From NCBI GenBank assembly GCA_035703895.1, contig DASSXJ010000248.1, positions 1 through 48,548 on the forward strand: a DNA stretch of 48,548 nt, in the 5' to 3' direction. Shown in pieces: positions 1-48,548 of the stretch. Below the pieces are notes generated by a model. It was given only the letters and a program-made list of their open reading frames with translations. It was not told where the DNA came from and searched no databases. The position numbers and the translations under genes are program-made. This stretch comes from a bacterium. GTDB lineage: Bacteria; Sysuimicrobiota; Sysuimicrobiia; Sysuimicrobiales; Segetimicrobiaceae. How positions within the stretch are numbered: position 1 is the first letter of the stretch; each line of letters opens with the position of its first letter.

Positions 1-644
1 TGGAGGATGGGACCCCGGCCGTCGAGTGCGATGTGCGCCGCACGCGAGACGGCCACCTAGTCGTCATCCACGATCCCACCGTGGACCGGACGACGGACGG
101 CGGGGGCCTCGTCGGATCACTGACTCTCGACGAACTGCGCCGGCTCGACGCGGGTCGATGGTTCGGGCCTGAGTGGGCGGGTCAGCGGCTGCCGCTGTTC
201 GACGAGGTGCTGGAGGCCGTTCGCGGGCGCGCGCTGATCAAGATCGAGATCAAGAACGATCCCGCACCCGCCGAGGGGATCGAGCGCCAGGTTGTCGATG
301 CCGTCCGGCGTCACCAGATGGAGGAGGAGGCGTTCGTGATGTCCTTCGACCATCAGGCCGTCCTTGCTGTGCGAGGCGCGGCCCCGCGGATCGCGACCGG
401 CGTCCTGTACGCTGCACGGCTCGTCGATCCGGTCTCGGCCGCGCGCGCGGCGGACGCCGACGCCCTCTGCGTCCAGTGGGGGTACCTCGATCAGGAGGTC
501 GTCGCGCGGGCCCGCCGCGCCGGGCTCGGGATCTTTACGTGGACCGTCGATGATGAGGAGATGTTTCGGCGATGCCTGGACCTCGGCGTCGACGGCGTGA
601 CCTCGAACGACACGCGCCTTATCGCACGGATGGCGCGCGGGTGA
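1..644 (+). CDS. ugpQ: Glycerophosphodiester phosphodiesterase, 5'-truncated by window edge
   Basis: This enzyme of the GDPD TIM-barrel family hydrolyses glycerophosphodiesters to sn-glycerol-3-phosphate and an alcohol. The reading frame is open to the window edge (first full codon at position 3), so the start codon and the N-terminal HRG motif lie outside. The visible part begins with the family's metal-binding stretch (VECDV) followed by HDPTVDRTT, then the EIKN strand and the C-terminal FTWTVDD and GVDGVTSND motifs. About 214 residues of a usual 240-250 are present. The stop shares one base with the next gene's ATG (TGATG), so it is probably translationally coupled to the permease genes. 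Proximity to UgpA/E/B-like genes supports the name, and the family assignment is firm. Confidence 0.9.
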   Translation, partial: EDGTPAVECDVRRTRDGHLVVIHDPTVDRTTDGGGLVGSLTLDELRRLDAGRWFGPEWAGQRLPLFDEVLEAVRGRALIKIEIKNDPAPAEGIERQVVDAVRRHQMEEEAFVMSFDHQAVLAVRGAAPRIATGVLYAARLVDPVSAARAADADALCVQWGYLDQEVVARARRAGLGIFTWTVDDEEMFRRCLDLGVDGVTSNDTRLIARMARG

Positions 645-1600
645 TGACCGCGCTTCAGCCGGAGGCACGCCCCGTGATGCCGGGGACCGCCGCGACCCCT
701 GCCGGCGTCTGGCGTGAGCCCCGCTCCGCGGGGAGAGGCGAGTTCGTGGCGGCGCTCGGCTACCTCCTCCCGTCGCTCGTCGTTTTCGCGATGTTTGTCT
801 TTTACCCCCTTATCAAGAACCTGCAGCTGAGCTTGTATGAGACGAGTCCTCTTGGAGGGCTGGGCCTGTTCGTCGGGGTGGCCAACTACACCCAGTTGAT
901 CCATGACCCCGCGTTCCTGAACAGCCTGCGGGTGAGCTTCCTGTTCGCCCTGTACACGGTTCCGGCCGGCATCCTGCTCGGACTGCCACTCGCCATGCTG
1001 GCGAACCGGCGGATCCGAGGGATCGTAATATTCCGGACAGCCTACTCGTTCACGATCGCCGTGAGCATTGCCGCAGCGGCGCTGATCTGGGAGTGGCTGC
1101 TCGACCCGAACGTCGGCGTCCTCAACTACCTGCTGAGCTTTCTCCACGTTCACAAAGTCGGGTGGCTCATCGACCCTCGGTTCGCCCTTCCCGCGGTGGC
1201 CGCCACGACGGTGTGGAAAGATCTGGGCTTCAACGTGGTGGTGCTGCTCGCGGCGCTCCAGGGGGTCTCGGACGAACTGATCGAGGCGGCGAGGATCGAC
1301 GGCGCGGGGCGATGGGCCTCGTTCCGTAACGTGGTGGTCCCCGCGATCTCGCCCGCGCTGTTCTTCGTCGGCGTCGTCTCCACGATCAGCGTGCTCCAGT
1401 CGTTCGGCCAGGTCAACATCCTGACCCAAGGAGGTCCTGTGGACGCGACCAACGTGATCGTGTACTCGATCTACCGCAACGCGTTCTTCAACTTTAGATT
1501 TGGCCTGGCCGCGGCCCAGGCGATGCTGCTGTTCGTTCTGGTGCTGATCTTGACCGGCCTGCAGTTCACCGTGTTCGAGCGGTTCGTGACCTACCAGTGA
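644..1600 (+). CDS. ugpA: ABC transporter permease, UgpA/MalF type
   Basis: This is an inner-membrane permease subunit of a carbohydrate/glycerol-3-phosphate ABC importer, 318 residues long. A soluble stretch of about 35 residues is followed by six predicted hydrophobic segments. The cytoplasmic EAA loop that docks the ATPase is seen near residue 212 (EAARIDGAGRW). I chose the ATG at 644 because it overlaps the upstream stop by one base; in-frame codons further upstream lie inside the phosphodiesterase gene. Its stop overlaps the following GTG start by four bases. The adjacent binding protein is much closer to UgpB than to maltose-binding proteins, so glycerol-3-phosphate or glycerophosphodiesters are the likely substrate. 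No ATPase (UgpC) gene is present in the window; it may lie upstream of position 1 or be shared. Confidence 0.88.
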   Translation: MTALQPEARPVMPGTAATPAGVWREPRSAGRGEFVAALGYLLPSLVVFAMFVFYPLIKNLQLSLYETSPLGGLGLFVGVANYTQLIHDPAFLNSLRVSFLFALYTVPAGILLGLPLAMLANRRIRGIVIFRTAYSFTIAVSIAAAALIWEWLLDPNVGVLNYLLSFLHVHKVGWLIDPRFALPAVAATTVWKDLGFNVVVLLAALQGVSDELIEAARIDGAGRWASFRNVVVPAISPALFFVGVVSTISVLQSFGQVNILTQGGPVDATNVIVYSIYRNAFFNFRFGLAAAQAMLLFVLVLILTGLQFTVFERFVTYQ

Positions 1601-2493
1601 CAGCCCCGACCCCCGTCGCCCAGTCCCGGCCGGCCGCGGCGGTGCCACTCCTCCGCAAGGGCCGGCGTGACCTGCGGCGCATGGCGGCGGACCGCGGGCT
1701 CGACCTCCTGATGGTCGCCCTGGCGCTTTTCGTGCTGTTCCCGCTGCTGTACGCGCTCGGCACCAGCCTGAAGACCGCCGCCGAAGTGAACCAGTACCCT
1801 CCCACGCTCTGGCCTCATGTTTTCAACGCCGCCAACTACCCGGACGCCTTGCGGGTCGCGCCGATCGCCCGGTTCCTCCTCAACTCGTTCATTCAGTCCG
1901 GGGCGGTGACCATAGGCCAGATCGTCACGGCGGCCCTCGCCGCCTTCGCATTCAGCTTCATCGAATTCCCGGGACGGCAGGCGCTCTTCTTCCTCTTCCT
2001 CTCCACCTTGATGATCCCGGCCGAGGTCACCTTGATCCCCAACTATCTGACGGTGCGAAGCCTGGGCTGGCTCAACAGCTATCCAGCCCTCGTCGCCCCG
2101 TTCCTGGCGACCGCGTTTGGGACATTCCTCCTCCGCCAGTTTTTCCTGACCGTTCCCCGGGAGCTGTGGGATGCGGCGCGGATCGACGGGTGCTCCCGGC
2201 GCCGCTTTTTGGTGCAGATTCTCGCCCCGCTCGCGCGTCCGGCGTTCGCGACGCTGGCGATCTATGCGTTCCTCTCGACCTGGAACCAGTACCTCTGGCC
2301 CCTGCTGGTGATCAACTCACAGCAGATGCGGACGGTCCAGATCGGCCTCGCGATCCTGCAATCGCAGGAATCGGTGTCGTGGAGCCTCGTGATGGCGGGG
2401 ATCGTGTTGATCGTCGCCCCCACGATCTTCTTGTTCCTGATCGGGTATCGGCACGTCGTGCGGGGTCTGACCGCCGGCGCCGTCAAAGGCTGA
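1597..2493 (+). CDS. ugpE: ABC transporter permease, UgpE/MalG type
   Basis: This is the second membrane subunit of the same importer, 298 residues. It shows a soluble N-terminus of about 30 residues, six hydrophobic segments and the EAA loop (DAARIDGCSRRRF, near residue 192), followed by the typical QYLWPLLV segment of MalG/UgpE proteins. The GTG start at 1597 overlaps the stop of the first permease (GTGA), which implies translational coupling and equimolar production. The next gene, the binding protein, follows after 74 bases with its own strong ribosome binding site, as expected for a subunit made in excess. Confidence 0.88.
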   Translation: MTAPTPVAQSRPAAAVPLLRKGRRDLRRMAADRGLDLLMVALALFVLFPLLYALGTSLKTAAEVNQYPPTLWPHVFNAANYPDALRVAPIARFLLNSFIQSGAVTIGQIVTAALAAFAFSFIEFPGRQALFFLFLSTLMIPAEVTLIPNYLTVRSLGWLNSYPALVAPFLATAFGTFLLRQFFLTVPRELWDAARIDGCSRRRFLVQILAPLARPAFATLAIYAFLSTWNQYLWPLLVINSQQMRTVQIGLAILQSQESVSWSLVMAGIVLIVAPTIFLFLIGYRHVVRGLTAGAVKG

Positions 2494-2567
2494 GCAGGGG
2501 AGCGGCCCCGCACCACAAAAGGGGATCTGTGGGGTCGGTGGCCTCACATCATAGGGAGGGGTGGCAG

Positions 2568-3932
2568 ATGCCACGGAAGCGCATTACCAGACGTTCGTTC
2601 TTCAGGGCCGCAGGCGCAACGGCGCTCGGGATGGCCGGGGCGGGGCTGGCGCCCGCGCTGGTCAGGGCCCAGGCTCCGACCAGGATCGTGTTCTGGCACG
2701 CGATGGGTGGGAACCTCGGAGAGACGGTGGTCAAGGCGTTCGTCAACACCTTTAACAGCGCGCACAAAGACATCCAGGTCGAAGCGCAGTTCCAGGGGTC
2801 CTACGATGACCTCGTCAACAAGCTCCGGGCGTCCATTCAATCGCCGTCGGTGCCCGCGGTGGCGCAGGTGTACGATATCGGGACGCGGTTCATGATCGAC
2901 AGCAAGGGGATCGTCCCGGTGCAGGAGTTCATCGATAAAGAGAAGTTCGACCTCACGCAGCTGGAGCCGAATATCCTCGCCTATTATCGGGTGGGGGACC
3001 GATTAAACTCGATGCCGTTCAACACGTCGACCGCCATCCTCTACTACAACAAGGACATGTACAAGAAGGCCGGGCTCAACCCCAATCAACCGCCGCGAAC
3101 CTTTGAGGAGATCGAAGACTACGCGAAGAAGCTGGTCCAAAGCGGGGCCACCACCTCCGGGATCACCATCTCCATCTACGGATGGTTCTTCGAGCAGTTG
3201 CTGGCGCGGCAGGGCGCACTCTACGCCAACAACGGCAACGGCCGGGACAAGGCCGCGACCGAGGTCATCTACAACCAGGAGGAGGAAGGCGCCCGAATCC
3301 TGGACTGGTGGGTCCGTATGGTGAAGGCGGGGGTCGCGTCCAACCCGGGCCGCGCGTCCGTCGGGAACCCCGCAGCCCAGCGGGCGCTGGCCGGAGGGCA
3401 GACGGCGATGATCTTCGAGTCGACCGCGACGCTCCGGAGCCTGCTGACGAATGCCGGCGGCCGGTTCGAGCTCGGCACGGGGTACTTCCCCAAGCCTCCG
3501 GCGGCCAAGAACGGCGGCAGTATCGTCGGCGGGGCCTCCGTCTGGATCCTGAAGAACCGGCCCCAGGTCGAGCAGCAGGCCGCGTGGGAGTTTGTGAAGT
3601 TCATCACGGCGCCCCCGCAGCAGGCGGCGTGGTACGTCGGGACCGGCTACTTCCCCATCCGGAAAGAAGCGTACCGGGAGCAGATCGCCAAGGACAACCT
3701 CGCCAAGAATCCACAGTTCTTGACCGCGATCAGCGAGCTGCGGAACAGCCCGATCAACCGCCCGACGCAGGGCGCGCTGCTCGGCGTCTTCCCGGAAGCC
3801 AGGGCCAGGGTCGAGGAAGCCATCGAGGCCGCGGTCCTCGGCCGCAGAACCACGAAGCAGGCGCTCGACGATGCCGCAAGAAACGTGGATCAGGCGATCG
3901 CCGTCTACAACCGCACGATGGGCGTCGCCTAG
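2568..3932 (+). CDS. ugpB: Extracellular solute-binding protein, UgpB-like, Tat-exported
   Basis: This 454-residue binding protein captures substrate outside the membrane for the two permeases just upstream. The N-terminus carries a twin-arginine signal (R8-R9 in RRSFF, then a hydrophobic Ala/Gly stretch and cleavage near VRAQA), so export in folded form is predicted. The mature start IVFWHAMGG and the later segments QVYDIGT, PFNTSTAILYYNKD and KAGLNPNQPP closely resemble Escherichia coli UgpB, which binds glycerol-3-phosphate and glycerophosphocholine. The ATG at 2568 is preceded by GGGAGGGG at good spacing; the same frame is open further upstream but only within the permease gene. Substrate identity is inferred from family resemblance and the linked phosphodiesterase. 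Confidence 0.88.
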   Translation: MPRKRITRRSFFRAAGATALGMAGAGLAPALVRAQAPTRIVFWHAMGGNLGETVVKAFVNTFNSAHKDIQVEAQFQGSYDDLVNKLRASIQSPSVPAVAQVYDIGTRFMIDSKGIVPVQEFIDKEKFDLTQLEPNILAYYRVGDRLNSMPFNTSTAILYYNKDMYKKAGLNPNQPPRTFEEIEDYAKKLVQSGATTSGITISIYGWFFEQLLARQGALYANNGNGRDKAATEVIYNQEEEGARILDWWVRMVKAGVASNPGRASVGNPAAQRALAGGQTAMIFESTATLRSLLTNAGGRFELGTGYFPKPPAAKNGGSIVGGASVWILKNRPQVEQQAAWEFVKFITAPPQQAAWYVGTGYFPIRKEAYREQIAKDNLAKNPQFLTAISELRNSPINRPTQGALLGVFPEARARVEEAIEAAVLGRRTTKQALDDAARNVDQAIAVYNRTMGVA

Positions 3933-3973
3933 TCCCGCCATCGCCGCCTTGCGCTGATGGCTAACGCGGAGGG

Positions 3974-3998
3974 GCCGGACGCCGGGAGGCGCCCCGGC
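3974..3998 (+). terminator. GC-rich hairpin after the Ugp binding-protein gene
   Basis: GCCGG (3974-3978) pairs with CCGGC (3994-3998) and CGCC (3980-3983) with GGCG (3988-3991), giving a nine-pair stem with a small bulge and a GGGA loop. It sits in the 98-base gap between the binding protein and the PHP gene. There is no T-run, so it may act as an mRNA stabiliser or weak attenuator rather than a terminator. Confidence 0.3.
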
Positions 3999-4030
3999 TC
4001 GGTTGTCGCCGCGGTCGATCAGGGGGAAGC

Positions 4031-4942
4031 GTGACGGCGCTCCTGAACCCGTTCGCCCGCCCCGGCCGGTGGTTCCGGGGCGTGTTTCACTGTCACACCA
4101 CGAACTCGGACGGCGCGCGGTCCGCGGCGGCCGTGATCGCGTGGTACGCCGAGCAGGGGTACGACTTCATCTCGATCACCGACCACAATCAACTGACGCC
4201 CGCCTCCCGCCCGCGCGGCAATCAGATGCTCCTCGTTCCCGGGACAGAGGTCGATGTCGGCCGATCGCAGTTGGGAGAGTCCTTCCACATCGTCGGGATC
4301 GGTCTTCGGACGATGATCGAGATGCCTCGTGACGTGGCCACCCGGCACGGCCTCGCCCCGCAGGAGGTCGTCAACACGCTCCGCCGGGCCGGCGCGGTGG
4401 TGTTTGTGGCCCATCCATACTGGAGCGGTCTCGTGGCCGACGACCTGCTCCGGCTGGACGGCATCGCGGGGATCGAGGTGTTCAACGCAAACACCGAGGT
4501 CGACATCGGCAAGGGGTACAGCGGGGTCCACTGGGACGATTGCCTCAGCCGCGGCAAGCTTCTCTTCGGCGCGGCCAACGACGACGCGCACTGGCGTATG
4601 CGCGACTACGGCCAGGCATGGACGCTGCTGCGGGCCGAGACCCTCACGGCGGAATCGGTCGTCGAGGGGCTTCGGAGCGGGGCGTTCTACGCCTCCACCG
4701 GGGCCGCCTTTGAGGACGTGAGCTTCAACGGCGCCGCGGTGACCGTCCGCGCCGCGCCGCCCGGCGCAGCGGAGTTTCGCTTCATCTGCGACGGGCGCTG
4801 GGGCCAGCGCGTTGTGGCCGACGCCGCTCCGCTCGAGACGGCGACCTACGCGCTCCGCGGCCGGGAGAAGTACGTGCGCGTAGAGATGACTTCCCCCTCC
4901 GGCGGGCGCGCATGGACCAATCCGCTGTTTCTCGAGCGTTAG
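4031..4942 (+). CDS. PHP-domain metal-dependent phosphoesterase (CehA/McbA-like)
   Basis: This 303-residue protein has the polymerase-and-histidinol-phosphatase (PHP) fold. The metal-ligand motifs are visible: HCHTTNSDG (H20, H22), ITDHN (D51, H52), GTEVD (E73) and the AHPYW histidine (H128). A C-terminal beta-rich part (about residues 225-303) resembles the trailing domain of CehA/McbA-family hydrolases. There is no signal peptide. The GTG start at 4031 follows AGGGGGAAG. It lies 98 bases behind the Ugp binding protein on the same strand, so hydrolysis of an imported phosphoester or phosphodiester is a reasonable inference; the actual substrate cannot be read from the sequence. Confidence 0.8.
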   Translation: MTALLNPFARPGRWFRGVFHCHTTNSDGARSAAAVIAWYAEQGYDFISITDHNQLTPASRPRGNQMLLVPGTEVDVGRSQLGESFHIVGIGLRTMIEMPRDVATRHGLAPQEVVNTLRRAGAVVFVAHPYWSGLVADDLLRLDGIAGIEVFNANTEVDIGKGYSGVHWDDCLSRGKLLFGAANDDAHWRMRDYGQAWTLLRAETLTAESVVEGLRSGAFYASTGAAFEDVSFNGAAVTVRAAPPGAAEFRFICDGRWGQRVVADAAPLETATYALRGREKYVRVEMTSPSGGRAWTNPLFLER

Positions 4943-4979
4943 CGTAGCAGCATGAAAGACTCTCTAGGGGGAGGGGCCG

Positions 4980-6335
4980 ATGCGCCCAATTCTGCTTGAC
5001 GCGGCCGCCAGGGCAAATCGCTACCTGGAGGAGCTCGAAAGGCGCAGCGTCGCGCCGTCCTCCGAAGCGGTCAACCGCCTTCCCGATCTCGGAGGTCCGT
5101 TCCCTCAAGACCCAACCGATCCGGAAGGGGTTCTCGCGGCCCTCGATGCCATCGGGTCCCCGGCGACGGTAGCATCGGCCGGCGGACGTTATTTCGGCTT
5201 CGTCATCGGGGGGGCGCTCCCCGCCGCGCTGGCCGCGAACTGGCTCGCGGGGGCGTGGGACCAGAACGCCGGGCTCTGGGTGTCCTCCCCCACGTGCGCT
5301 GTGTTGGAAGAGATTGCCCTTCGATGGCTCATCGACGTGCTCCATTTGCCGGAACAGTCTGGAGGCGCGTTCGTCACCGGCACCACGATGGCCAACTTCT
5401 CCGCACTCGCCGCGGCCCGGCACGCGCTTCTCGCTCGAGCTGGATGGGACGTGGAAGCCGATGGCCTGTTTGGAGCACCGCCGATCACGGTGATCGTCGG
5501 CGATGAGGTCCATGTGAGTCTGCTCAAAGCGCTCAGCCTGCTGGGCCTGGGGCGTGACCGTGTCTTGCGGGTCCCGCCGGATGCTCAGGGACGAATGCGG
5601 GCGGAGGCGCTGCCGCCGCTGACGGATCATACCATCGTCTGCGCGCAGGCGGGTAATGTGAACACCGGCGCGCTCGACCCGGTCGGGGAGATCTGTGCTG
5701 CGGCGCATGACGCGGCCGCCTGGGTGCACGTCAACGGAGCGTTCGGGTTGTGGGCGGCGGTCTCCCCCGCCCTCGCCCATCTGGTGCGAGGGGCGGAAGA
5801 CGCGGATTCGTGGGCGGTGGACGCGCACAAATGGCTGAACACGCCGTACGACGGTGGGGTCGCCTTCGTTCGGGACGCCGGTCATTTGACAGCGGCGATG
5901 AGCGCGTCTGCTGCATACCTGCCACAGGACGGGCGGCGGGACCCGATGCGGTACACACCAGAAGTATCGCGGCGGGCACGGGGGGTCGAGATCTGGGCCG
6001 CGCTCCGCAGCCTCGGCCGGTCGGGCCTCGCCGACCTCATCGAGCGCACGTGCCGGTACGCCAGGCGTTTCTCCGAAGGACTCGCGAGCGCAGGTTATCC
6101 GTCCCTGAATGAGGTGGTGCTCAATCAGGTGCTCGTGTCGTTTGGCAACGATGACAACACGCGCTTGGTCATAGACGGTATCCAAGCCGATGGAACCTGT
6201 TGGTGCGGAGGAACGGTGTGGCATGGCCGGGCCGCCATGCGAATCAGCGTCTCGTCATGGGCCACAACGGAACAGGATATTGATCGGTCGCTGGCTGCCG
6301 TGCTGCGGGTCGCTGCGAGACGCAGACGGTCTTGA
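4980..6335 (+). CDS. PLP-dependent decarboxylase/aminotransferase-fold enzyme (group II type)
   Basis: This 451-residue protein belongs to the pyridoxal-phosphate group II decarboxylase-like family. Visible landmarks are the TGTTMANF phosphate-binding region, VGDEVHVSLLKAL, QAGNVNTGA, and DAHKWLN with the Schiff-base lysine K284. The strand that normally reads HVDGAFG, whose Asp contacts the pyridine nitrogen of PLP, reads HVNGAFG here (N252, codon AAC at 5733). That change would be expected to lower or alter PLP chemistry, or it could be a one-base sequencing error. The ATG at 4980 follows GGGGGAGGGG. It is 37 bases behind the PHP gene, possibly co-transcribed, and convergent with the next gene. 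The substrate is unknown. Confidence 0.82.
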   Translation: MRPILLDAAARANRYLEELERRSVAPSSEAVNRLPDLGGPFPQDPTDPEGVLAALDAIGSPATVASAGGRYFGFVIGGALPAALAANWLAGAWDQNAGLWVSSPTCAVLEEIALRWLIDVLHLPEQSGGAFVTGTTMANFSALAAARHALLARAGWDVEADGLFGAPPITVIVGDEVHVSLLKALSLLGLGRDRVLRVPPDAQGRMRAEALPPLTDHTIVCAQAGNVNTGALDPVGEICAAAHDAAAWVHVNGAFGLWAAVSPALAHLVRGAEDADSWAVDAHKWLNTPYDGGVAFVRDAGHLTAAMSASAAYLPQDGRRDPMRYTPEVSRRARGVEIWAALRSLGRSGLADLIERTCRYARRFSEGLASAGYPSLNEVVLNQVLVSFGNDDNTRLVIDGIQADGTCWCGGTVWHGRAAMRISVSSWATTEQDIDRSLAAVLRVAARRRRS

Positions 6336-6344
6336 TGGGATCGC

Positions 6345-6857
6345 CTAAAATGTCACCACGAACGTGACGCTCACGTTTGGAACGGGCAAGTTGGGAAGCG
6401 CCACAATCAGCGTGGAGCGCCTCAACTGCACGTTGTGCGCGTCCTCGTCTTCATCTTCTTCATCTTCCTCGTGTAAGCGGATCAGCTGAATCGTGTTCAC
6501 CGGGATCAGCGCGATCCGCGCAGTCGGCTGGATTGGGACGAGAAAGAAGATGGACCTCTTGACTCTGCGTCCCTCGGAATCGTCTAGACGCTCGATCCTC
6601 CCCGCAGGGATCCGCACAGAGGGATCCATGAATGCGAGGAATGCTCCGCGGTTGTCGCGGAGGACGGCGAGAGTATAGCACCGCCCCGCCGGGACGAGCA
6701 CATTCCTGATGACGAGTGCCCTCGGCGGGCAAAATGCGTGCCCTTCCTCATACTCCTTGACCTTCGTGTGCTTGTCCTTGGCATTCGCCCAGCCGGGGGA
6801 CATCGTCGGGAGAGCCAGCAGAATCAGTGACACTAATGCGAGGCGTCCAATCCTCAT
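6345..6857 (-). CDS. Secreted hypothetical protein with acidic tract
   Basis: I do not recognise a family. The 170-residue product has a clear Sec signal peptide (MRIGRL plus a hydrophobic core, cleavage near GWANA), so it is probably exported. The mature part has two cysteines (about residues 43 and 59, perhaps a disulfide), beta-strand-like alternation, and a run of Glu/Asp around residues 130-140 (HEEDEEDEDEDAH), followed by a hydrophobic beta-like C-terminus ending in VTFVVTF. The start is supported by AGAGGTGAG upstream of the ATG at 6857. It is convergent with the PLP enzyme (nine bases apart) and sits 107 bases after the large minus-strand operon, so it may be a separate unit. Confidence 0.65.
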   Translation of the reverse strand: MRIGRLALVSLILLALPTMSPGWANAKDKHTKVKEYEEGHAFCPPRALVIRNVLVPAGRCYTLAVLRDNRGAFLAFMDPSVRIPAGRIERLDDSEGRRVKRSIFFLVPIQPTARIALIPVNTIQLIRLHEEDEEDEDEDAHNVQLRRSTLIVALPNLPVPNVSVTFVVTF

Positions 6858-6964
6858 GTCTCACTCACCTCTTACATATACAGATGCCCCGGCTGGGTTT
6901 TCTTAAGACCTTGCGCTCGATGCGGGTGGGCCGATCCTGAGATGCCGTGGGGCGCGGTGTTTCC

Positions 6965-8773
6965 TTAGGGGCGAAGCTCGACGTCGCGCGCCGAAATGTG
7001 TATCCCGTTCAGGCCGGATTGCGCCTGGAGCGCGTGCGGCGGCCCCTGCCACGCGTGGGGCGCCTCAAACGGGCTACCCGGCATTTTGTAGAGCAGCACG
7101 CCGCCCGCACGAATGGGCTCCGCATCGATCGCCGCAAACACCTGCGGCCAGGTGCCCGAGGCCCCCTCCGCGACGATGATCGTCCGGACATGGTGCGCGC
7201 GGAGAAACGCCCCGAGCTCCCGCTGGTCATCGGCCGTAAACCGCCGAGCATAAAACCCCTTCACCACGGGCCAGCGCTTGAATTCCTCGGGGATGATGGG
7301 GCCGAGGTATCCCTCCGCCATGCGAAAATACATCCCGGTCTGCGCCTGCCACAGCATGCTGTTGCCGACCGGACCGTAGGGGATGACGAGGGTATTCTCC
7401 CCGGGAGCGATGTACTGGGCATACAACCCCTGGGTGAACAGCGCCGGGGTGTCGAGGTTGGACTTCCAAACGGCCAGCCCAAGGTTCGGCACGAGGAAGA
7501 GCACGGCGAGCGGGACGAGCGTCCATACCGCCCACCGGGGCGTCTCCTCGGCACGCGCCCAGACAGCGGTCACGACGGCGGCCACGAGGAATGCGTATAC
7601 CATGGCGCGGCCGGGGATCGCGTGATTGATGAGCGGCAATGGCGTCAGGAGGGCCCACGGCAGCGAGAGCAGCAGCCGGCCCCCGAGGCGCAGCTCCGGC
7701 CCCAGCGTTGCTACGCAGATGACGCCGAAGATGATGACCAGCAGCTTGCCGGCAGGCGTCTTCCACCGCCGGACCGCGCACCAGCAGAGGATGACCAGGA
7801 GCGGCGCACCCAGATAGGCGGTGCGTTCGTCATAACGCTGCGCAGGGATTTGGGTTCCGGTGATCGCCTCGTACCAATGCTGCCCGATGTACGTGATGGG
7901 CGTGGGAATGAGAAAGTTTTCCGGCGGGGACGAGAAGCGCGTCGGCGGATAGAGGGGTGTCGCCGGGAAGCCTTGGGCGAAGACGTAGTAGAGGTATGGG
8001 CTGAGCACCATCGCGGCCAGGGCGTACGCGCAGACGATCTGCGCCGCGGTGGCCCGAAGCCGCCTCCGTGATGCGGGCGGCACGACCGCGAGCGCGACCA
8101 GCACGGCGATGCCGCCGAACAGGGTCAACGTGGCCAGGATCTCGGTGGAGAACGAGAACTGCGCAGTGAGCGCCAGCGCCAGCAGCAGCGTGAAGGCGCG
8201 GGGCGTCAATCGCTCATCGAGGCGCAGGAGCACGAGTGCGACGCACACCGGGATCAGAAAGATCAGGATGAGGTTCAGGTGTCCCAACATGTGGCCGAGC
8301 TCATAGGTGGAGAATCCGAAGAGATACCCGCCGATGAGCGACGGCCAGAACGCCTTGGTCACGTACCGGCACAGCATGAACGCGCTTGTGGCCGCGAGGG
8401 CCGGAGCCACCAGGACCAGGAGGTTGTACGCGACGACCGGTCCGGCGGTCATCGTGATCGGAGACGCCAGCAGGCTCGCGCCCGGGACGCTGGTCACCCA
8501 GGCCAGATTGGCCCCGCTCGGCGCCCAGACGACCTTCGGAAGAAACGGGTTGAGCCCGTGCCCGAGCGCGTGGGGCCACCAGACCAGATGCCACATGAAC
8601 AGCGATGGATCGTGGGGGTTCCCGGTCGCCCCGCCAATATACGAGCGAGAGAGATTGCCCAAGACCGGCAGCCCAAAGAAGACGATCGACACGGCTGTGT
8701 AGGCGGCGAGCGCGGCCAGGGCGTGAACCGTGAGATCGCGCGGGACGCGCGGCGCGGGCCAACCGTGCATCAT
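6965..8773 (-). CDS. Polytopic membrane protein, GT-C glycosyltransferase-like
   Basis: This 602-residue protein has roughly eleven or twelve hydrophobic segments in the first 430 residues and a soluble C-terminal domain of about 150 residues. The first extracytoplasmic loop contains NPHDPSLFMWH, an acidic-residue loop in the position used by GT-C enzymes for lipid-linked sugar donors. The topology and the C-terminal VIPYGPVGN region match uncharacterised membrane glycosyltransferase-like proteins. It is the last gene of the minus-strand run, 13 bases after nanE, with start ATG at 8773 (or 8770). Its place behind amino-sugar genes suggests a role with an envelope glycan, but donor and acceptor are unknown. 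Confidence 0.65.
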   Translation of the reverse strand: MMHGWPAPRVPRDLTVHALAALAAYTAVSIVFFGLPVLGNLSRSYIGGATGNPHDPSLFMWHLVWWPHALGHGLNPFLPKVVWAPSGANLAWVTSVPGASLLASPITMTAGPVVAYNLLVLVAPALAATSAFMLCRYVTKAFWPSLIGGYLFGFSTYELGHMLGHLNLILIFLIPVCVALVLLRLDERLTPRAFTLLLALALTAQFSFSTEILATLTLFGGIAVLVALAVVPPASRRRLRATAAQIVCAYALAAMVLSPYLYYVFAQGFPATPLYPPTRFSSPPENFLIPTPITYIGQHWYEAITGTQIPAQRYDERTAYLGAPLLVILCWCAVRRWKTPAGKLLVIIFGVICVATLGPELRLGGRLLLSLPWALLTPLPLINHAIPGRAMVYAFLVAAVVTAVWARAEETPRWAVWTLVPLAVLFLVPNLGLAVWKSNLDTPALFTQGLYAQYIAPGENTLVIPYGPVGNSMLWQAQTGMYFRMAEGYLGPIIPEEFKRWPVVKGFYARRFTADDQRELGAFLRAHHVRTIIVAEGASGTWPQVFAAIDAEPIRAGGVLLYKMPGSPFEAPHAWQGPPHALQAQSGLNGIHISARDVELRP

Positions 8774-8786
8774 CGTCGCCGGCCTG

Positions 8787-9491
8787 TCACGTCGATCGGG
8801 CCGAGGGGCGGGCGTCCCCGATGGCGCGAACGAATCCCTCGGTGATCGCCTCCGGCATCGTGATCGCCCGTCCGACGACGACCGCCCACGCGCCCGCGCG
8901 GATCGCCCGCGCGGCTTCCTCGGGTGTGCGAATCCGGCCCTCGGCCACGACGGGGATTGAGACGCGGCGGGCGAGCGTGCTCACCAGGTCGAGGTCCGGC
9001 CCGTCCATCTTCGGGCTGTAGGGAGTGTAGCCCGACATCGTCGTCGCCACGAGATCCGCGCCCGCCTCCGCCGCGTCGACCCCCTCTTGCAGCGTCGAGA
9101 CGTCCGCCATCACGAGCACCCGGCATTCGCCCTGCAGGCGGGCGATCACCTCCTCGAGCCGATCTGGGGTCGAGGCGCGGTCCTGGGTCGCTTGGACCGC
9201 CACGATCTCCGCGCCGGCCTGGGCGACCGCCCGGCCGGCTTCGAACGTCGGCGTGATGTAGACCGGCGACGGTCCGCGGATCTTGTAGATCCCGATGATC
9301 GGGATCGTGACGCTCCTCCGGACGGCGGCGATATCGCCCGGGCTGTCGACCCGCACCGCGCCCGCCCCCCCGCGCTCCGCGCACTGCGCGAGCGCGGCGA
9401 TCATCTTAGGGTCCCGGAGCGGGCTGCCCTCGAGGGCCTGGCATGACACGATCAGCCGGCCGCGCAGGCGGGCCACTACGGTGTGTGTCAC
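8787..9491 (-). CDS. nanE: N-acetylmannosamine-6-phosphate 2-epimerase
   Basis: NanE interconverts ManNAc-6-phosphate and GlcNAc-6-phosphate in the cytoplasm. The 234-residue TIM-barrel protein shows the family signatures LIVSCQALEGSPL near the N-terminus, IGIYK with the catalytic lysine K70, MADVSTLQEG, TTMSGYTPYS and VVAEGRI with the catalytic glutamate. The length is normal. The GTG start at 9491 overlaps the stop of the upstream sugar kinase gene by four bases (GTGA), so kinase and epimerase are translationally coupled. That pairing suggests the kinase may supply ManNAc-6-P. No sialate lyase (nanA) is in the window. Confidence 0.93.
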   Translation of the reverse strand: MTHTVVARLRGRLIVSCQALEGSPLRDPKMIAALAQCAERGGAGAVRVDSPGDIAAVRRSVTIPIIGIYKIRGPSPVYITPTFEAGRAVAQAGAEIVAVQATQDRASTPDRLEEVIARLQGECRVLVMADVSTLQEGVDAAEAGADLVATTMSGYTPYSPKMDGPDLDLVSTLARRVSIPVVAEGRIRTPEEAARAIRAGAWAVVVGRAITMPEAITEGFVRAIGDARPSARST

Positions 9492-10477
9492 GTTCCGCTG
9501 CGCAGTTCCCAGGTCGCGGCGAGGAGCGCCAGCCGCTCGGGCGTATGGAGAACGCCGGCCGCCGCCAGCGCGAGCAGCAACGCGCCGACGACCGGGACGA
9601 ACCGCGGGGGAACGAGGACGGCGCCGGGAACGCGGGCGGTGAGGGCCGATTTCAGCGGATCGAGGATGACCCGTCCCGCTCTGAAGACGCCGCCGACCGG
9701 GGCGAGCGGCACGGTGCTATCGGGCCAAGTGAGCTGCCTCATCACGGCGGCGGCGACACCCGCGAGCCCCCGCGCGGCGTCCTCCACGAGCGCGACCGCC
9801 ACCGCATCCCCGGCGGCGGCCGCATCGGTGACCGCCGGGGCGAGCGCGGCGATGGCCGGACGTGACACGAGACCCTGGTAATAGAGAAGCGGGATCTCTC
9901 CGAGGCTCTTCCCGAAACGGGTGGGGATCTGGGTCTCGAGCACGGTGGGGCGATCCGTGCCGTCGCGGGCGCGCAGCGCCGCGCGGACGCCGGCCAAGCC
10001 GAGCGCGAACCCGCTTCCTTCGTCGCCGAAGAGGTATCCCCATCCGCCGACCCGCGCTTCCCGGCCCGAAGGATCGCGGCCATAGGCCACAGAGCCGGTC
10101 CCCGCGATGACGATCACCCCCGGCCGGCACGCGAGCGCGCCGGCGAGTGCCGCCGACGCGTCGTTGTCGATCTGCATGATCCTGGTGGTGAGCAGACCCG
10201 AGACCGCGCGCTCGAACAGGCGCGCCTGTTCGGTGTTGCGGTTGATCCCCGTCATTCCGAAGTAGGCCGAGTCGAACTCCACGCGGTGGAGTCCCGCAGA
10301 GGCCTCCGCAGCGCCCAGCGCCGTTTCCACCGCGGTCCGGGCGCGCTCCTCACCTCCCGGTGCCAAGATGTGATTGCTGGGGCCCCCATCACCGGCGCCG
10401 AGGATGCGACCGTCGGCGTCACAGATCGCGCAGGCCGTGCTTGTCGCGCCCCCATCGACACCGAGGAAATACGCCAT
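9488..10477 (-). CDS. BadF/BcrA-family amino-sugar kinase (GlcNAc/MurNAc/ManNAc kinase-like)
   Basis: This 329-residue ASKHA-fold kinase of the BadF/BadG/BcrA/BcrD ATPase family most likely phosphorylates a free N-acetyl amino sugar. Visible motifs are the phosphate-1 loop FLGVDGGATST (residues 4-14), GDGGPSNH, the DNDASAALAGA catalytic-Asp region, the phosphate-2 loop IAGTGSVAYG, and GWGYLFGDEGSG. In clostridia a kinase of this family (MurK) phosphorylates both MurNAc and GlcNAc, which fits the surrounding MurQ, AnmK and NagA. Four-base coupling to nanE makes ManNAc an alternative substrate. The ATG at 10477 has no clear Shine-Dalgarno sequence. The upstream glycosyltransferase gene ends 54 bases away. 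Confidence 0.85.
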   Translation of the reverse strand: MAYFLGVDGGATSTACAICDADGRILGAGDGGPSNHILAPGGEERARTAVETALGAAEASAGLHRVEFDSAYFGMTGINRNTEQARLFERAVSGLLTTRIMQIDNDASAALAGALACRPGVIVIAGTGSVAYGRDPSGREARVGGWGYLFGDEGSGFALGLAGVRAALRARDGTDRPTVLETQIPTRFGKSLGEIPLLYYQGLVSRPAIAALAPAVTDAAAAGDAVAVALVEDAARGLAGVAAAVMRQLTWPDSTVPLAPVGGVFRAGRVILDPLKSALTARVPGAVLVPPRFVPVVGALLLALAAAGVLHTPERLALLAATWELRSGT

Positions 10478-10531
10478 TGGCGGAAGGGGGGTTCGCGGAT
10501 GGCCGCAGCCGGTCCTCCCAGTATCGTCCGG

Positions 10532-12148
10532 TCATACACATCGATGCGCCGGCGCGGCCGGCTTCACCAGCACACGGACGTCGGTGCGCTCCGCGAACGG
10601 CGCAAGCGTTCGGGGCAGCGTCTTCCCCATCGCGGCCGCGTTAGCCGAGTTGAGCACCACGAAGACGCGGCCGGGCGCGCACACGAAGGCCCGGAGGTCC
10701 TGCGGCCTCGCCGCCCGCTCGACGCGGTGCCCGGTGTAGAAGATCAACGATTGGGGCACGTCCGAGCCGAAGGCGATGATGCGATCATCCGGACGGAGGG
10801 CGCGCTTTATGGCCAGCGCCAAGGGTTTCATAGGCTTGCGCGCCTCCACGGCGGGGACCGCCCACGTTAGCACGCCGATCCAGATGACCGCCATGGTTGC
10901 GGCGAGCGCCACGAAGGTTCCGAACGCGCGCCCCCTCGCCGCCAGCGCCAGGGCCGTCCCGATGCCCACCGCGATCGCAGCGGCCGGCAGGCGCAGCGCA
11001 TCGGCGTGCGCGCGATACGCCTCGGGGTACCTGCTGCGGAGATACCAAGCGACCGCCGTGAACAGCATCCCCATGAGGACCACGAGCAGACCGAGCGGGA
11101 CCCCGATCGTTCGATCGATCCGCCTTCGCTCAATCGCGTGGACCCACAACGTCGCGACGCCGATCGCCGCGAACGGATAGACGGGCAGGATGTAGTTCGG
11201 CAGTCTCGTGGCGGCCGCGGTGTAGAAGAGGAACGTCCCCCCACACGCCAGCAGGACCAACAGGCTCCCGTCGTCCGCGCGGGCTCGGCGAAGGTGCCAG
11301 GCCGCGGCCGCGGGCCAGAACACGCTCCACGGGAATCCGCCGAAGCCGAGGGTGGGTACGTACAGCCACCACGGATTGGCCTGATTCTCCACGATCCCGA
11401 AGAACCGGCCAAACGTGTAGTAACCGAGCGCGGAGGCGGCAAACGGCCGGCCGTGCAGGATGGTTTCCACGGCGTACCAGGACAGCCCCACCATCGTGTA
11501 GAGGGCGAGTCCGGCGGTCCACGGCACCTCGCGCCACCGAGCCCAGGCCCCGCGCAGGGTGACGAACGCGGCGATGATGAGCCCCGGAAGGACGATGCCG
11601 ACGAGCCCCTTGGTCAGCGTGGCCAGGCCGGCGAAGAGGAAGAAGCGGATGTAGTCGCCGGTAGATCCGCGGCGGTAGCCTTGGTAGAACGCGTAGACGG
11701 CGAGCAGCATCCACGCGACGAGCACGGTGTCGAACACCGCCAGGCGAGACTGAATAAGGTACTGGAGCGTGACGGCGAGGATGGCCGCGGCGACGAGCCC
11801 CGTCCGTTCCCCGAAGAATGCGCGCCCGAGCAGGAACGTGGCATACACCGCGATGAGGCTCGCGAGCGCCGACCAGAGCCGCACGCTGAACTCGGTGAAC
11901 CCCAGGACGCGGCCGGTGGCGGCGACGAGCCACATGTAGAGCGGGGGGTGAACGTACCAGGGTTCGCCGTTCGAGTGCAGGGTGATGGGATCGCCCGTCT
12001 GGACAATTTCAGCGGCGATCTCCGCGTACCGCGTTTCGTCCTGGTCCCACAGCGACCCGGCCCCCAGCCGGTAGAGGTTGAGGAACGCGGCGAGGGCGAG
12101 GACCGCGAGCAGCCCCCAGCGTCCCGCGCTCCCGCCGGCCCGGCTCAA
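10532..12148 (-). CDS. GT39/ArnT-like membrane glycosyltransferase (paralogue A)
   Basis: This 538-residue polytopic protein resembles ArnT/PMT-type (GT39/GT83, GT-C) transferases that move a sugar from a polyprenyl-phosphate donor onto an envelope acceptor. The first periplasmic loop has the key acidic motif WDQDETRYAEIA, followed by WYVHPPLYMW; about eleven hydrophobic segments and a small C-terminal soluble domain (IAFGSDVPQSLIFYTGHRV) follow. I chose TTG at 12148 because it overlaps the upstream stop by four bases (TTGA) and gives almost the same length and N-terminus as its paralogue at 45516-47138; the frame stays open upstream but there runs through the hydrolase gene. It lies inside the muropeptide salvage run. 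Confidence 0.82.
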   Translation of the reverse strand: MSRAGGSAGRWGLLAVLALAAFLNLYRLGAGSLWDQDETRYAEIAAEIVQTGDPITLHSNGEPWYVHPPLYMWLVAATGRVLGFTEFSVRLWSALASLIAVYATFLLGRAFFGERTGLVAAAILAVTLQYLIQSRLAVFDTVLVAWMLLAVYAFYQGYRRGSTGDYIRFFLFAGLATLTKGLVGIVLPGLIIAAFVTLRGAWARWREVPWTAGLALYTMVGLSWYAVETILHGRPFAASALGYYTFGRFFGIVENQANPWWLYVPTLGFGGFPWSVFWPAAAAWHLRRARADDGSLLVLLACGGTFLFYTAAATRLPNYILPVYPFAAIGVATLWVHAIERRRIDRTIGVPLGLLVVLMGMLFTAVAWYLRSRYPEAYRAHADALRLPAAAIAVGIGTALALAARGRAFGTFVALAATMAVIWIGVLTWAVPAVEARKPMKPLALAIKRALRPDDRIIAFGSDVPQSLIFYTGHRVERAARPQDLRAFVCAPGRVFVVLNSANAAAMGKTLPRTLAPFAERTDVRVLVKPAAPAHRCV

Positions 12149-13239
12149 AGCAGAGCGCGCGCGATCGCGCCCGCGAGTTGCGGGCGGAGCGTCAGGATCT
12201 CGGTCCGGTCTCGTCCGAGGTGGATGGCATTCGTGAGCAGGACGATCGCGAGGTCGTGCTCCGGATCGATCGCGGCGGACGTGCCCGTGAACCCAGTGTG
12301 TCCAAAGGCGCTTGGCGAGAGCGACTCCCCCCACCATCCTTGGGGCCCGGTCAACGCCCATCCCAGCCCCCGCGTGTAGTCCGGGGGCTGGCCGCGGGCG
12401 GCCGTCCGGACGAGATCCGCCGGCAGCACGTCGCCGCGATCCGTCCGCCCGCGGCGGAGCCACGTGCCTGCGTACACGATCAGATCGTCGGCCGTGCCGA
12501 ACAGGCCGGCATGCCCGGAGACGTCCCCCATCGCATGCGCGTTGCTGTCGTGCGCCTCGCCCCAGATGAGGTATCGCCGCCACGTGTGTCTGTGACCGGC
12601 CTCACCGGCCATCGCCTGCTCGGTTCCGGTGCCGTCCTCGGTCGGCGCGATGCGGTCGCGCAGACGGGGGTCGGGGCGATAGGTGGTGTCGTGCATCGCG
12701 AGGGGATCGAAGATTCTGGTCTTGGCGAGCACGTCGAGTGGCGCTCCGAGCGTGCGCCGCGCCACCTCGCCGAGCAGGATGAACCCCACATCGCTGTAGA
12801 CCACCTGCGTGCCCGGCGCCGCCGTGGCCGGCGTGGAGGCCGCGCGCGCGACGACCGCCTCGTATCCTGAGACCTCGAGATAGAAGGGAATCCACGCCGG
12901 CAGCCCGCCGGTGTGGGAGAGCAGGTGCCTGAGGGTGATGCCCGGGGCTCGGAGCTCCGGGAGATGGGTGGTCACCGGATCGTCGAGCCGAAGGCGCCCC
13001 TCGGCCGCGGCCATGAGAACGAGCGGCGTCGTCGCGACGACCTTGGTGAGGGAGGCGAGGTCGTAGATGGTCTCGGGGGTGGCCGGCTGCCGGTCCGGGA
13101 CGAGAGAGCGAAAGCCGACCGCCCACCGGATGACGATCTCGCCACCGCGGCACACTTCGAGAACGGCACCCGGATAGGCGCGGCCGACTCCGGACTCGAG
13201 CAGATCGCGTACCGGGGCGAGCGCGCGGGCGCCGTTCAC
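12145..13239 (-). CDS. Serine hydrolase of the beta-lactamase fold, AmiE-like candidate
   Basis: This 364-residue serine hydrolase has the penicillin-binding/class C fold: S63-L-T-K66 (nucleophile and general base), Y148-S-D150, and HTGFTG replacing the KTG motif. No signal peptide is present, so it should be cytoplasmic. In Bacillus subtilis the muropeptide rescue operon carries AmiE, a member of this fold that cuts MurNAc from L-Ala. With MurQ and AnmK immediately upstream and a peptide importer in the same run, an AmiE-like N-acetylmuramoyl-L-alanine amidase is the best guess; a D,D-peptidase or esterase remains possible. The GTG at 13239 overlaps the anmK stop by four bases; the longer frame from 13275 would overlap anmK by 40 bases. 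Confidence 0.82.
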   Translation of the reverse strand: MNGARALAPVRDLLESGVGRAYPGAVLEVCRGGEIVIRWAVGFRSLVPDRQPATPETIYDLASLTKVVATTPLVLMAAAEGRLRLDDPVTTHLPELRAPGITLRHLLSHTGGLPAWIPFYLEVSGYEAVVARAASTPATAAPGTQVVYSDVGFILLGEVARRTLGAPLDVLAKTRIFDPLAMHDTTYRPDPRLRDRIAPTEDGTGTEQAMAGEAGHRHTWRRYLIWGEAHDSNAHAMGDVSGHAGLFGTADDLIVYAGTWLRRGRTDRGDVLPADLVRTAARGQPPDYTRGLGWALTGPQGWWGESLSPSAFGHTGFTGTSAAIDPEHDLAIVLLTNAIHLGRDRTEILTLRPQLAGAIARALL

Positions 13240-14450
13240 TTGGTTGACTCCCGGCTGGCCGCGCCCGGGGGCCACGTGAACTTGCCGAGGATGCGGCCGT
13301 GGCGCGCACCGGTGACCCGGGGGAGGTTCCCCGAACGGCCCATCAGGCTCGCGTGTCCAATGAGCGCAAACGCGAGGGCCTCCTTGGCGTCGGAGGGAAT
13401 GCCGAACTCGTCGATCGCCCGGACGCGAAGGGGGGTCACCGCGTCTGCGAGGCGCCGGATCAACGTGGGGTTGTGCACGCCTCCCCCGGAGGCGACGATC
13501 TCCTCGATCGCATGGCGCGGTAGCACAAACCGGGAGACGTTGGACGCGATCGCCTCCGCCGCAAATGCGGTTGCGGTGGCGATCAAGTCGTCGGCGGGAA
13601 GGGTTCCCCAGGCGGCGAGGAGGTCGTGGAGAAACGGGCGGCCGAATTGTTCGTGCCCCGCCGCCTTGGGCGGCGACGCGGTGACGAAGGGATGGCGCAT
13701 GAGCGCAGCGAGGAGGTCCTCGCGCACCCGGCCGCGCGCGGCGCGGCTGCCGTCTCGATCGTACGCCTCGCCAAAGAAGTGGCGGACGAGGCCATCGCTC
13801 ACCATGTTGGCCGGGCCGCAGTCAAAGGCGTAGACATCTTCGAACGTTGCGCCCGCCGGGAGGACGGTGAGGTTGGAGATCCCGCCGAGGTTCAGCGCGA
13901 TCCGGCCGGTCCGATTGCCGAGCAGCAGTAGGTCTGCGTAAGGGACGAAGGGCGCACCGACGCCCCCGGCCGCCATATCGGCGGGGCGGAAGTCGGCGAT
14001 GACCGGCCGGCCCGTCCGCTCCGCGATCACCGCCGCCTCCCCCAGTTGCATCGTCGCGGCGCGGCTGAACGAGTCGGCAGGATCGGGCGTGCCCACATGC
14101 GCGACGGTTTGTCCGTGCGAGGCGATGAGGTCCACCGTCTCGAGATCGCATCCGCCGGCGCGGGCCGCCGCGATCGCGGCGTCGGCGAAGAGCTCCCCCA
14201 AGAGGAAGTTGAGCGTGGCCGCGTCCTGCATCGTGGCGGGTTCGGTAAAGAGGTTGATCACGCGGCGCCGCACCTCGGGCGGGTACGGCGTCGTGGCCCA
14301 CCCGCGCAGGGCGATCCCCGGTCGCTCGCGCCCGCGGTCGGTGATCTCGACGAGGGCTCCCGTGATGCCGTCGGCGGAGGTGCCCGAGATGAGCCCGATC
14401 ACCAACGTGACGGGCTTGGCCCGGATGCGGGCGAAGGGGTCGACGCTCAT
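13236..14450 (-). CDS. anmK: Anhydro-N-acetylmuramic acid kinase
   Basis: AnmK opens the 1,6-anhydro ring of anhydro-MurNAc and phosphorylates it to MurNAc-6-phosphate, the substrate of MurQ encoded just upstream. The 404-residue protein has the ATP-binding start GLISGTSADG (residues 19-28; the family usually has Leu in place of this Ala), ASHGQTVAH, GRPVIADFRPADMAAGG, NLGGISNLT, FDCGPANM and SGGGVHNPTL. It is slightly longer than average because of short extra ends. The ATG at 14450 lies seven bases after murQ, and the stop overlaps the next gene by four bases. Function is firm; the product shows that anhydro-muropeptides are part of the diet or recycling stream. Confidence 0.94.
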   Translation of the reverse strand: MSVDPFARIRAKPVTLVIGLISGTSADGITGALVEITDRGRERPGIALRGWATTPYPPEVRRRVINLFTEPATMQDAATLNFLLGELFADAAIAAARAGGCDLETVDLIASHGQTVAHVGTPDPADSFSRAATMQLGEAAVIAERTGRPVIADFRPADMAAGGVGAPFVPYADLLLLGNRTGRIALNLGGISNLTVLPAGATFEDVYAFDCGPANMVSDGLVRHFFGEAYDRDGSRAARGRVREDLLAALMRHPFVTASPPKAAGHEQFGRPFLHDLLAAWGTLPADDLIATATAFAAEAIASNVSRFVLPRHAIEEIVASGGGVHNPTLIRRLADAVTPLRVRAIDEFGIPSDAKEALAFALIGHASLMGRSGNLPRVTGARHGRILGKFTWPPGAASRESTK

Positions 14451-14457
14451 CGCGGCA

Positions 14458-15357
14458 TCACGAGGACGCGCTCAGCGCCCGCCGGACGTTTCCTCCGGCG
14501 CGGGCCAGCCGTCCCGCCGCGTCCTCCGCGGTCGTGCGCGCGGCAATCATCACGATGGCCACCGGCACGCGGCCCCCGGCGCGGCCGAGCGCTTCGGCCG
14601 CCTCCCGCTCCGGCACCCCCGCGGCGGTCGCCACGATGCGCACGGCCCTGCGGCGCAGTTTCTCGTTCGTGGCGCGAAGATCCACCATCAGGTTCCCGTA
14701 CACTTTCCCCAACTGCACCATGGTCAAGGTGCTGAGCATGTTCAGCACGAGTTTTTGCGCGGTGCCCGCTTTGAGCCGGGTGCTCCCGGCGATCACCTCA
14801 GGGCCCACCACGGGGACGATGGCCAGATCGCACGCCGAGACGAGCGGGGAGCCGGCGACGCACGTCACCGCGATCGTGAACGCGCGCCGCGCTCGAGCGC
14901 GCCGCACCGCGGCCAGCACGAAGGGTGTCGCTCCGCTCGCCGCGATTCCCACGACCACATCGTCGGGGCCGATGCCGCGCGAGTCGACCTCCCGCTCGCC
15001 GGCGCGCTCATCGTCCTCGGCGCCCTCAACCGCCTCGGTCAGCGATCGCGGGGCCCCCGCGAGCACGGCTTGGACCTGACGGGGATCGGTCCCAAAGGTC
15101 GGCGGGCACTCCGCGGCATCGAGGACCGCGAGCCGGCCGCTCGTCCCAGCGCCGATGTACACGAGACGTCCCCCGCGGCGGAGCGCGTCCGAAATCCGGG
15201 CGACGGCATCGGCGATCTGCGGAATCACGGTGCCCACGGCGGTCGGGACCCGACGGTCCTCCTCGTTGATCAGCCGGGCCTGCTCGAGCAGCGGCCGGAG
15301 GTCGAGGTCCCGGGTGTGCGTATTGATCGCTTCCGTCGGGGGCTCGCGTTCGGGCAT
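14458..15357 (-). CDS. murQ: N-acetylmuramic acid 6-phosphate etherase
   Basis: MurQ removes the D-lactyl ether of MurNAc-6-phosphate to give GlcNAc-6-phosphate and D-lactate. The 299-residue SIS-fold protein has the family hallmarks TEAINTHTRDLD near the N-terminus, IGAGTSGRLAVLDAAECPPTFG with catalytic E83, VEGAEDDE, and GIAASGATPFV. The start has one of the best ribosome binding sites in the window (AAAGGAGGAACC before the ATG at 15357). It is ten bases behind the DppC-like permease and seven before anmK, so it lies in the middle of the import-salvage operon. Confidence 0.95.
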   Translation of the reverse strand: MPEREPPTEAINTHTRDLDLRPLLEQARLINEEDRRVPTAVGTVIPQIADAVARISDALRRGGRLVYIGAGTSGRLAVLDAAECPPTFGTDPRQVQAVLAGAPRSLTEAVEGAEDDERAGEREVDSRGIGPDDVVVGIAASGATPFVLAAVRRARARRAFTIAVTCVAGSPLVSACDLAIVPVVGPEVIAGSTRLKAGTAQKLVLNMLSTLTMVQLGKVYGNLMVDLRATNEKLRRRAVRIVATAAGVPEREAAEALGRAGGRVPVAIVMIAARTTAEDAAGRLARAGGNVRRALSASS

Positions 15358-15367
15358 GGTTCCTCCT

Positions 15368-16228
15368 TTATATTCGCAGGCGCGGGTCGAGCAGGTCGCG
15401 CAATCCGTCCCCGAGGAGGTTGAACCCCAGCACGATCATGGCGATCGTCGCTCCGGGAAAGACGGCGGTCCACGGGGCGGTGGCCATGAACCGGCGGGAG
15501 TCCGCCAGCATGTTTCCCCACGAGGGGGTGGGCGGTTGCGTTCCCAACCCGAGGAAGCTCAGCGCCGATTCGGTGAGAATCGCGAGCGAGAGGCTGAGCG
15601 AGGTCTGCACGATCAGGGGGGCCGAGATGTTCGGCAGGATGTGGCGGAGGAGAACGCGGCGCGTCCTCGCGCCGAGCGCCCCGGCCGCCTCCACGTACTC
15701 TAACGTGCGCGTGGCCAGCACGCTGGCCCGGCTGATCCGGGCGAACTGCGGGGTGTAAACGACGCCGATCGCGACGATGACGGTCCAGACCGCGGTCCCA
15801 GCGGCCGCCATGATGGCGATCGCGAGTAGCACGGCCGGGAACGCGAAAATGACGTCCATCACCCGCATCAGGGTGCCGTCGATGCGGCCGCCGTAGTGGC
15901 CGCTCACGACTCCCACGCTTCCTCCCGCCGCGAGTGCCAAGACCACCGAGGCGATCGAGACGACGAGCGACACCCGCGTCCCATACAGTAGCCGGCTCAG
16001 CAGGTCCCGGCCAAACTGATCAGTTCCGAACGGGTAGGGTCCGCCCGGGGGCGCCAGCAGCGATTGCGAGGCCATGGAAAGAGGGTCGTGCGGGGCCAGT
16101 GCCGGCGCCGTGACGGCCGCGAAGAGGTAGGCGCCGACGATCACCGCGCCGGCCACCGCCACCGGGGTGCGGACGAACCGGGACGCGAAGGTCCGCCGCG
16201 GCCGCACCGCCGCCACCGGTCGGTTCAC
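15368..16228 (-). CDS. dppC: Peptide-type ABC transporter permease, DppC-like
   Basis: This 286-residue inner-membrane permease belongs to the dipeptide/oligopeptide (DppC/OppC) family. An N-terminal hydrophobic segment (about residues 21-42) precedes APHDPL and FGTDQFGRDLLSRLLYGTR, the typical DppC entry to the core domain. Five further hydrophobic segments follow, and the EAA-type loop (EAAGALGARTRRVLLRHILPN) is clear. The GTG at 16228 overlaps the stop of the DppB-like gene by four bases; the same frame is open further upstream but only opposite dppB. Given murQ immediately downstream, the likely cargo is muropeptides or cell-wall peptides. No ATPase genes (DppD/DppF) are nearby. Confidence 0.9.
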   Translation of the reverse strand: MNRPVAAVRPRRTFASRFVRTPVAVAGAVIVGAYLFAAVTAPALAPHDPLSMASQSLLAPPGGPYPFGTDQFGRDLLSRLLYGTRVSLVVSIASVVLALAAGGSVGVVSGHYGGRIDGTLMRVMDVIFAFPAVLLAIAIMAAAGTAVWTVIVAIGVVYTPQFARISRASVLATRTLEYVEAAGALGARTRRVLLRHILPNISAPLIVQTSLSLSLAILTESALSFLGLGTQPPTPSWGNMLADSRRFMATAPWTAVFPGATIAMIVLGFNLLGDGLRDLLDPRLRI

Positions 16229-17178
16229 CCGTACCGCACCCTTGGGTCGACGTAGGCGTACAGGACATCGACGACGATGTTGCTCAGGACAAACAAGAGG
16301 GCGATGACGAGGACCACGCCCTGCACGACCGGGTAATCCCGCTGAGCGATGGCGTTGAGCGCCAGACGGCCCATGCCCGGGAGCGCAAAGACGTCTTCGA
16401 TGACGACCGTCCCGCCGAGCAGATAGCCGGCCTGGAAACCGATCACCGTGATCACCGGAATCAACGCGTTGCGCAGCGCGTGCCGGTTGATGACCCACCG
16501 CTCCCGGAGCCCTTTGGCGCGCGCCGTGCGAACGTAGTCCTGTCCGAGGACCTCGAGGAGTGAGGAACGCACGAACCGCATGATCACCGCGGCCAGCACG
16601 ACGCCGAGGGAGAACGCCGGCAGCACCATCACCGTCAGATTGGCGATGGGATTCGTGAAAAACCGGACGTAGATCCCGATCGACGCGATCGGGAGGATGC
16701 GTCCGGGCAGGAAGAGCAGCAGCATCGTGGCGAGCCAAAAGTTGGGGATGCTGAGGCCGATGAGGCCGCCCACCCGGATCGCCGCGTCGGAGGCCGTTCC
16801 CCGCCGGAGCGCGGAGAGCACGCCCACGGGGAGCGCGATCGCCAGGGAGACGAGGAGGGCGAGGACGGTGAGCTCGGCGCTCACCGGGAGCCGGGCGAGG
16901 ATGTCGGGGAGCACCGGACGGCTGGTGCGGAGCGAGACCCCCAAATCTCCCCGCACCAGCTGGCCGATCCAGTCGATGTACTGGAGCGGCAACGGCTTGT
17001 TGAGGCCAAACAGCCGCCGCAACTCTTCCATCTGCGCGGACGTCAGGGCCACCTGGGTCCCCAGAAACATCTGCAGGGCGTCTCCTGGGATCAGGTGAAT
17101 CAGCAGAAATACCACGATCGAGACGCCCCACAGGACGGGGAGCATGGTGAGCAGCCTGGTCGCGATAAATCCGGTCAC
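16225..17178 (-). CDS. dppB: Peptide-type ABC transporter permease, DppB-like
   Basis: This 317-residue partner permease has the family start (first hydrophobic segment at residues 9-30, then HLIPGDA), the LGLNKPLP-like loop GLNKPLPLQY, RGDLGVSLRT, and the cytoplasmic RTARAKGLRERWVINRHALRNALIP loop that contacts the ATPase. The C-terminus DPRVRYG is characteristic of DppB/OppB proteins. The GTG start at 17178 lies 43 bases after the binding-protein gene, without a strong Shine-Dalgarno sequence. Coupling to the DppC-like gene is by a four-base overlap. Confidence 0.9.
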   Translation of the reverse strand: MTGFIATRLLTMLPVLWGVSIVVFLLIHLIPGDALQMFLGTQVALTSAQMEELRRLFGLNKPLPLQYIDWIGQLVRGDLGVSLRTSRPVLPDILARLPVSAELTVLALLVSLAIALPVGVLSALRRGTASDAAIRVGGLIGLSIPNFWLATMLLLFLPGRILPIASIGIYVRFFTNPIANLTVMVLPAFSLGVVLAAVIMRFVRSSLLEVLGQDYVRTARAKGLRERWVINRHALRNALIPVITVIGFQAGYLLGGTVVIEDVFALPGMGRLALNAIAQRDYPVVQGVVLVIALLFVLSNIVVDVLYAYVDPRVRYG

Positions 17179-17221
17179 GCGGCCGGCCGGACCGGGGGCG
17201 ATGCCCCGGTCCGGCGGTGGA

Positions 17222-18763
17222 TCATCGCTCGATCGCGGTCTGTTCGATGTAGTTGAGTGCTCCGGTCGGGATCAGGCGGAACCCCTTGACGTACGACTGC
17301 AGCACCTCGGTGTTGTAGGGAGTATATAGGAAGACGGCGGGCGCTTTTTGGACGAGCGCCTTCTGCAGTTCGTCGTAGATCGGTTTCCGCTCCGTCGCCA
17401 CGACGTGCACGCGGCCGCGGTCGAGCAGCCGGTCGATCGCAGAGTCCTTGAAGAGGAAGTTGTTCACGGCCCCCGTGCTGTAGAACGTCCGGTACAGGAA
17501 CCGGTCGGGATCGGGATCGCCGCCGCGGAGTTCCACCATCGTGTCAAAGTCTCGCTTGACCCATCGGTTGATGTACGTGCCCCATTCGATGTTCTCGATC
17601 GCGGGGGCGAGCCCGACGGCGCGCAGCTGATTCTGGATCACCTCGGCCACGGCCAGTCCCCCCTCGTAGGTGGGGGAGGCGACGATCTTGAACGCGGCGC
17701 CGGCGGCGCCCGCGTCCTGAAGGAGCTGCCGCGCTCTCGCCGGGTTGGGATGGTACTCGGGGAACGCCGCGACCGGCAGCGCCCAGGTCTTGGCAGGGGC
17801 CGGCACGGGTCCACTGATCTCCCCCAGCCCGAACTCCGCCGCCTTGACGATGGCGTCGCGATCGATGGCGAAGGCGATCGCATCCCTGACGCGCGCGTCG
17901 GTGAACGGCGCTCGGGTCGTGTTGAATGAGAAGATCCGAAGATTGAGGCTGGGCGCCTGCAGCACGACCAGGGCTTTATCGGCCTGCGCCTGCTTCGAGA
18001 CGCTGCCGTCCGAAATCGACGCCATATCGAGGCTCCGCGTCCGGACGCCCGCGAGGAGCGAGGCCTGTTCGGGGATGATGCGATACACGACCTCGTCCAC
18101 CTTGGGGAGCCCGCGCTTGAAGTACGCGGGGTTGCGGGCCAAGCGCATAAAGTTGTCGGGCACCCACTCCGCCAACGTGAACGGGCCGGTTCCGGCCTCG
18201 GTCTTCTGGAGGTCGCCCGTCGAAGACCGGAGGACGGCCGCTTTCTCGACGACTGCCGCGTTGCCGGAGGCCAGTCCCGAGAGGATGGAGGCGAGGGGGT
18301 ACTTGAGGTGCACGCGCACCGTGTACCGGTCCGCCGCCGTCACCGCATCCACAGCGTCGATGTACGACCGGCCGGGCGACGCGGTCTTCGGATCGAGGAT
18401 GCGTTCGATCGTGAAGGCCACGTCCTCGGACGTCATCTCCTGGCCGTCGTGGAAGCGCACGCCTTTGCGAAGATGGAAGACGTACGTCCGAGCATCCGGC
18501 GTGTCCCAGGACTCCGCGAGGTCGCCGACGACATGCAGATCGGCGTCATAGGTGACCAGCTTGTTGTACAAGAGGTCGATCCGCCGGAACGAAGAGAACG
18601 CGGTGACTTTGTTGGGGTCGAGACCCACGACCTCCTGATCGACACCCACCGTGAGGGTGACTTTGGTGGGGGCCGCCTGCGTGCCGGGTACCGCGGATGC
18701 GGCCGCAAGGCCCGCGACCACCAGCAGGGTCATCACGAGCGCGAGACTACGGATCGCGTGCAT
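17222..18763 (-). CDS. dppA: Peptide-type ABC transporter substrate-binding protein, DppA/OppA family
   Basis: This 513-residue extracytoplasmic binding protein of the SBP_bac_5 family has a Sec signal peptide (residues 1 to about 31, ending near GTQAA) with no lipobox cysteine. It then shows the domain landmarks LDPNKV, DLAESWD, YVFHLRKGVRFHDGQ, TSEDVAFTIERI and RDAIAFAIDRDAI. The start is ATG at 18763, placed six bases after GGAGG; the preceding TTG would be too close to that site. The ATG shares one base with the stop of the upstream acetyltransferase gene. Related proteins bind peptides, murein tripeptide or sugars; the murQ/anmK neighbourhood favours muropeptides, which is inference. Confidence 0.9.
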   Translation of the reverse strand: MHAIRSLALVMTLLVVAGLAAASAVPGTQAAPTKVTLTVGVDQEVVGLDPNKVTAFSSFRRIDLLYNKLVTYDADLHVVGDLAESWDTPDARTYVFHLRKGVRFHDGQEMTSEDVAFTIERILDPKTASPGRSYIDAVDAVTAADRYTVRVHLKYPLASILSGLASGNAAVVEKAAVLRSSTGDLQKTEAGTGPFTLAEWVPDNFMRLARNPAYFKRGLPKVDEVVYRIIPEQASLLAGVRTRSLDMASISDGSVSKQAQADKALVVLQAPSLNLRIFSFNTTRAPFTDARVRDAIAFAIDRDAIVKAAEFGLGEISGPVPAPAKTWALPVAAFPEYHPNPARARQLLQDAGAAGAAFKIVASPTYEGGLAVAEVIQNQLRAVGLAPAIENIEWGTYINRWVKRDFDTMVELRGGDPDPDRFLYRTFYSTGAVNNFLFKDSAIDRLLDRGRVHVVATERKPIYDELQKALVQKAPAVFLYTPYNTEVLQSYVKGFRLIPTGALNYIEQTAIER

Positions 18764-19254
18764 CAAACACCTCCCTGTGATTCATCCTGGATCGGGCCGA
18801 GGGTCTTGCGGTACACGACTTCGGTGATCCCACGTCGCAGATAGTCTTCGACCTCGCCGATGCGCCGGTACCCCCGGCGTTCGTAGAACCGGCGCGCGCC
18901 GGTATTCCAGGTGGACACGAGCAGAAAGACGTTCGGCCCGTGGCCGAGGATCGCCGCTTCTGCGGCGTCCATCAACCGAGCCCCCACGCCCCGGTGTTGC
19001 GCACCCGGCGCCACGGCGACCGACCGCACGTATCCGCTGTGGACGAACGTCCCCCTGACCGTGTAGACGACGAACCCCACGATCCGCCCGTCCTCCTCCG
19101 CCACGAGCCCCAGCGTCGTGCCCGCGACCACGTCCGCGAACGCCGCGCGCGCCGCGTCGATGCTGGTGATCCCGTATCGCGTCCACAGCGGGACGGCCAG
19201 CATGATCGAGGCGCAGGCGACCACGTCGGCGTCTCGCATCGGGCGGATCGTCAC
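18763..19254 (-). CDS. GNAT-family N-acetyltransferase
   Basis: This acetyl-CoA-dependent N-acetyltransferase has 163 residues. The N-terminus reads VTIRPMRDADV, a usual GNAT start, and the acetyl-CoA binding motif A is clear (VRSVAVAPGAQHRGVGARLMD), followed by NTGARRFYERRGYR near the C-terminus. I placed the start at GTG 19254 because it begins exactly at the domain; an in-frame start at 19317 would add 21 residues with no domain homology. It is the first gene of the minus-strand salvage run and its stop shares a base with the dppA-like ATG. The substrate could be an amino sugar or a cell-wall peptide amine, but this is not shown. Confidence 0.8.
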   Translation of the reverse strand: MTIRPMRDADVVACASIMLAVPLWTRYGITSIDAARAAFADVVAGTTLGLVAEEDGRIVGFVVYTVRGTFVHSGYVRSVAVAPGAQHRGVGARLMDAAEAAILGHGPNVFLLVSTWNTGARRFYERRGYRRIGEVEDYLRRGITEVVYRKTLGPIQDESQGGV

Positions 19255-19358
19255 ATCCCAGTATTCTCCGGGCCGTGCCAGCGGGCCTCCCCCGAGCGCC
19301 GCGGCGGGTCGCCTCACAACGCAGGAAGTGGTGCCTGCGGGCCGAAAAGCACGCCTCC
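19255..19358. promoter_or_regulatory. Divergent intergenic region, acetyltransferase operon / nagA
   Basis: This 104-base gap separates the divergent salvage operon and nagA, so both promoters and any shared regulator site must lie here or just inside the flanking genes. I see no convincing -35/-10 pair and no strong palindrome, so the region is assigned by layout only. Confidence 0.4.
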
Positions 19359-20528
19359 GTGATCGTTTCCGCCGGCACCGTACTCGCCGCCGACCGCGAT
19401 TTCAGCCCGGGATACGTCGTGATCGACGCCGGCCGCATCGCGCAGATCGGGTCCGGCCCGGCTCCGTCCAGCGCGCCGGGACCAACCTTCGTGTTCCCCG
19501 ACGGGACCCTGGCTCCCGGGTTCATCGATCTCCAGGTGAATGGGGGCGCGGGAGTCGATTGTCTGCGGTGCGCCCCGCAGGCCTACGAGACCCTGGGGCG
19601 GTACCTCGCGGCGACGGGAGTGACCGCGTATCTCCCTACGATTGTGAGCGCGCCACTCGAAGAGATGCGCGGGGCGATCGACGTCGCGGCCGCGGCGGCC
19701 GAGCGGCGGGGTCCGTTTCCCGCAATCCTCGGCGTGCATGTGGAAGGCCCCTACCTGAATCCCCTGCGCCGTGGCGCGCACCGCGCGCAGGATCTCCGGC
19801 ATCCCTCGGTGGCCGAGATCACCGAGACCCACCGCCGGGCGAATGGGGCACTGCGGATGGTTACGCTGGCTCCCGAACTCGAGGGCGCAGAAGCGGTCGT
19901 CCGCTGGCTCGTGGCGGAGCGGGTCACGGTGTCCCTCGGGCACACCGACGCGGGATACGACGAGATGATGACCGCGGCCGCGTGGGGTGCCCGCATGGTC
20001 ACGCACGTCTTCAACGCGATGCGGGGGTTCCACCACCGTGAGCCCGGAGCGGCCGGAGGCGCACTCCTCGCTCCCGGGCTCACCGTGGGGGTGATCGCCG
20101 ATCTCGTACACCTGCACCCGGCGGTGCTGCACGTCGTCGCGCGTGTCGCGGGATTGAGCCGCGTGGCCCTCGTGACGGACGCCATCTCCGCGGCGGGGAT
20201 GGGACGGGGAACGTTCTCCCTGGGAAGTCAGGCCGTGGAGGTTCGAGACGGCGTCCCGCGGCTGGCAGACGGGACGTTCGCCGGCAGCGTGTTGGCGCTG
20301 ATCCGCGGCGTCCACAACTTCAGCAGGGCGGCGTCGGTGAGCTTCCGCGATGCGGTGCAGGCCGCGAGCCTCGTGCCCGCGCGCCTGCTCGGCCTCGCGC
20401 ATAAGGGACGGATTGCATCCGGCGCCGACGCCGATCTGATCGTCTTGGACAGGGAGGGAAGCCTCGTCCTGACGTTGGTGCGCGGGGAGGTCGCGTTCCG
20501 GCGGGAAGCCCCCCGTGATGCGGCTTAG
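19359..20528 (+). CDS. nagA: N-acetylglucosamine-6-phosphate deacetylase
   Basis: NagA converts GlcNAc-6-phosphate to glucosamine-6-phosphate and acetate. The 389-residue amidohydrolase has GFIDLQVNGGAGVD (the one-metal type with Gln-Asn in place of His-x-His), HVEGPYL with E129, LGHTDAG with H195, THVFNAM with H216, and the catalytic D274 in VTDAISAAG. The start is GTG 19359; the reading frame extends upstream but only into sequence without homology. It is divergent from the salvage operon whose MurQ, NanE and kinase all deliver GlcNAc-6-P, making NagA the exit step. No nagB deaminase is in the window. Its stop overlaps the convergent coiled-coil gene by four bases. Confidence 0.93.
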   Translation: MIVSAGTVLAADRDFSPGYVVIDAGRIAQIGSGPAPSSAPGPTFVFPDGTLAPGFIDLQVNGGAGVDCLRCAPQAYETLGRYLAATGVTAYLPTIVSAPLEEMRGAIDVAAAAAERRGPFPAILGVHVEGPYLNPLRRGAHRAQDLRHPSVAEITETHRRANGALRMVTLAPELEGAEAVVRWLVAERVTVSLGHTDAGYDEMMTAAAWGARMVTHVFNAMRGFHHREPGAAGGALLAPGLTVGVIADLVHLHPAVLHVVARVAGLSRVALVTDAISAAGMGRGTFSLGSQAVEVRDGVPRLADGTFAGSVLALIRGVHNFSRAASVSFRDAVQAASLVPARLLGLAHKGRIASGADADLIVLDREGSLVLTLVRGEVAFRREAPRDAA

Positions 20529-21694
20529 CCCGGGAGCGCGAGGTTGGATCGGCGGGTGAGCCGGAGGACGAGCCGCGTCGGCGCCGCTTCGACGGGCTCC
20601 AGCGAAAGTCCATCCAGGTGTTTGACATCGAGGGTCGCAAGCGATCCCGCGGCCGTCACGTCGACGGTCGCCACCCCATTGGCGTACGTCCGCAACCGGA
20701 CCGTTTCGACTCCGGCGAGCCCCGACAGCGCCCGGACGAGCTTCGTCGCTTCCCGGAACGAACCGACGCCAGACACCGAGATCTCCCCGGATGACCGCGA
20801 GGCCCGCCGGGCTCCGTCATCGACCGGGGGCGCGGTCGCAGGCCGGGCAGGCCCGTGGGGCGCGCTGACTCTCCGTTCCCGCCCGGACGCGGTCTTGTCT
20901 CGTGACCGGAGCCACGACGTATCAAGGCTCCGAAGTCCCTCGGCCAGCCGGCTGAGCGCGGGGACCAGACGATCCTCGACATCGGCCTGGAGGTGGCTCA
21001 CTCGTTCGAGCATCTCTGCGTGACGCGTGATGAGGGCCGCAAGCCCCTCTGCATATCCGTCCCGCTCCGCCTCGAACTCGGCGATCTTTGCGGAGAGCTC
21101 CCCCGCGGCCGCCTGGATGCGGCCTTCCATGTCCTCAACCATCTTGCGGGCATCTGACGTGAGGCGGTCCGCAGCAGAGACGAGTGGCGCGATCTTGTCG
21201 GCCGCATCGCCTCCGATCCTGTCAACATCTTGTTGCGCGTGAGCCCGGGTGTGCTCGAGGATACGAGCGGCCATCGCGCGCGCCGCGCGGATGGTCTCGT
21301 CCGCAGCCGCGCGGGCCTCGGCGAGCGTCTCGGTTGCGGCCACCTGTGCCGTCCCGATGATCTCGTTGGTGGCAGCCCGGGTACGCTCGATCGTTTCCTC
21401 GGCGCTCGCCCTGGTGGCGCGGGTGAGCGCCGCCGCCTCACTCTCGGCGGCCTGGAGCGCCCGTGCAAGGAGGCGCTCGCGTTCCTGATGCGCCGCAATT
21501 TGATCCTGCGCCACGGCCAACTGCGCGCCCAGGGCGCTCACGTGAGCGGCCGCCTCTTCGACCGACGCGAGGAGATTCAGGCGGGCTCGGGCCCCCCGGA
21601 CGAACGCCCGGAGCGCCCGGTCGAGAGCCATGAGGGCTGCCCCGGCCACACGTTTGAGGGCCCGGGATCGGGTTCGCAGAAACCGCCGAGCCAA
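20525..21694 (-). CDS. Coiled-coil protein with C-terminal ferredoxin-like domain
   Basis: This is an unnamed protein of about 389 residues. A basic amphipathic N-terminus (ARRFLRTRSRALKR) is followed by a long Ala/Glu/Arg-rich coiled coil (about residues 45-270) with DivIVA/ATP-synthase-b-like heptads, a proline-rich linker, and a compact C-terminal domain (about 308-382) beginning EISVSGVGSF that looks like a beta-alpha-beta fold. A structural or scaffold role at the membrane or cell pole is plausible but not shown. The start is uncertain: TTG at 21694 is used here; a CTG at 21712 sits about 13 bases after a good GAGGAGG, and ATG at 21631 would remove 21 residues. It is convergent with nagA. 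Confidence 0.65.
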   Translation of the reverse strand: MARRFLRTRSRALKRVAGAALMALDRALRAFVRGARARLNLLASVEEAAAHVSALGAQLAVAQDQIAAHQERERLLARALQAAESEAAALTRATRASAEETIERTRAATNEIIGTAQVAATETLAEARAAADETIRAARAMAARILEHTRAHAQQDVDRIGGDAADKIAPLVSAADRLTSDARKMVEDMEGRIQAAAGELSAKIAEFEAERDGYAEGLAALITRHAEMLERVSHLQADVEDRLVPALSRLAEGLRSLDTSWLRSRDKTASGRERRVSAPHGPARPATAPPVDDGARRASRSSGEISVSGVGSFREATKLVRALSGLAGVETVRLRTYANGVATVDVTAAGSLATLDVKHLDGLSLEPVEAAPTRLVLRLTRRSNLALPG

Positions 21695-22178
21695 GACGGC
21701 TGCGCGTCGCAGGGGGTGTCCGATCCTCCTCTTCCAGCTCCCAGGTCACTGCCGTAGTAGGAAAATACCCGGGGCGTCGCCGCCATAGACTGCGTGAGCG
21801 GCCCATGAAAACGCCGTCGCGTGGGCCGAGCCTGCGATGGCTGGGCCGTCCGTTTCTGAGCACATCCATTTCTCGAGTCGAGGGGCGATGTCCGATTCGA
21901 CACGTTCTGAAAACCCGTACGATTGGCTGTTGTTCTTGACAATCCTTCGTATATTTGGTAATTGTTGAGAAATCTATCACGCCGACCGTCACAAAACAGG
22001 CGGGTTCTGCGGCCTCCACAATAGGCAAGCCGGACCGACTGGACCACCACACCCACGGGACAAAAGCCTGAGGGATCGGTTCTCGCACTCGAGGATCTCC
22101 CTCAGGCTTTCCTACACGCAGCCGCCATGCGATGCGGGACCCCCGCGACCACGAGGATGAGGAGGGTCGACTTCGCGC
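21695..22178 (+). promoter_or_regulatory. 484-base non-coding region and leader of gltB
   Basis: No convincing gene is seen on either strand. The stretch at 21900-21990 is distinctly richer in A and T than its surroundings and carries TTGACA at 21936-21941 with a weak TAATTG 17 bases further on (21959-21964), a possible promoter. A 13-bp perfect inverted repeat follows at 22063-22110. The region also has to hold the promoter of the minus-strand coiled-coil gene. Confidence 0.4.
22063..22110 (+). promoter_or_regulatory. 13-bp inverted repeat in the gltB leader (attenuator-like)
   Basis: AAAGCCTGAGGGA at 22063-22075 is perfectly complementary to TCCCTCAGGCTTT at 22098-22110, with a 22-base loop. 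It ends 68 bases before the gltB start codon. The right arm ends in TTT but no longer U-run follows, so it may be a regulatory hairpin or a protein-binding dyad rather than a simple terminator. Confidence 0.5.
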
Positions 22179-25100
22179 ATGAACGGGCTCTATGATCCGC
22201 GGTTCGAGCACGACAGCTGCGGGGTGGGCTTTGTTGCCACGACGACCGGGCGCAGCCACACGGTGCTCGAGCGGGCTCTCGAAGCGGTTGCAAACCTGAC
22301 CCATCGTGGGGCCGTCTCGGCCGATGGTAAGACCGGCGACGGTGCCGGGGTGCTCACGCAGATTCCCCATCAAGTCCTGGCTCCCGAGCTCCACCGGTTG
22401 GGCGCCCGGGTGACGCGGCACACCGATCTCGGTGTGGGCATGATCTTTCTCCCGACAGACTCTGGGATGCAGGTTCGCGCGCGGGCCGTGGTCGAGGCCG
22501 CGATCATCAGAGAAGGGCTGGTCCTCTTCGGCTGGCGGAAGGTCCCGGTGGCCCTCTCCGCGCTCGGTCAAGATGCGGGCCGCTCCCGCCCGGAGATCGA
22601 GCAGGTGCTGATCGGCCGGCCGGACCGGCTGGGCAGCGCGGAGTTCGAGCGATCGCTCTACCTCGCCCGCAAGCTGATCGAGCGGCGCTGGGCGGAGGAG
22701 GGGATCGCCGATGCCTACATCCCCTCGTTTTCGCACCAGACGATCGTGTACAAGGGAATGTTCATCGCGACCCAACTCCCGCGTTTCTATCCGGATCTTG
22801 AGGATCCGCAGTTCGAGACCGCGCTGGCCGTGTTCCATCAGCGGTACAGCACGAACACCTTTCCGAGCTGGTCCCTGGCCCAGCCGTTCCGGTTCCTGGC
22901 CCACAATGGGGAAATCAACACCCTGTGGGGGAACGTCAACTGGACCCGGGCCCGGGAGGTCGACCTCCGTGCGCCCTGCTGGCGTGAGCGGATGCGGGAT
23001 CTGCTGCCCGTCATCCAGCGGGGAGGCAGCGACAGCGCGATGCTGGACAATGTCCTGGAGCTCGTGGTCCACTCCGGCCGCGACCTGCTCCATGGCATGA
23101 TGATGCTCGTGCCCGAGGCATGGGAGAATATCGCCGACATGCCGGACGACGTGCGGGCGTTCTACGAGTTTCACGCGGGCCTGTCTGAGCCGTGGGACGG
23201 TCCGGCAGCCCTGGCCTTCAGCGACGGCCGGTTCGCCGCCGCCACGCTCGACCGCAACGGCCTCCGCCCGTCCCGCTACACGATCACGGACGACGGCCTC
23301 GTCATCGTCGCCAGCGAGGTGGGCGTGATCGATCTCGATCCGGCGCGGATCGTCGAGAAAGGGCGGCTCGGCCCCGGACGGATGATCGCGGTCGATACGG
23401 CCTCCGGCAGGATCCTCACGAACGAGGCGATCAAGCGCGAGCGCGCCTGGCGGCGGCCCTACGCGGCGTGGGTATCCGCGGGCCGGGTCCGGTTGGAGAC
23501 GAGCGGTGTCGGCGAGATCCGAGGAGAGGGCACCGATCCCGGTGACTCCGCAAAGCGCCCCGGAGACGGTCTGCTGCGCGACCTCGTCGCGTTTGGCTAC
23601 ACTCAAGAGGAGGTCCGGCGGATCCTGCAGCCGATGTGGAAGGATGGGTCGGACCCGGTGTGGTCGATGGGGGACGACACGCCGCTCGCGGTGCTCTCCT
23701 CCAAGCCACGCCTCTTCTACAACTACATTAAGCAGCGGTTCGCGCAGGTCACCAACCCACCGATCGACGCGCTGCGCGAGCGCCTCGTCATGTCGCTCAG
23801 GACCCTGCTGGGGCCGCGCCCGTGCTTTCTCGAGGAGAGCCTGGAGCATGCCCGCCTCATCGAGCTCCAGAGTCCGCTGCTGACGAACGCCCAGATCAGC
23901 CACCTGCGGGATGTCCCGGGGTTCGAGGCCCGCACCCTCCCCACCGTGTTCCCGGTGGCGCAGGGGGGCGAAGGGCTTGAGCGGGCACTCGTCCGATTGT
24001 GCGATGACGCAGCCTATCATGTCGAGGAAGGCGCCGCCCTCTTGATCCTCTCCGATCGCGGGGTGGACGCGGGCCGCGCCCCCATCCCCATGGTGCTGGC
24101 CGTGGGCGCGGTGCATCAGGAGCTCATCCGGCGGGGGCTTCGGATGCGGGTCAGTCTCGTCGCGGAAACAGGGGAGGCGCGGGATGTTCACCATCTCGCC
24201 ACCTTGATCGGCTACGGGGCCGGCGCCGTCAATCCGTATCTCGTGTACGAGGTGATCGCAGAGGAAGCCGCGCGGGCGGGGGCCGAGCCGACCGACGCGC
24301 TCGTCACGTACCGCAAGACGATCGAGTCCGGGCTCCTGAAAGTCATGTCGAAGATGGGCATCTCGACCATCAGCAGCTATCACGGCGCCCAGATCTTCGA
24401 GGCGGTCGGGGTGGACCACGCGCTCGTTGAATTCGCGCTGACAGGGACGCCCTCGCGTCTTGGCGGGATCGGCCTCGGTGAGATCGCGGATGACCTGCTG
24501 GAGCGCCACCGGAAGGCGTTCGGCGATCCCCCGCCCGGATCGTTGGGAGATCCCGGGTTGTTCCGGTTTCGGAAGGACGGGGAGTATCACGCGTTCCATC
24601 CCAACGTGGTGCGGAGTCTCCATCGCTTGGCCCTCAGTGGGAGTCGCGACGACTATCTGGCGTACGCGTGGGAGGTGACGCACCGGCCGCCGACCGCGAT
24701 CCGTGACCTGTTGGAGTTCGGGACGGGGAGCCCGATCGCGGTTGAGGAAGTGGAGCCGGCTGAGGCGATCGTCACGCGATTCGTCGTGTCGTCGATGTCG
24801 CACGGCTCCCTGAGCAAGGAGGCCCACGAGACCCTGGCGATCGCGATGAACCGTCTCGGCGCCAAGAGCAGCAGCGGCGAAGGGGGGGAGGATCCCCGGC
24901 GCTTCAAGCCGGCCCCCAACGGAGATTGGGCGAACTGCGCGGTCAAGCAGGTGGCCTCCGGTCGCTTCGGCGTGACCACCGAATACTTGGTGGCCGCCCA
25001 GGAGCTCGAGATCAAGATGGCGCAGGGCAGCAAGCCCGGCGAAGGCGGCCAGATCCCGGGCACGAAGGTGACCGAAGAGATCGCGCAGATCCGGCGGGCG

Positions 25101-26666
25101 CAACCCGGGATCGCGCTCATCTCACCCCCGCCTCACCACGATATCTACAGCATCGAAGATCTCGCGCAGTTGATCTACGATCTCAAGCAGGGGAACCCCA
25201 GGGCGCGGGTGTCCGTCAAGCTCGTCAGCGAGGCCGGCGTCGGGACCGTCGCGGCGGGGGTCGCCAAGGCCTACGCCGATACGGTGCATATCGCGGGCTG
25301 TGACGGCGGCACCGGCGCCTCGCCGTTGGACTCGATCAAGAACGCCGGCGTGCCGTGGGAATTGGGCCTGGCCGAGACCCAGCAGACCCTGGTGTCCAAC
25401 AACCTCCGGGGCCGCGTGCGGGTGCGCGTCGACGGCGGCATGAAGACCGCGCGAGACGTCGTCATCGGGGCGATGCTGGGCGCCGAGGAGTTCGGGTTCG
25501 GGACCGCCGCGGTCGTGGCCCTGGGGTGTGTGATGGCCCGCCAGTGCCACCTCAACAGCTGTCCCGTGGGGATCGCGACCCAGCGGCACGACCTTCGGGC
25601 GAAGTTTCCCGGGACCCCAGAGCGCGTCGTGTATTTCTTCCTCGCGATCGCAGATGACGTCCGCCGTCTTCTGGCGTCGCTCGGCTTCAGAGCGCTCGCT
25701 GAAGTCGTCGGTCGCGCCGACCTCCTTCGCGTGCGTGCGGATCTTCCGGTCCCCCGGGCCAAGCGGCTCGTGCTCGATGCCATCCTGGCCGACCCCGATC
25801 CTTCCGGCACGCGCGCCCGGCGCCATGTGTTCGAGCGCAATGACCGTCCGGGGGAGCCCTACGACGACCGCATCCTCGTGGAGATTGGCGAAGACCTCGT
25901 CGCAGGCCGGCCGGTGGACCGCGCCTTTCCGATCCGGAACGTCGACAGGACCGTGGGGGCCCGCATCGCAGGCGCGATCGCCAGGAAGTGCGGAAACGCC
26001 GGGCTTCCTGATGGAACGATCACGCTCCGCTTTGCGGGCAGCGCCGGTCAGTCCTTTGGCGCCTGGTGCGTCGGCGGGATGCGGCTCCACCTCGTCGGAG
26101 AGACCAACGATTACGCGGGGAAGGGGATGACGGGCGGGGAGATCGTGATCACGCCGCCGGAACCGCTGGTGTGGACCTCGTACCGACACGTCATCGCGGG
26201 CAATACGGTGCTCTACGGCGCAACGGGCGGCCGGTTCTTCGCCGCGGGGAGGGCGGGGGAGCGGTTCGCGGTTCGGAACAGCGGCGCCGTGGCCGTGGTC
26301 GAAGGCGTCGGCGATCACGGGTGCGAGTACATGACGGGCGGGACCGTGGTGGTGCTCGGAGAGACCGGCCGCAACTTTGGAGCCGGCATGACCGGAGGCA
26401 CCGCCTACGTCCTCGACGAATCGGAGGGATTCGAACGCCGGTTCAACCCGACCCTCGTGACGCTTCACCCGGTCGACGATCCCGCCGACGCCGCGCGTCT
26501 GCGCGATCTCGTGACCGCGCACGTGGAGACGACGGGAAGCACCAGGGCACGCGAGATCCTCGAGGACTGGGATCGGTGGATTCCATTGTTCCGGAAGGTC
26601 GTGCCGCGCGCCGCACCGGCGAGCGCCTCCACGGACGCACCGAAGGACCGCAGCGAGCGCCGCTAG
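22179..26666 (+). CDS. gltB: Glutamate synthase, large (alpha) subunit
   Basis: GltB makes two glutamates from glutamine and 2-oxoglutarate, the second half of ammonium assimilation. The 1495-residue protein has all expected parts: a short propeptide ending before C14 (HDSCGVGF), whose cysteine is the glutaminase nucleophile; the glutaminase domain to about residue 430; the central domain; the FMN-binding synthase domain with SSEGGEDPRRF (near 901) and GCDGGTGASP; a 3Fe-4S motif C-x5-C-x4-C (CVMARQCHLNSC, about 1117-1128); and the Gly-rich GXGXG domain at the end. AGGAGGG lies 12 bases before the ATG. The small subunit gltD is not next to it, so electron delivery must come from elsewhere. Confidence 0.96.
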   Translation: MNGLYDPRFEHDSCGVGFVATTTGRSHTVLERALEAVANLTHRGAVSADGKTGDGAGVLTQIPHQVLAPELHRLGARVTRHTDLGVGMIFLPTDSGMQVRARAVVEAAIIREGLVLFGWRKVPVALSALGQDAGRSRPEIEQVLIGRPDRLGSAEFERSLYLARKLIERRWAEEGIADAYIPSFSHQTIVYKGMFIATQLPRFYPDLEDPQFETALAVFHQRYSTNTFPSWSLAQPFRFLAHNGEINTLWGNVNWTRAREVDLRAPCWRERMRDLLPVIQRGGSDSAMLDNVLELVVHSGRDLLHGMMMLVPEAWENIADMPDDVRAFYEFHAGLSEPWDGPAALAFSDGRFAAATLDRNGLRPSRYTITDDGLVIVASEVGVIDLDPARIVEKGRLGPGRMIAVDTASGRILTNEAIKRERAWRRPYAAWVSAGRVRLETSGVGEIRGEGTDPGDSAKRPGDGLLRDLVAFGYTQEEVRRILQPMWKDGSDPVWSMGDDTPLAVLSSKPRLFYNYIKQRFAQVTNPPIDALRERLVMSLRTLLGPRPCFLEESLEHARLIELQSPLLTNAQISHLRDVPGFEARTLPTVFPVAQGGEGLERALVRLCDDAAYHVEEGAALLILSDRGVDAGRAPIPMVLAVGAVHQELIRRGLRMRVSLVAETGEARDVHHLATLIGYGAGAVNPYLVYEVIAEEAARAGAEPTDALVTYRKTIESGLLKVMSKMGISTISSYHGAQIFEAVGVDHALVEFALTGTPSRLGGIGLGEIADDLLERHRKAFGDPPPGSLGDPGLFRFRKDGEYHAFHPNVVRSLHRLALSGSRDDYLAYAWEVTHRPPTAIRDLLEFGTGSPIAVEEVEPAEAIVTRFVVSSMSHGSLSKEAHETLAIAMNRLGAKSSSGEGGEDPRRFKPAPNGDWANCAVKQVASGRFGVTTEYLVAAQELEIKMAQGSKPGEGGQIPGTKVTEEIAQIRRAQPGIALISPPPHHDIYSIEDLAQLIYDLKQGNPRARVSVKLVSEAGVGTVAAGVAKAYADTVHIAGCDGGTGASPLDSIKNAGVPWELGLAETQQTLVSNNLRGRVRVRVDGGMKTARDVVIGAMLGAEEFGFGTAAVVALGCVMARQCHLNSCPVGIATQRHDLRAKFPGTPERVVYFFLAIADDVRRLLASLGFRALAEVVGRADLLRVRADLPVPRAKRLVLDAILADPDPSGTRARRHVFERNDRPGEPYDDRILVEIGEDLVAGRPVDRAFPIRNVDRTVGARIAGAIARKCGNAGLPDGTITLRFAGSAGQSFGAWCVGGMRLHLVGETNDYAGKGMTGGEIVITPPEPLVWTSYRHVIAGNTVLYGATGGRFFAAGRAGERFAVRNSGAVAVVEGVGDHGCEYMTGGTVVVLGETGRNFGAGMTGGTAYVLDESEGFERRFNPTLVTLHPVDDPADAARLRDLVTAHVETTGSTRAREILEDWDRWIPLFRKVVPRAAPASASTDAPKDRSERR

Positions 26667-26699
26667 CGAGGCGGCGACCAGGTCGCCTGCCCTCCGCAC

Positions 26700-26738
26700 G
26701 GAGGGTCCTCAGGAGGATCCTCTGAAGGAGGACCCTCC
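26700..26738 (+). repeat. Nested inverted repeat after gltB
   Basis: GGAGGGTCCTC (26700-26710) pairs perfectly with GAGGACCCTCC (26728-26738); the loop itself contains the palindrome GAGGATCCTC (26713-26722), and a further half-copy AGGGGGACCCTGC follows. The segment is thus a stack of related 10-13 base units. It could fold at the end of gltB mRNA, but there is no T-run. Confidence 0.5.
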
Positions 26739-26847
26739 GAAGGGGGACCCTGCAAAAATGGTCACCCGGATGGGGGTATGCCTACCTCCCACGGCGAAGC
26801 CCGGCCCCCGAGGGGGTATGATAGAATCGAGGCCTGGGGGATCGGGC

Positions 26848-27750
26848 ATGACGGCGATCGAACACCTAACCACCTTTTTCAGCGGTGAAGAGGAGATCGC
26901 CGCGGCGTACCTGTACGGCCAGCCGGCGACGGATCGTACGTGGCCCGACTCCGACATCGAGATCGGGCTGCTCTTCCGGAGCGCGGTCGGCGGCGAGGCC
27001 GCGACGGAGTATCTCGAGGGGCTGGCGGGGAACAATCCGCTGGGGGAATCTCCCGGAATCTTGATGCCGTTCTCGCTCAACGCGCACATTCTCCCGGTCG
27101 TGCACGAGGTGATGACCTGGGGGCGCCTCGTCGCAGACAACGAACCCTCCGAACGCGAATCCTTCGCCCGCCGCATCAGCGATCGGATGGAGCAGGAGCG
27201 TCCGAAACTGTTGGAGGAAGCGCACGAGTCGATCATGCAGGCGCGGACGTTCGGCCTGCCGGCGACGGGAGACCCGGTCCCGACGGTCGCACAGCCTGTT
27301 CGCCCGCTCGATCCGGTCCGGATCGGGTGGCGGCTCGGGCGAGTCCTGACCTCGGTACCCATCATCGAGATGTTCACTCGGGACATTGAGTCGGTCGCGG
27401 CGGACGCCGAGCGGGTCACGCAGATCATCGGCGTGTTTGGGAACGCCAGCGGGGCCGCCACAGGAATCGCGAAAGCGATGTTGACGACCTTTGGTACACT
27501 GCGTCCCAGCCGGCGGTGGGAGGTGTTCCTGCCCCTCGCCGACACGGGAATCATCCCGATGGAGCTGGCGCTCCACCTTGCGGCCATGGTCGAGACGCGC
27601 TGGACCCTGCTGACCGGCAGCGGCATCATGATGCCCGAACGGGTCATCTCGCAGATTCGCAGCTACCTTCCTCCCATCATCACCTTCGCGCGGCGGGCTT
27701 CCTGGACGACCGAGCTGCCGGGACTGTCGACGAACCAGCGGCTGCATTAG
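26848..27750 (+). CDS. Degenerate MNT nucleotidyltransferase-HepT-like fusion protein
   Basis: This 300-residue protein appears to join two modules. Residues 1 to about 125 look like a minimal nucleotidyltransferase (YLYGQ...DSDIEIGLLF; D36 and E38 correspond to the metal-binding Asp-x-Asp/Glu pair), but the usual Gly-Ser is Gly-Gln (G24-Q25). Residues of about 190-300 are helical and resemble HepT/DUF86 (PMELALHLAAMVETRW, then PERVISQIRSYLPPII), lacking the RX4-6H motif of active HepT toxins. In MNT/HepT systems the two halves are normally separate antitoxin and toxin genes. The ATG at 26848 follows GGGGG; an upstream in-frame start at 26758 gives low-complexity sequence. The role is unknown. 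Confidence 0.55.
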   Translation: MTAIEHLTTFFSGEEEIAAAYLYGQPATDRTWPDSDIEIGLLFRSAVGGEAATEYLEGLAGNNPLGESPGILMPFSLNAHILPVVHEVMTWGRLVADNEPSERESFARRISDRMEQERPKLLEEAHESIMQARTFGLPATGDPVPTVAQPVRPLDPVRIGWRLGRVLTSVPIIEMFTRDIESVAADAERVTQIIGVFGNASGAATGIAKAMLTTFGTLRPSRRWEVFLPLADTGIIPMELALHLAAMVETRWTLLTGSGIMMPERVISQIRSYLPPIITFARRASWTTELPGLSTNQRLH

Positions 27751-27774
27751 GCAACGTCAGGAGCGAGGCTGCGC

Positions 27775-28701
27775 ATGCGACAAGATGAACCAACGGTCGC
27801 TACGCTTCCCACGCCCGGCCGGAAGGCTTCCGCGCCGGCGCGTCCACGCTGGCGACCCCGGTGGTGGGCGGTGGGGGTCGCGGCCATCGCCACCGTCGGA
27901 GCGGTCGCGGTGGCTGTGATGGCATCGGCCGAGCGCGATGCTTATCTGCGCACCCACCCGGCGGTGCCGAACCTGGTGGGGAAAACGGTGGCGGAGGCGG
28001 CGCGCATGATGGTGCCGCTCCACTTTGGCATCATCGTCACCGGGTCCATTCAGGACAGCAACGCGCGCATCGGCGTCGTGCTGATCCAGAATCCCGCTCC
28101 AGGACGTCTCCTTCCGATCGGGTCGATCATTCAATTGAAGGTCAGCCAGGGCTCCGGTGTCGTTCCGCGCCTCCGCGGCGATCTCGTCTCCGCAGCCGCG
28201 CAGCGGCTGGAGGCCGTCGGACTCCGGCTGGGCCGAGTCCGGGACATCGAAGACGGCGCGGCCCCCGGGACCGTCCTCGAACAGTTCACCCCGCCGGGCC
28301 ACCGGATCGACGCGAACAGTCCGGTAGATGTGCTGGTCAGTGACGGGCCGCACCAGGATGCGACGACGGCGGTGCTTACGGCGACACCACATGGAGTGTC
28401 GCTCGCGGGAGCGACGGTCGCGCAGGAGAGTCGGGCGGTCGTCTCCACCGCCGCGCCCCTCGCGGTGCCGCTTTGGATCGATCTCGCACCGGGCACTTTG
28501 GTCCCGGCTCCCGATGAGCATCGGACCATCACCCCGCAGAAGGGACAGGAGGGAGGCACGCGTGTCGGATCCGCTTCAACTGACTGTGCAGCCGACTCCC
28601 AACGTAAACGCCCTGAAGTTTGTCACCAACCGGCGGATGACCGAGGGGCGGAGCCAGACCTTCACGGACCCGAGCACCGCGTCGTCCCCGCTGGCCCGTG
28701 A
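27775..28701 (+). CDS. Membrane-anchored double-PASTA protein
   Basis: This is a 308-residue protein with a basic, proline-rich cytoplasmic N-terminus, one transmembrane segment (about residues 31-51) and two PASTA domains outside (about 63-125, starting VPNLVGKTV, and about 126-192, starting VPRLRGDLV). PASTA domains bind peptidoglycan fragments or beta-lactams and usually sit on Ser/Thr kinases or penicillin-binding proteins; neither catalytic part is present here. The start has AGGAG upstream of the ATG. The last 47 codons overlap the following gene by 140 bases in another frame, and their composition (SQRKRPEVCHQPADD) looks unlike the rest, so either the C-terminus is a read-through tail or a frameshift removed an earlier stop. 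Confidence 0.72.
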   Translation: MRQDEPTVATLPTPGRKASAPARPRWRPRWWAVGVAAIATVGAVAVAVMASAERDAYLRTHPAVPNLVGKTVAEAARMMVPLHFGIIVTGSIQDSNARIGVVLIQNPAPGRLLPIGSIIQLKVSQGSGVVPRLRGDLVSAAAQRLEAVGLRLGRVRDIEDGAAPGTVLEQFTPPGHRIDANSPVDVLVSDGPHQDATTAVLTATPHGVSLAGATVAQESRAVVSTAAPLAVPLWIDLAPGTLVPAPDEHRTITPQKGQEGGTRVGSASTDCAADSQRKRPEVCHQPADDRGAEPDLHGPEHRVVPAGP

Positions 28702-28837
28702 CCTGCTGGCGATCGCGGGCGTGCGTCAGGTGTTCCTGTTGAACGACTTCATCACGATCACCCGGCACGAGGGCGTCGAGTGGGACGCCGTCGTACCGCA
28801 GGCCGAGGCCCTGATCCGGCAGTATCTCTCCGGGTAG
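28562..28837 (+). CDS. Nfu/NifU N-terminal-domain scaffold-like protein
   Basis: This small 91-residue protein matches the Nfu N-terminal domain (QPTPNVNALKFVTNR near the start; ASSPLARDLLAIAGVRQVFLLNDFITITR in the middle). This domain accompanies Nfu iron-sulfur carriers, but no CxxC cluster-binding domain follows, so it is a stand-alone N-domain. The GTG at 28562 follows GGAGGG at suitable spacing. It overlaps the end of the PASTA frame by 140 bases; the strong family match and ribosome binding site favour this gene as genuine. The suf operon begins about 3 kb downstream, consistent with a role around Fe-S delivery, though this is inference. Confidence 0.8.
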   Translation: MSDPLQLTVQPTPNVNALKFVTNRRMTEGRSQTFTDPSTASSPLARDLLAIAGVRQVFLLNDFITITRHEGVEWDAVVPQAEALIRQYLSG

Positions 28838-28859
28838 GATCGGCGCCCCCCGTCTCGCC

Positions 28860-29204
28860 ATGCGTCGAGCGCAGTTCGAACGGCTGGTCGCTCGGGCGCT
28901 GGACGATCTCCCCCCGCAGTTCGCTGAGCGCCTGAAGAACATCGCCGTGATGGTCGAGGCCCGGCCGTCCCGCGAGGTGGCCCGGGAACTTGGGGGAGAC
29001 ATTCTAGGGTTGTACCAGGGTGCGAGCGAGCTCGAGCAGTCCCCCATGGCCCCCTTCGAGCTTCCGGAAGTCGTCGTGATCTATCAAGAGAACATCGAGG
29101 CGGTGTGCCGGACGGATGCGGAGATCGTCGAGGAAGTGCGCAAGACGGTCATCCACGAGATCGGCCACCACTTCGGCCTCACCGACGAGCAGATGGAATA
29201 TTAG
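28860..29204 (+). CDS. Small zincin-type metallopeptidase family protein
   Basis: This compact 114-residue protein belongs to the bacterial minimal zincin family (PF06262 type). The zinc motif HEIGHHFG is near residues 99-106, followed by LTDEQMEY with the likely third acidic ligand. No signal peptide or membrane segment is present, so it is cytoplasmic. The family is widespread but its substrate is not established. Start ATG at 28860 is 22 bases behind the Nfu-like gene, without a clear Shine-Dalgarno sequence. Confidence 0.8.
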   Translation: MRRAQFERLVARALDDLPPQFAERLKNIAVMVEARPSREVARELGGDILGLYQGASELEQSPMAPFELPEVVVIYQENIEAVCRTDAEIVEEVRKTVIHEIGHHFGLTDEQMEY

Positions 29205-29241
29205 CGAACAGACGGCCTTCTAGCGTGAATGTTCCGGAAAG

Positions 29242-29270
29242 TTGACATCCAAAAACGGGCGCAGTACAAT
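29242..29270 (+). promoter_or_regulatory. Sigma-70-type promoter of the TetR gene
   Basis: TTGACA (29242-29247) and TACAAT (29265-29270) are separated by exactly 17 bases: a perfect -35 and a five-of-six -10. It lies 44 bases before the TetR ATG. Confidence 0.75.
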
Positions 29271-29278
29271 CCCCATCA

Positions 29279-29294
29279 GACCGACTGGTCAGTC
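29279..29294 (+). promoter_or_regulatory. TetR-type operator candidate
   Basis: GACCGACTGGTCAGTC is an imperfect 16-base dyad (12 of 16 positions symmetric) placed 8 bases after the -10 box, over the expected transcription start. It has the ACCGAC/GGTC flavour of operators bound by TetR-family repressors, so autorepression by the gene just downstream is likely. Confidence 0.55.
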
Positions 29295-29313
29295 TATAGA
29301 GCGGGAGTTGTTG

Positions 29314-29946
29314 ATGGCCACCGCCGTCGATCGGCTGCCCAAAGGGTTGCAACGCGAAGAGACACGCAAGAGGATCCTCGAATCCGCCGCACAGGTGTTC
29401 GCGGCAAAGGGCTTCCACAACGCCGCCGTCGACGACATCGTCAAGGCCTCGGGCACATCCAAGGGCGCGGTATACTTCTACTTTGAAAGCAAAGACCAGA
29501 TCTTTCTATGCCTCGTCGAAGACTACGCCTCGATCCTGGCCTACGAGATCCAAACCGCCGTGCAGCGGGGCCGAGGGTTGGTCGCCCAGATCGAGGGCGC
29601 GATCGTCACGCTGGTACGGAGCTTCGAGCGTCACCGCGACCTCGCGAAGATCGTGCTGATCGACTGGTTCTCTGTTGGCCCTGAGTTTCAGGGGAAGCGG
29701 ATCGCGCTGAAGGCCATGCTGGTCGAGGTGCTGCGAGGCTACCTCGACAGGGCGGTTGAGGACGGCAAGATCGCGCCGCAGGATACCGAAACCGCGGCGT
29801 ATGTCTGGATCGGGGCCATCAGCGAGGTCGTGCTTCGGTGGCTGAACACCGGAAAGCCCGATCCCCTCGAGGAAGTGCTGGCCCCACTCACCCGCCTGCT
29901 TCTGAGGAGCGTAGGGTTCTCCGTCTCTCCCGCCGCGTCGCGTTAA
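29314..29946 (+). CDS. TetR/AcrR-family transcriptional regulator
   Basis: This 210-residue regulator has an N-terminal TetR helix-turn-helix domain (about residues 18-65: ETRKRILESAAQVFAAKGF, VDDIVKASGTSKGAVYFYF) and an all-helical ligand/dimerisation domain. I chose ATG at 29314 with GGGAG upstream; an in-frame TTG at 29242 is actually the promoter -35 box and cannot be the start. The operator-like dyad at 29279-29294 suggests that it controls its own transcription. The pyrE gene follows after ten bases and could be co-transcribed, but nothing indicates the inducer. Relatives often control fatty-acid or efflux genes. Confidence 0.88.
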   Translation: MATAVDRLPKGLQREETRKRILESAAQVFAAKGFHNAAVDDIVKASGTSKGAVYFYFESKDQIFLCLVEDYASILAYEIQTAVQRGRGLVAQIEGAIVTLVRSFERHRDLAKIVLIDWFSVGPEFQGKRIALKAMLVEVLRGYLDRAVEDGKIAPQDTETAAYVWIGAISEVVLRWLNTGKPDPLEEVLAPLTRLLLRSVGFSVSPAASR

Positions 29947-29956
29947 CGACCGGCAC

Positions 29957-30493
29957 ATGGCAGCCGACCTCCGCAGGCGGACGTGGATGCGGCTCAGTGA
30001 GGCGGCTTTCCTTCGGGGAACGTTCGTCCTCAGCTCCGGCCGCACCAGCGAGTACTATATCGACAAGTACCTGTTTGAGACCCGCCCGGACGTCCTTCGC
30101 GACGTGGCGCGGTTGCTCGCCCGGTCCCTTCCTCCCGAGACGACCCGGCTTGCGGGGCCTGCGCTGGGGGGCGTCCCGCTGGCCACCGCGGTCGCACTCG
30201 AAACGGGACTCCCCTTCGTCATCGTGCGGCCCGAGGCCAAGGATCACGGCACCGGGCGGACGATCGAAGGGAGCCTCTCCCCGGGCGACCGAGTGGTCGT
30301 GCTCGAGGACGTCGTCACGACCGGGGGGCAGGCCGTGCGCGCGGCCCGCGCGATCGCAGCCGCCGGGGGGCAGGTGATTCTCATCCTCGCGGTCGTGGAC
30401 CGCAATGAGGGTGGCCGGGAAGGCGTCGAAGGGGCGGGGTATCGGTTCGAGGCCCTCTTCGATCTGCGCGAGTGGGCGCCCCCGCCGGCGTGA
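29957..30493 (+). CDS. pyrE: Orotate phosphoribosyltransferase
   Basis: PyrE transfers the ribose-5-phosphate of PRPP to orotate, giving OMP in pyrimidine synthesis. The 178-residue protein has the N-terminal FVLSSGRTSEYYIDKY motif, the PALGGVPLA loop, RPEAKDHGTGRTIEG (catalytic loop) and the PRPP-binding signature VVVLEDVVTTGGQAV (about residues 113-127). Length is typical of the short PyrE class. The ATG at 29957 comes ten bases after the TetR stop. It is convergent with the cyclase-family gene, whose stop is three bases away. Confidence 0.92.
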   Translation: MAADLRRRTWMRLSEAAFLRGTFVLSSGRTSEYYIDKYLFETRPDVLRDVARLLARSLPPETTRLAGPALGGVPLATAVALETGLPFVIVRPEAKDHGTGRTIEGSLSPGDRVVVLEDVVTTGGQAVRAARAIAAAGGQVILILAVVDRNEGGREGVEGAGYRFEALFDLREWAPPPA

Positions 30494-30496
30494 GCG

Positions 30497-31315
30497 TCAG
30501 GCCAGCGCGATTGGACGGACCGGTGACCCGGTGGCCCCGACGAGCTTGAGCGGGCTGCACACGAAGAGGAACTCGTAACACCGGTCCCGGCTCAGCGCTT
30601 CGAGGTTCAGGTTCTCGATGATGGCGATCCCGCATCGGGCGATCAGGTGCAGGTGGGCGAACAGCGTGGCGCCGGACTCGGGGTCGCGTTCTTCGACTTC
30701 ATCCCAGGTCATGTTGTCGCACCCGACGCAGCGTACGTGCTTGGACGCGGCCCACTCCGACCCTTCACGGCTCACTCCCGCAGCCGAGAGATAGCGGGCT
30801 TCGTCGCCCCACAGCTTGGCAAACCCGGTGCGGACGAGGAGCGCGTCGCCCGGCCGGACGGTCACTTCGCCCAGCCGGGCGGCGGCCTCGAGATCTGCGG
30901 CGGTGATCCGGTAGTGCTCGGGAAGCGGATCCTGTCGGCGTGCCGCCGAGACATCCAGGAGCACCCCGCGCGCGACGATCGGATCCATCGTCTCGATTCC
31001 GTGGACGGTAAACCCCTTGGACGTTTCAACGTCTGGGGTGATCCCGACGTCCCCGTACAGGCGAAGATCGCAGGCTTGATGCGAGAGGGCGTCGATGTGG
31101 GTTCCCGTGTGCTCCATCATGACGACGATGCCGGACGCGCTGCTGCGGGGCCCGAAGCGGCTTGGCGCGTACGTGTCGCCGTGGCGCCGGTGCAGCTGGT
31201 AGGAGTACCCGGGGCGGTGGGCCGGATGGATCGGCATCGCCGCCGTTCGAGGTTGTTCAAGATCGTACACTCGCCGTTGGACCACGGTTTGCACCAGATC
31301 GACTACGGACGGCAT
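30497..31315 (-). CDS. Cyclase-family (kynurenine formamidase-like) metal hydrolase
   Basis: This 272-residue protein of the bacterial cyclase/kynurenine formamidase family is marked by HTGTHIDALSH (the HxGTHxD zinc/manganese motif), YDLEQPRTAAMPIHP at the N-terminus, LLVRTGF and a C-terminal NLNLEAL segment. Members hydrolyse amides or lactone-like substrates such as formylkynurenine or isatin; the substrate here is unknown. The ATG at 31315 has GGGGGAG upstream at good spacing; the longer in-frame start at 31393 adds a low-homology Arg/Gly-rich segment. It is divergent from the suf operon, sharing a 226-base intergenic region. Confidence 0.82.
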   Translation of the reverse strand: MPSVVDLVQTVVQRRVYDLEQPRTAAMPIHPAHRPGYSYQLHRRHGDTYAPSRFGPRSSASGIVVMMEHTGTHIDALSHQACDLRLYGDVGITPDVETSKGFTVHGIETMDPIVARGVLLDVSAARRQDPLPEHYRITAADLEAAARLGEVTVRPGDALLVRTGFAKLWGDEARYLSAAGVSREGSEWAASKHVRCVGCDNMTWDEVEERDPESGATLFAHLHLIARCGIAIIENLNLEALSRDRCYEFLFVCSPLKLVGATGSPVRPIALA

Positions 31316-31397
31316 CGTCGCGGCTCCCCCCATCGCACAAGTTGCGTCGCCGGGCGTATTCGGCCCGTTCCGCCCGCGCCTCCTCCTGAGCACTGTG

Positions 31398-31413
31398 ACG
31401 CAAACTTACGCAA
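31398..31413 (+). repeat. Tandem ACGCAA repeat upstream of the suf promoter
   Basis: ACGCAA occurs at 31398-31403 and 31408-31413, spaced exactly ten bases (one helical turn) and ending eight bases before the -35 box of the suf promoter. Such spacing suits an activator or dimeric regulator site for suf or for the divergent cyclase gene. Confidence 0.35.
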
Positions 31414-31421
31414 GCGCTGTG

Positions 31422-31450
31422 TTGACATAGGGGGGAGCCGATCATACAAT
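31422..31450 (+). promoter_or_regulatory. Sigma-70-type promoter of the suf operon
   Basis: TTGACA (31422-31427), a 17-base spacer and TACAAT (31445-31450). The leader to the sufC ATG is about 85 bases and AT-rich at first. The same -35/-10 pair and spacing occur at the TetR promoter, which supports both. Confidence 0.78.
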
Positions 31451-31541
31451 AATAGATGAGTAAAACACTCCAGAATTGAGGATTGTCGCAGTACCCCCCG
31501 GACGCCCGAGTTGGGGGGCGGGTCGGGGGATGGAGGAGCGA

Positions 31542-32378
31542 ATGAGCGGGGAATTGGTCATCAAGGACCTGGTCGCGCAGGTCGAGGACAAGGTCATTCT
31601 CAAGGGCACGAACCTGACGGTGCGGTCCGGGGAGATCCACGCGCTGATGGGCCCGAACGGATCGGGCAAGAGCACGCTTGCCAACGTGTTGATGGGCAAC
31701 CCGTTCTACCAGGTCACCAAGGGCGAGGTGCTGTACAAGGGTGAGGACCTGCTCTCGATGGCCCCGGACGAGCGGGCGCGCAAGGGGCTGTTCATCGCGT
31801 TCCAGTATCCGGTGAGCATTCCCGGGGTGACGATGGCGAGCTTTCTCAGGACGGCCGTGAGCGCGCGGCGCGGCTACGACAAGGACAGCCTGATGAGCCT
31901 CGCCGAATTCCAGAAGCTCGTCAAGGCCAAGGTCGAGGAGCTCCAGGTCGAGCCGACCGTCCTCGGCCGGTACGTGAACGAAGGGTTCAGCGGGGGCGAG
32001 AAGAAGCGCGCGGAGATCTTGCAGATGGCGGTGCTCGAGCCCGAGATCGCGATCATGGACGAGACCGACTCGGGACTGGACGTAGACGCCGTCAAGATCG
32101 TCGCGGCCGGGGTCAACAGGATGTACGAGAGCTCAGGGCGGAAGATGGGGGTCCTCGTCATCACCCACTACCCGCGGATCCTCAAATACATCAAGCCGAC
32201 CACGGTTCACGTGATGTTCGACGGCCGGATCGTGACCTCGGGCGACGCCGTGCTGGCCGAGGAATTGGACCAGATCGGTTACGATGGGATCCGGGCGCAG
32301 TACGAGCAGGTGGCGGCGGAGGTTGCCCACGAGGGCGAGGTCCGCACCGCCGGCAAAGTGTTCTGGGTGCGACACTAG
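31542..32378 (+). CDS. sufC: Fe-S cluster assembly ATPase SufC
   Basis: SufC is the ABC-type ATPase that drives the SufBCD scaffold for iron-sulfur cluster assembly. The 278-residue protein has Walker [10 protein letters not shown], the Q-loop AFQYP, the ABC signature [11 protein letters not shown], Walker B followed by DETDSGLD, and the H-loop histidine in VITHYPR. These variants are specific to SufC. The ATG at 31542 follows GGAGGAG; a closer upstream ATG at 31530 overlaps that site. It is the first gene of the operon behind the promoter at 31422-31450, with sufB 17 bases downstream. Confidence 0.95.
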
Positions 32379-32395
32379 CGAGGAGGGTACGCATC

Positions 32396-33805
32396 ATGGC
32401 AGTGACGAACCCGCTCGGCATCGAGCTCGACCAGTACAAGTACGGGTTCCACGATCCCGAAGACACGTACGCGTTCAAGTCTCGCAAGGGGCTGGACCGC
32501 GAGATCGTGGAGATGATCGCCCACATGAAGAGCGAGCCCGATTGGATGCGGGCGTTCCGTCTCCACTCGCTCGGGGTGTGGGAGAAGAAACCGCTCCCGA
32601 CCTGGGGCGGCAACGTCGGTGAGATCGACTTCAACGACATCTACTACTACGTCAGGCCGATGGAGAACCAAGGGAAAACCTGGGACGATGTCCCGGCGGA
32701 CATCAAGAACACCTTCGACCGGCTGGGGATCCCCGAGGCGGAGAAGAAGTACCTGGCCGGCGTGGGCGCCCAATACGAGAGCGAGGTCGTCTACCACAGC
32801 CTGCGCGAGGAGTGGACGAAGCTGGGCGTGGTCTTCCTGGATATGGACTCCGCCCTGCGGGAGCACCCCGGCATCGTCAAGGAATACTTCGGGACGGTCA
32901 TCCCGCCCGAGGACAACAAGTTCGCGGCCCTGAACAGCTCGGTGTGGAGCGGAGGGTCGTTCGTCTACGTCCCGGCGGGCGTGCACGTCGACATCCCGCT
33001 GCAGGCGTACTTCCGGATCAACGCGCAGAACATGGGCCAGTTCGAGCGGACCCTGATCATCGCGGAGCCGGGCTCGTACGTCCATTACGTAGAGGGGTGC
33101 ACCGCCCCGACCTACACGAGCGACTCGCTGCACAGCGCGGTCGTGGAGATCATCGTGAAGGAGGGCGCCCGGGTTCGCTACACGACGATTCAGAACTGGT
33201 CGAAGAACGTCTACAACCTGGTGACCAAGCGCGCGGTCGCCTACCGCGACGCGACGATGGAGTGGGTGGACGGAAACCTGGGGAGCAAGCTGACGATGAA
33301 GTACCCGAGCGTCTACATGCTCGAGCCGGGGGCCAAGGCGGAGATCCTCTCGATCGCGTTCGCGGGGGAGGGACAGCACCAGGATCCGGGGGGCAAGGTG
33401 ATCCACGCCGCGCCGCACACCCAATCATCGGTGGTCAGCAAGTCGATCAGCAAGTCCGGCGGGCGGGCCGGCTACCGAGGCCTGGTCAAGATCTACCCCG
33501 GCGCCAAGGGCAGCAAGTGCGCGGTCCGCTGCGACGCGTTGATCCTCGATGAGAAGTCCCGCTCGGACACCTATCCGACGATGGAGATCGACGAGGACGA
33601 CGTGCAGGTCACGCACGAGGCGACCGTATCGAAAGTCTCGGACGAGCAGCTCTTCTACCTCATGAGCCGCGGGATCAACCAGGACGAGGCGATGAGCATG
33701 ATCGTGCGCGGCTTCATCGAGCCGATCTCCCGGGAGCTGCCGATGGAATACAGCGTGGAGCTGAACCGGCTGATCCAGCTCGAGATGGAGGGGTCGGTCG
33801 GCTAA
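32396..33805 (+). CDS. sufB: Fe-S cluster assembly scaffold SufB
   Basis: SufB is the core scaffold protein on which clusters are built with SufC and SufD. The 469-residue protein starts [15 protein letters not shown] and shows the conserved [49 protein letters not shown] and [20 protein letters not shown] segments. The beta-helix core ends with the LEMEGSVG tail usual for SufB. AGGAGG is placed ahead of the ATG. A 139-base gap with a hairpin separates it from sufD, the only large gap inside the operon. Confidence 0.95.
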
Positions 33806-33860
33806 CTGCCGCGCCGTCACAACCGGCCGCGCGTCCCTGGGGGCATACGTGTGAGGCACG

Positions 33861-33890
33861 GGGAGGGCAGGGCGTCGGCTCTGCCCTCTC
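33861..33890 (+). other. Intra-operon hairpin between sufB and sufD
   Basis: GAGGGCAG (33863-33870) pairs with CTGCCCTC (33881-33888); two outer bases on each side extend it to ten pairs with one G-T pair. The loop is 10 bases. No T-run follows, so it may set relative mRNA stability of the upstream and downstream halves rather than end transcription. Confidence 0.4.
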
Positions 33891-33944
33891 TGAGTGCGTG
33901 GGAGCGCGGCGGCCCGCCGGTGTTGGCACGGATGGAGGAGTGCG

Positions 33945-35273
33945 GTGAGTGAGATGCCCTCGCTAGCCACCATGACCCTGAGCCGGGCGCTTGTCGAGGA
34001 ACTGAGCGCTGCGTCCGGGGAGCCTGCCTGGCTCCGCGAGCGGCGGCTGGCGGCCTGGGAGGCATTTGTGCGCCTTCCGCTGCCCTCCGCCGACGACGAG
34101 GAGTGGCGCCGAACGGACATCAGCGCCCTCGACCTCGACGCCTTTGGTGTGTTGCCGTTCAGCGTGCAAGAGGGCCGGGCGCCGGCGTCGCTCCTGGCGC
34201 TGCTCGGCGATACCGACCGCGCGGGGGGAGTGCGCCTCGTGGTCAACGGTGCGCAGGCCAGCTCCCGCCTGGCCGCCGAGCTCGCGCAGCGCGGGCTCAT
34301 TTTTACCTCGCTGTCCGACGCCGTACGCAGTCATCCGGAGATCGTCCGTCAGTATCTCGGGACCGTAGTCCGGGACGACGAGAACAAGTTCCGGGCGCTG
34401 CATGGCGCGTTGTGGAGCGGCGGCACGTTTCTCTACGTCCCGAAGGGCCTGGAGGTCGATGTCCAGTTGGTCACGGGGACCTGGCTGGACCGGGACGGCG
34501 CCGCGTTTCTCCCGCACACCTTGGTCGTCGCCGAGGAGCGCAGCCGGGTGACGCTGGTCGAGGTCTTCGCGTCCGCGCAGGGGGCGGCACGGGCCCTGGT
34601 CAATCACGCGGTCGAGTTGGTCCCCAAGGCCGGCGCGCAGATTCGTTACGTCAACCTCCAGGACTGGGGGCGGAACCTCTGGGAGTTCGGCATCGTGCGG
34701 ATGGTCCTCGAGCGGGACGCGACCGTGAACAGCTTGATGGTGGCCTTCGGCGCCGGGCTCGTGAAGACCAACGTAGAAAGCCGGTTGGTCGGGCAGGGCA
34801 GCACCTCCGAGATGCTGGGCATCGCCTTCGGCGACGGAACCCAACACTTCGATTTTCACACGCTGCAGGAGCACGTCGCGCCCAACACCACGAGTGACCT
34901 CCTGTACAAAGGGGTGCTCAAGGACAAGGCGCGGTCCGTCTTCTCCGGGTTGATCCGCGCCGACTACGGGGCCCAGAAGACCAATGCGTTCCAGCTCAAC
35001 CGCAACCTCATCCTCTCGGAAGGCGCGCGGGCCGACAGCATGCCCAAGCTTGAGATCATGGCGAACGATCTTCGGTGTACGCACGGCGCCAGCACCAGCC
35101 GGCTGAACGAGGACCAGATCTTCTACTTGATGAGCCGCGCGCTCCCGCGTGCGGTCGCCGTGCGCATGATGGTCGACGGGTTCCTTGCCGAGATCTTCGA
35201 TCGCATCCCGCTTGAGATGGTGCGACGGCGGCTGAGCGAAACCGTCGAGCGAAAGATGGAGCACTATGTATGA
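33945..35273 (+). CDS. sufD: Fe-S cluster assembly protein SufD
   Basis: SufD is the paralogue of SufB that completes the SufBC2D complex. The 442-residue protein has a variable helical N-terminus (WLRERRLAAWEAF, then EEWRRTDIS) and the shared beta-helix core: YLGTVVRDDENKFRALH, LWSGGTFLYVPKGLEV, LQEHVAPNTTSDLLYKGVL, and the C-terminal CTHGASTSRLNEDQIFYLMSR, including the histidine of HGA seen in SufD proteins. The GTG start at 33945 follows ATGGAGGAG; ATG at 33954 is an alternative. Its stop overlaps the Rieske gene start (ATGA). Confidence 0.93.
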   Translation: MSEMPSLATMTLSRALVEELSAASGEPAWLRERRLAAWEAFVRLPLPSADDEEWRRTDISALDLDAFGVLPFSVQEGRAPASLLALLGDTDRAGGVRLVVNGAQASSRLAAELAQRGLIFTSLSDAVRSHPEIVRQYLGTVVRDDENKFRALHGALWSGGTFLYVPKGLEVDVQLVTGTWLDRDGAAFLPHTLVVAEERSRVTLVEVFASAQGAARALVNHAVELVPKAGAQIRYVNLQDWGRNLWEFGIVRMVLERDATVNSLMVAFGAGLVKTNVESRLVGQGSTSEMLGIAFGDGTQHFDFHTLQEHVAPNTTSDLLYKGVLKDKARSVFSGLIRADYGAQKTNAFQLNRNLILSEGARADSMPKLEIMANDLRCTHGASTSRLNEDQIFYLMSRALPRAVAVRMMVDGFLAEIFDRIPLEMVRRRLSETVERKMEHYV

Positions 35274-35614
35274 TCGAGTACGTCCGGGTCGCCAAGACCG
35301 CCGAGGTCGCGCCCGGCACGATGAAGCGGGTGGACGTGGCCGGCCACCGCGTGGCGCTCGTTAACGTCGGCGGCGAGTATCTCGCGATCGCCGATACCTG
35401 CAGCCACGAGGAGGCATCCCTGAGCCAGGGCACGCTGGCCGGCGAGGTGGTCGTCTGCCCCAAGCACGGCGCCCGGTTCAACGTCAAGACCGGACGCGTG
35501 CTGTCGCTCCCGGCCGTCCGGTCGGTGGCGGTGTACCCCGTTCGCGTCGAGGGTGATGAGATACTGGTGGCACCGGATCCGCAGCGCTCTGCGGGCGTGC
35601 CCCACCGGAGGTAA
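35270..35614 (+). CDS. Rieske-type [2Fe-2S] ferredoxin of the suf operon
   Basis: This soluble 114-residue Rieske ferredoxin has both ligand pairs: C44-S-H46 (DTCSHEEASLSQG) and C63-P-K-H66-G (VCPKHGARF), so a 2Fe-2S cluster with two Cys and two His is expected. There is no membrane anchor. It resembles NirD/BphF-type small ferredoxins often found between sufD and sufS in high-GC bacteria. The ATG overlaps the sufD stop by four bases, implying co-production with the scaffold. A plausible role is electron supply during cluster assembly; this is inference from position. Confidence 0.92.
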   Translation: MIEYVRVAKTAEVAPGTMKRVDVAGHRVALVNVGGEYLAIADTCSHEEASLSQGTLAGEVVVCPKHGARFNVKTGRVLSLPAVRSVAVYPVRVEGDEILVAPDPQRSAGVPHRR

Positions 35615-35656
35615 GACCCCATGCGGGGCGAGGCAGGCACACGAGGAGGCACGGCA

Positions 35657-36886
35657 ATGGGCATCCCGCCGACGATCCGCGAGGACTTCCCGATCCTCCG
35701 GCAACGCGTGAACGGGAAGCCGCTCGTCTACCTGGACAGCGCAAACACGTCACAGAAGCCCCGCCAAGTCATCGCCGCCCTCGTCCGGTACTACGAGGAC
35801 TACAACGCCAACATCCACCGGGGCGTGTACGCGATCGCCGAGCGCGCGACCGCGGAGTACGAGGCGGCGCGCGCGAAGGTGGCGGGGTTCTTGGGCGCGG
35901 CGGAGCCGGCCGAGATCGTGTTCACACGCAACATCACCGAGGCGCTGAACCTGATCGCCCACTCTTGGGGCCGCCACCATGTCGGGCCGGGCGACGAGAT
36001 CCTGACGACCGAGATGGAGCACCACAGCGATCTGGTGCCATGGCAGTTGCTGGCGCAGGAGCGCGGGGCGCGGCTGCGTCACATCCCGTTCGATGATCAT
36101 GGACGCCTCATCCTCGACGACCTCGACCGCCTCATCACCGAGCGCACGAAGATCGTCGCCCTGGTGCACGTCAGCAATGCGTTCGGCACCGTCAACCCGG
36201 TGGCCGAGATCGCCCGCGCCGCCCACGAGCGCGGCGCGGTGGTCGTCGTGGACGGCGCGCAGAGCGCCCCTCACCGCCCGGTTGACGTGCAGGCCCTCGG
36301 CGTAGACTTCTTTGGCTTCACCGGCCACAAGATGCTGGGTCCGATGGGGACCGGCGGGTTGTGGGCGAAGCGGTCGCTGCTCGAAGAGATGGAGCCTTTC
36401 CTCGGGGGCGGCGAGATGATCACCGATGTTTGGCTCGACCACGCGACGTGGAACGAGGTGCCCTGGAAGTTTGAGGCCGGGACGCAAAACGTCGGCGACA
36501 CGATTGCCTTGGGCGTGGCGATCGACTACCTGGAGCGGCTGGGCATGGACGCGGTCATGGCGCACGAGCGCGAGATTACCGGCTACGCGCTAGAGCGCCT
36601 GCGGCAGGTTCCCGGATTGCACATCCTGGGGCCGGGGCTCGACGAGCGCGGCGGGGTGGTTTCGTTCACAATGGACGGTATGCATCCGCACGACATCGCG
36701 CAGGTGCTGGATCAGGACGGGGTGTGCGTACGGGCCGGCCACCACTGTACGAAGCCGCTGCACCGCAAGCTGGGGATGGCCGCTTCGGTGCGCGTCAGTT
36801 TCTACGTGTACACGGTCAAGGAAGAGATCGACGTGTTGACCGAGGCCTTGCTCAAGACGAGGGAATTGTTCCGTGTCGCTGGATGA
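35657..36886 (+). CDS. sufS: Cysteine desulfurase SufS
   Basis: SufS takes sulfur from cysteine as a persulfide for cluster assembly. The 409-residue class V aminotransferase-fold protein has YLDSANTSQKP near the N-terminus, EHHSDLVPWQ, the PLP Asp/Gln in VVDGAQSAPH, the Schiff-base lysine K225 in FGFTGHKMLGP, and the catalytic C364 in RAGHHCTKPLH, which is the SufS (group II) rather than IscS pattern. The ATG at 35657 follows AGGAGG. It overlaps sufU by 14 bases. Confidence 0.95.
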   Translation: MGIPPTIREDFPILRQRVNGKPLVYLDSANTSQKPRQVIAALVRYYEDYNANIHRGVYAIAERATAEYEAARAKVAGFLGAAEPAEIVFTRNITEALNLIAHSWGRHHVGPGDEILTTEMEHHSDLVPWQLLAQERGARLRHIPFDDHGRLILDDLDRLITERTKIVALVHVSNAFGTVNPVAEIARAAHERGAVVVVDGAQSAPHRPVDVQALGVDFFGFTGHKMLGPMGTGGLWAKRSLLEEMEPFLGGGEMITDVWLDHATWNEVPWKFEAGTQNVGDTIALGVAIDYLERLGMDAVMAHEREITGYALERLRQVPGLHILGPGLDERGGVVSFTMDGMHPHDIAQVLDQDGVCVRAGHHCTKPLHRKLGMAASVRVSFYVYTVKEEIDVLTEALLKTRELFRVAG

Positions 36887-37298
36887 CCTGTACCGCGAGA
36901 CCATCCTGGACCACTACCGCCACCCGCGGAACAAGGGCGTGCTGGAGGGGGCGGACATCACCGGCGAAGGGGCCAACCCCCTGTGCGGGGATGAGATCAC
37001 GATCTTCTTGATCGTCCGCGACGGCGTGGTGCGCGACGTCCGGTTCGAGGGCAAGGGGTGCTCGATCAGCCAGGCATCCGCCTCCATGATGACGGAGCTC
37101 ATCAAAGGGCGGCCGGTCGAGGAAGCCCGCGGCCTGATCGCGGCGTTCAAGGCGATGATGCATGGGGAACCCGCCAATGGGGACCTGGGCGACCTCGAGG
37201 CCCTGCAGGGCGTGCGGAAGTTCCCCGTCAGGGTCAAGTGCGCAACGCTCGGATGGGTCACGCTCGAGGGCGCGCTTCAGGAGCTGGCCTCCCGCTGA
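36873..37298 (+). CDS. sufU: Zinc-dependent sulfurtransferase SufU
   Basis: SufU accepts the persulfide from SufS. The 141-residue IscU-like protein has the zinc ligands C38 and D40 (NPLCGDE), C63 (GKGCSIS) and C123 (VKCATLGW), plus the insert between the second and third cysteines that distinguishes SufU from IscU. The start codon is GTG at 36873, within the end of sufS. It is the last gene of the operon, followed by a terminator-like hairpin. Confidence 0.94.
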   Translation: MSLDDLYRETILDHYRHPRNKGVLEGADITGEGANPLCGDEITIFLIVRDGVVRDVRFEGKGCSISQASASMMTELIKGRPVEEARGLIAAFKAMMHGEPANGDLGDLEALQGVRKFPVRVKCATLGWVTLEGALQELASR

Positions 37299-37327
37299 CC
37301 ACCGCGCGGTCGTGGAACGCGCGGTGG
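37299..37327 (+). terminator. Terminator-like hairpin at end of the suf operon
   Basis: CCACCGCGCG (37299-37308) pairs perfectly with CGCGCGGTGG (37318-37327) around a nine-base loop, starting directly after the sufU stop. The following CGATTTGC contains only three T residues, so termination may be partial. Confidence 0.55.
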
Positions 37328-37331
37328 CGAT

Positions 37332-37360
37332 TTGCGACCGCCGGGCCGCCGTGTTATTTT
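37332..37360 (+). promoter_or_regulatory. Promoter candidate of the nuo gene group
   Basis: TTGCGA (37332-37337), a 17-base spacer and TATTTT (37355-37360), with a TG-T extended -10 element just before it. It lies 57 bases upstream of the nuoB ATG and immediately after the suf hairpin. Confidence 0.5.
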
Positions 37361-37416
37361 AGGGCCGGGTTAGGGCGGATCGAGCGCGAACCGGGATCCG
37401 GAGGGAGCACACCACC

Positions 37417-38013
37417 ATGTCCACAGGGTTTGTTGCGGGGCCCGAGCCGAATGGCGCCGGAGCCGCTCCGCGCGGGAGCCAGGTCACTCCGATCTCGGAT
37501 GCGGTCGCGATCTTGGACAGCCTTCCCGGAGGCGGCTTCATTCTGACGACCGTGGAGGCGGCGCTCAACTGGGGGCGCGCCTCGTCGATCTGGCCGTTGA
37601 CGTTCGGGCTCGCGTGCTGCGCCATCGAGATGATGGCGGCGTACGCCAGCCGGTTCGACCTGGACCGCATGGGCATCATCCCACGCGCCACGCCGCGGCA
37701 GGCCGACCTTATCATCGTCGCGGGCCGGGCGACGATCAAGATCGCGCCGATCGTCCGCCGTCTGTGGGAGCAGATGCCCGAACCCCGCTACGTGATCTCG
37801 ATGGGGTCGTGCGCGACCTGCGGCGGTCCGTTTTACTACGACAACTACTCCATCCTCAAGGGGATCGATCAGGTCGTCCCGGTCGACGTGTACGTGGCCG
37901 GCTGCCCTCCGCGCCCGGAAGCCCTGATCGAGGGGATCCTCAAACTTCAGGAAAAGATCAAGCGCGAGCCGATCTTGCGGCAGCAGGCCGCCGCGGCGCT
38001 TCGCGGCGCGTAG
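37417..38013 (+). CDS. nuoB: NADH-quinone oxidoreductase subunit B
   Basis: NuoB holds the terminal N2 [4Fe-4S] cluster of complex I next to the quinone site. The 198-residue protein has all four ligands: the tandem C67-C68 ([10 protein letters not shown]), C132 (MGSCATCGG) and C163 (VAGCPPRPE). An N-terminal extension of about 30 residues precedes the domain. GGAGGGAG lies ahead of the ATG. The 10-base gap to nuoD indicates an operon. The absence of nuoA upstream is unusual. Confidence 0.95.
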
Positions 38014-38023
38014 GAGGCGGCGC

Positions 38024-39127
38024 ATGGCGCTTCGGACCGAGGAGCTCATGCTCAACATGGGGCCCCAGCACCCGAGTACCCACGGGGTGCTGCGGATGGT
38101 CGTCACCCTAGACGGCGAGAACATCGTCGAAGTCCAGCCCGACATCGGGTACCTCCATTCCTCCGTCGAGAAAATGATGGAGCACCGCACATACGTGCAG
38201 AACGTGGCCCTGGTCGATCGGGGGATGGACTACCTCATCGCCCTCAACAACGAGGAGGTCTACTGCCTGGCGGTGGAGCGGCTCGCCGGCATCCAGATCC
38301 CCGACCGGGCCCGGTACATTCGCACGATCTTCCTGGAACTGAACCGGCTCGCCAGCCACCTGGTCTGGCTCGGCACGTGGGCGATCGACATCGGGGCCAC
38401 CACGGTGTTCCTGTGGTGCTTCCGCGAACGCGAGATGATTCTGGACTTGTTTGAGAAGGTCACGGGGGGCCGGCTCCACCACGTCTATTTTCGCATCGGC
38501 GGCGTCTACGCCGACCTGGCGGAGGGGTGGGCCGAGGAGTGCAGCGCGTTCCTCGACTACTTCCTCCTCCGGGTCGACGAGTACGACACCCTCTTGACGG
38601 GGAACCCGATCTTCATCGCTCGGACCAAGGGGGTCGGCAAGATGAACCGCGCGGACGCGCTCGCGATGGGCGCGTCCGGCCCGGTGGCCCGCGCGAGCGG
38701 AATCGCCTACGATGTGCGCAGAGCATCACCGTACGAAGTCTACGACAAGATGGAATTTGACGTCCCCGTGCTCACCGACGGCGACTGCTACGCGCGGTAT
38801 CTCGTCCGCCTCACGGAGATGCGTCAGTCGGTCCGGATCATCCGGCAGGCGCTGCGCGGCCTGCCCGGCGGCGAGATTCGCACGCGGGTCCCGATGACCA
38901 TGAAGGCGCCCCGCGGGGAGGCGTACGTGCACACGGAGTCGCCTCGAGGGGATCTCGGCATCCACATCGTGAGCGACGGCGGCGAGACCCCGTACCGGGT
39001 GAAGATCCGCGCCCCGTCGTTCAGCAACCTCTTCGCGCTGACCGAGATGATGAAGGGCTGGAAGATCGCCGATGTGATCGCGATCCTGGGCAGCATCGAT
39101 ATCGTGCTCTCGGACGTCGATCGGTAG
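38024..39127 (+). CDS. nuoD: NADH-quinone oxidoreductase subunit D
   Basis: NuoD forms the quinone-binding cavity together with NuoB. The 367-residue protein begins MLNMGPQHPSTHGVLR, the conserved loop bearing the quinone-contacting His, and continues DIGYLHSSVEKMMEHRTYVQ, LNRLASHLVWLGTWAIDIGA, NPIFIARTKGVGK and RASGIAYDVRR, ending in SIDIVLSDVDR. It lacks the two CxxC pairs of [NiFe]-hydrogenase large subunits, so this is complex I and not a group 4 hydrogenase. The ATG at 38024 follows AGGAGGCG. Confidence 0.95.
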   Translation: MALRTEELMLNMGPQHPSTHGVLRMVVTLDGENIVEVQPDIGYLHSSVEKMMEHRTYVQNVALVDRGMDYLIALNNEEVYCLAVERLAGIQIPDRARYIRTIFLELNRLASHLVWLGTWAIDIGATTVFLWCFREREMILDLFEKVTGGRLHHVYFRIGGVYADLAEGWAEECSAFLDYFLLRVDEYDTLLTGNPIFIARTKGVGKMNRADALAMGASGPVARASGIAYDVRRASPYEVYDKMEFDVPVLTDGDCYARYLVRLTEMRQSVRIIRQALRGLPGGEIRTRVPMTMKAPRGEAYVHTESPRGDLGIHIVSDGGETPYRVKIRAPSFSNLFALTEMMKGWKIADVIAILGSIDIVLSDVDR

Positions 39128-39137
39128 GGGGATCCAG

Positions 39138-39611
39138 ATGCCGTTGTTGATTCGCGCGACACGCGCGGTGACCGCGCTGGCGACAGGGCTGGGGCTGAGC
39201 TTCCGCGTGATGCTCCGCCGCAAGGTGACGGTGAAGTATCCGGTCGAGAGGGTCGATGTGTCTCACCGGTTCCATGGCCTTCTGGCGCTGCCGATCGACC
39301 CGGAGACCGGCAAGGATCGCTGCATCATCTGCTTCCAGTGCGAGCGGATCTGCCCCGATCGATGCATCCACATCGAGGCCGAGGGCAAGGGCAAGGAGCG
39401 GGTGCTGACGCGGTTCGATATCGAGATGGACAAGTGTTGCTACTGCGGGTACTGCGTCGAGGTCTGCCCGACCGAGGCGATTGTGTTCGTGCCCCACTAC
39501 GAGGCCTCCACGTACAACCGCGGCCGGCTCCTCTACGATCTCGACGACCTCCACCAGGCGGCTCCGAAGGAGCCGATCGCCCGCGGCATCGTCGGAGGGG
39601 CGCGGCGGTGA
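39138..39611 (+). CDS. nuoI: NADH-quinone oxidoreductase subunit I
   Basis: NuoI carries clusters N6a and N6b that pass electrons to NuoB. The 157-residue protein shows two 4Fe-4S motifs: CIICFQCERICPDRC (about residues 55-69) and CCYCGYCVEVCPTEAI (about 99-114). An N-terminal amphipathic helix (about residues 1-32) fits membrane-surface binding. A GGGGATCC stretch precedes the ATG. Its stop overlaps the next start by four bases (GTGA). Confidence 0.94.
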   Translation: MPLLIRATRAVTALATGLGLSFRVMLRRKVTVKYPVERVDVSHRFHGLLALPIDPETGKDRCIICFQCERICPDRCIHIEAEGKGKERVLTRFDIEMDKCCYCGYCVEVCPTEAIVFVPHYEASTYNRGRLLYDLDDLHQAAPKEPIARGIVGGARR

Positions 39612-40273
39612 TCCCCGAGCGCATCGCCCAGCTGCTGCAGCGCTTCCCCCGCGTGCGCGATCTGGTCGCCGAGCAGCACGGGGAAGAGGCGAAGGCCGAC
39701 CAGGAGTGGGCGGCCAAGGAGCGGGAATGGCAGGCCGCCGTCGACCAGGCCAAAGCCGAGGGGAAGCCCGCGCCCCGGCCTATCAAGCGCGAAGAGTCCA
39801 AGGTGTACCGCCACCTGGGGCCCACCGTCTTGGTGCCGAAAGAGGACATCCTCGAGGTCTGCCGGTGGCTCCGCGACCATCCAGAGTTCGATCTCACCTA
39901 TCTGTCGTTCGTGTCGGCGATCGACTGGCCGGATCACTTCGACATGATCTACCACCTGGGTTCGCTCGCCAAAGGCCACGGCCTCACCCTCAAAGTGCCC
40001 CTTTCCAAAGACGATGCGCGGATGCCGTCGGTGACCGGGCTGTGGCGCGGCGCGGACTGGCACGAGCGGGAGATCTACGACCTCTTCGGCATTGTGTTCG
40101 ACGGCCATCCCAACCTCCGGCGCATCATGATGAGCGCCGATTGGAAGGGCCACCCGCTGCGGAAAGACTACGTCTACGAGGATCCTCAGTGGTTGGTCGA
40201 CCTGGCGACCCAACGCCAGCGGGAGATCGCCGCCACGGGTGACGAGTGGGCCGACCGCGGCCAGCGCGCCTGA
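39608..40273 (+). CDS. nuoC: NADH-quinone oxidoreductase subunit C
   Basis: NuoC is the 30-kDa structural subunit next to NuoD. The 221-residue protein has the conserved core LTYLSFVSAIDWPDHF, PSVTGLWRGADWHEREIYDLFGI and the signature HPLRKDYVYE. Between residues of about 24 and 65 it carries a highly charged, probably helical insert (EEAKADQEWAAKEREWQAA) that ordinary NuoC proteins lack. The GTG start overlaps nuoI by four bases. Finding nuoC last, after nuoI, instead of between nuoB and nuoD is uncommon. A 92-base gap follows before the molybdoenzyme gene. Confidence 0.93.
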   Translation: MIPERIAQLLQRFPRVRDLVAEQHGEEAKADQEWAAKEREWQAAVDQAKAEGKPAPRPIKREESKVYRHLGPTVLVPKEDILEVCRWLRDHPEFDLTYLSFVSAIDWPDHFDMIYHLGSLAKGHGLTLKVPLSKDDARMPSVTGLWRGADWHEREIYDLFGIVFDGHPNLRRIMMSADWKGHPLRKDYVYEDPQWLVDLATQRQREIAATGDEWADRGQRA

Positions 40274-40365
40274 CCCCGGCGTTATCCAGACTTTATCAAA
40301 GCTTTACACTGGCGGCTTAGCATGGCCACGGACCCCAGCATCCAAGAATTCCGAGGTGGGTGACC

Positions 40366-41919
40366 ATGAGACGGCCTAATCTGGTGCGTGGATTTTGGGC
40401 TGGCGCGGCCGGCGGTGCTGCGGTGATGCTCGTCCTATTTGCCTACCGCTACGCGACGGGGATGCCGACGCTTCCGGAGGCGCTCGCCGAGCGCATGATC
40501 CGGCTGCTCCCGTATCAACTCTTCGCGCTCGTTTTGGCCAAGCTTCAGCACCTCGCGAAGCCGCTGGGGTTCGTCATGGCGATCGTGACGAGCGTGGTCG
40601 GATTCGGGCTCGGCGGCGTGGTGTACGCCTGGGGCACCCGGCAGACGCGCCGCGCGCGTCCGCTCCTCGCTGCGGCGACGGCGGTGATCACGTGGGTGCT
40701 GCTCACCTACGCCTTCCTGCCGTTCATCGAGGGGGGATTCCTCGGCGTCCCGCTGACCACCCTCGTGACGTCCCCCGCGGTCTCGATGGCGCTGGCCAGC
40801 GTGGTGTACGCGGTGGTGCTGGTGCTCCTCGCCGGACCGGCCGGGGTCGGTTCGATCACAGTCCCCTCGAGCGCGTCACCGGCCGCCGTCTCTCAGGATG
40901 CGGTCACCCGGCGTGACGTCCTGCGCCGTTCGGCCATCGTGCTCGTGGCCGCGGCCGCGGGGACGCGCTGTGTGACGTGGATCGGCAGCGCGGCATCACG
41001 GGTGGCTGCGGCGGCCGCCCAGACGTTCGCCCTCGTCAAGGGCATGCCGCCGGAAGTGACACCCAACGGCCAGTTCTACCAGATCTCCAAGAACTTCTTC
41101 GATCCCACGGTCGATATCGCCAAGTGGGAGCTCGACGTCAAGGGGGCGGTGTCCAAACCGCTCAAGCTGACCTTGGACGAATTCAAGAAGGCCGCGCCGG
41201 CGGTCGAACGGCACCAGACGTTTGAGTGCATCAGCAACGAGGTCGGCGGCGATTTGATCGGCAACGCGAAGTGGAAGGGCGTGCGCGTCAAGGACATCCT
41301 GGCCCTGGCCGGGGTCAAGCCGGGGGCGAAGACGGTGATCTGGCATGCCGCGGACGGGTACACGGAGTCGATTCCGCTGGAGATCGCCACCGATCCGCTG
41401 ACGCTGCTCGCCTACGAGATGAACGGCGAGCCGATCCCGCAGAAGCACGGCGCCCCCGTGCGTGTGCTGCTGATCAACCGCTACGGCATGAAGCAGCCCA
41501 AGTGGCTCACCTCCATCGAAGTCTCCACCCAGGAGTATCGGAGCACCAAAGGGTACTGGGAGCAGCAGGGGTGGAGCCAGGACGCCTACGTGAAGGTCAA
41601 CAGCGCATTCCGGGTCGAGACGAAAGAAGGCGCCGATCTCGCGTTGGGCGGGTGGGCGTTCGCCGGCAATCGGGGGATCTCAAAGGTGGAGTTCAGCCAC
41701 GACGGCGGGAAGACGTGGCTTCCGGCGGCCGTCAAAGAGGCGCTCGGCGAAAATACCTGGCAGTTTTGGTCGGCGACGTGGACGCCCCCCAAACCGGGCG
41801 ACTATACGATTCAGGTCCGCGCGACCGACGGGAAGGGTGTACTGCAGCCCGCGGAGCCGAAGCCCACGCTGCCCGACGGCGGTCAAGGCTATCACACGGT
41901 GAAGGTGCACTTCGCATAA
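40366..41919 (+). CDS. Membrane-anchored sulfite oxidase-fold molybdopterin oxidoreductase
   Basis: This 517-residue two-part protein has an N-terminal membrane domain (about residues 1-170, four to five hydrophobic segments), then a Tat-like segment (TRRDVLRRSA plus a hydrophobic Ala/Val run, about 180-205), then a sulfite oxidase/YedY-like catalytic domain. The likely molybdenum-ligand cysteine is C288 in FECISNEVGG, followed by WKGVRVKDIL, and the GHGAPVR-like KHGAPVRVLL and YGMKQPKW segments. A C-terminal Ig-like dimerisation domain (about 415-517) is present. The ATG at 40366 sits seven bases after AGGTG; GTG at 40360 is an alternative. It lies 92 bases after nuoC on the same strand. The electron donor or acceptor is unknown. 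Confidence 0.85.
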   Translation: MRRPNLVRGFWAGAAGGAAVMLVLFAYRYATGMPTLPEALAERMIRLLPYQLFALVLAKLQHLAKPLGFVMAIVTSVVGFGLGGVVYAWGTRQTRRARPLLAAATAVITWVLLTYAFLPFIEGGFLGVPLTTLVTSPAVSMALASVVYAVVLVLLAGPAGVGSITVPSSASPAAVSQDAVTRRDVLRRSAIVLVAAAAGTRCVTWIGSAASRVAAAAAQTFALVKGMPPEVTPNGQFYQISKNFFDPTVDIAKWELDVKGAVSKPLKLTLDEFKKAAPAVERHQTFECISNEVGGDLIGNAKWKGVRVKDILALAGVKPGAKTVIWHAADGYTESIPLEIATDPLTLLAYEMNGEPIPQKHGAPVRVLLINRYGMKQPKWLTSIEVSTQEYRSTKGYWEQQGWSQDAYVKVNSAFRVETKEGADLALGGWAFAGNRGISKVEFSHDGGKTWLPAAVKEALGENTWQFWSATWTPPKPGDYTIQVRATDGKGVLQPAEPKPTLPDGGQGYHTVKVHFA

Positions 41920-41937
41920 CTCAGGACCGCTCGACCG

Positions 41938-42876
41938 TTACCGATCGCGACTGAGGAGATACATCGAGAGATCCCGCAACCATCGGCCTCGGTCCCCGAG
42001 CGGCTCGAGGGCGAGAATCGCTTGGGCCGTCGCTTCCTGGGCGAGGCGCCGGGAGGGGGCCAGACCGAACACGGATGGAAAGGTGATCTTGGCCTGGGCC
42101 GCGTCGCTGCCGGTGCCCTTGCCGAGTTTCGTCTCTTCGCCAACGACATCGAGGATATCGTCCACGATCTGAAACGCGAGCCCCACGTGTTTGCCGTAGC
42201 GGCTCAGGGCGTCGAGATCTCCCGCCGCCGCGCCACCGAGCAGGCCTCCAATTCGCACGCAGGCTTGGATGAAGGATCCGGTCTTGAGGCGGTGGATCTC
42301 GTGCACGTCGGCCGCAGCTAACGGCTCTCCGGAGGCGAAGAGGTCCAGCGCCTGCCCGCCCACCATGCCGTGGGGTCCGATCCCCCGCGCCAGCTCGGCG
42401 ATCGCCCTCACCACCCGGTCGGCCGGCACCTCGGGGGCCGCATTTCGCGCCAGCAGCTCGAACGCGTACGCGTGCAGCGCATCGCCGGCCAGCAAGGCGA
42501 TCGCCTCGCCGTAGAGGACATGGCACGTGGGCCGGCCCCGCCGGGTCGGCGAGTTGTCCATCGAGGGAAGATCGTCGTGAATCAGTGAGTAGGTGTGGAT
42601 CAGTTCGACCGCGCACGCCGCGGAGAGCACCGCCTCCGCGGCCATCCCCGCCACCTCCGCCCCGGCGAGCACCAGGATCGGCCTGAGGCGTTTTCCGCCC
42701 GCGAACAGGCTGTGGCGCATGGCCTCGAGCACCTGCCGGGACGGCTCGTCGTCCGCAGCGACGAACCGGTCGAGCGCGCGCTCGATCGCTCGGCGGTGCT
42801 CTTCCAGACGCGTCCCCACCGCGTCCAGGGCTTCTCTCGAGAGGGTCAAGGATCGACCGGGCTGGGTATCCGACAC
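41938..42876 (-). CDS. Polyprenyl diphosphate synthase (FPP/GGPP type)
   Basis: This 312-residue trans-prenyltransferase condenses isopentenyl diphosphate with an allylic diphosphate. Both aspartate-rich motifs are present: the first as HDDLPSMDN with the following TRRGRPTCH, the second as FQIVDDILDV, together with GGKRLRP and the GMVGGQALDL region. It belongs to the IspA/CrtE group giving C15-C20 products; chain length cannot be read reliably. The GTG at 42876 is eight bases after GAGGA; an upstream frame extension (to 42972) has no homology. It is convergent with the molybdoenzyme gene and divergent from the MFS gene. HpnA/HpnG-like genes are found 5 kb away. Confidence 0.9.
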   Translation of the reverse strand: MSDTQPGRSLTLSREALDAVGTRLEEHRRAIERALDRFVAADDEPSRQVLEAMRHSLFAGGKRLRPILVLAGAEVAGMAAEAVLSAACAVELIHTYSLIHDDLPSMDNSPTRRGRPTCHVLYGEAIALLAGDALHAYAFELLARNAAPEVPADRVVRAIAELARGIGPHGMVGGQALDLFASGEPLAAADVHEIHRLKTGSFIQACVRIGGLLGGAAAGDLDALSRYGKHVGLAFQIVDDILDVVGEETKLGKGTGSDAAQAKITFPSVFGLAPSRRLAQEATAQAILALEPLGDRGRWLRDLSMYLLSRDR

Positions 42877-42979
42877 GCACGCATCCTCGCTAGCGGGGAG
42901 TCTGTCTCGCGCGGCCACAGCGGCGCTCGGCCGGCGTCCGGTACTTCGCGTCCCCAGCCGCCTCGCCGCCAAAGAAATG

Positions 42980-42998
42980 GACCACCGGATCGGTGGTC
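42980..42998. promoter_or_regulatory. 19-base palindrome in the divergent prenyl synthase/MFS region
   Basis: GACCACCG (42980-42987) and CGGTGGTC (42991-42998) are perfect inverted repeats separated by GAT. The dyad lies in the 209-base divergent gap, about 100 bases from the prenyl synthase start and 90 from the MFS start, as expected of an operator. Confidence 0.45.
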
Positions 42999-43032
42999 AC
43001 GAATGTCCTGCTGATTTTCCAATCCTGCATTG

Positions 43033-43041
43033 TGGTATTAT
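43033..43041 (+). promoter_or_regulatory. Extended -10 promoter candidate for the MFS gene
   Basis: TGGTATTAT matches the TGnTATAAT extended -10 consensus except one base; the region around it is AT-rich. No good -35 is seen. It lies 45 bases upstream of the ATG. Confidence 0.4.
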
Positions 43042-43085
43042 ACCCTGGTCGCGCTGTGGCACGCAACTGCCGGCGATGGGGTGAT

Positions 43086-44330
43086 ATGAGCCGACTGCTG
43101 ACGCTGCGCAATGCGCAACTCTATCTCGCCGGGACCGCCTTGTCGCTCTTTGGCGACACCGCGCTCTTTCTCGCCGTGGCGGTGTGGGTGAAGATCCTCA
43201 CGGGGAGCAACGGGGCCGCCGGACTCATCTTCTTCATCCTCGGCGTGCCTGCGCTCTTCGCCCCCGCCTCCGGCCTGCTCGTGGATCGCGTGCGGCGGCG
43301 GCCGCTGCTCATCCTCGCGAACGTGGCGACCGGCGCGATGGTCCTGCTGCTGCTGCTCGTGCACGGCAAAGGGGACGTGTGGCTCATCTACCTCGTCGTG
43401 TTCCTGTATGGTGCGTCCTACACCATCATCAACGCGGCGCAGTCGGCGATGTTCACCGTGATGCTCCCGCGGGAACTGTTGGGGGAGAACAACGCGGCGA
43501 TGCAGACGGTCTGGCAAGGGCTGCACCTCATTGGTCCGATGGCGGGCGCGGCGCTGTTCGCGTGGCGGGGCGGAGCCTTTGTGGCGGTCTTGGATGCCCT
43601 GACGTTCTTCGTGGCGGCAATCGCGATCGGGTTCGTCCGCGTCGCGGAGGGCGTGCCGGAGCGGAGGAACGCTCGAATCGACGTGGAGTTGCTGGCCGGG
43701 GTCCGGCACATCATGGGTACGGTTCGGCTCCGCCAGTTGGTGCTCGTGGGCATCCTGGCGTCGTGCGTGTTTGGGTTCGGTCAGACCGTCATCTTCGCGG
43801 TGGTCGACCAGGGACTGCATCGTCCCCCGACGTTCCTCGGTGTGCTGATCGGCGTGATGGGGATCGGCGGCCTGGTGGGTGGCCTGACGGCCGCACGGGT
43901 GATGTCCGTGCTTGGTGAAGGCGCCGTCACCGGGATGGGTCTGGTGCTCGGCGCGATCGGGTCGCCCCTCCTGGCCCTGCCCTCGTTGGCCGGGGTGGTC
44001 CTCGGCGTGATTCTGTTCGGGATCGGGCTCCCGTGGATCATCGTCGGGACCAACACGCTGGTCCAGCGGGCCACGCCCGCCCACCTGCAGGGCCGGGTGG
44101 CCTCCGCCTTCGGCACGGTGTTGGGCGTGCCGCAAGTCGCTTCGATCGCGCTCGGGGCCATGCTGATCTTCGTGATCGACTATCGTGTGCTGGTGCTGCT
44201 GATGGCGGCCGTGTTGACGGCGGCGGGGACGTATCTCCTCACTCGAGGAGAGCAGCGCGGCGGGCCCTCAGACCCGGCAGGATCGATGGAGACCTTGTAT
44301 CGAATTGAGGCGCCTGATGTCCCCAGCTGA
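43086..44330 (+). CDS. MFS transporter, efflux type
   Basis: This 414-residue transporter of the major facilitator superfamily has about twelve hydrophobic segments in two halves. The loop between segments 2 and 3 carries the motif A remnant SGLLVDRVRRRPLL, and NAAMQTVWQGLHLIGPMAGAALF resembles drug/macrolide exporters of the DHA3 (MefA-like) group. The substrate is unknown. The ATG at 43086 follows GGGGTGAT; upstream in-frame codons reach 42993 but would place the promoter inside the gene. The next gene starts 15 bases downstream. Confidence 0.85.
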   Translation: MSRLLTLRNAQLYLAGTALSLFGDTALFLAVAVWVKILTGSNGAAGLIFFILGVPALFAPASGLLVDRVRRRPLLILANVATGAMVLLLLLVHGKGDVWLIYLVVFLYGASYTIINAAQSAMFTVMLPRELLGENNAAMQTVWQGLHLIGPMAGAALFAWRGGAFVAVLDALTFFVAAIAIGFVRVAEGVPERRNARIDVELLAGVRHIMGTVRLRQLVLVGILASCVFGFGQTVIFAVVDQGLHRPPTFLGVLIGVMGIGGLVGGLTAARVMSVLGEGAVTGMGLVLGAIGSPLLALPSLAGVVLGVILFGIGLPWIIVGTNTLVQRATPAHLQGRVASAFGTVLGVPQVASIALGAMLIFVIDYRVLVLLMAAVLTAAGTYLLTRGEQRGGPSDPAGSMETLYRIEAPDVPS

Positions 44331-44345
44331 ACAGAGACGCACGCC

Positions 44346-45515
44346 ATGGCGCTGCGCGGCGTGAATCCGAAGCGCCTCCTGGTCGTCAGCAACGGGTACG
44401 GTGAGGATGTCGGCGCGTCCGAGGTGGTCCGGGCCCTGCCCCGCGAGGGCCTGGATGTCATCGTGTATCCGCTCGTCGGTCTTGGGTCCCACTATCCGCC
44501 CGGGGTCACGCTGCTCGAACCCCGGCGCGAGTTCCCCAGCGGCGGGTTCGGCTGGATCGCCGGGTGGCGCAGCTTCCGGGAGGACCTCGCCCAGGGCATC
44601 CTCCGGTTTTGGTTGAGTCAGTGCCGGACCGTTCGAACCCAACGCGGCCGCGTCGATCTCGTGCTCGTCTCAGGAGATGTCTACTGTCTGGCGATGGCGA
44701 GCCCCGCGGGCGGCCCGAGGGTATTTCTCGCGGGGACGAAGTCGCAGTATTTCGCGCCCTACAATCCGGTCGAGGTCTGGCTGCTTCGGCGGCTCGCGAG
44801 CCAGGTCTTTACGCGAGACGAGGTCACGGCGACCGTCTTGCGGGCGCAGGGGGTGAATGCCCGGTTCTGTGGGTTCTGGATGATGGATGCCCTCCGGCCC
44901 TCGGGGGAGACGTTCGGTCTGCCTCAGGGCCGAGCGGTGGTCACCGTGCTGCCGGGGAGTAAGTCGCCCGCCTACGACAACCTCATCCCCCTGCTGCGGG
45001 CTGCCAACATGGCCTCGGCTCGGACGACGCCGGCGCCGGCGATCCTCCTGGCATGGGCCGCCCAGCTGCCCGTGGCTCGCCTCAGGCACACCATCACCGC
45101 GCAGGGGGGCGTATGGAAGGATCCCACCCATTTCCGCTTCCAGGAGATCGAGGTCACGGTGACCACGACACACTATTCTGACGCCCTCGAGCGCGCGACC
45201 GCCGTGTTGGGCATGGCGGGGGCTGCGCACGAGCACGCGGCCGGACTTGGCAAACCGGTCGTGGCCTTCCCGGGGACGGGGCCACAGTTCAGGCCCGGCT
45301 TCCTTCAAGGCCAACGGCGGCTCCTCGGCGACGCGTTGATCGACACTGCGACGTGGGATGAAGCGGGGGTTGCGCTGGCGGCCTTGCTCGCGGACCCGCA
45401 TGAACGCGAGCGCAGGGGACAGATTGGGCGGGCGCGCCAGGGAGGGCCGGGAGGAGCCGCGATGATCGCGGGGTACCTCCTGGACAGGCTCGGTCTCAAC
45501 CAGTTGATCGCGTAG
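44346..45515 (+). CDS. Lipid-A-disaccharide synthase-related glycosyltransferase-like protein
   Basis: This 389-residue protein matches the LpxB-related family found in cyanobacteria and other bacteria that do not always make classical lipid A. It has a GT-B-like layout: an N-terminal start LLVVSNGYGEDVGAS, VSGDVYCL, a mid-protein VLPGSKSPAYDN (LpxB-like nucleotide-sugar region) and GMAGAAHEHAAGLGKPVVAFPGTGPQF near the C-terminus, matching the donor-binding region of LpxB and MurG-type enzymes. Its reaction is not established. The next gene, a membrane glycosyltransferase, begins directly after the stop, so the two probably act on the same envelope glycolipid. Confidence 0.85.
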   Translation: MALRGVNPKRLLVVSNGYGEDVGASEVVRALPREGLDVIVYPLVGLGSHYPPGVTLLEPRREFPSGGFGWIAGWRSFREDLAQGILRFWLSQCRTVRTQRGRVDLVLVSGDVYCLAMASPAGGPRVFLAGTKSQYFAPYNPVEVWLLRRLASQVFTRDEVTATVLRAQGVNARFCGFWMMDALRPSGETFGLPQGRAVVTVLPGSKSPAYDNLIPLLRAANMASARTTPAPAILLAWAAQLPVARLRHTITAQGGVWKDPTHFRFQEIEVTVTTTHYSDALERATAVLGMAGAAHEHAAGLGKPVVAFPGTGPQFRPGFLQGQRRLLGDALIDTATWDEAGVALAALLADPHERERRGQIGRARQGGPGGAAMIAGYLLDRLGLNQLIA

Positions 45516-47138
45516 GTGGCTTCTCCGTCCGATCCTCGATGGACCGCGCGAGAGCGCTGTGCGGTCGCACTTCTGCTGGTGGCGTGCGCGCTCCTCGACC
45601 TGTACCGGCTCGGTGTCCCTCCCTTGTTCGATCAGGACGAGGGGAACTACGCGGAGATCGCCGCGGAGATTGTCCAGACCGGCGACCCGGTGACGCTGCA
45701 TGTCAACGGCCAGCCCTGGTATGTGCACCCCCCGTTCTACTTGTGGCTCGTCGCCGCGACCGGGCGCCTGGTGGGGTTCTCCGAGTGGTCCGTGCGAATC
45801 TGGTCGGCACTGTTCAGTATCGTCGCGGTGTACGCGACGGTATTGTTGGGTCGGGTCCTGTTCGGACCCCGGGTCGGGCTGCTCGCGGGGGCCATGCTCG
45901 CGGTCACCTTCCAGTACTTGATCCAGTCCCGCCTAGCCGTGTTCGACACCGTGCTGCTTGCGTGGATGCTGCTGGCCGTTTGGGCCTTCTACCGCGGGTA
46001 CGCAACTCGCCGGCGCGCCGAGTACGTCCGCTTCTTCCTGTTCGCCGGCCTGGCCACCCTGACGAAGGGGCCGATCGGGCTCGTGCTCCCGGGGCTTGTA
46101 CTCATCGCATTTGTCGGCCTGCGCCGGGCATGGGCCAGCTTGCGGGAGGTGCCGTGGGGTGCGGGTCTGGCCGTCTATGCGGTGGTGGGACTCTCCTGGT
46201 ATGCCGCGCAGATCGCGCTGCATGGACGAGCCTTTGTCTCGTCCAACTTCGGGTACTACACTCTGCACCGGTATTTCGGGGTCGTCGAGAAGCACGCCGG
46301 GCCGTGGTACCTCTATCTGCCGGTGGCGCTGTTTGGCGGGTTCCCCTGGACGGCATTTTGGCCGGCCGCGGCGGCGCTGCACGTCCGCCGCTGGCGGGTC
46401 TCGGATGGCAGCCTGCTCGTCCTGTTGGGGGTGGCGATACCGTTTCTTTTCTACTCGGCGGCCCAGACCAAGCTTCCCGGGTACATCATGCCGATCTTTC
46501 CATTTGCGGCGGTGGGGGTCGCCGTGCTGTGGGAACCGGTCCTTGCGTCGAAGCGGCTGACCCCGCCGATCACAACCGCGTTGTGGGCGCTCCTGATCCT
46601 CGTCATGGCGTTGCTGTCGGCGGTGGCCGCGTATCTCGCCGTGTACCATCCGGGGGCGTATCAGACGGCGCGGCACGCGTTGCTGATTCCGGCCTGGGTG
46701 CTCGCGGCGGGCATCGGGATCGTCCTCCTCCTCGCCGTGGCAGGCCGGGCGGTCGCGTCGTTCGTCGCCCTGTGGGCCGCCGTGGCGATCACGTGGCTCG
46801 CGCTGCTGACCTGGGTCATCCCTCTCGTGGAAGCGCAAATGCCTCCGACGAAACCGCTGGCCCGCGAGATCCGACCCGTCCTCCAACCCGGTGATCGCAT
46901 CGTCGGGTACAAGATGGACATCGCGTCATCGCTCATCTTCTACACCGGTCACCGGACCGAGTGGGCCGAAACGCCCGCCGCGCTGCACAGCGACCTCTGC
47001 GCGCCCGGCCGGGTGTTTCTCCTGATTACCAGGGAGGAGATGGCAAAGCTGCCACAGGCGCTGTCGGGGCTCAGCCTGTTCGCGGAGCGACGCGGCACGC
47101 TTGTCTTTATCAAGCCCGCCTCGATGCGGTGCCCCTAA
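45516..47138 (+). CDS. GT39/ArnT-like membrane glycosyltransferase (paralogue B)
   Basis: This 540-residue polytopic transferase is very similar along its whole length to the product of 10532-12148. Shared landmarks include LDLYRLGVPPLFDQDEGNYAEIA (acidic loop of the active site), WYVHPPFYLW, QYLIQSRLAVFDTVL, GGFPWTAFWPAAAALH, and the C-terminal SLIFYTGHRTEW and CAPGRVF. About eleven membrane segments precede a small periplasmic domain. The GTG at 45516 follows the TAG stop of the LpxB-related gene without any gap. The likely reaction is transfer of a sugar from a polyprenyl-phosphate donor to a lipid or protein acceptor. It is convergent with the nucleosidase-like gene (four-base overlap, CTAA). 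Confidence 0.85.
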   Translation: MASPSDPRWTARERCAVALLLVACALLDLYRLGVPPLFDQDEGNYAEIAAEIVQTGDPVTLHVNGQPWYVHPPFYLWLVAATGRLVGFSEWSVRIWSALFSIVAVYATVLLGRVLFGPRVGLLAGAMLAVTFQYLIQSRLAVFDTVLLAWMLLAVWAFYRGYATRRRAEYVRFFLFAGLATLTKGPIGLVLPGLVLIAFVGLRRAWASLREVPWGAGLAVYAVVGLSWYAAQIALHGRAFVSSNFGYYTLHRYFGVVEKHAGPWYLYLPVALFGGFPWTAFWPAAAALHVRRWRVSDGSLLVLLGVAIPFLFYSAAQTKLPGYIMPIFPFAAVGVAVLWEPVLASKRLTPPITTALWALLILVMALLSAVAAYLAVYHPGAYQTARHALLIPAWVLAAGIGIVLLLAVAGRAVASFVALWAAVAITWLALLTWVIPLVEAQMPPTKPLAREIRPVLQPGDRIVGYKMDIASSLIFYTGHRTEWAETPAALHSDLCAPGRVFLLITREEMAKLPQALSGLSLFAERRGTLVFIKPASMRCP

Positions 47139-47758
47139 CGTGTCGCCGCGCGGCGCGCGTACGCGCGCAACGCCGCCGCGAGGACCGCGGCGGCACGCCG
47201 GGCGCACCGGGGCGCCTCCCGGCACAGCCAGATGGCCTCTCGCCACACTTCTGGGTGGGCGAGCGCCAGCGCGGGCCGCTGCCACACCTCCGAGAGGTCC
47301 CGCTCCGGCGTATCGAGGATGACGCGCACGGCAGCGATCCGCGACGCGGTGAGCAGCCCGGTCTCCATGTCGACGGCGACGCACCCTCGATCGACCCACG
47401 ATTGGCGCGCCGCGCCCCGAACGAACGTGGAAGCAGTCCCGAGCGGGCCGCGGTCCGGTTCCCATCCGAGCTCCTGTGATGCCGCCACGAGGGCGGCCAC
47501 GAGGGACGGGTCGCACGTGAGCCATCCGCCATCCGGCCGGAGCACTTTGTCCGGAATGATGACCGACCCTGTCGGCAGGCCGGGACGCACCGCGCCTGCC
47601 AATCCGCAGGTGACCGCGACCTGGCCGATCTCTGTTCGGCGCAGCCGGCGAAGGCCGACTCCGGCCTCGATGATGCGCGCGCCCCGCACCGTGCGGCGAA
47701 CGGCCCACGCCTCCAGGCGCGTGGCCGTGACTACGGTGACCGCGGCGGCATCCCCCAC
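47135..47758 (-). CDS. Nucleoside phosphorylase-fold protein, HpnG-like
   Basis: This 207-residue protein has the purine nucleoside phosphorylase/MTA nucleosidase fold. Clear motifs are VVTATRLEAWAVRR at the N-terminus, VTCGLAGAVRPGLPTGSVIIPDKV (family phosphate/ribose loop) and AVDMETG with the ribose-binding Met-Glu pair. The short length and the neighbouring HpnA-like gene suggest HpnG, which converts adenosylhopane toward ribosylhopane in hopanoid side-chain synthesis; a general nucleosidase is the alternative. The start is GTG 47758, seven bases after AAGGAGG, one of the strongest ribosome binding sites here. The upstream epimerase-like gene ends 12 bases away. Confidence 0.75.
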   Translation of the reverse strand: MGDAAAVTVVTATRLEAWAVRRTVRGARIIEAGVGLRRLRRTEIGQVAVTCGLAGAVRPGLPTGSVIIPDKVLRPDGGWLTCDPSLVAALVAASQELGWEPDRGPLGTASTFVRGAARQSWVDRGCVAVDMETGLLTASRIAAVRVILDTPERDLSEVWQRPALALAHPEVWREAIWLCREAPRCARRAAAVLAAALRAYARRAATR

Positions 47759-47770
47759 CGCGGGGCCTCC

Positions 47771-48548
47771 TTACGCATACCCATGGGCTCGGTACCACGC
47801 CACGGCGCGTTCGAGCGCGTCGCGTACCGGTCCCGGTTGGTACCCGAGTTCCGTCTTCGCCTTGGAGCTATCGACGTACATCTGCTGGACCGACATCCGC
47901 ACGCCCTCCAGCGGTACGCGCGGCTGGGCGCGCGGTTGGATCCGGCAGCGCCCTTCATCAATCCATCCCATCAGCACGGCCAGGGCATAGGGGATCCGCC
48001 AGCGGGGTGCGGCGCGTCCCGTCACCTCCGCGAGCAGCTGCCATACCTGGTCGAGGCTGAGATTGTCGCCCCCGATGAGGTACCGTTCTCCGGGTCGGCC
48101 GCGCTCCAGGGCAAGCACGTGGGCTCGCGCGACGTCCTCGACCGCGACGAGATTGGTCCCTCCCGGAGGCGGAGCGGCGAAGACGCGGCCGCGCGCAAAA
48201 TCGACGATCAGCCGGCCTGTCGGCGTCGGCTTCCAGTCGCCGGGACCCACCGGCGATGTTGGCAGCACCAGTACGGTCGGCACGCGCGCCGCCAGCGCGG
48301 CGTACTCCTGCTCGAGCTTCGAGTGGTGGTAGGCGGAGCGCGTGCCATTCACCGCCCACGCGGTCTCCGTGGAGGGCTTGCCGTCCGGGCCGGCCGGGCC
48401 CACGGTCGCCGCGCTGGACGTCACCACGGCGCGCTCGACGCCGGCGATCCGAGCGGCCTCCAGCAGGCCGGCCGTGCCCATGACGTTGACCGGCCGGAGC
48501 GCCGGGCGGTCATGGGGCGAGAAGGAGTAGAGCGCACCGCAGTGGACG
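47771..48548 (-). CDS. hpnA: Hopanoid-associated NAD-dependent epimerase HpnA-like, N-terminus beyond window
   Basis: This extended short-chain dehydrogenase/epimerase runs off the window's right edge on the minus strand, so the NAD-binding Rossmann start is missing. About 258 residues are visible. They contain the HpnA-like segments VVTSSAATVGP, the active-site Tyr-x3-Lys as AYHHSKLEQE, SPVGPGDWKPTPTGRLIVD, VEDVARAHVLALERGRPGERYLIGG and the C-terminal ELGYQPGP. The GPGDxKPTPTG pattern is typical of the hopanoid-associated sugar epimerase family. It is 12 bases upstream of the HpnG-like gene and probably in one operon with more hopanoid genes beyond the window. Confidence 0.8.
   Translation of the reverse strand, partial: VHCGALYSFSPHDRPALRPVNVMGTAGLLEAARIAGVERAVVTSSAATVGPAGPDGKPSTETAWAVNGTRSAYHHSKLEQEYAALAARVPTVLVLPTSPVGPGDWKPTPTGRLIVDFARGRVFAAPPPGGTNLVAVEDVARAHVLALERGRPGERYLIGGDNLSLDQVWQLLAEVTGRAAPRWRIPYALAVLMGWIDEGRCRIQPRAQPRVPLEGVRMSVQQMYVDSSKAKTELGYQPGPVRDALERAVAWYRAHGYA

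Follow-up and report, generated by a model that had tools for sequence, protein, structure and literature searches.

A conserved gene island in Sysuimicrobiota suggests peptidoglycan-fragment uptake through a Dpp-type ABC importer

How bacteria lacking both AmpG and a MurNAc phosphotransferase system (PTS) take their wall fragments back up is an open question for most phyla. The closest described answer is that of Agrobacterium tumefaciens, whose peptide ABC transporter YejBEF-YepA has been demonstrated to take up muropeptides (PMC9790009); the original prediction made for the locus described here, which named PTS (MurP) and AmpG as the known routes of entry, was therefore incomplete. In Bacillus subtilis, the murQRP-amiE-nagZ-ybbC cluster serves to degrade muropeptides outside the cell, and MurNAc is then imported by the PTS MurP (PMC5061867). 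Two Escherichia coli systems are also comparable: the murQ-murP-yfeW divergon with MurR, which encodes a PTS importer and a YfeW hydrolase with a signal peptide and does not include anmK, and MppA-OppBCDF, in which a PepT-family wall-fragment binding protein shares a general permease. MppA keeps the Asp that binds the amino terminus, takes free peptide and has no clustered sugar enzymes.

The window, a stretch of 48,548 nucleotides from a Sysuimicrobiota metagenome-assembled genome (MAG) near Candidatus Segetimicrobium, carries eleven tightly packed minus-strand genes and a divergent nagA (Table 1), all present where originally predicted, and profile matches bore out the gene families assigned to them, save for that of the 602-aa membrane protein. 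Spacing is, as had been described, mostly 1-13 bases or overlapping (GNAT/dppA about -4, dppB/dppC -4, dppC-murQ +10, murQ-anmK +7, kinase/nanE -4, nanE to the gene of the 602-aa protein +13), with the exception of gaps of 43 bases between dppA and dppB and 54 between the GT39 and kinase genes. Taking GTG 13239 as the amiE start, which is better supported, puts the anmK/amiE spacing at -4 (the longest ORF would give -40), and amiE/GT39 is likewise -4 if the GT39 gene starts at TTG 12148. Translation of dppA probably begins at ATG 18763, preceded by AGGGAGG, and that of nagA at GTG 19359 rather than 19275.

Table 1. Features of the island and its flank in the window
Feature	Coordinates	Strand	Evidence and remarks
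CUT1 ABC transporter with UgpB-like binding protein, flanks island	572..3932	+	conserved beside family islands
602-aa multi-pass membrane protein	6965..8773	-	no Pfam match
NanE, ManNAc-6-phosphate 2-epimerase	8787..9491	-	NF002231 252.9 bits, cut-off 189
BadF-family kinase, MurK-like (putative MurNAc/GlcNAc kinase)	9488..10477	-	best solved relative 8zo3, 140 bits
GT39/PMT-type membrane glycosyltransferase	10532..12148	-	PMT_2 76 bits
AmiE/YfeW-type PF00144 serine hydrolase	12145..13239	-	PF00144 214 bits; longest ORF starts 13275
AnmK, anhydro-MurNAc kinase	13236..14450	-	NF007148 440 bits, cut-off 387
MurQ, MurNAc-6-phosphate etherase	14458..15357	-	TIGR00274 351 bits, cut-off 302
DppC-like permease (BPD_transp_1)	15368..16228	-	Opp4C 283 bits
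DppB-like permease (BPD_transp_1)	16225..17178	-	Opp2B 331 bits vs YejB 136 bits
DppA-like substrate-binding protein, SBP_bac_5, signal peptide	17222..18766	-	PF00496 294 bits
GNAT N-acetyltransferase	18763..19254	-	PF00583 64 bits; start chosen GTG 19254; directly upstream of type I dppABC
NagA, GlcNAc-6-phosphate deacetylase, divergent	19359..20528	+	TIGR00221 278.7 bits, cut-off 225.65

As judged from its genes, the locus resembles YejBEF-YepA in pairing a peptide-type ABC transporter and a dedicated binding protein, in place of AmpG, with a cytoplasmic NagZ and amidase (PMC9790009). It differs in that its permeases are of the Dpp/Opp/Nik and not the Yej type (331 versus 136 bits; DppB is 39% identical to E. 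coli DppB and 29% to YejB), its DppA is only 23% identical over 220 residues to YejA (of E. coli, the protein compared in place of YepA), no YejF-like or matching ATPase gene lies beside dppABC, and the cluster includes the MurQ route whereas Agrobacterium uses AnmK-MupP-AmgK-MurU. A peptide-type muropeptide importer is thus already known, but one with another kind of permease and a different gene arrangement. With the B. subtilis cluster the locus shares murQ together with amiE, with nagZ and NamZ (YbbC) encoded elsewhere, and a role, here a predicted one, in salvage of MurNAc-peptides (PMC5061867), but PTS EIIC is absent, AmiE and NagZ have no signal peptides, and AnmK and a MurK-like kinase would replace phosphorylation by the PTS. 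The E. coli divergon likewise places murQ beside a PF00144 hydrolase, and RpiR-type regulators occur in sister islands. In Clostridium acetobutylicum, murK may be located near opp genes; a literature search, chiefly outside subscription journals, turned up no account of dppABC, murQ and anmK clustered together.

The salvage enzymes are for the most part readily recognised. MurQ is 47% identical to E. coli MurQ and conserves the catalytic Glu83 and Glu114. AnmK passes the NF007148 cut-off, yet among solved structures it lies nearer to levoglucosan kinase (245 bits) than to Pseudomonas aeruginosa AnmK (201 bits), which counts against the reading we favour below, as does the failure to find MltG, a source of anhydroMurNAc. 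In AmiE, the SxxK, YxD/N and HTG motifs of PF00144 read SLTK, YSD and HTGFTGT and do not vary among 11 homologs; the protein is 33% identical to YfeW, and a PDB search with it returned no matches at 1e-20. The original proposal of a cytoplasmic hydrolase gains support, as neither AmiE nor the homologs examined have the signal-like N-terminus that export in the B. subtilis manner would call for. The BadF-family kinase, first labelled an amino-sugar kinase, matches 8zo3 (annotated MurNAc/GlcNAc kinase) along its full length (residues 1-304) and, sitting in the dppABC-murQ-anmK cluster, can be better named MurK-like on present similarity. The route is not closed within the island, as had been claimed, since the genes for NagZ and for a NagB-II-like enzyme lie on other contigs. 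A PF01182 match considered as NagB reads as a 6-phosphogluconolactonase, and the double-SIS NagB-II-like protein appears the better candidate. The two supposed membrane glycosyltransferases do not belong to the system: no other island in the comparison has GT39, and the 602-aa protein, whose GT-C label was a guess, recurs only in one congener (G002, 67%). Both are lineage-specific passengers.

The island encodes an SBP_bac_5 binding protein and two Dpp/Opp-type BPD_transp_1 permeases, the make-up of a Dpp/Opp (PepT) importer. In E. coli DppA, the dipeptide's two free ends are held by Asp408 and Arg355. Alignment places Gly at the Asp408 position and no residue at that of Arg355 in all island proteins, of both DppA types described below, so that a dipeptide importer proper is not indicated. 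An AlphaFold model of DppA was unusable (mean pLDDT 42). DppD/DppF ATPase genes are missing from the window's cluster, and oligo_HPY gives 22 matches elsewhere in the genome.

These residues bear on the possibility that DppABC imports only freed stem peptide of the L-Ala-D-Glu-mDap type, in the manner of MppA-Opp, leaving the wall sugars to another transporter. DppA is a PepT-family protein with a weak match to MppA (24% identity), and a candidate transporter for the sugars is at hand in a CUT1 system linked to DUF4127 and NagZ, a linkage that is kept across the family and in genome G021 forms part of the island. We nevertheless consider this unlikely: E. coli MppA, OppA and DppA all retain the Asp that both island types replace with Gly, and for AmiE to act in the cytoplasm, the amide it cuts must be present there.

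A further reading, which we regard as distinctly improbable, has DppABC importing peptide-free amino-sugar di- or oligosaccharides (GlcNAc-anhMurNAc or chitobiose-like), while the substrate of AmiE would be a minor one. The PepT family is known to include proteins that bind chito- and cello-oligosaccharides, among named solved structures DppA is closest to AgaA (6hlx), an opine-type and not a peptide binder, and NanE, MurK and NagA are all sugar enzymes. Against this, no other enzyme accompanies dppABC as regularly in the order as AmiE does, and AmiE recurs in Kosmotogales and in G055, a genome of another phylum whose cluster also encodes an Ala-Glu-epimerase-like protein (alongside NamZ, an SLH-DppA, DppBC, NagZ, AmiE, AnmK, SIS and NagA).

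Neither AmpG nor PTS_EIIC was found in the genome, in agreement with the argument on entry implied by the original prediction; PTS_EIIC is present in 3/43 genomes of the order. DppABC is not the sole candidate importer, as was first thought, given the NagZ-linked CUT1 system and the one flanking the island. We rejected the latter as the importer of the island: UgpB is the nearest match to its binding protein, making a glycerophosphate-type substrate more likely, and it is probably a separate system.

Synteny limited to a single genome, named in the original prediction as evidence against itself, is not what we observe. A core of GNAT-dppABC-murQ-anmK-amiE-murK-like-nanE with divergent nagA, kept in position, is conserved throughout the family (f1), and dppABC-amiE-murQ-anmK recurs in 24/28 testable loci of the order; the arrangement is thus not due to chance. 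Several islands are headed by MurR/RpiR-family regulators, and in G021 a single island comprises nagA, dppABC, amiE, murK, murQ, anmK, nagZ, a gene for a NagB-II-like SIS protein and CUT1-DUF4127; the G055 cluster listed above, from another phylum, likewise supports the salvage reading. Among order genomes at least 85% complete, type I DppA never occurs without AnmK (21/7/0/7, kinship ignored). In a search with DppA only, every homolog at 53% identity or more, save those of one three-genome group, had AmiE, AnmK or MurQ as a neighbour; Bacillota and Atribacterota MAGs were among them, and the same held at 38% identity in a Kosmotogales (Thermotogota) MAG.

In six genomes the same island position is filled by a second, non-orthologous DppABC (type II), and the two types form distinct clades in the DppA tree (100/100 each). 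Within one genus (g17), G025 and G028 have type I with GNAT and G031 has type II, while RpiR and the enzymes are the same in all three. A GNAT homolog lies upstream of type I dppABC in 16/16 order loci checked and of no type II. We rejected GNAT as a specific marker of muropeptides, because Chloroflexota DppABC (36-41%) have both an adjoining GNAT and the same Gly for Asp408 without murQ or anmK alongside, so neither feature is muropeptide-specific. These systems, together with G018, G030 and G038, where GNAT-dppABC is located apart from murQ-anmK-amiE, count against muropeptide import and would fit a module for peptide uptake or detoxification that is unrelated to the recycling genes and neighbours them by chance. 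We hold this to be very improbable, as the linkage extends through the whole order and into several phyla, and in six genomes the same slot is held by a different DppABC.

Taken together, gene identities and conserved synteny support the prediction that the island salvages muropeptides and that its importer is of the peptide type, and we put at roughly 70% the probability that DppABC imports MurNAc- or anhMurNAc-peptides for breakdown in the cytoplasm. The DppA-like protein would capture these outside the membrane, possibly with GlcNAc still attached, and DppBC would pass them inward, powered by shared DppD/F-type ATPases encoded elsewhere. NagZ would then remove GlcNAc, AmiE would cut the lactyl-L-alanine amide, and AnmK or the MurK-like kinase would yield MurNAc-6-P, from which MurQ would remove D-lactate before NagA produced GlcN-6-P. 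NanE would bring ManNAc-6-P into the same pool, and GlcN-6-P would enter wall synthesis or, through the NagB-II-like enzyme, glycolysis.

A Dpp-type importer and wall-recycling enzymes in one conserved block suggest another, independently evolved route of wall-fragment uptake. More tentatively, and at present rather doubtfully, Dpp/Opp-type and not Yej-type systems may have been recruited at least twice as muropeptide importers, independently of YejBEF-YepA, in Sysuimicrobiota and beyond, with the type I GNAT re-acetylating imported de-N-acetylated wall sugars so that lysozyme-resistant deacetylated peptidoglycan could be salvaged. The conserved island and its two exchangeable importer types provide named proteins directly testable for binding, in a soil phylum whose members are known chiefly through metagenomes. 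If the proposed function is true, peptide-type ABC importers would have taken on muropeptide import on more than one occasion, and murQ-anmK-amiE islands could serve as a guide to importers in other phyla.

Eleven genes on the minus strand, with nagA divergent from them, had been proposed to form a muropeptide import-and-salvage island with a peptide-type importer (dppABC: DppA binding protein, DppB/DppC permeases), and all were present as described, separated by overlaps of about 4 bases or 7-13-base gaps (exceptions 43 and 54); no promoter-like site stood out. MurQ, AnmK, NanE and NagA passed curated NCBIfam cut-offs in profile searches. The gene previously called an amino-sugar kinase could be assigned more narrowly, as a near-full-length match to the annotated MurNAc/GlcNAc kinase 8zo3, so that anhydroMurNAc and MurNAc each have a candidate kinase in the island. 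Two membrane glycosyltransferases had also been counted as members of the system; we no longer include them, since the GT39 gene occurs in none of the other islands compared and the 602-aa membrane protein is otherwise confined to that of G002, a genome of the same family (f1). The GT39-type gene is apparently a recent operon insertion.

Coordinates of the island and of other features discussed
Feature	Location	Position	Remarks
Proposed salvage island	window	6965-20528	
UgpB-like CUT1 ABC transporter, then a further gene	window	572-4942	adjoin island throughout family f1; gene of 63-73% identity, no Pfam match, PHP-like by eye
GT39-type gene	window	10532-12148	amiE-kinase junction, 4-base overlap; this genome only
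GNAT	window	18763-19254	
CUT1-DUF4127-cytoplasmic NagZ operon	L073 (G000:C233)	6498-12589	conserved in family; also L158, L159, L160, L143
dppABC near S66 peptidase	L157 (G000:C219)	about 5137-11500	
DppA-like protein with S-layer homology domains	L174 (G055)	15643-17889	beside NamZ, NagZ, AmiE, AnmK
Second, divergent AnmK-family protein	L035 (G005:C58)	9709-10926	about 43-45%; near CUT1-type permeases

The window is contig C248 of G000, a 4.38 Mb, 97% complete MAG whose close relatives are deposited as 'Terrabacteria group bacterium ANGP1'; NCBI taxonomy treats this name as equivalent to Candidatus Segetimicrobium genomatis of the phylum Sysuimicrobiota. Deposited names of same-order genomes disagree (Bacillota, Armatimonadota, ANGP1). 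Neither peptidoglycan nor muramic acid comes up in the main text of the Sysuimicrobiota phylum paper.

Synteny across related genomes, the check suggested with the original prediction, was found at both family and order level. All ten family f1 genomes (G001, G002, G004 to G011) keep the order dppABC-murQ-anmK-amiE, followed by kinase and nanE wherever the contig runs on and with nagA divergent wherever it is included. The order-wide arrangement is [RpiR]-[GNAT]-dppABC-amiE-[kinase]-murQ-anmK, and by our own count peptide-type dppABC lies next to island enzymes at 24/28 loci with long enough contigs, window left out. The four loci without it are those of G020 and of the three g11 genomes (G018, G030, G038), which retain type I dppABC, the window's clade, elsewhere in the genome. 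In a hand-compiled table of order genomes at least 85% complete, the counts for co-occurrence of type I DppA and AnmK were 21/7/0/7 (Fisher p 5e-4, shared ancestry ignored), with no genome having type I DppA but lacking AnmK. Beyond the order, dppABC stood beside the enzymes at 1/16 further AnmK loci read (L174).

A search of named genomes that used only DppA as query returned 34 loci; several contigs, matched by equal length, are identical to those of the genome comparison, so that the two counts overlap and are not additive. Every homologue of at least 53% identity adjoins AmiE, AnmK or MurQ, save the g11 group L093, L096 and L097. Among the homologues at or above this level, an Atribacteria MAG (L101) has dppABC-anmK, a Bacillota MAG (L099) anmK-dppABC-amiE and a low-GC MAG (L098) anmK-PIG-L-dppABC. 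At 38% DppA identity, Kosmotogales (L121) carries anmK-amiE-GntR divergent from dppABC. Chloroflexota homologues (36-41%) lack AmiE, AnmK or MurQ neighbours.

A tree of 39 DppA sequences resolved two island clades with 100/100 support each, type I and type II; type II comes from six genomes of four families. Within genus g17, G025 and G028 carry RpiR-GNAT-type I-amiE-murQ-anmK, and G031 combines that RpiR and those enzymes with type II and lacks the GNAT. Because the transporter changes while the enzymes remain constant, this exchange offers the strongest support for the importer being part of the pathway. The GNAT precedes type I dppABC at 16/16 order loci checked and accompanies type II at 0/6. 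GNAT-dppABC loci, all with type I or Chloroflexota dppABC, comprise the window, L103, L145, L146, L154, L155, L161, L093, L097, L104 and L110; at L098 and L099 the island has a PIG-L de-N-acetylase instead of the GNAT.

MppA and OppA also have Asp at the position of E. coli DppA Asp408, which contacts the ligand amino terminus, but every type I and type II protein has Gly there; no residue in either type aligns with Arg355. Judged by these residues, a ligand whose L-Ala amine is amide-bound to the lactyl group would fit the island DppA. The Gly does not identify the ligand, because Chloroflexota proteins have it too, and the AlphaFold model of DppA was of too low quality for use.

The window's genome encodes a single GH3 protein, which reads as NagZ (KHFPGHG motif) and lacks a signal peptide; its gene shares an operon with those for a CUT1 transporter and a DUF4127 protein. 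NagZ occurs in 35/43 order genomes. A single island in G021 combines nagA, type II dppABC, amiE, kinase, murQ, anmK, nagZ, a NagB-II-like double-SIS gene and CUT1-DUF4127, tying together the salvage island and the NagZ-CUT1-DUF4127 locus, which are separate in the window's genome. In G055, from another phylum, one cluster encodes NamZ, an SLH-domain DppA, DppBC, NagZ, AmiE, AnmK, a double-SIS protein and NagA, together with a protein that comes closest to Ala-Glu epimerases but scores below that model's cut-off; the DppA of this cluster is possibly a wall-anchored muropeptide-binding protein. The window's genome has neither AmpG nor a PTS EIIC. A classical NagB was not recognised in it either; a PF01182 match was rejected as NagB, its sequence resembling 6-phosphogluconolactonase. 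This genome also has an S66 (LdcA/MccF-type) peptidase, and the dppABC near it is possibly a second wall-peptide importer. Among solved structures, AnmK is nearer to levoglucosan kinase than to P. aeruginosa AnmK, and MltG (YceG), present in 8/14 control genomes, was not found in the 97% complete genome; the anhydroMurNAc branch is therefore less certain than the MurNAc branch. The second AnmK-family protein of G005 may be another anhydrosugar kinase.

A peptide ABC system, YejBEF-YepA, has already been shown able to import muropeptides (PMC9790009). The island differs in that its permeases are not of Yej type, its cluster encodes no ATPase and dppABC is clustered with murQ-anmK-amiE, an arrangement we did not find described in the papers searched. 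In B. subtilis, AmiE and NagZ function extracellularly (PMC5061867). No AmiE homologue examined had a signal-peptide-like N-terminus, whereas the adjoining DppA proteins have signal peptides; unlike island AmiE, its E. coli murQ-operon homologue YfeW (33%) also carries one. A cytoplasmic AmiE would require MurNAc-peptides to enter the cell, and we infer that the peptide-type importer would then be a natural carrier for them.
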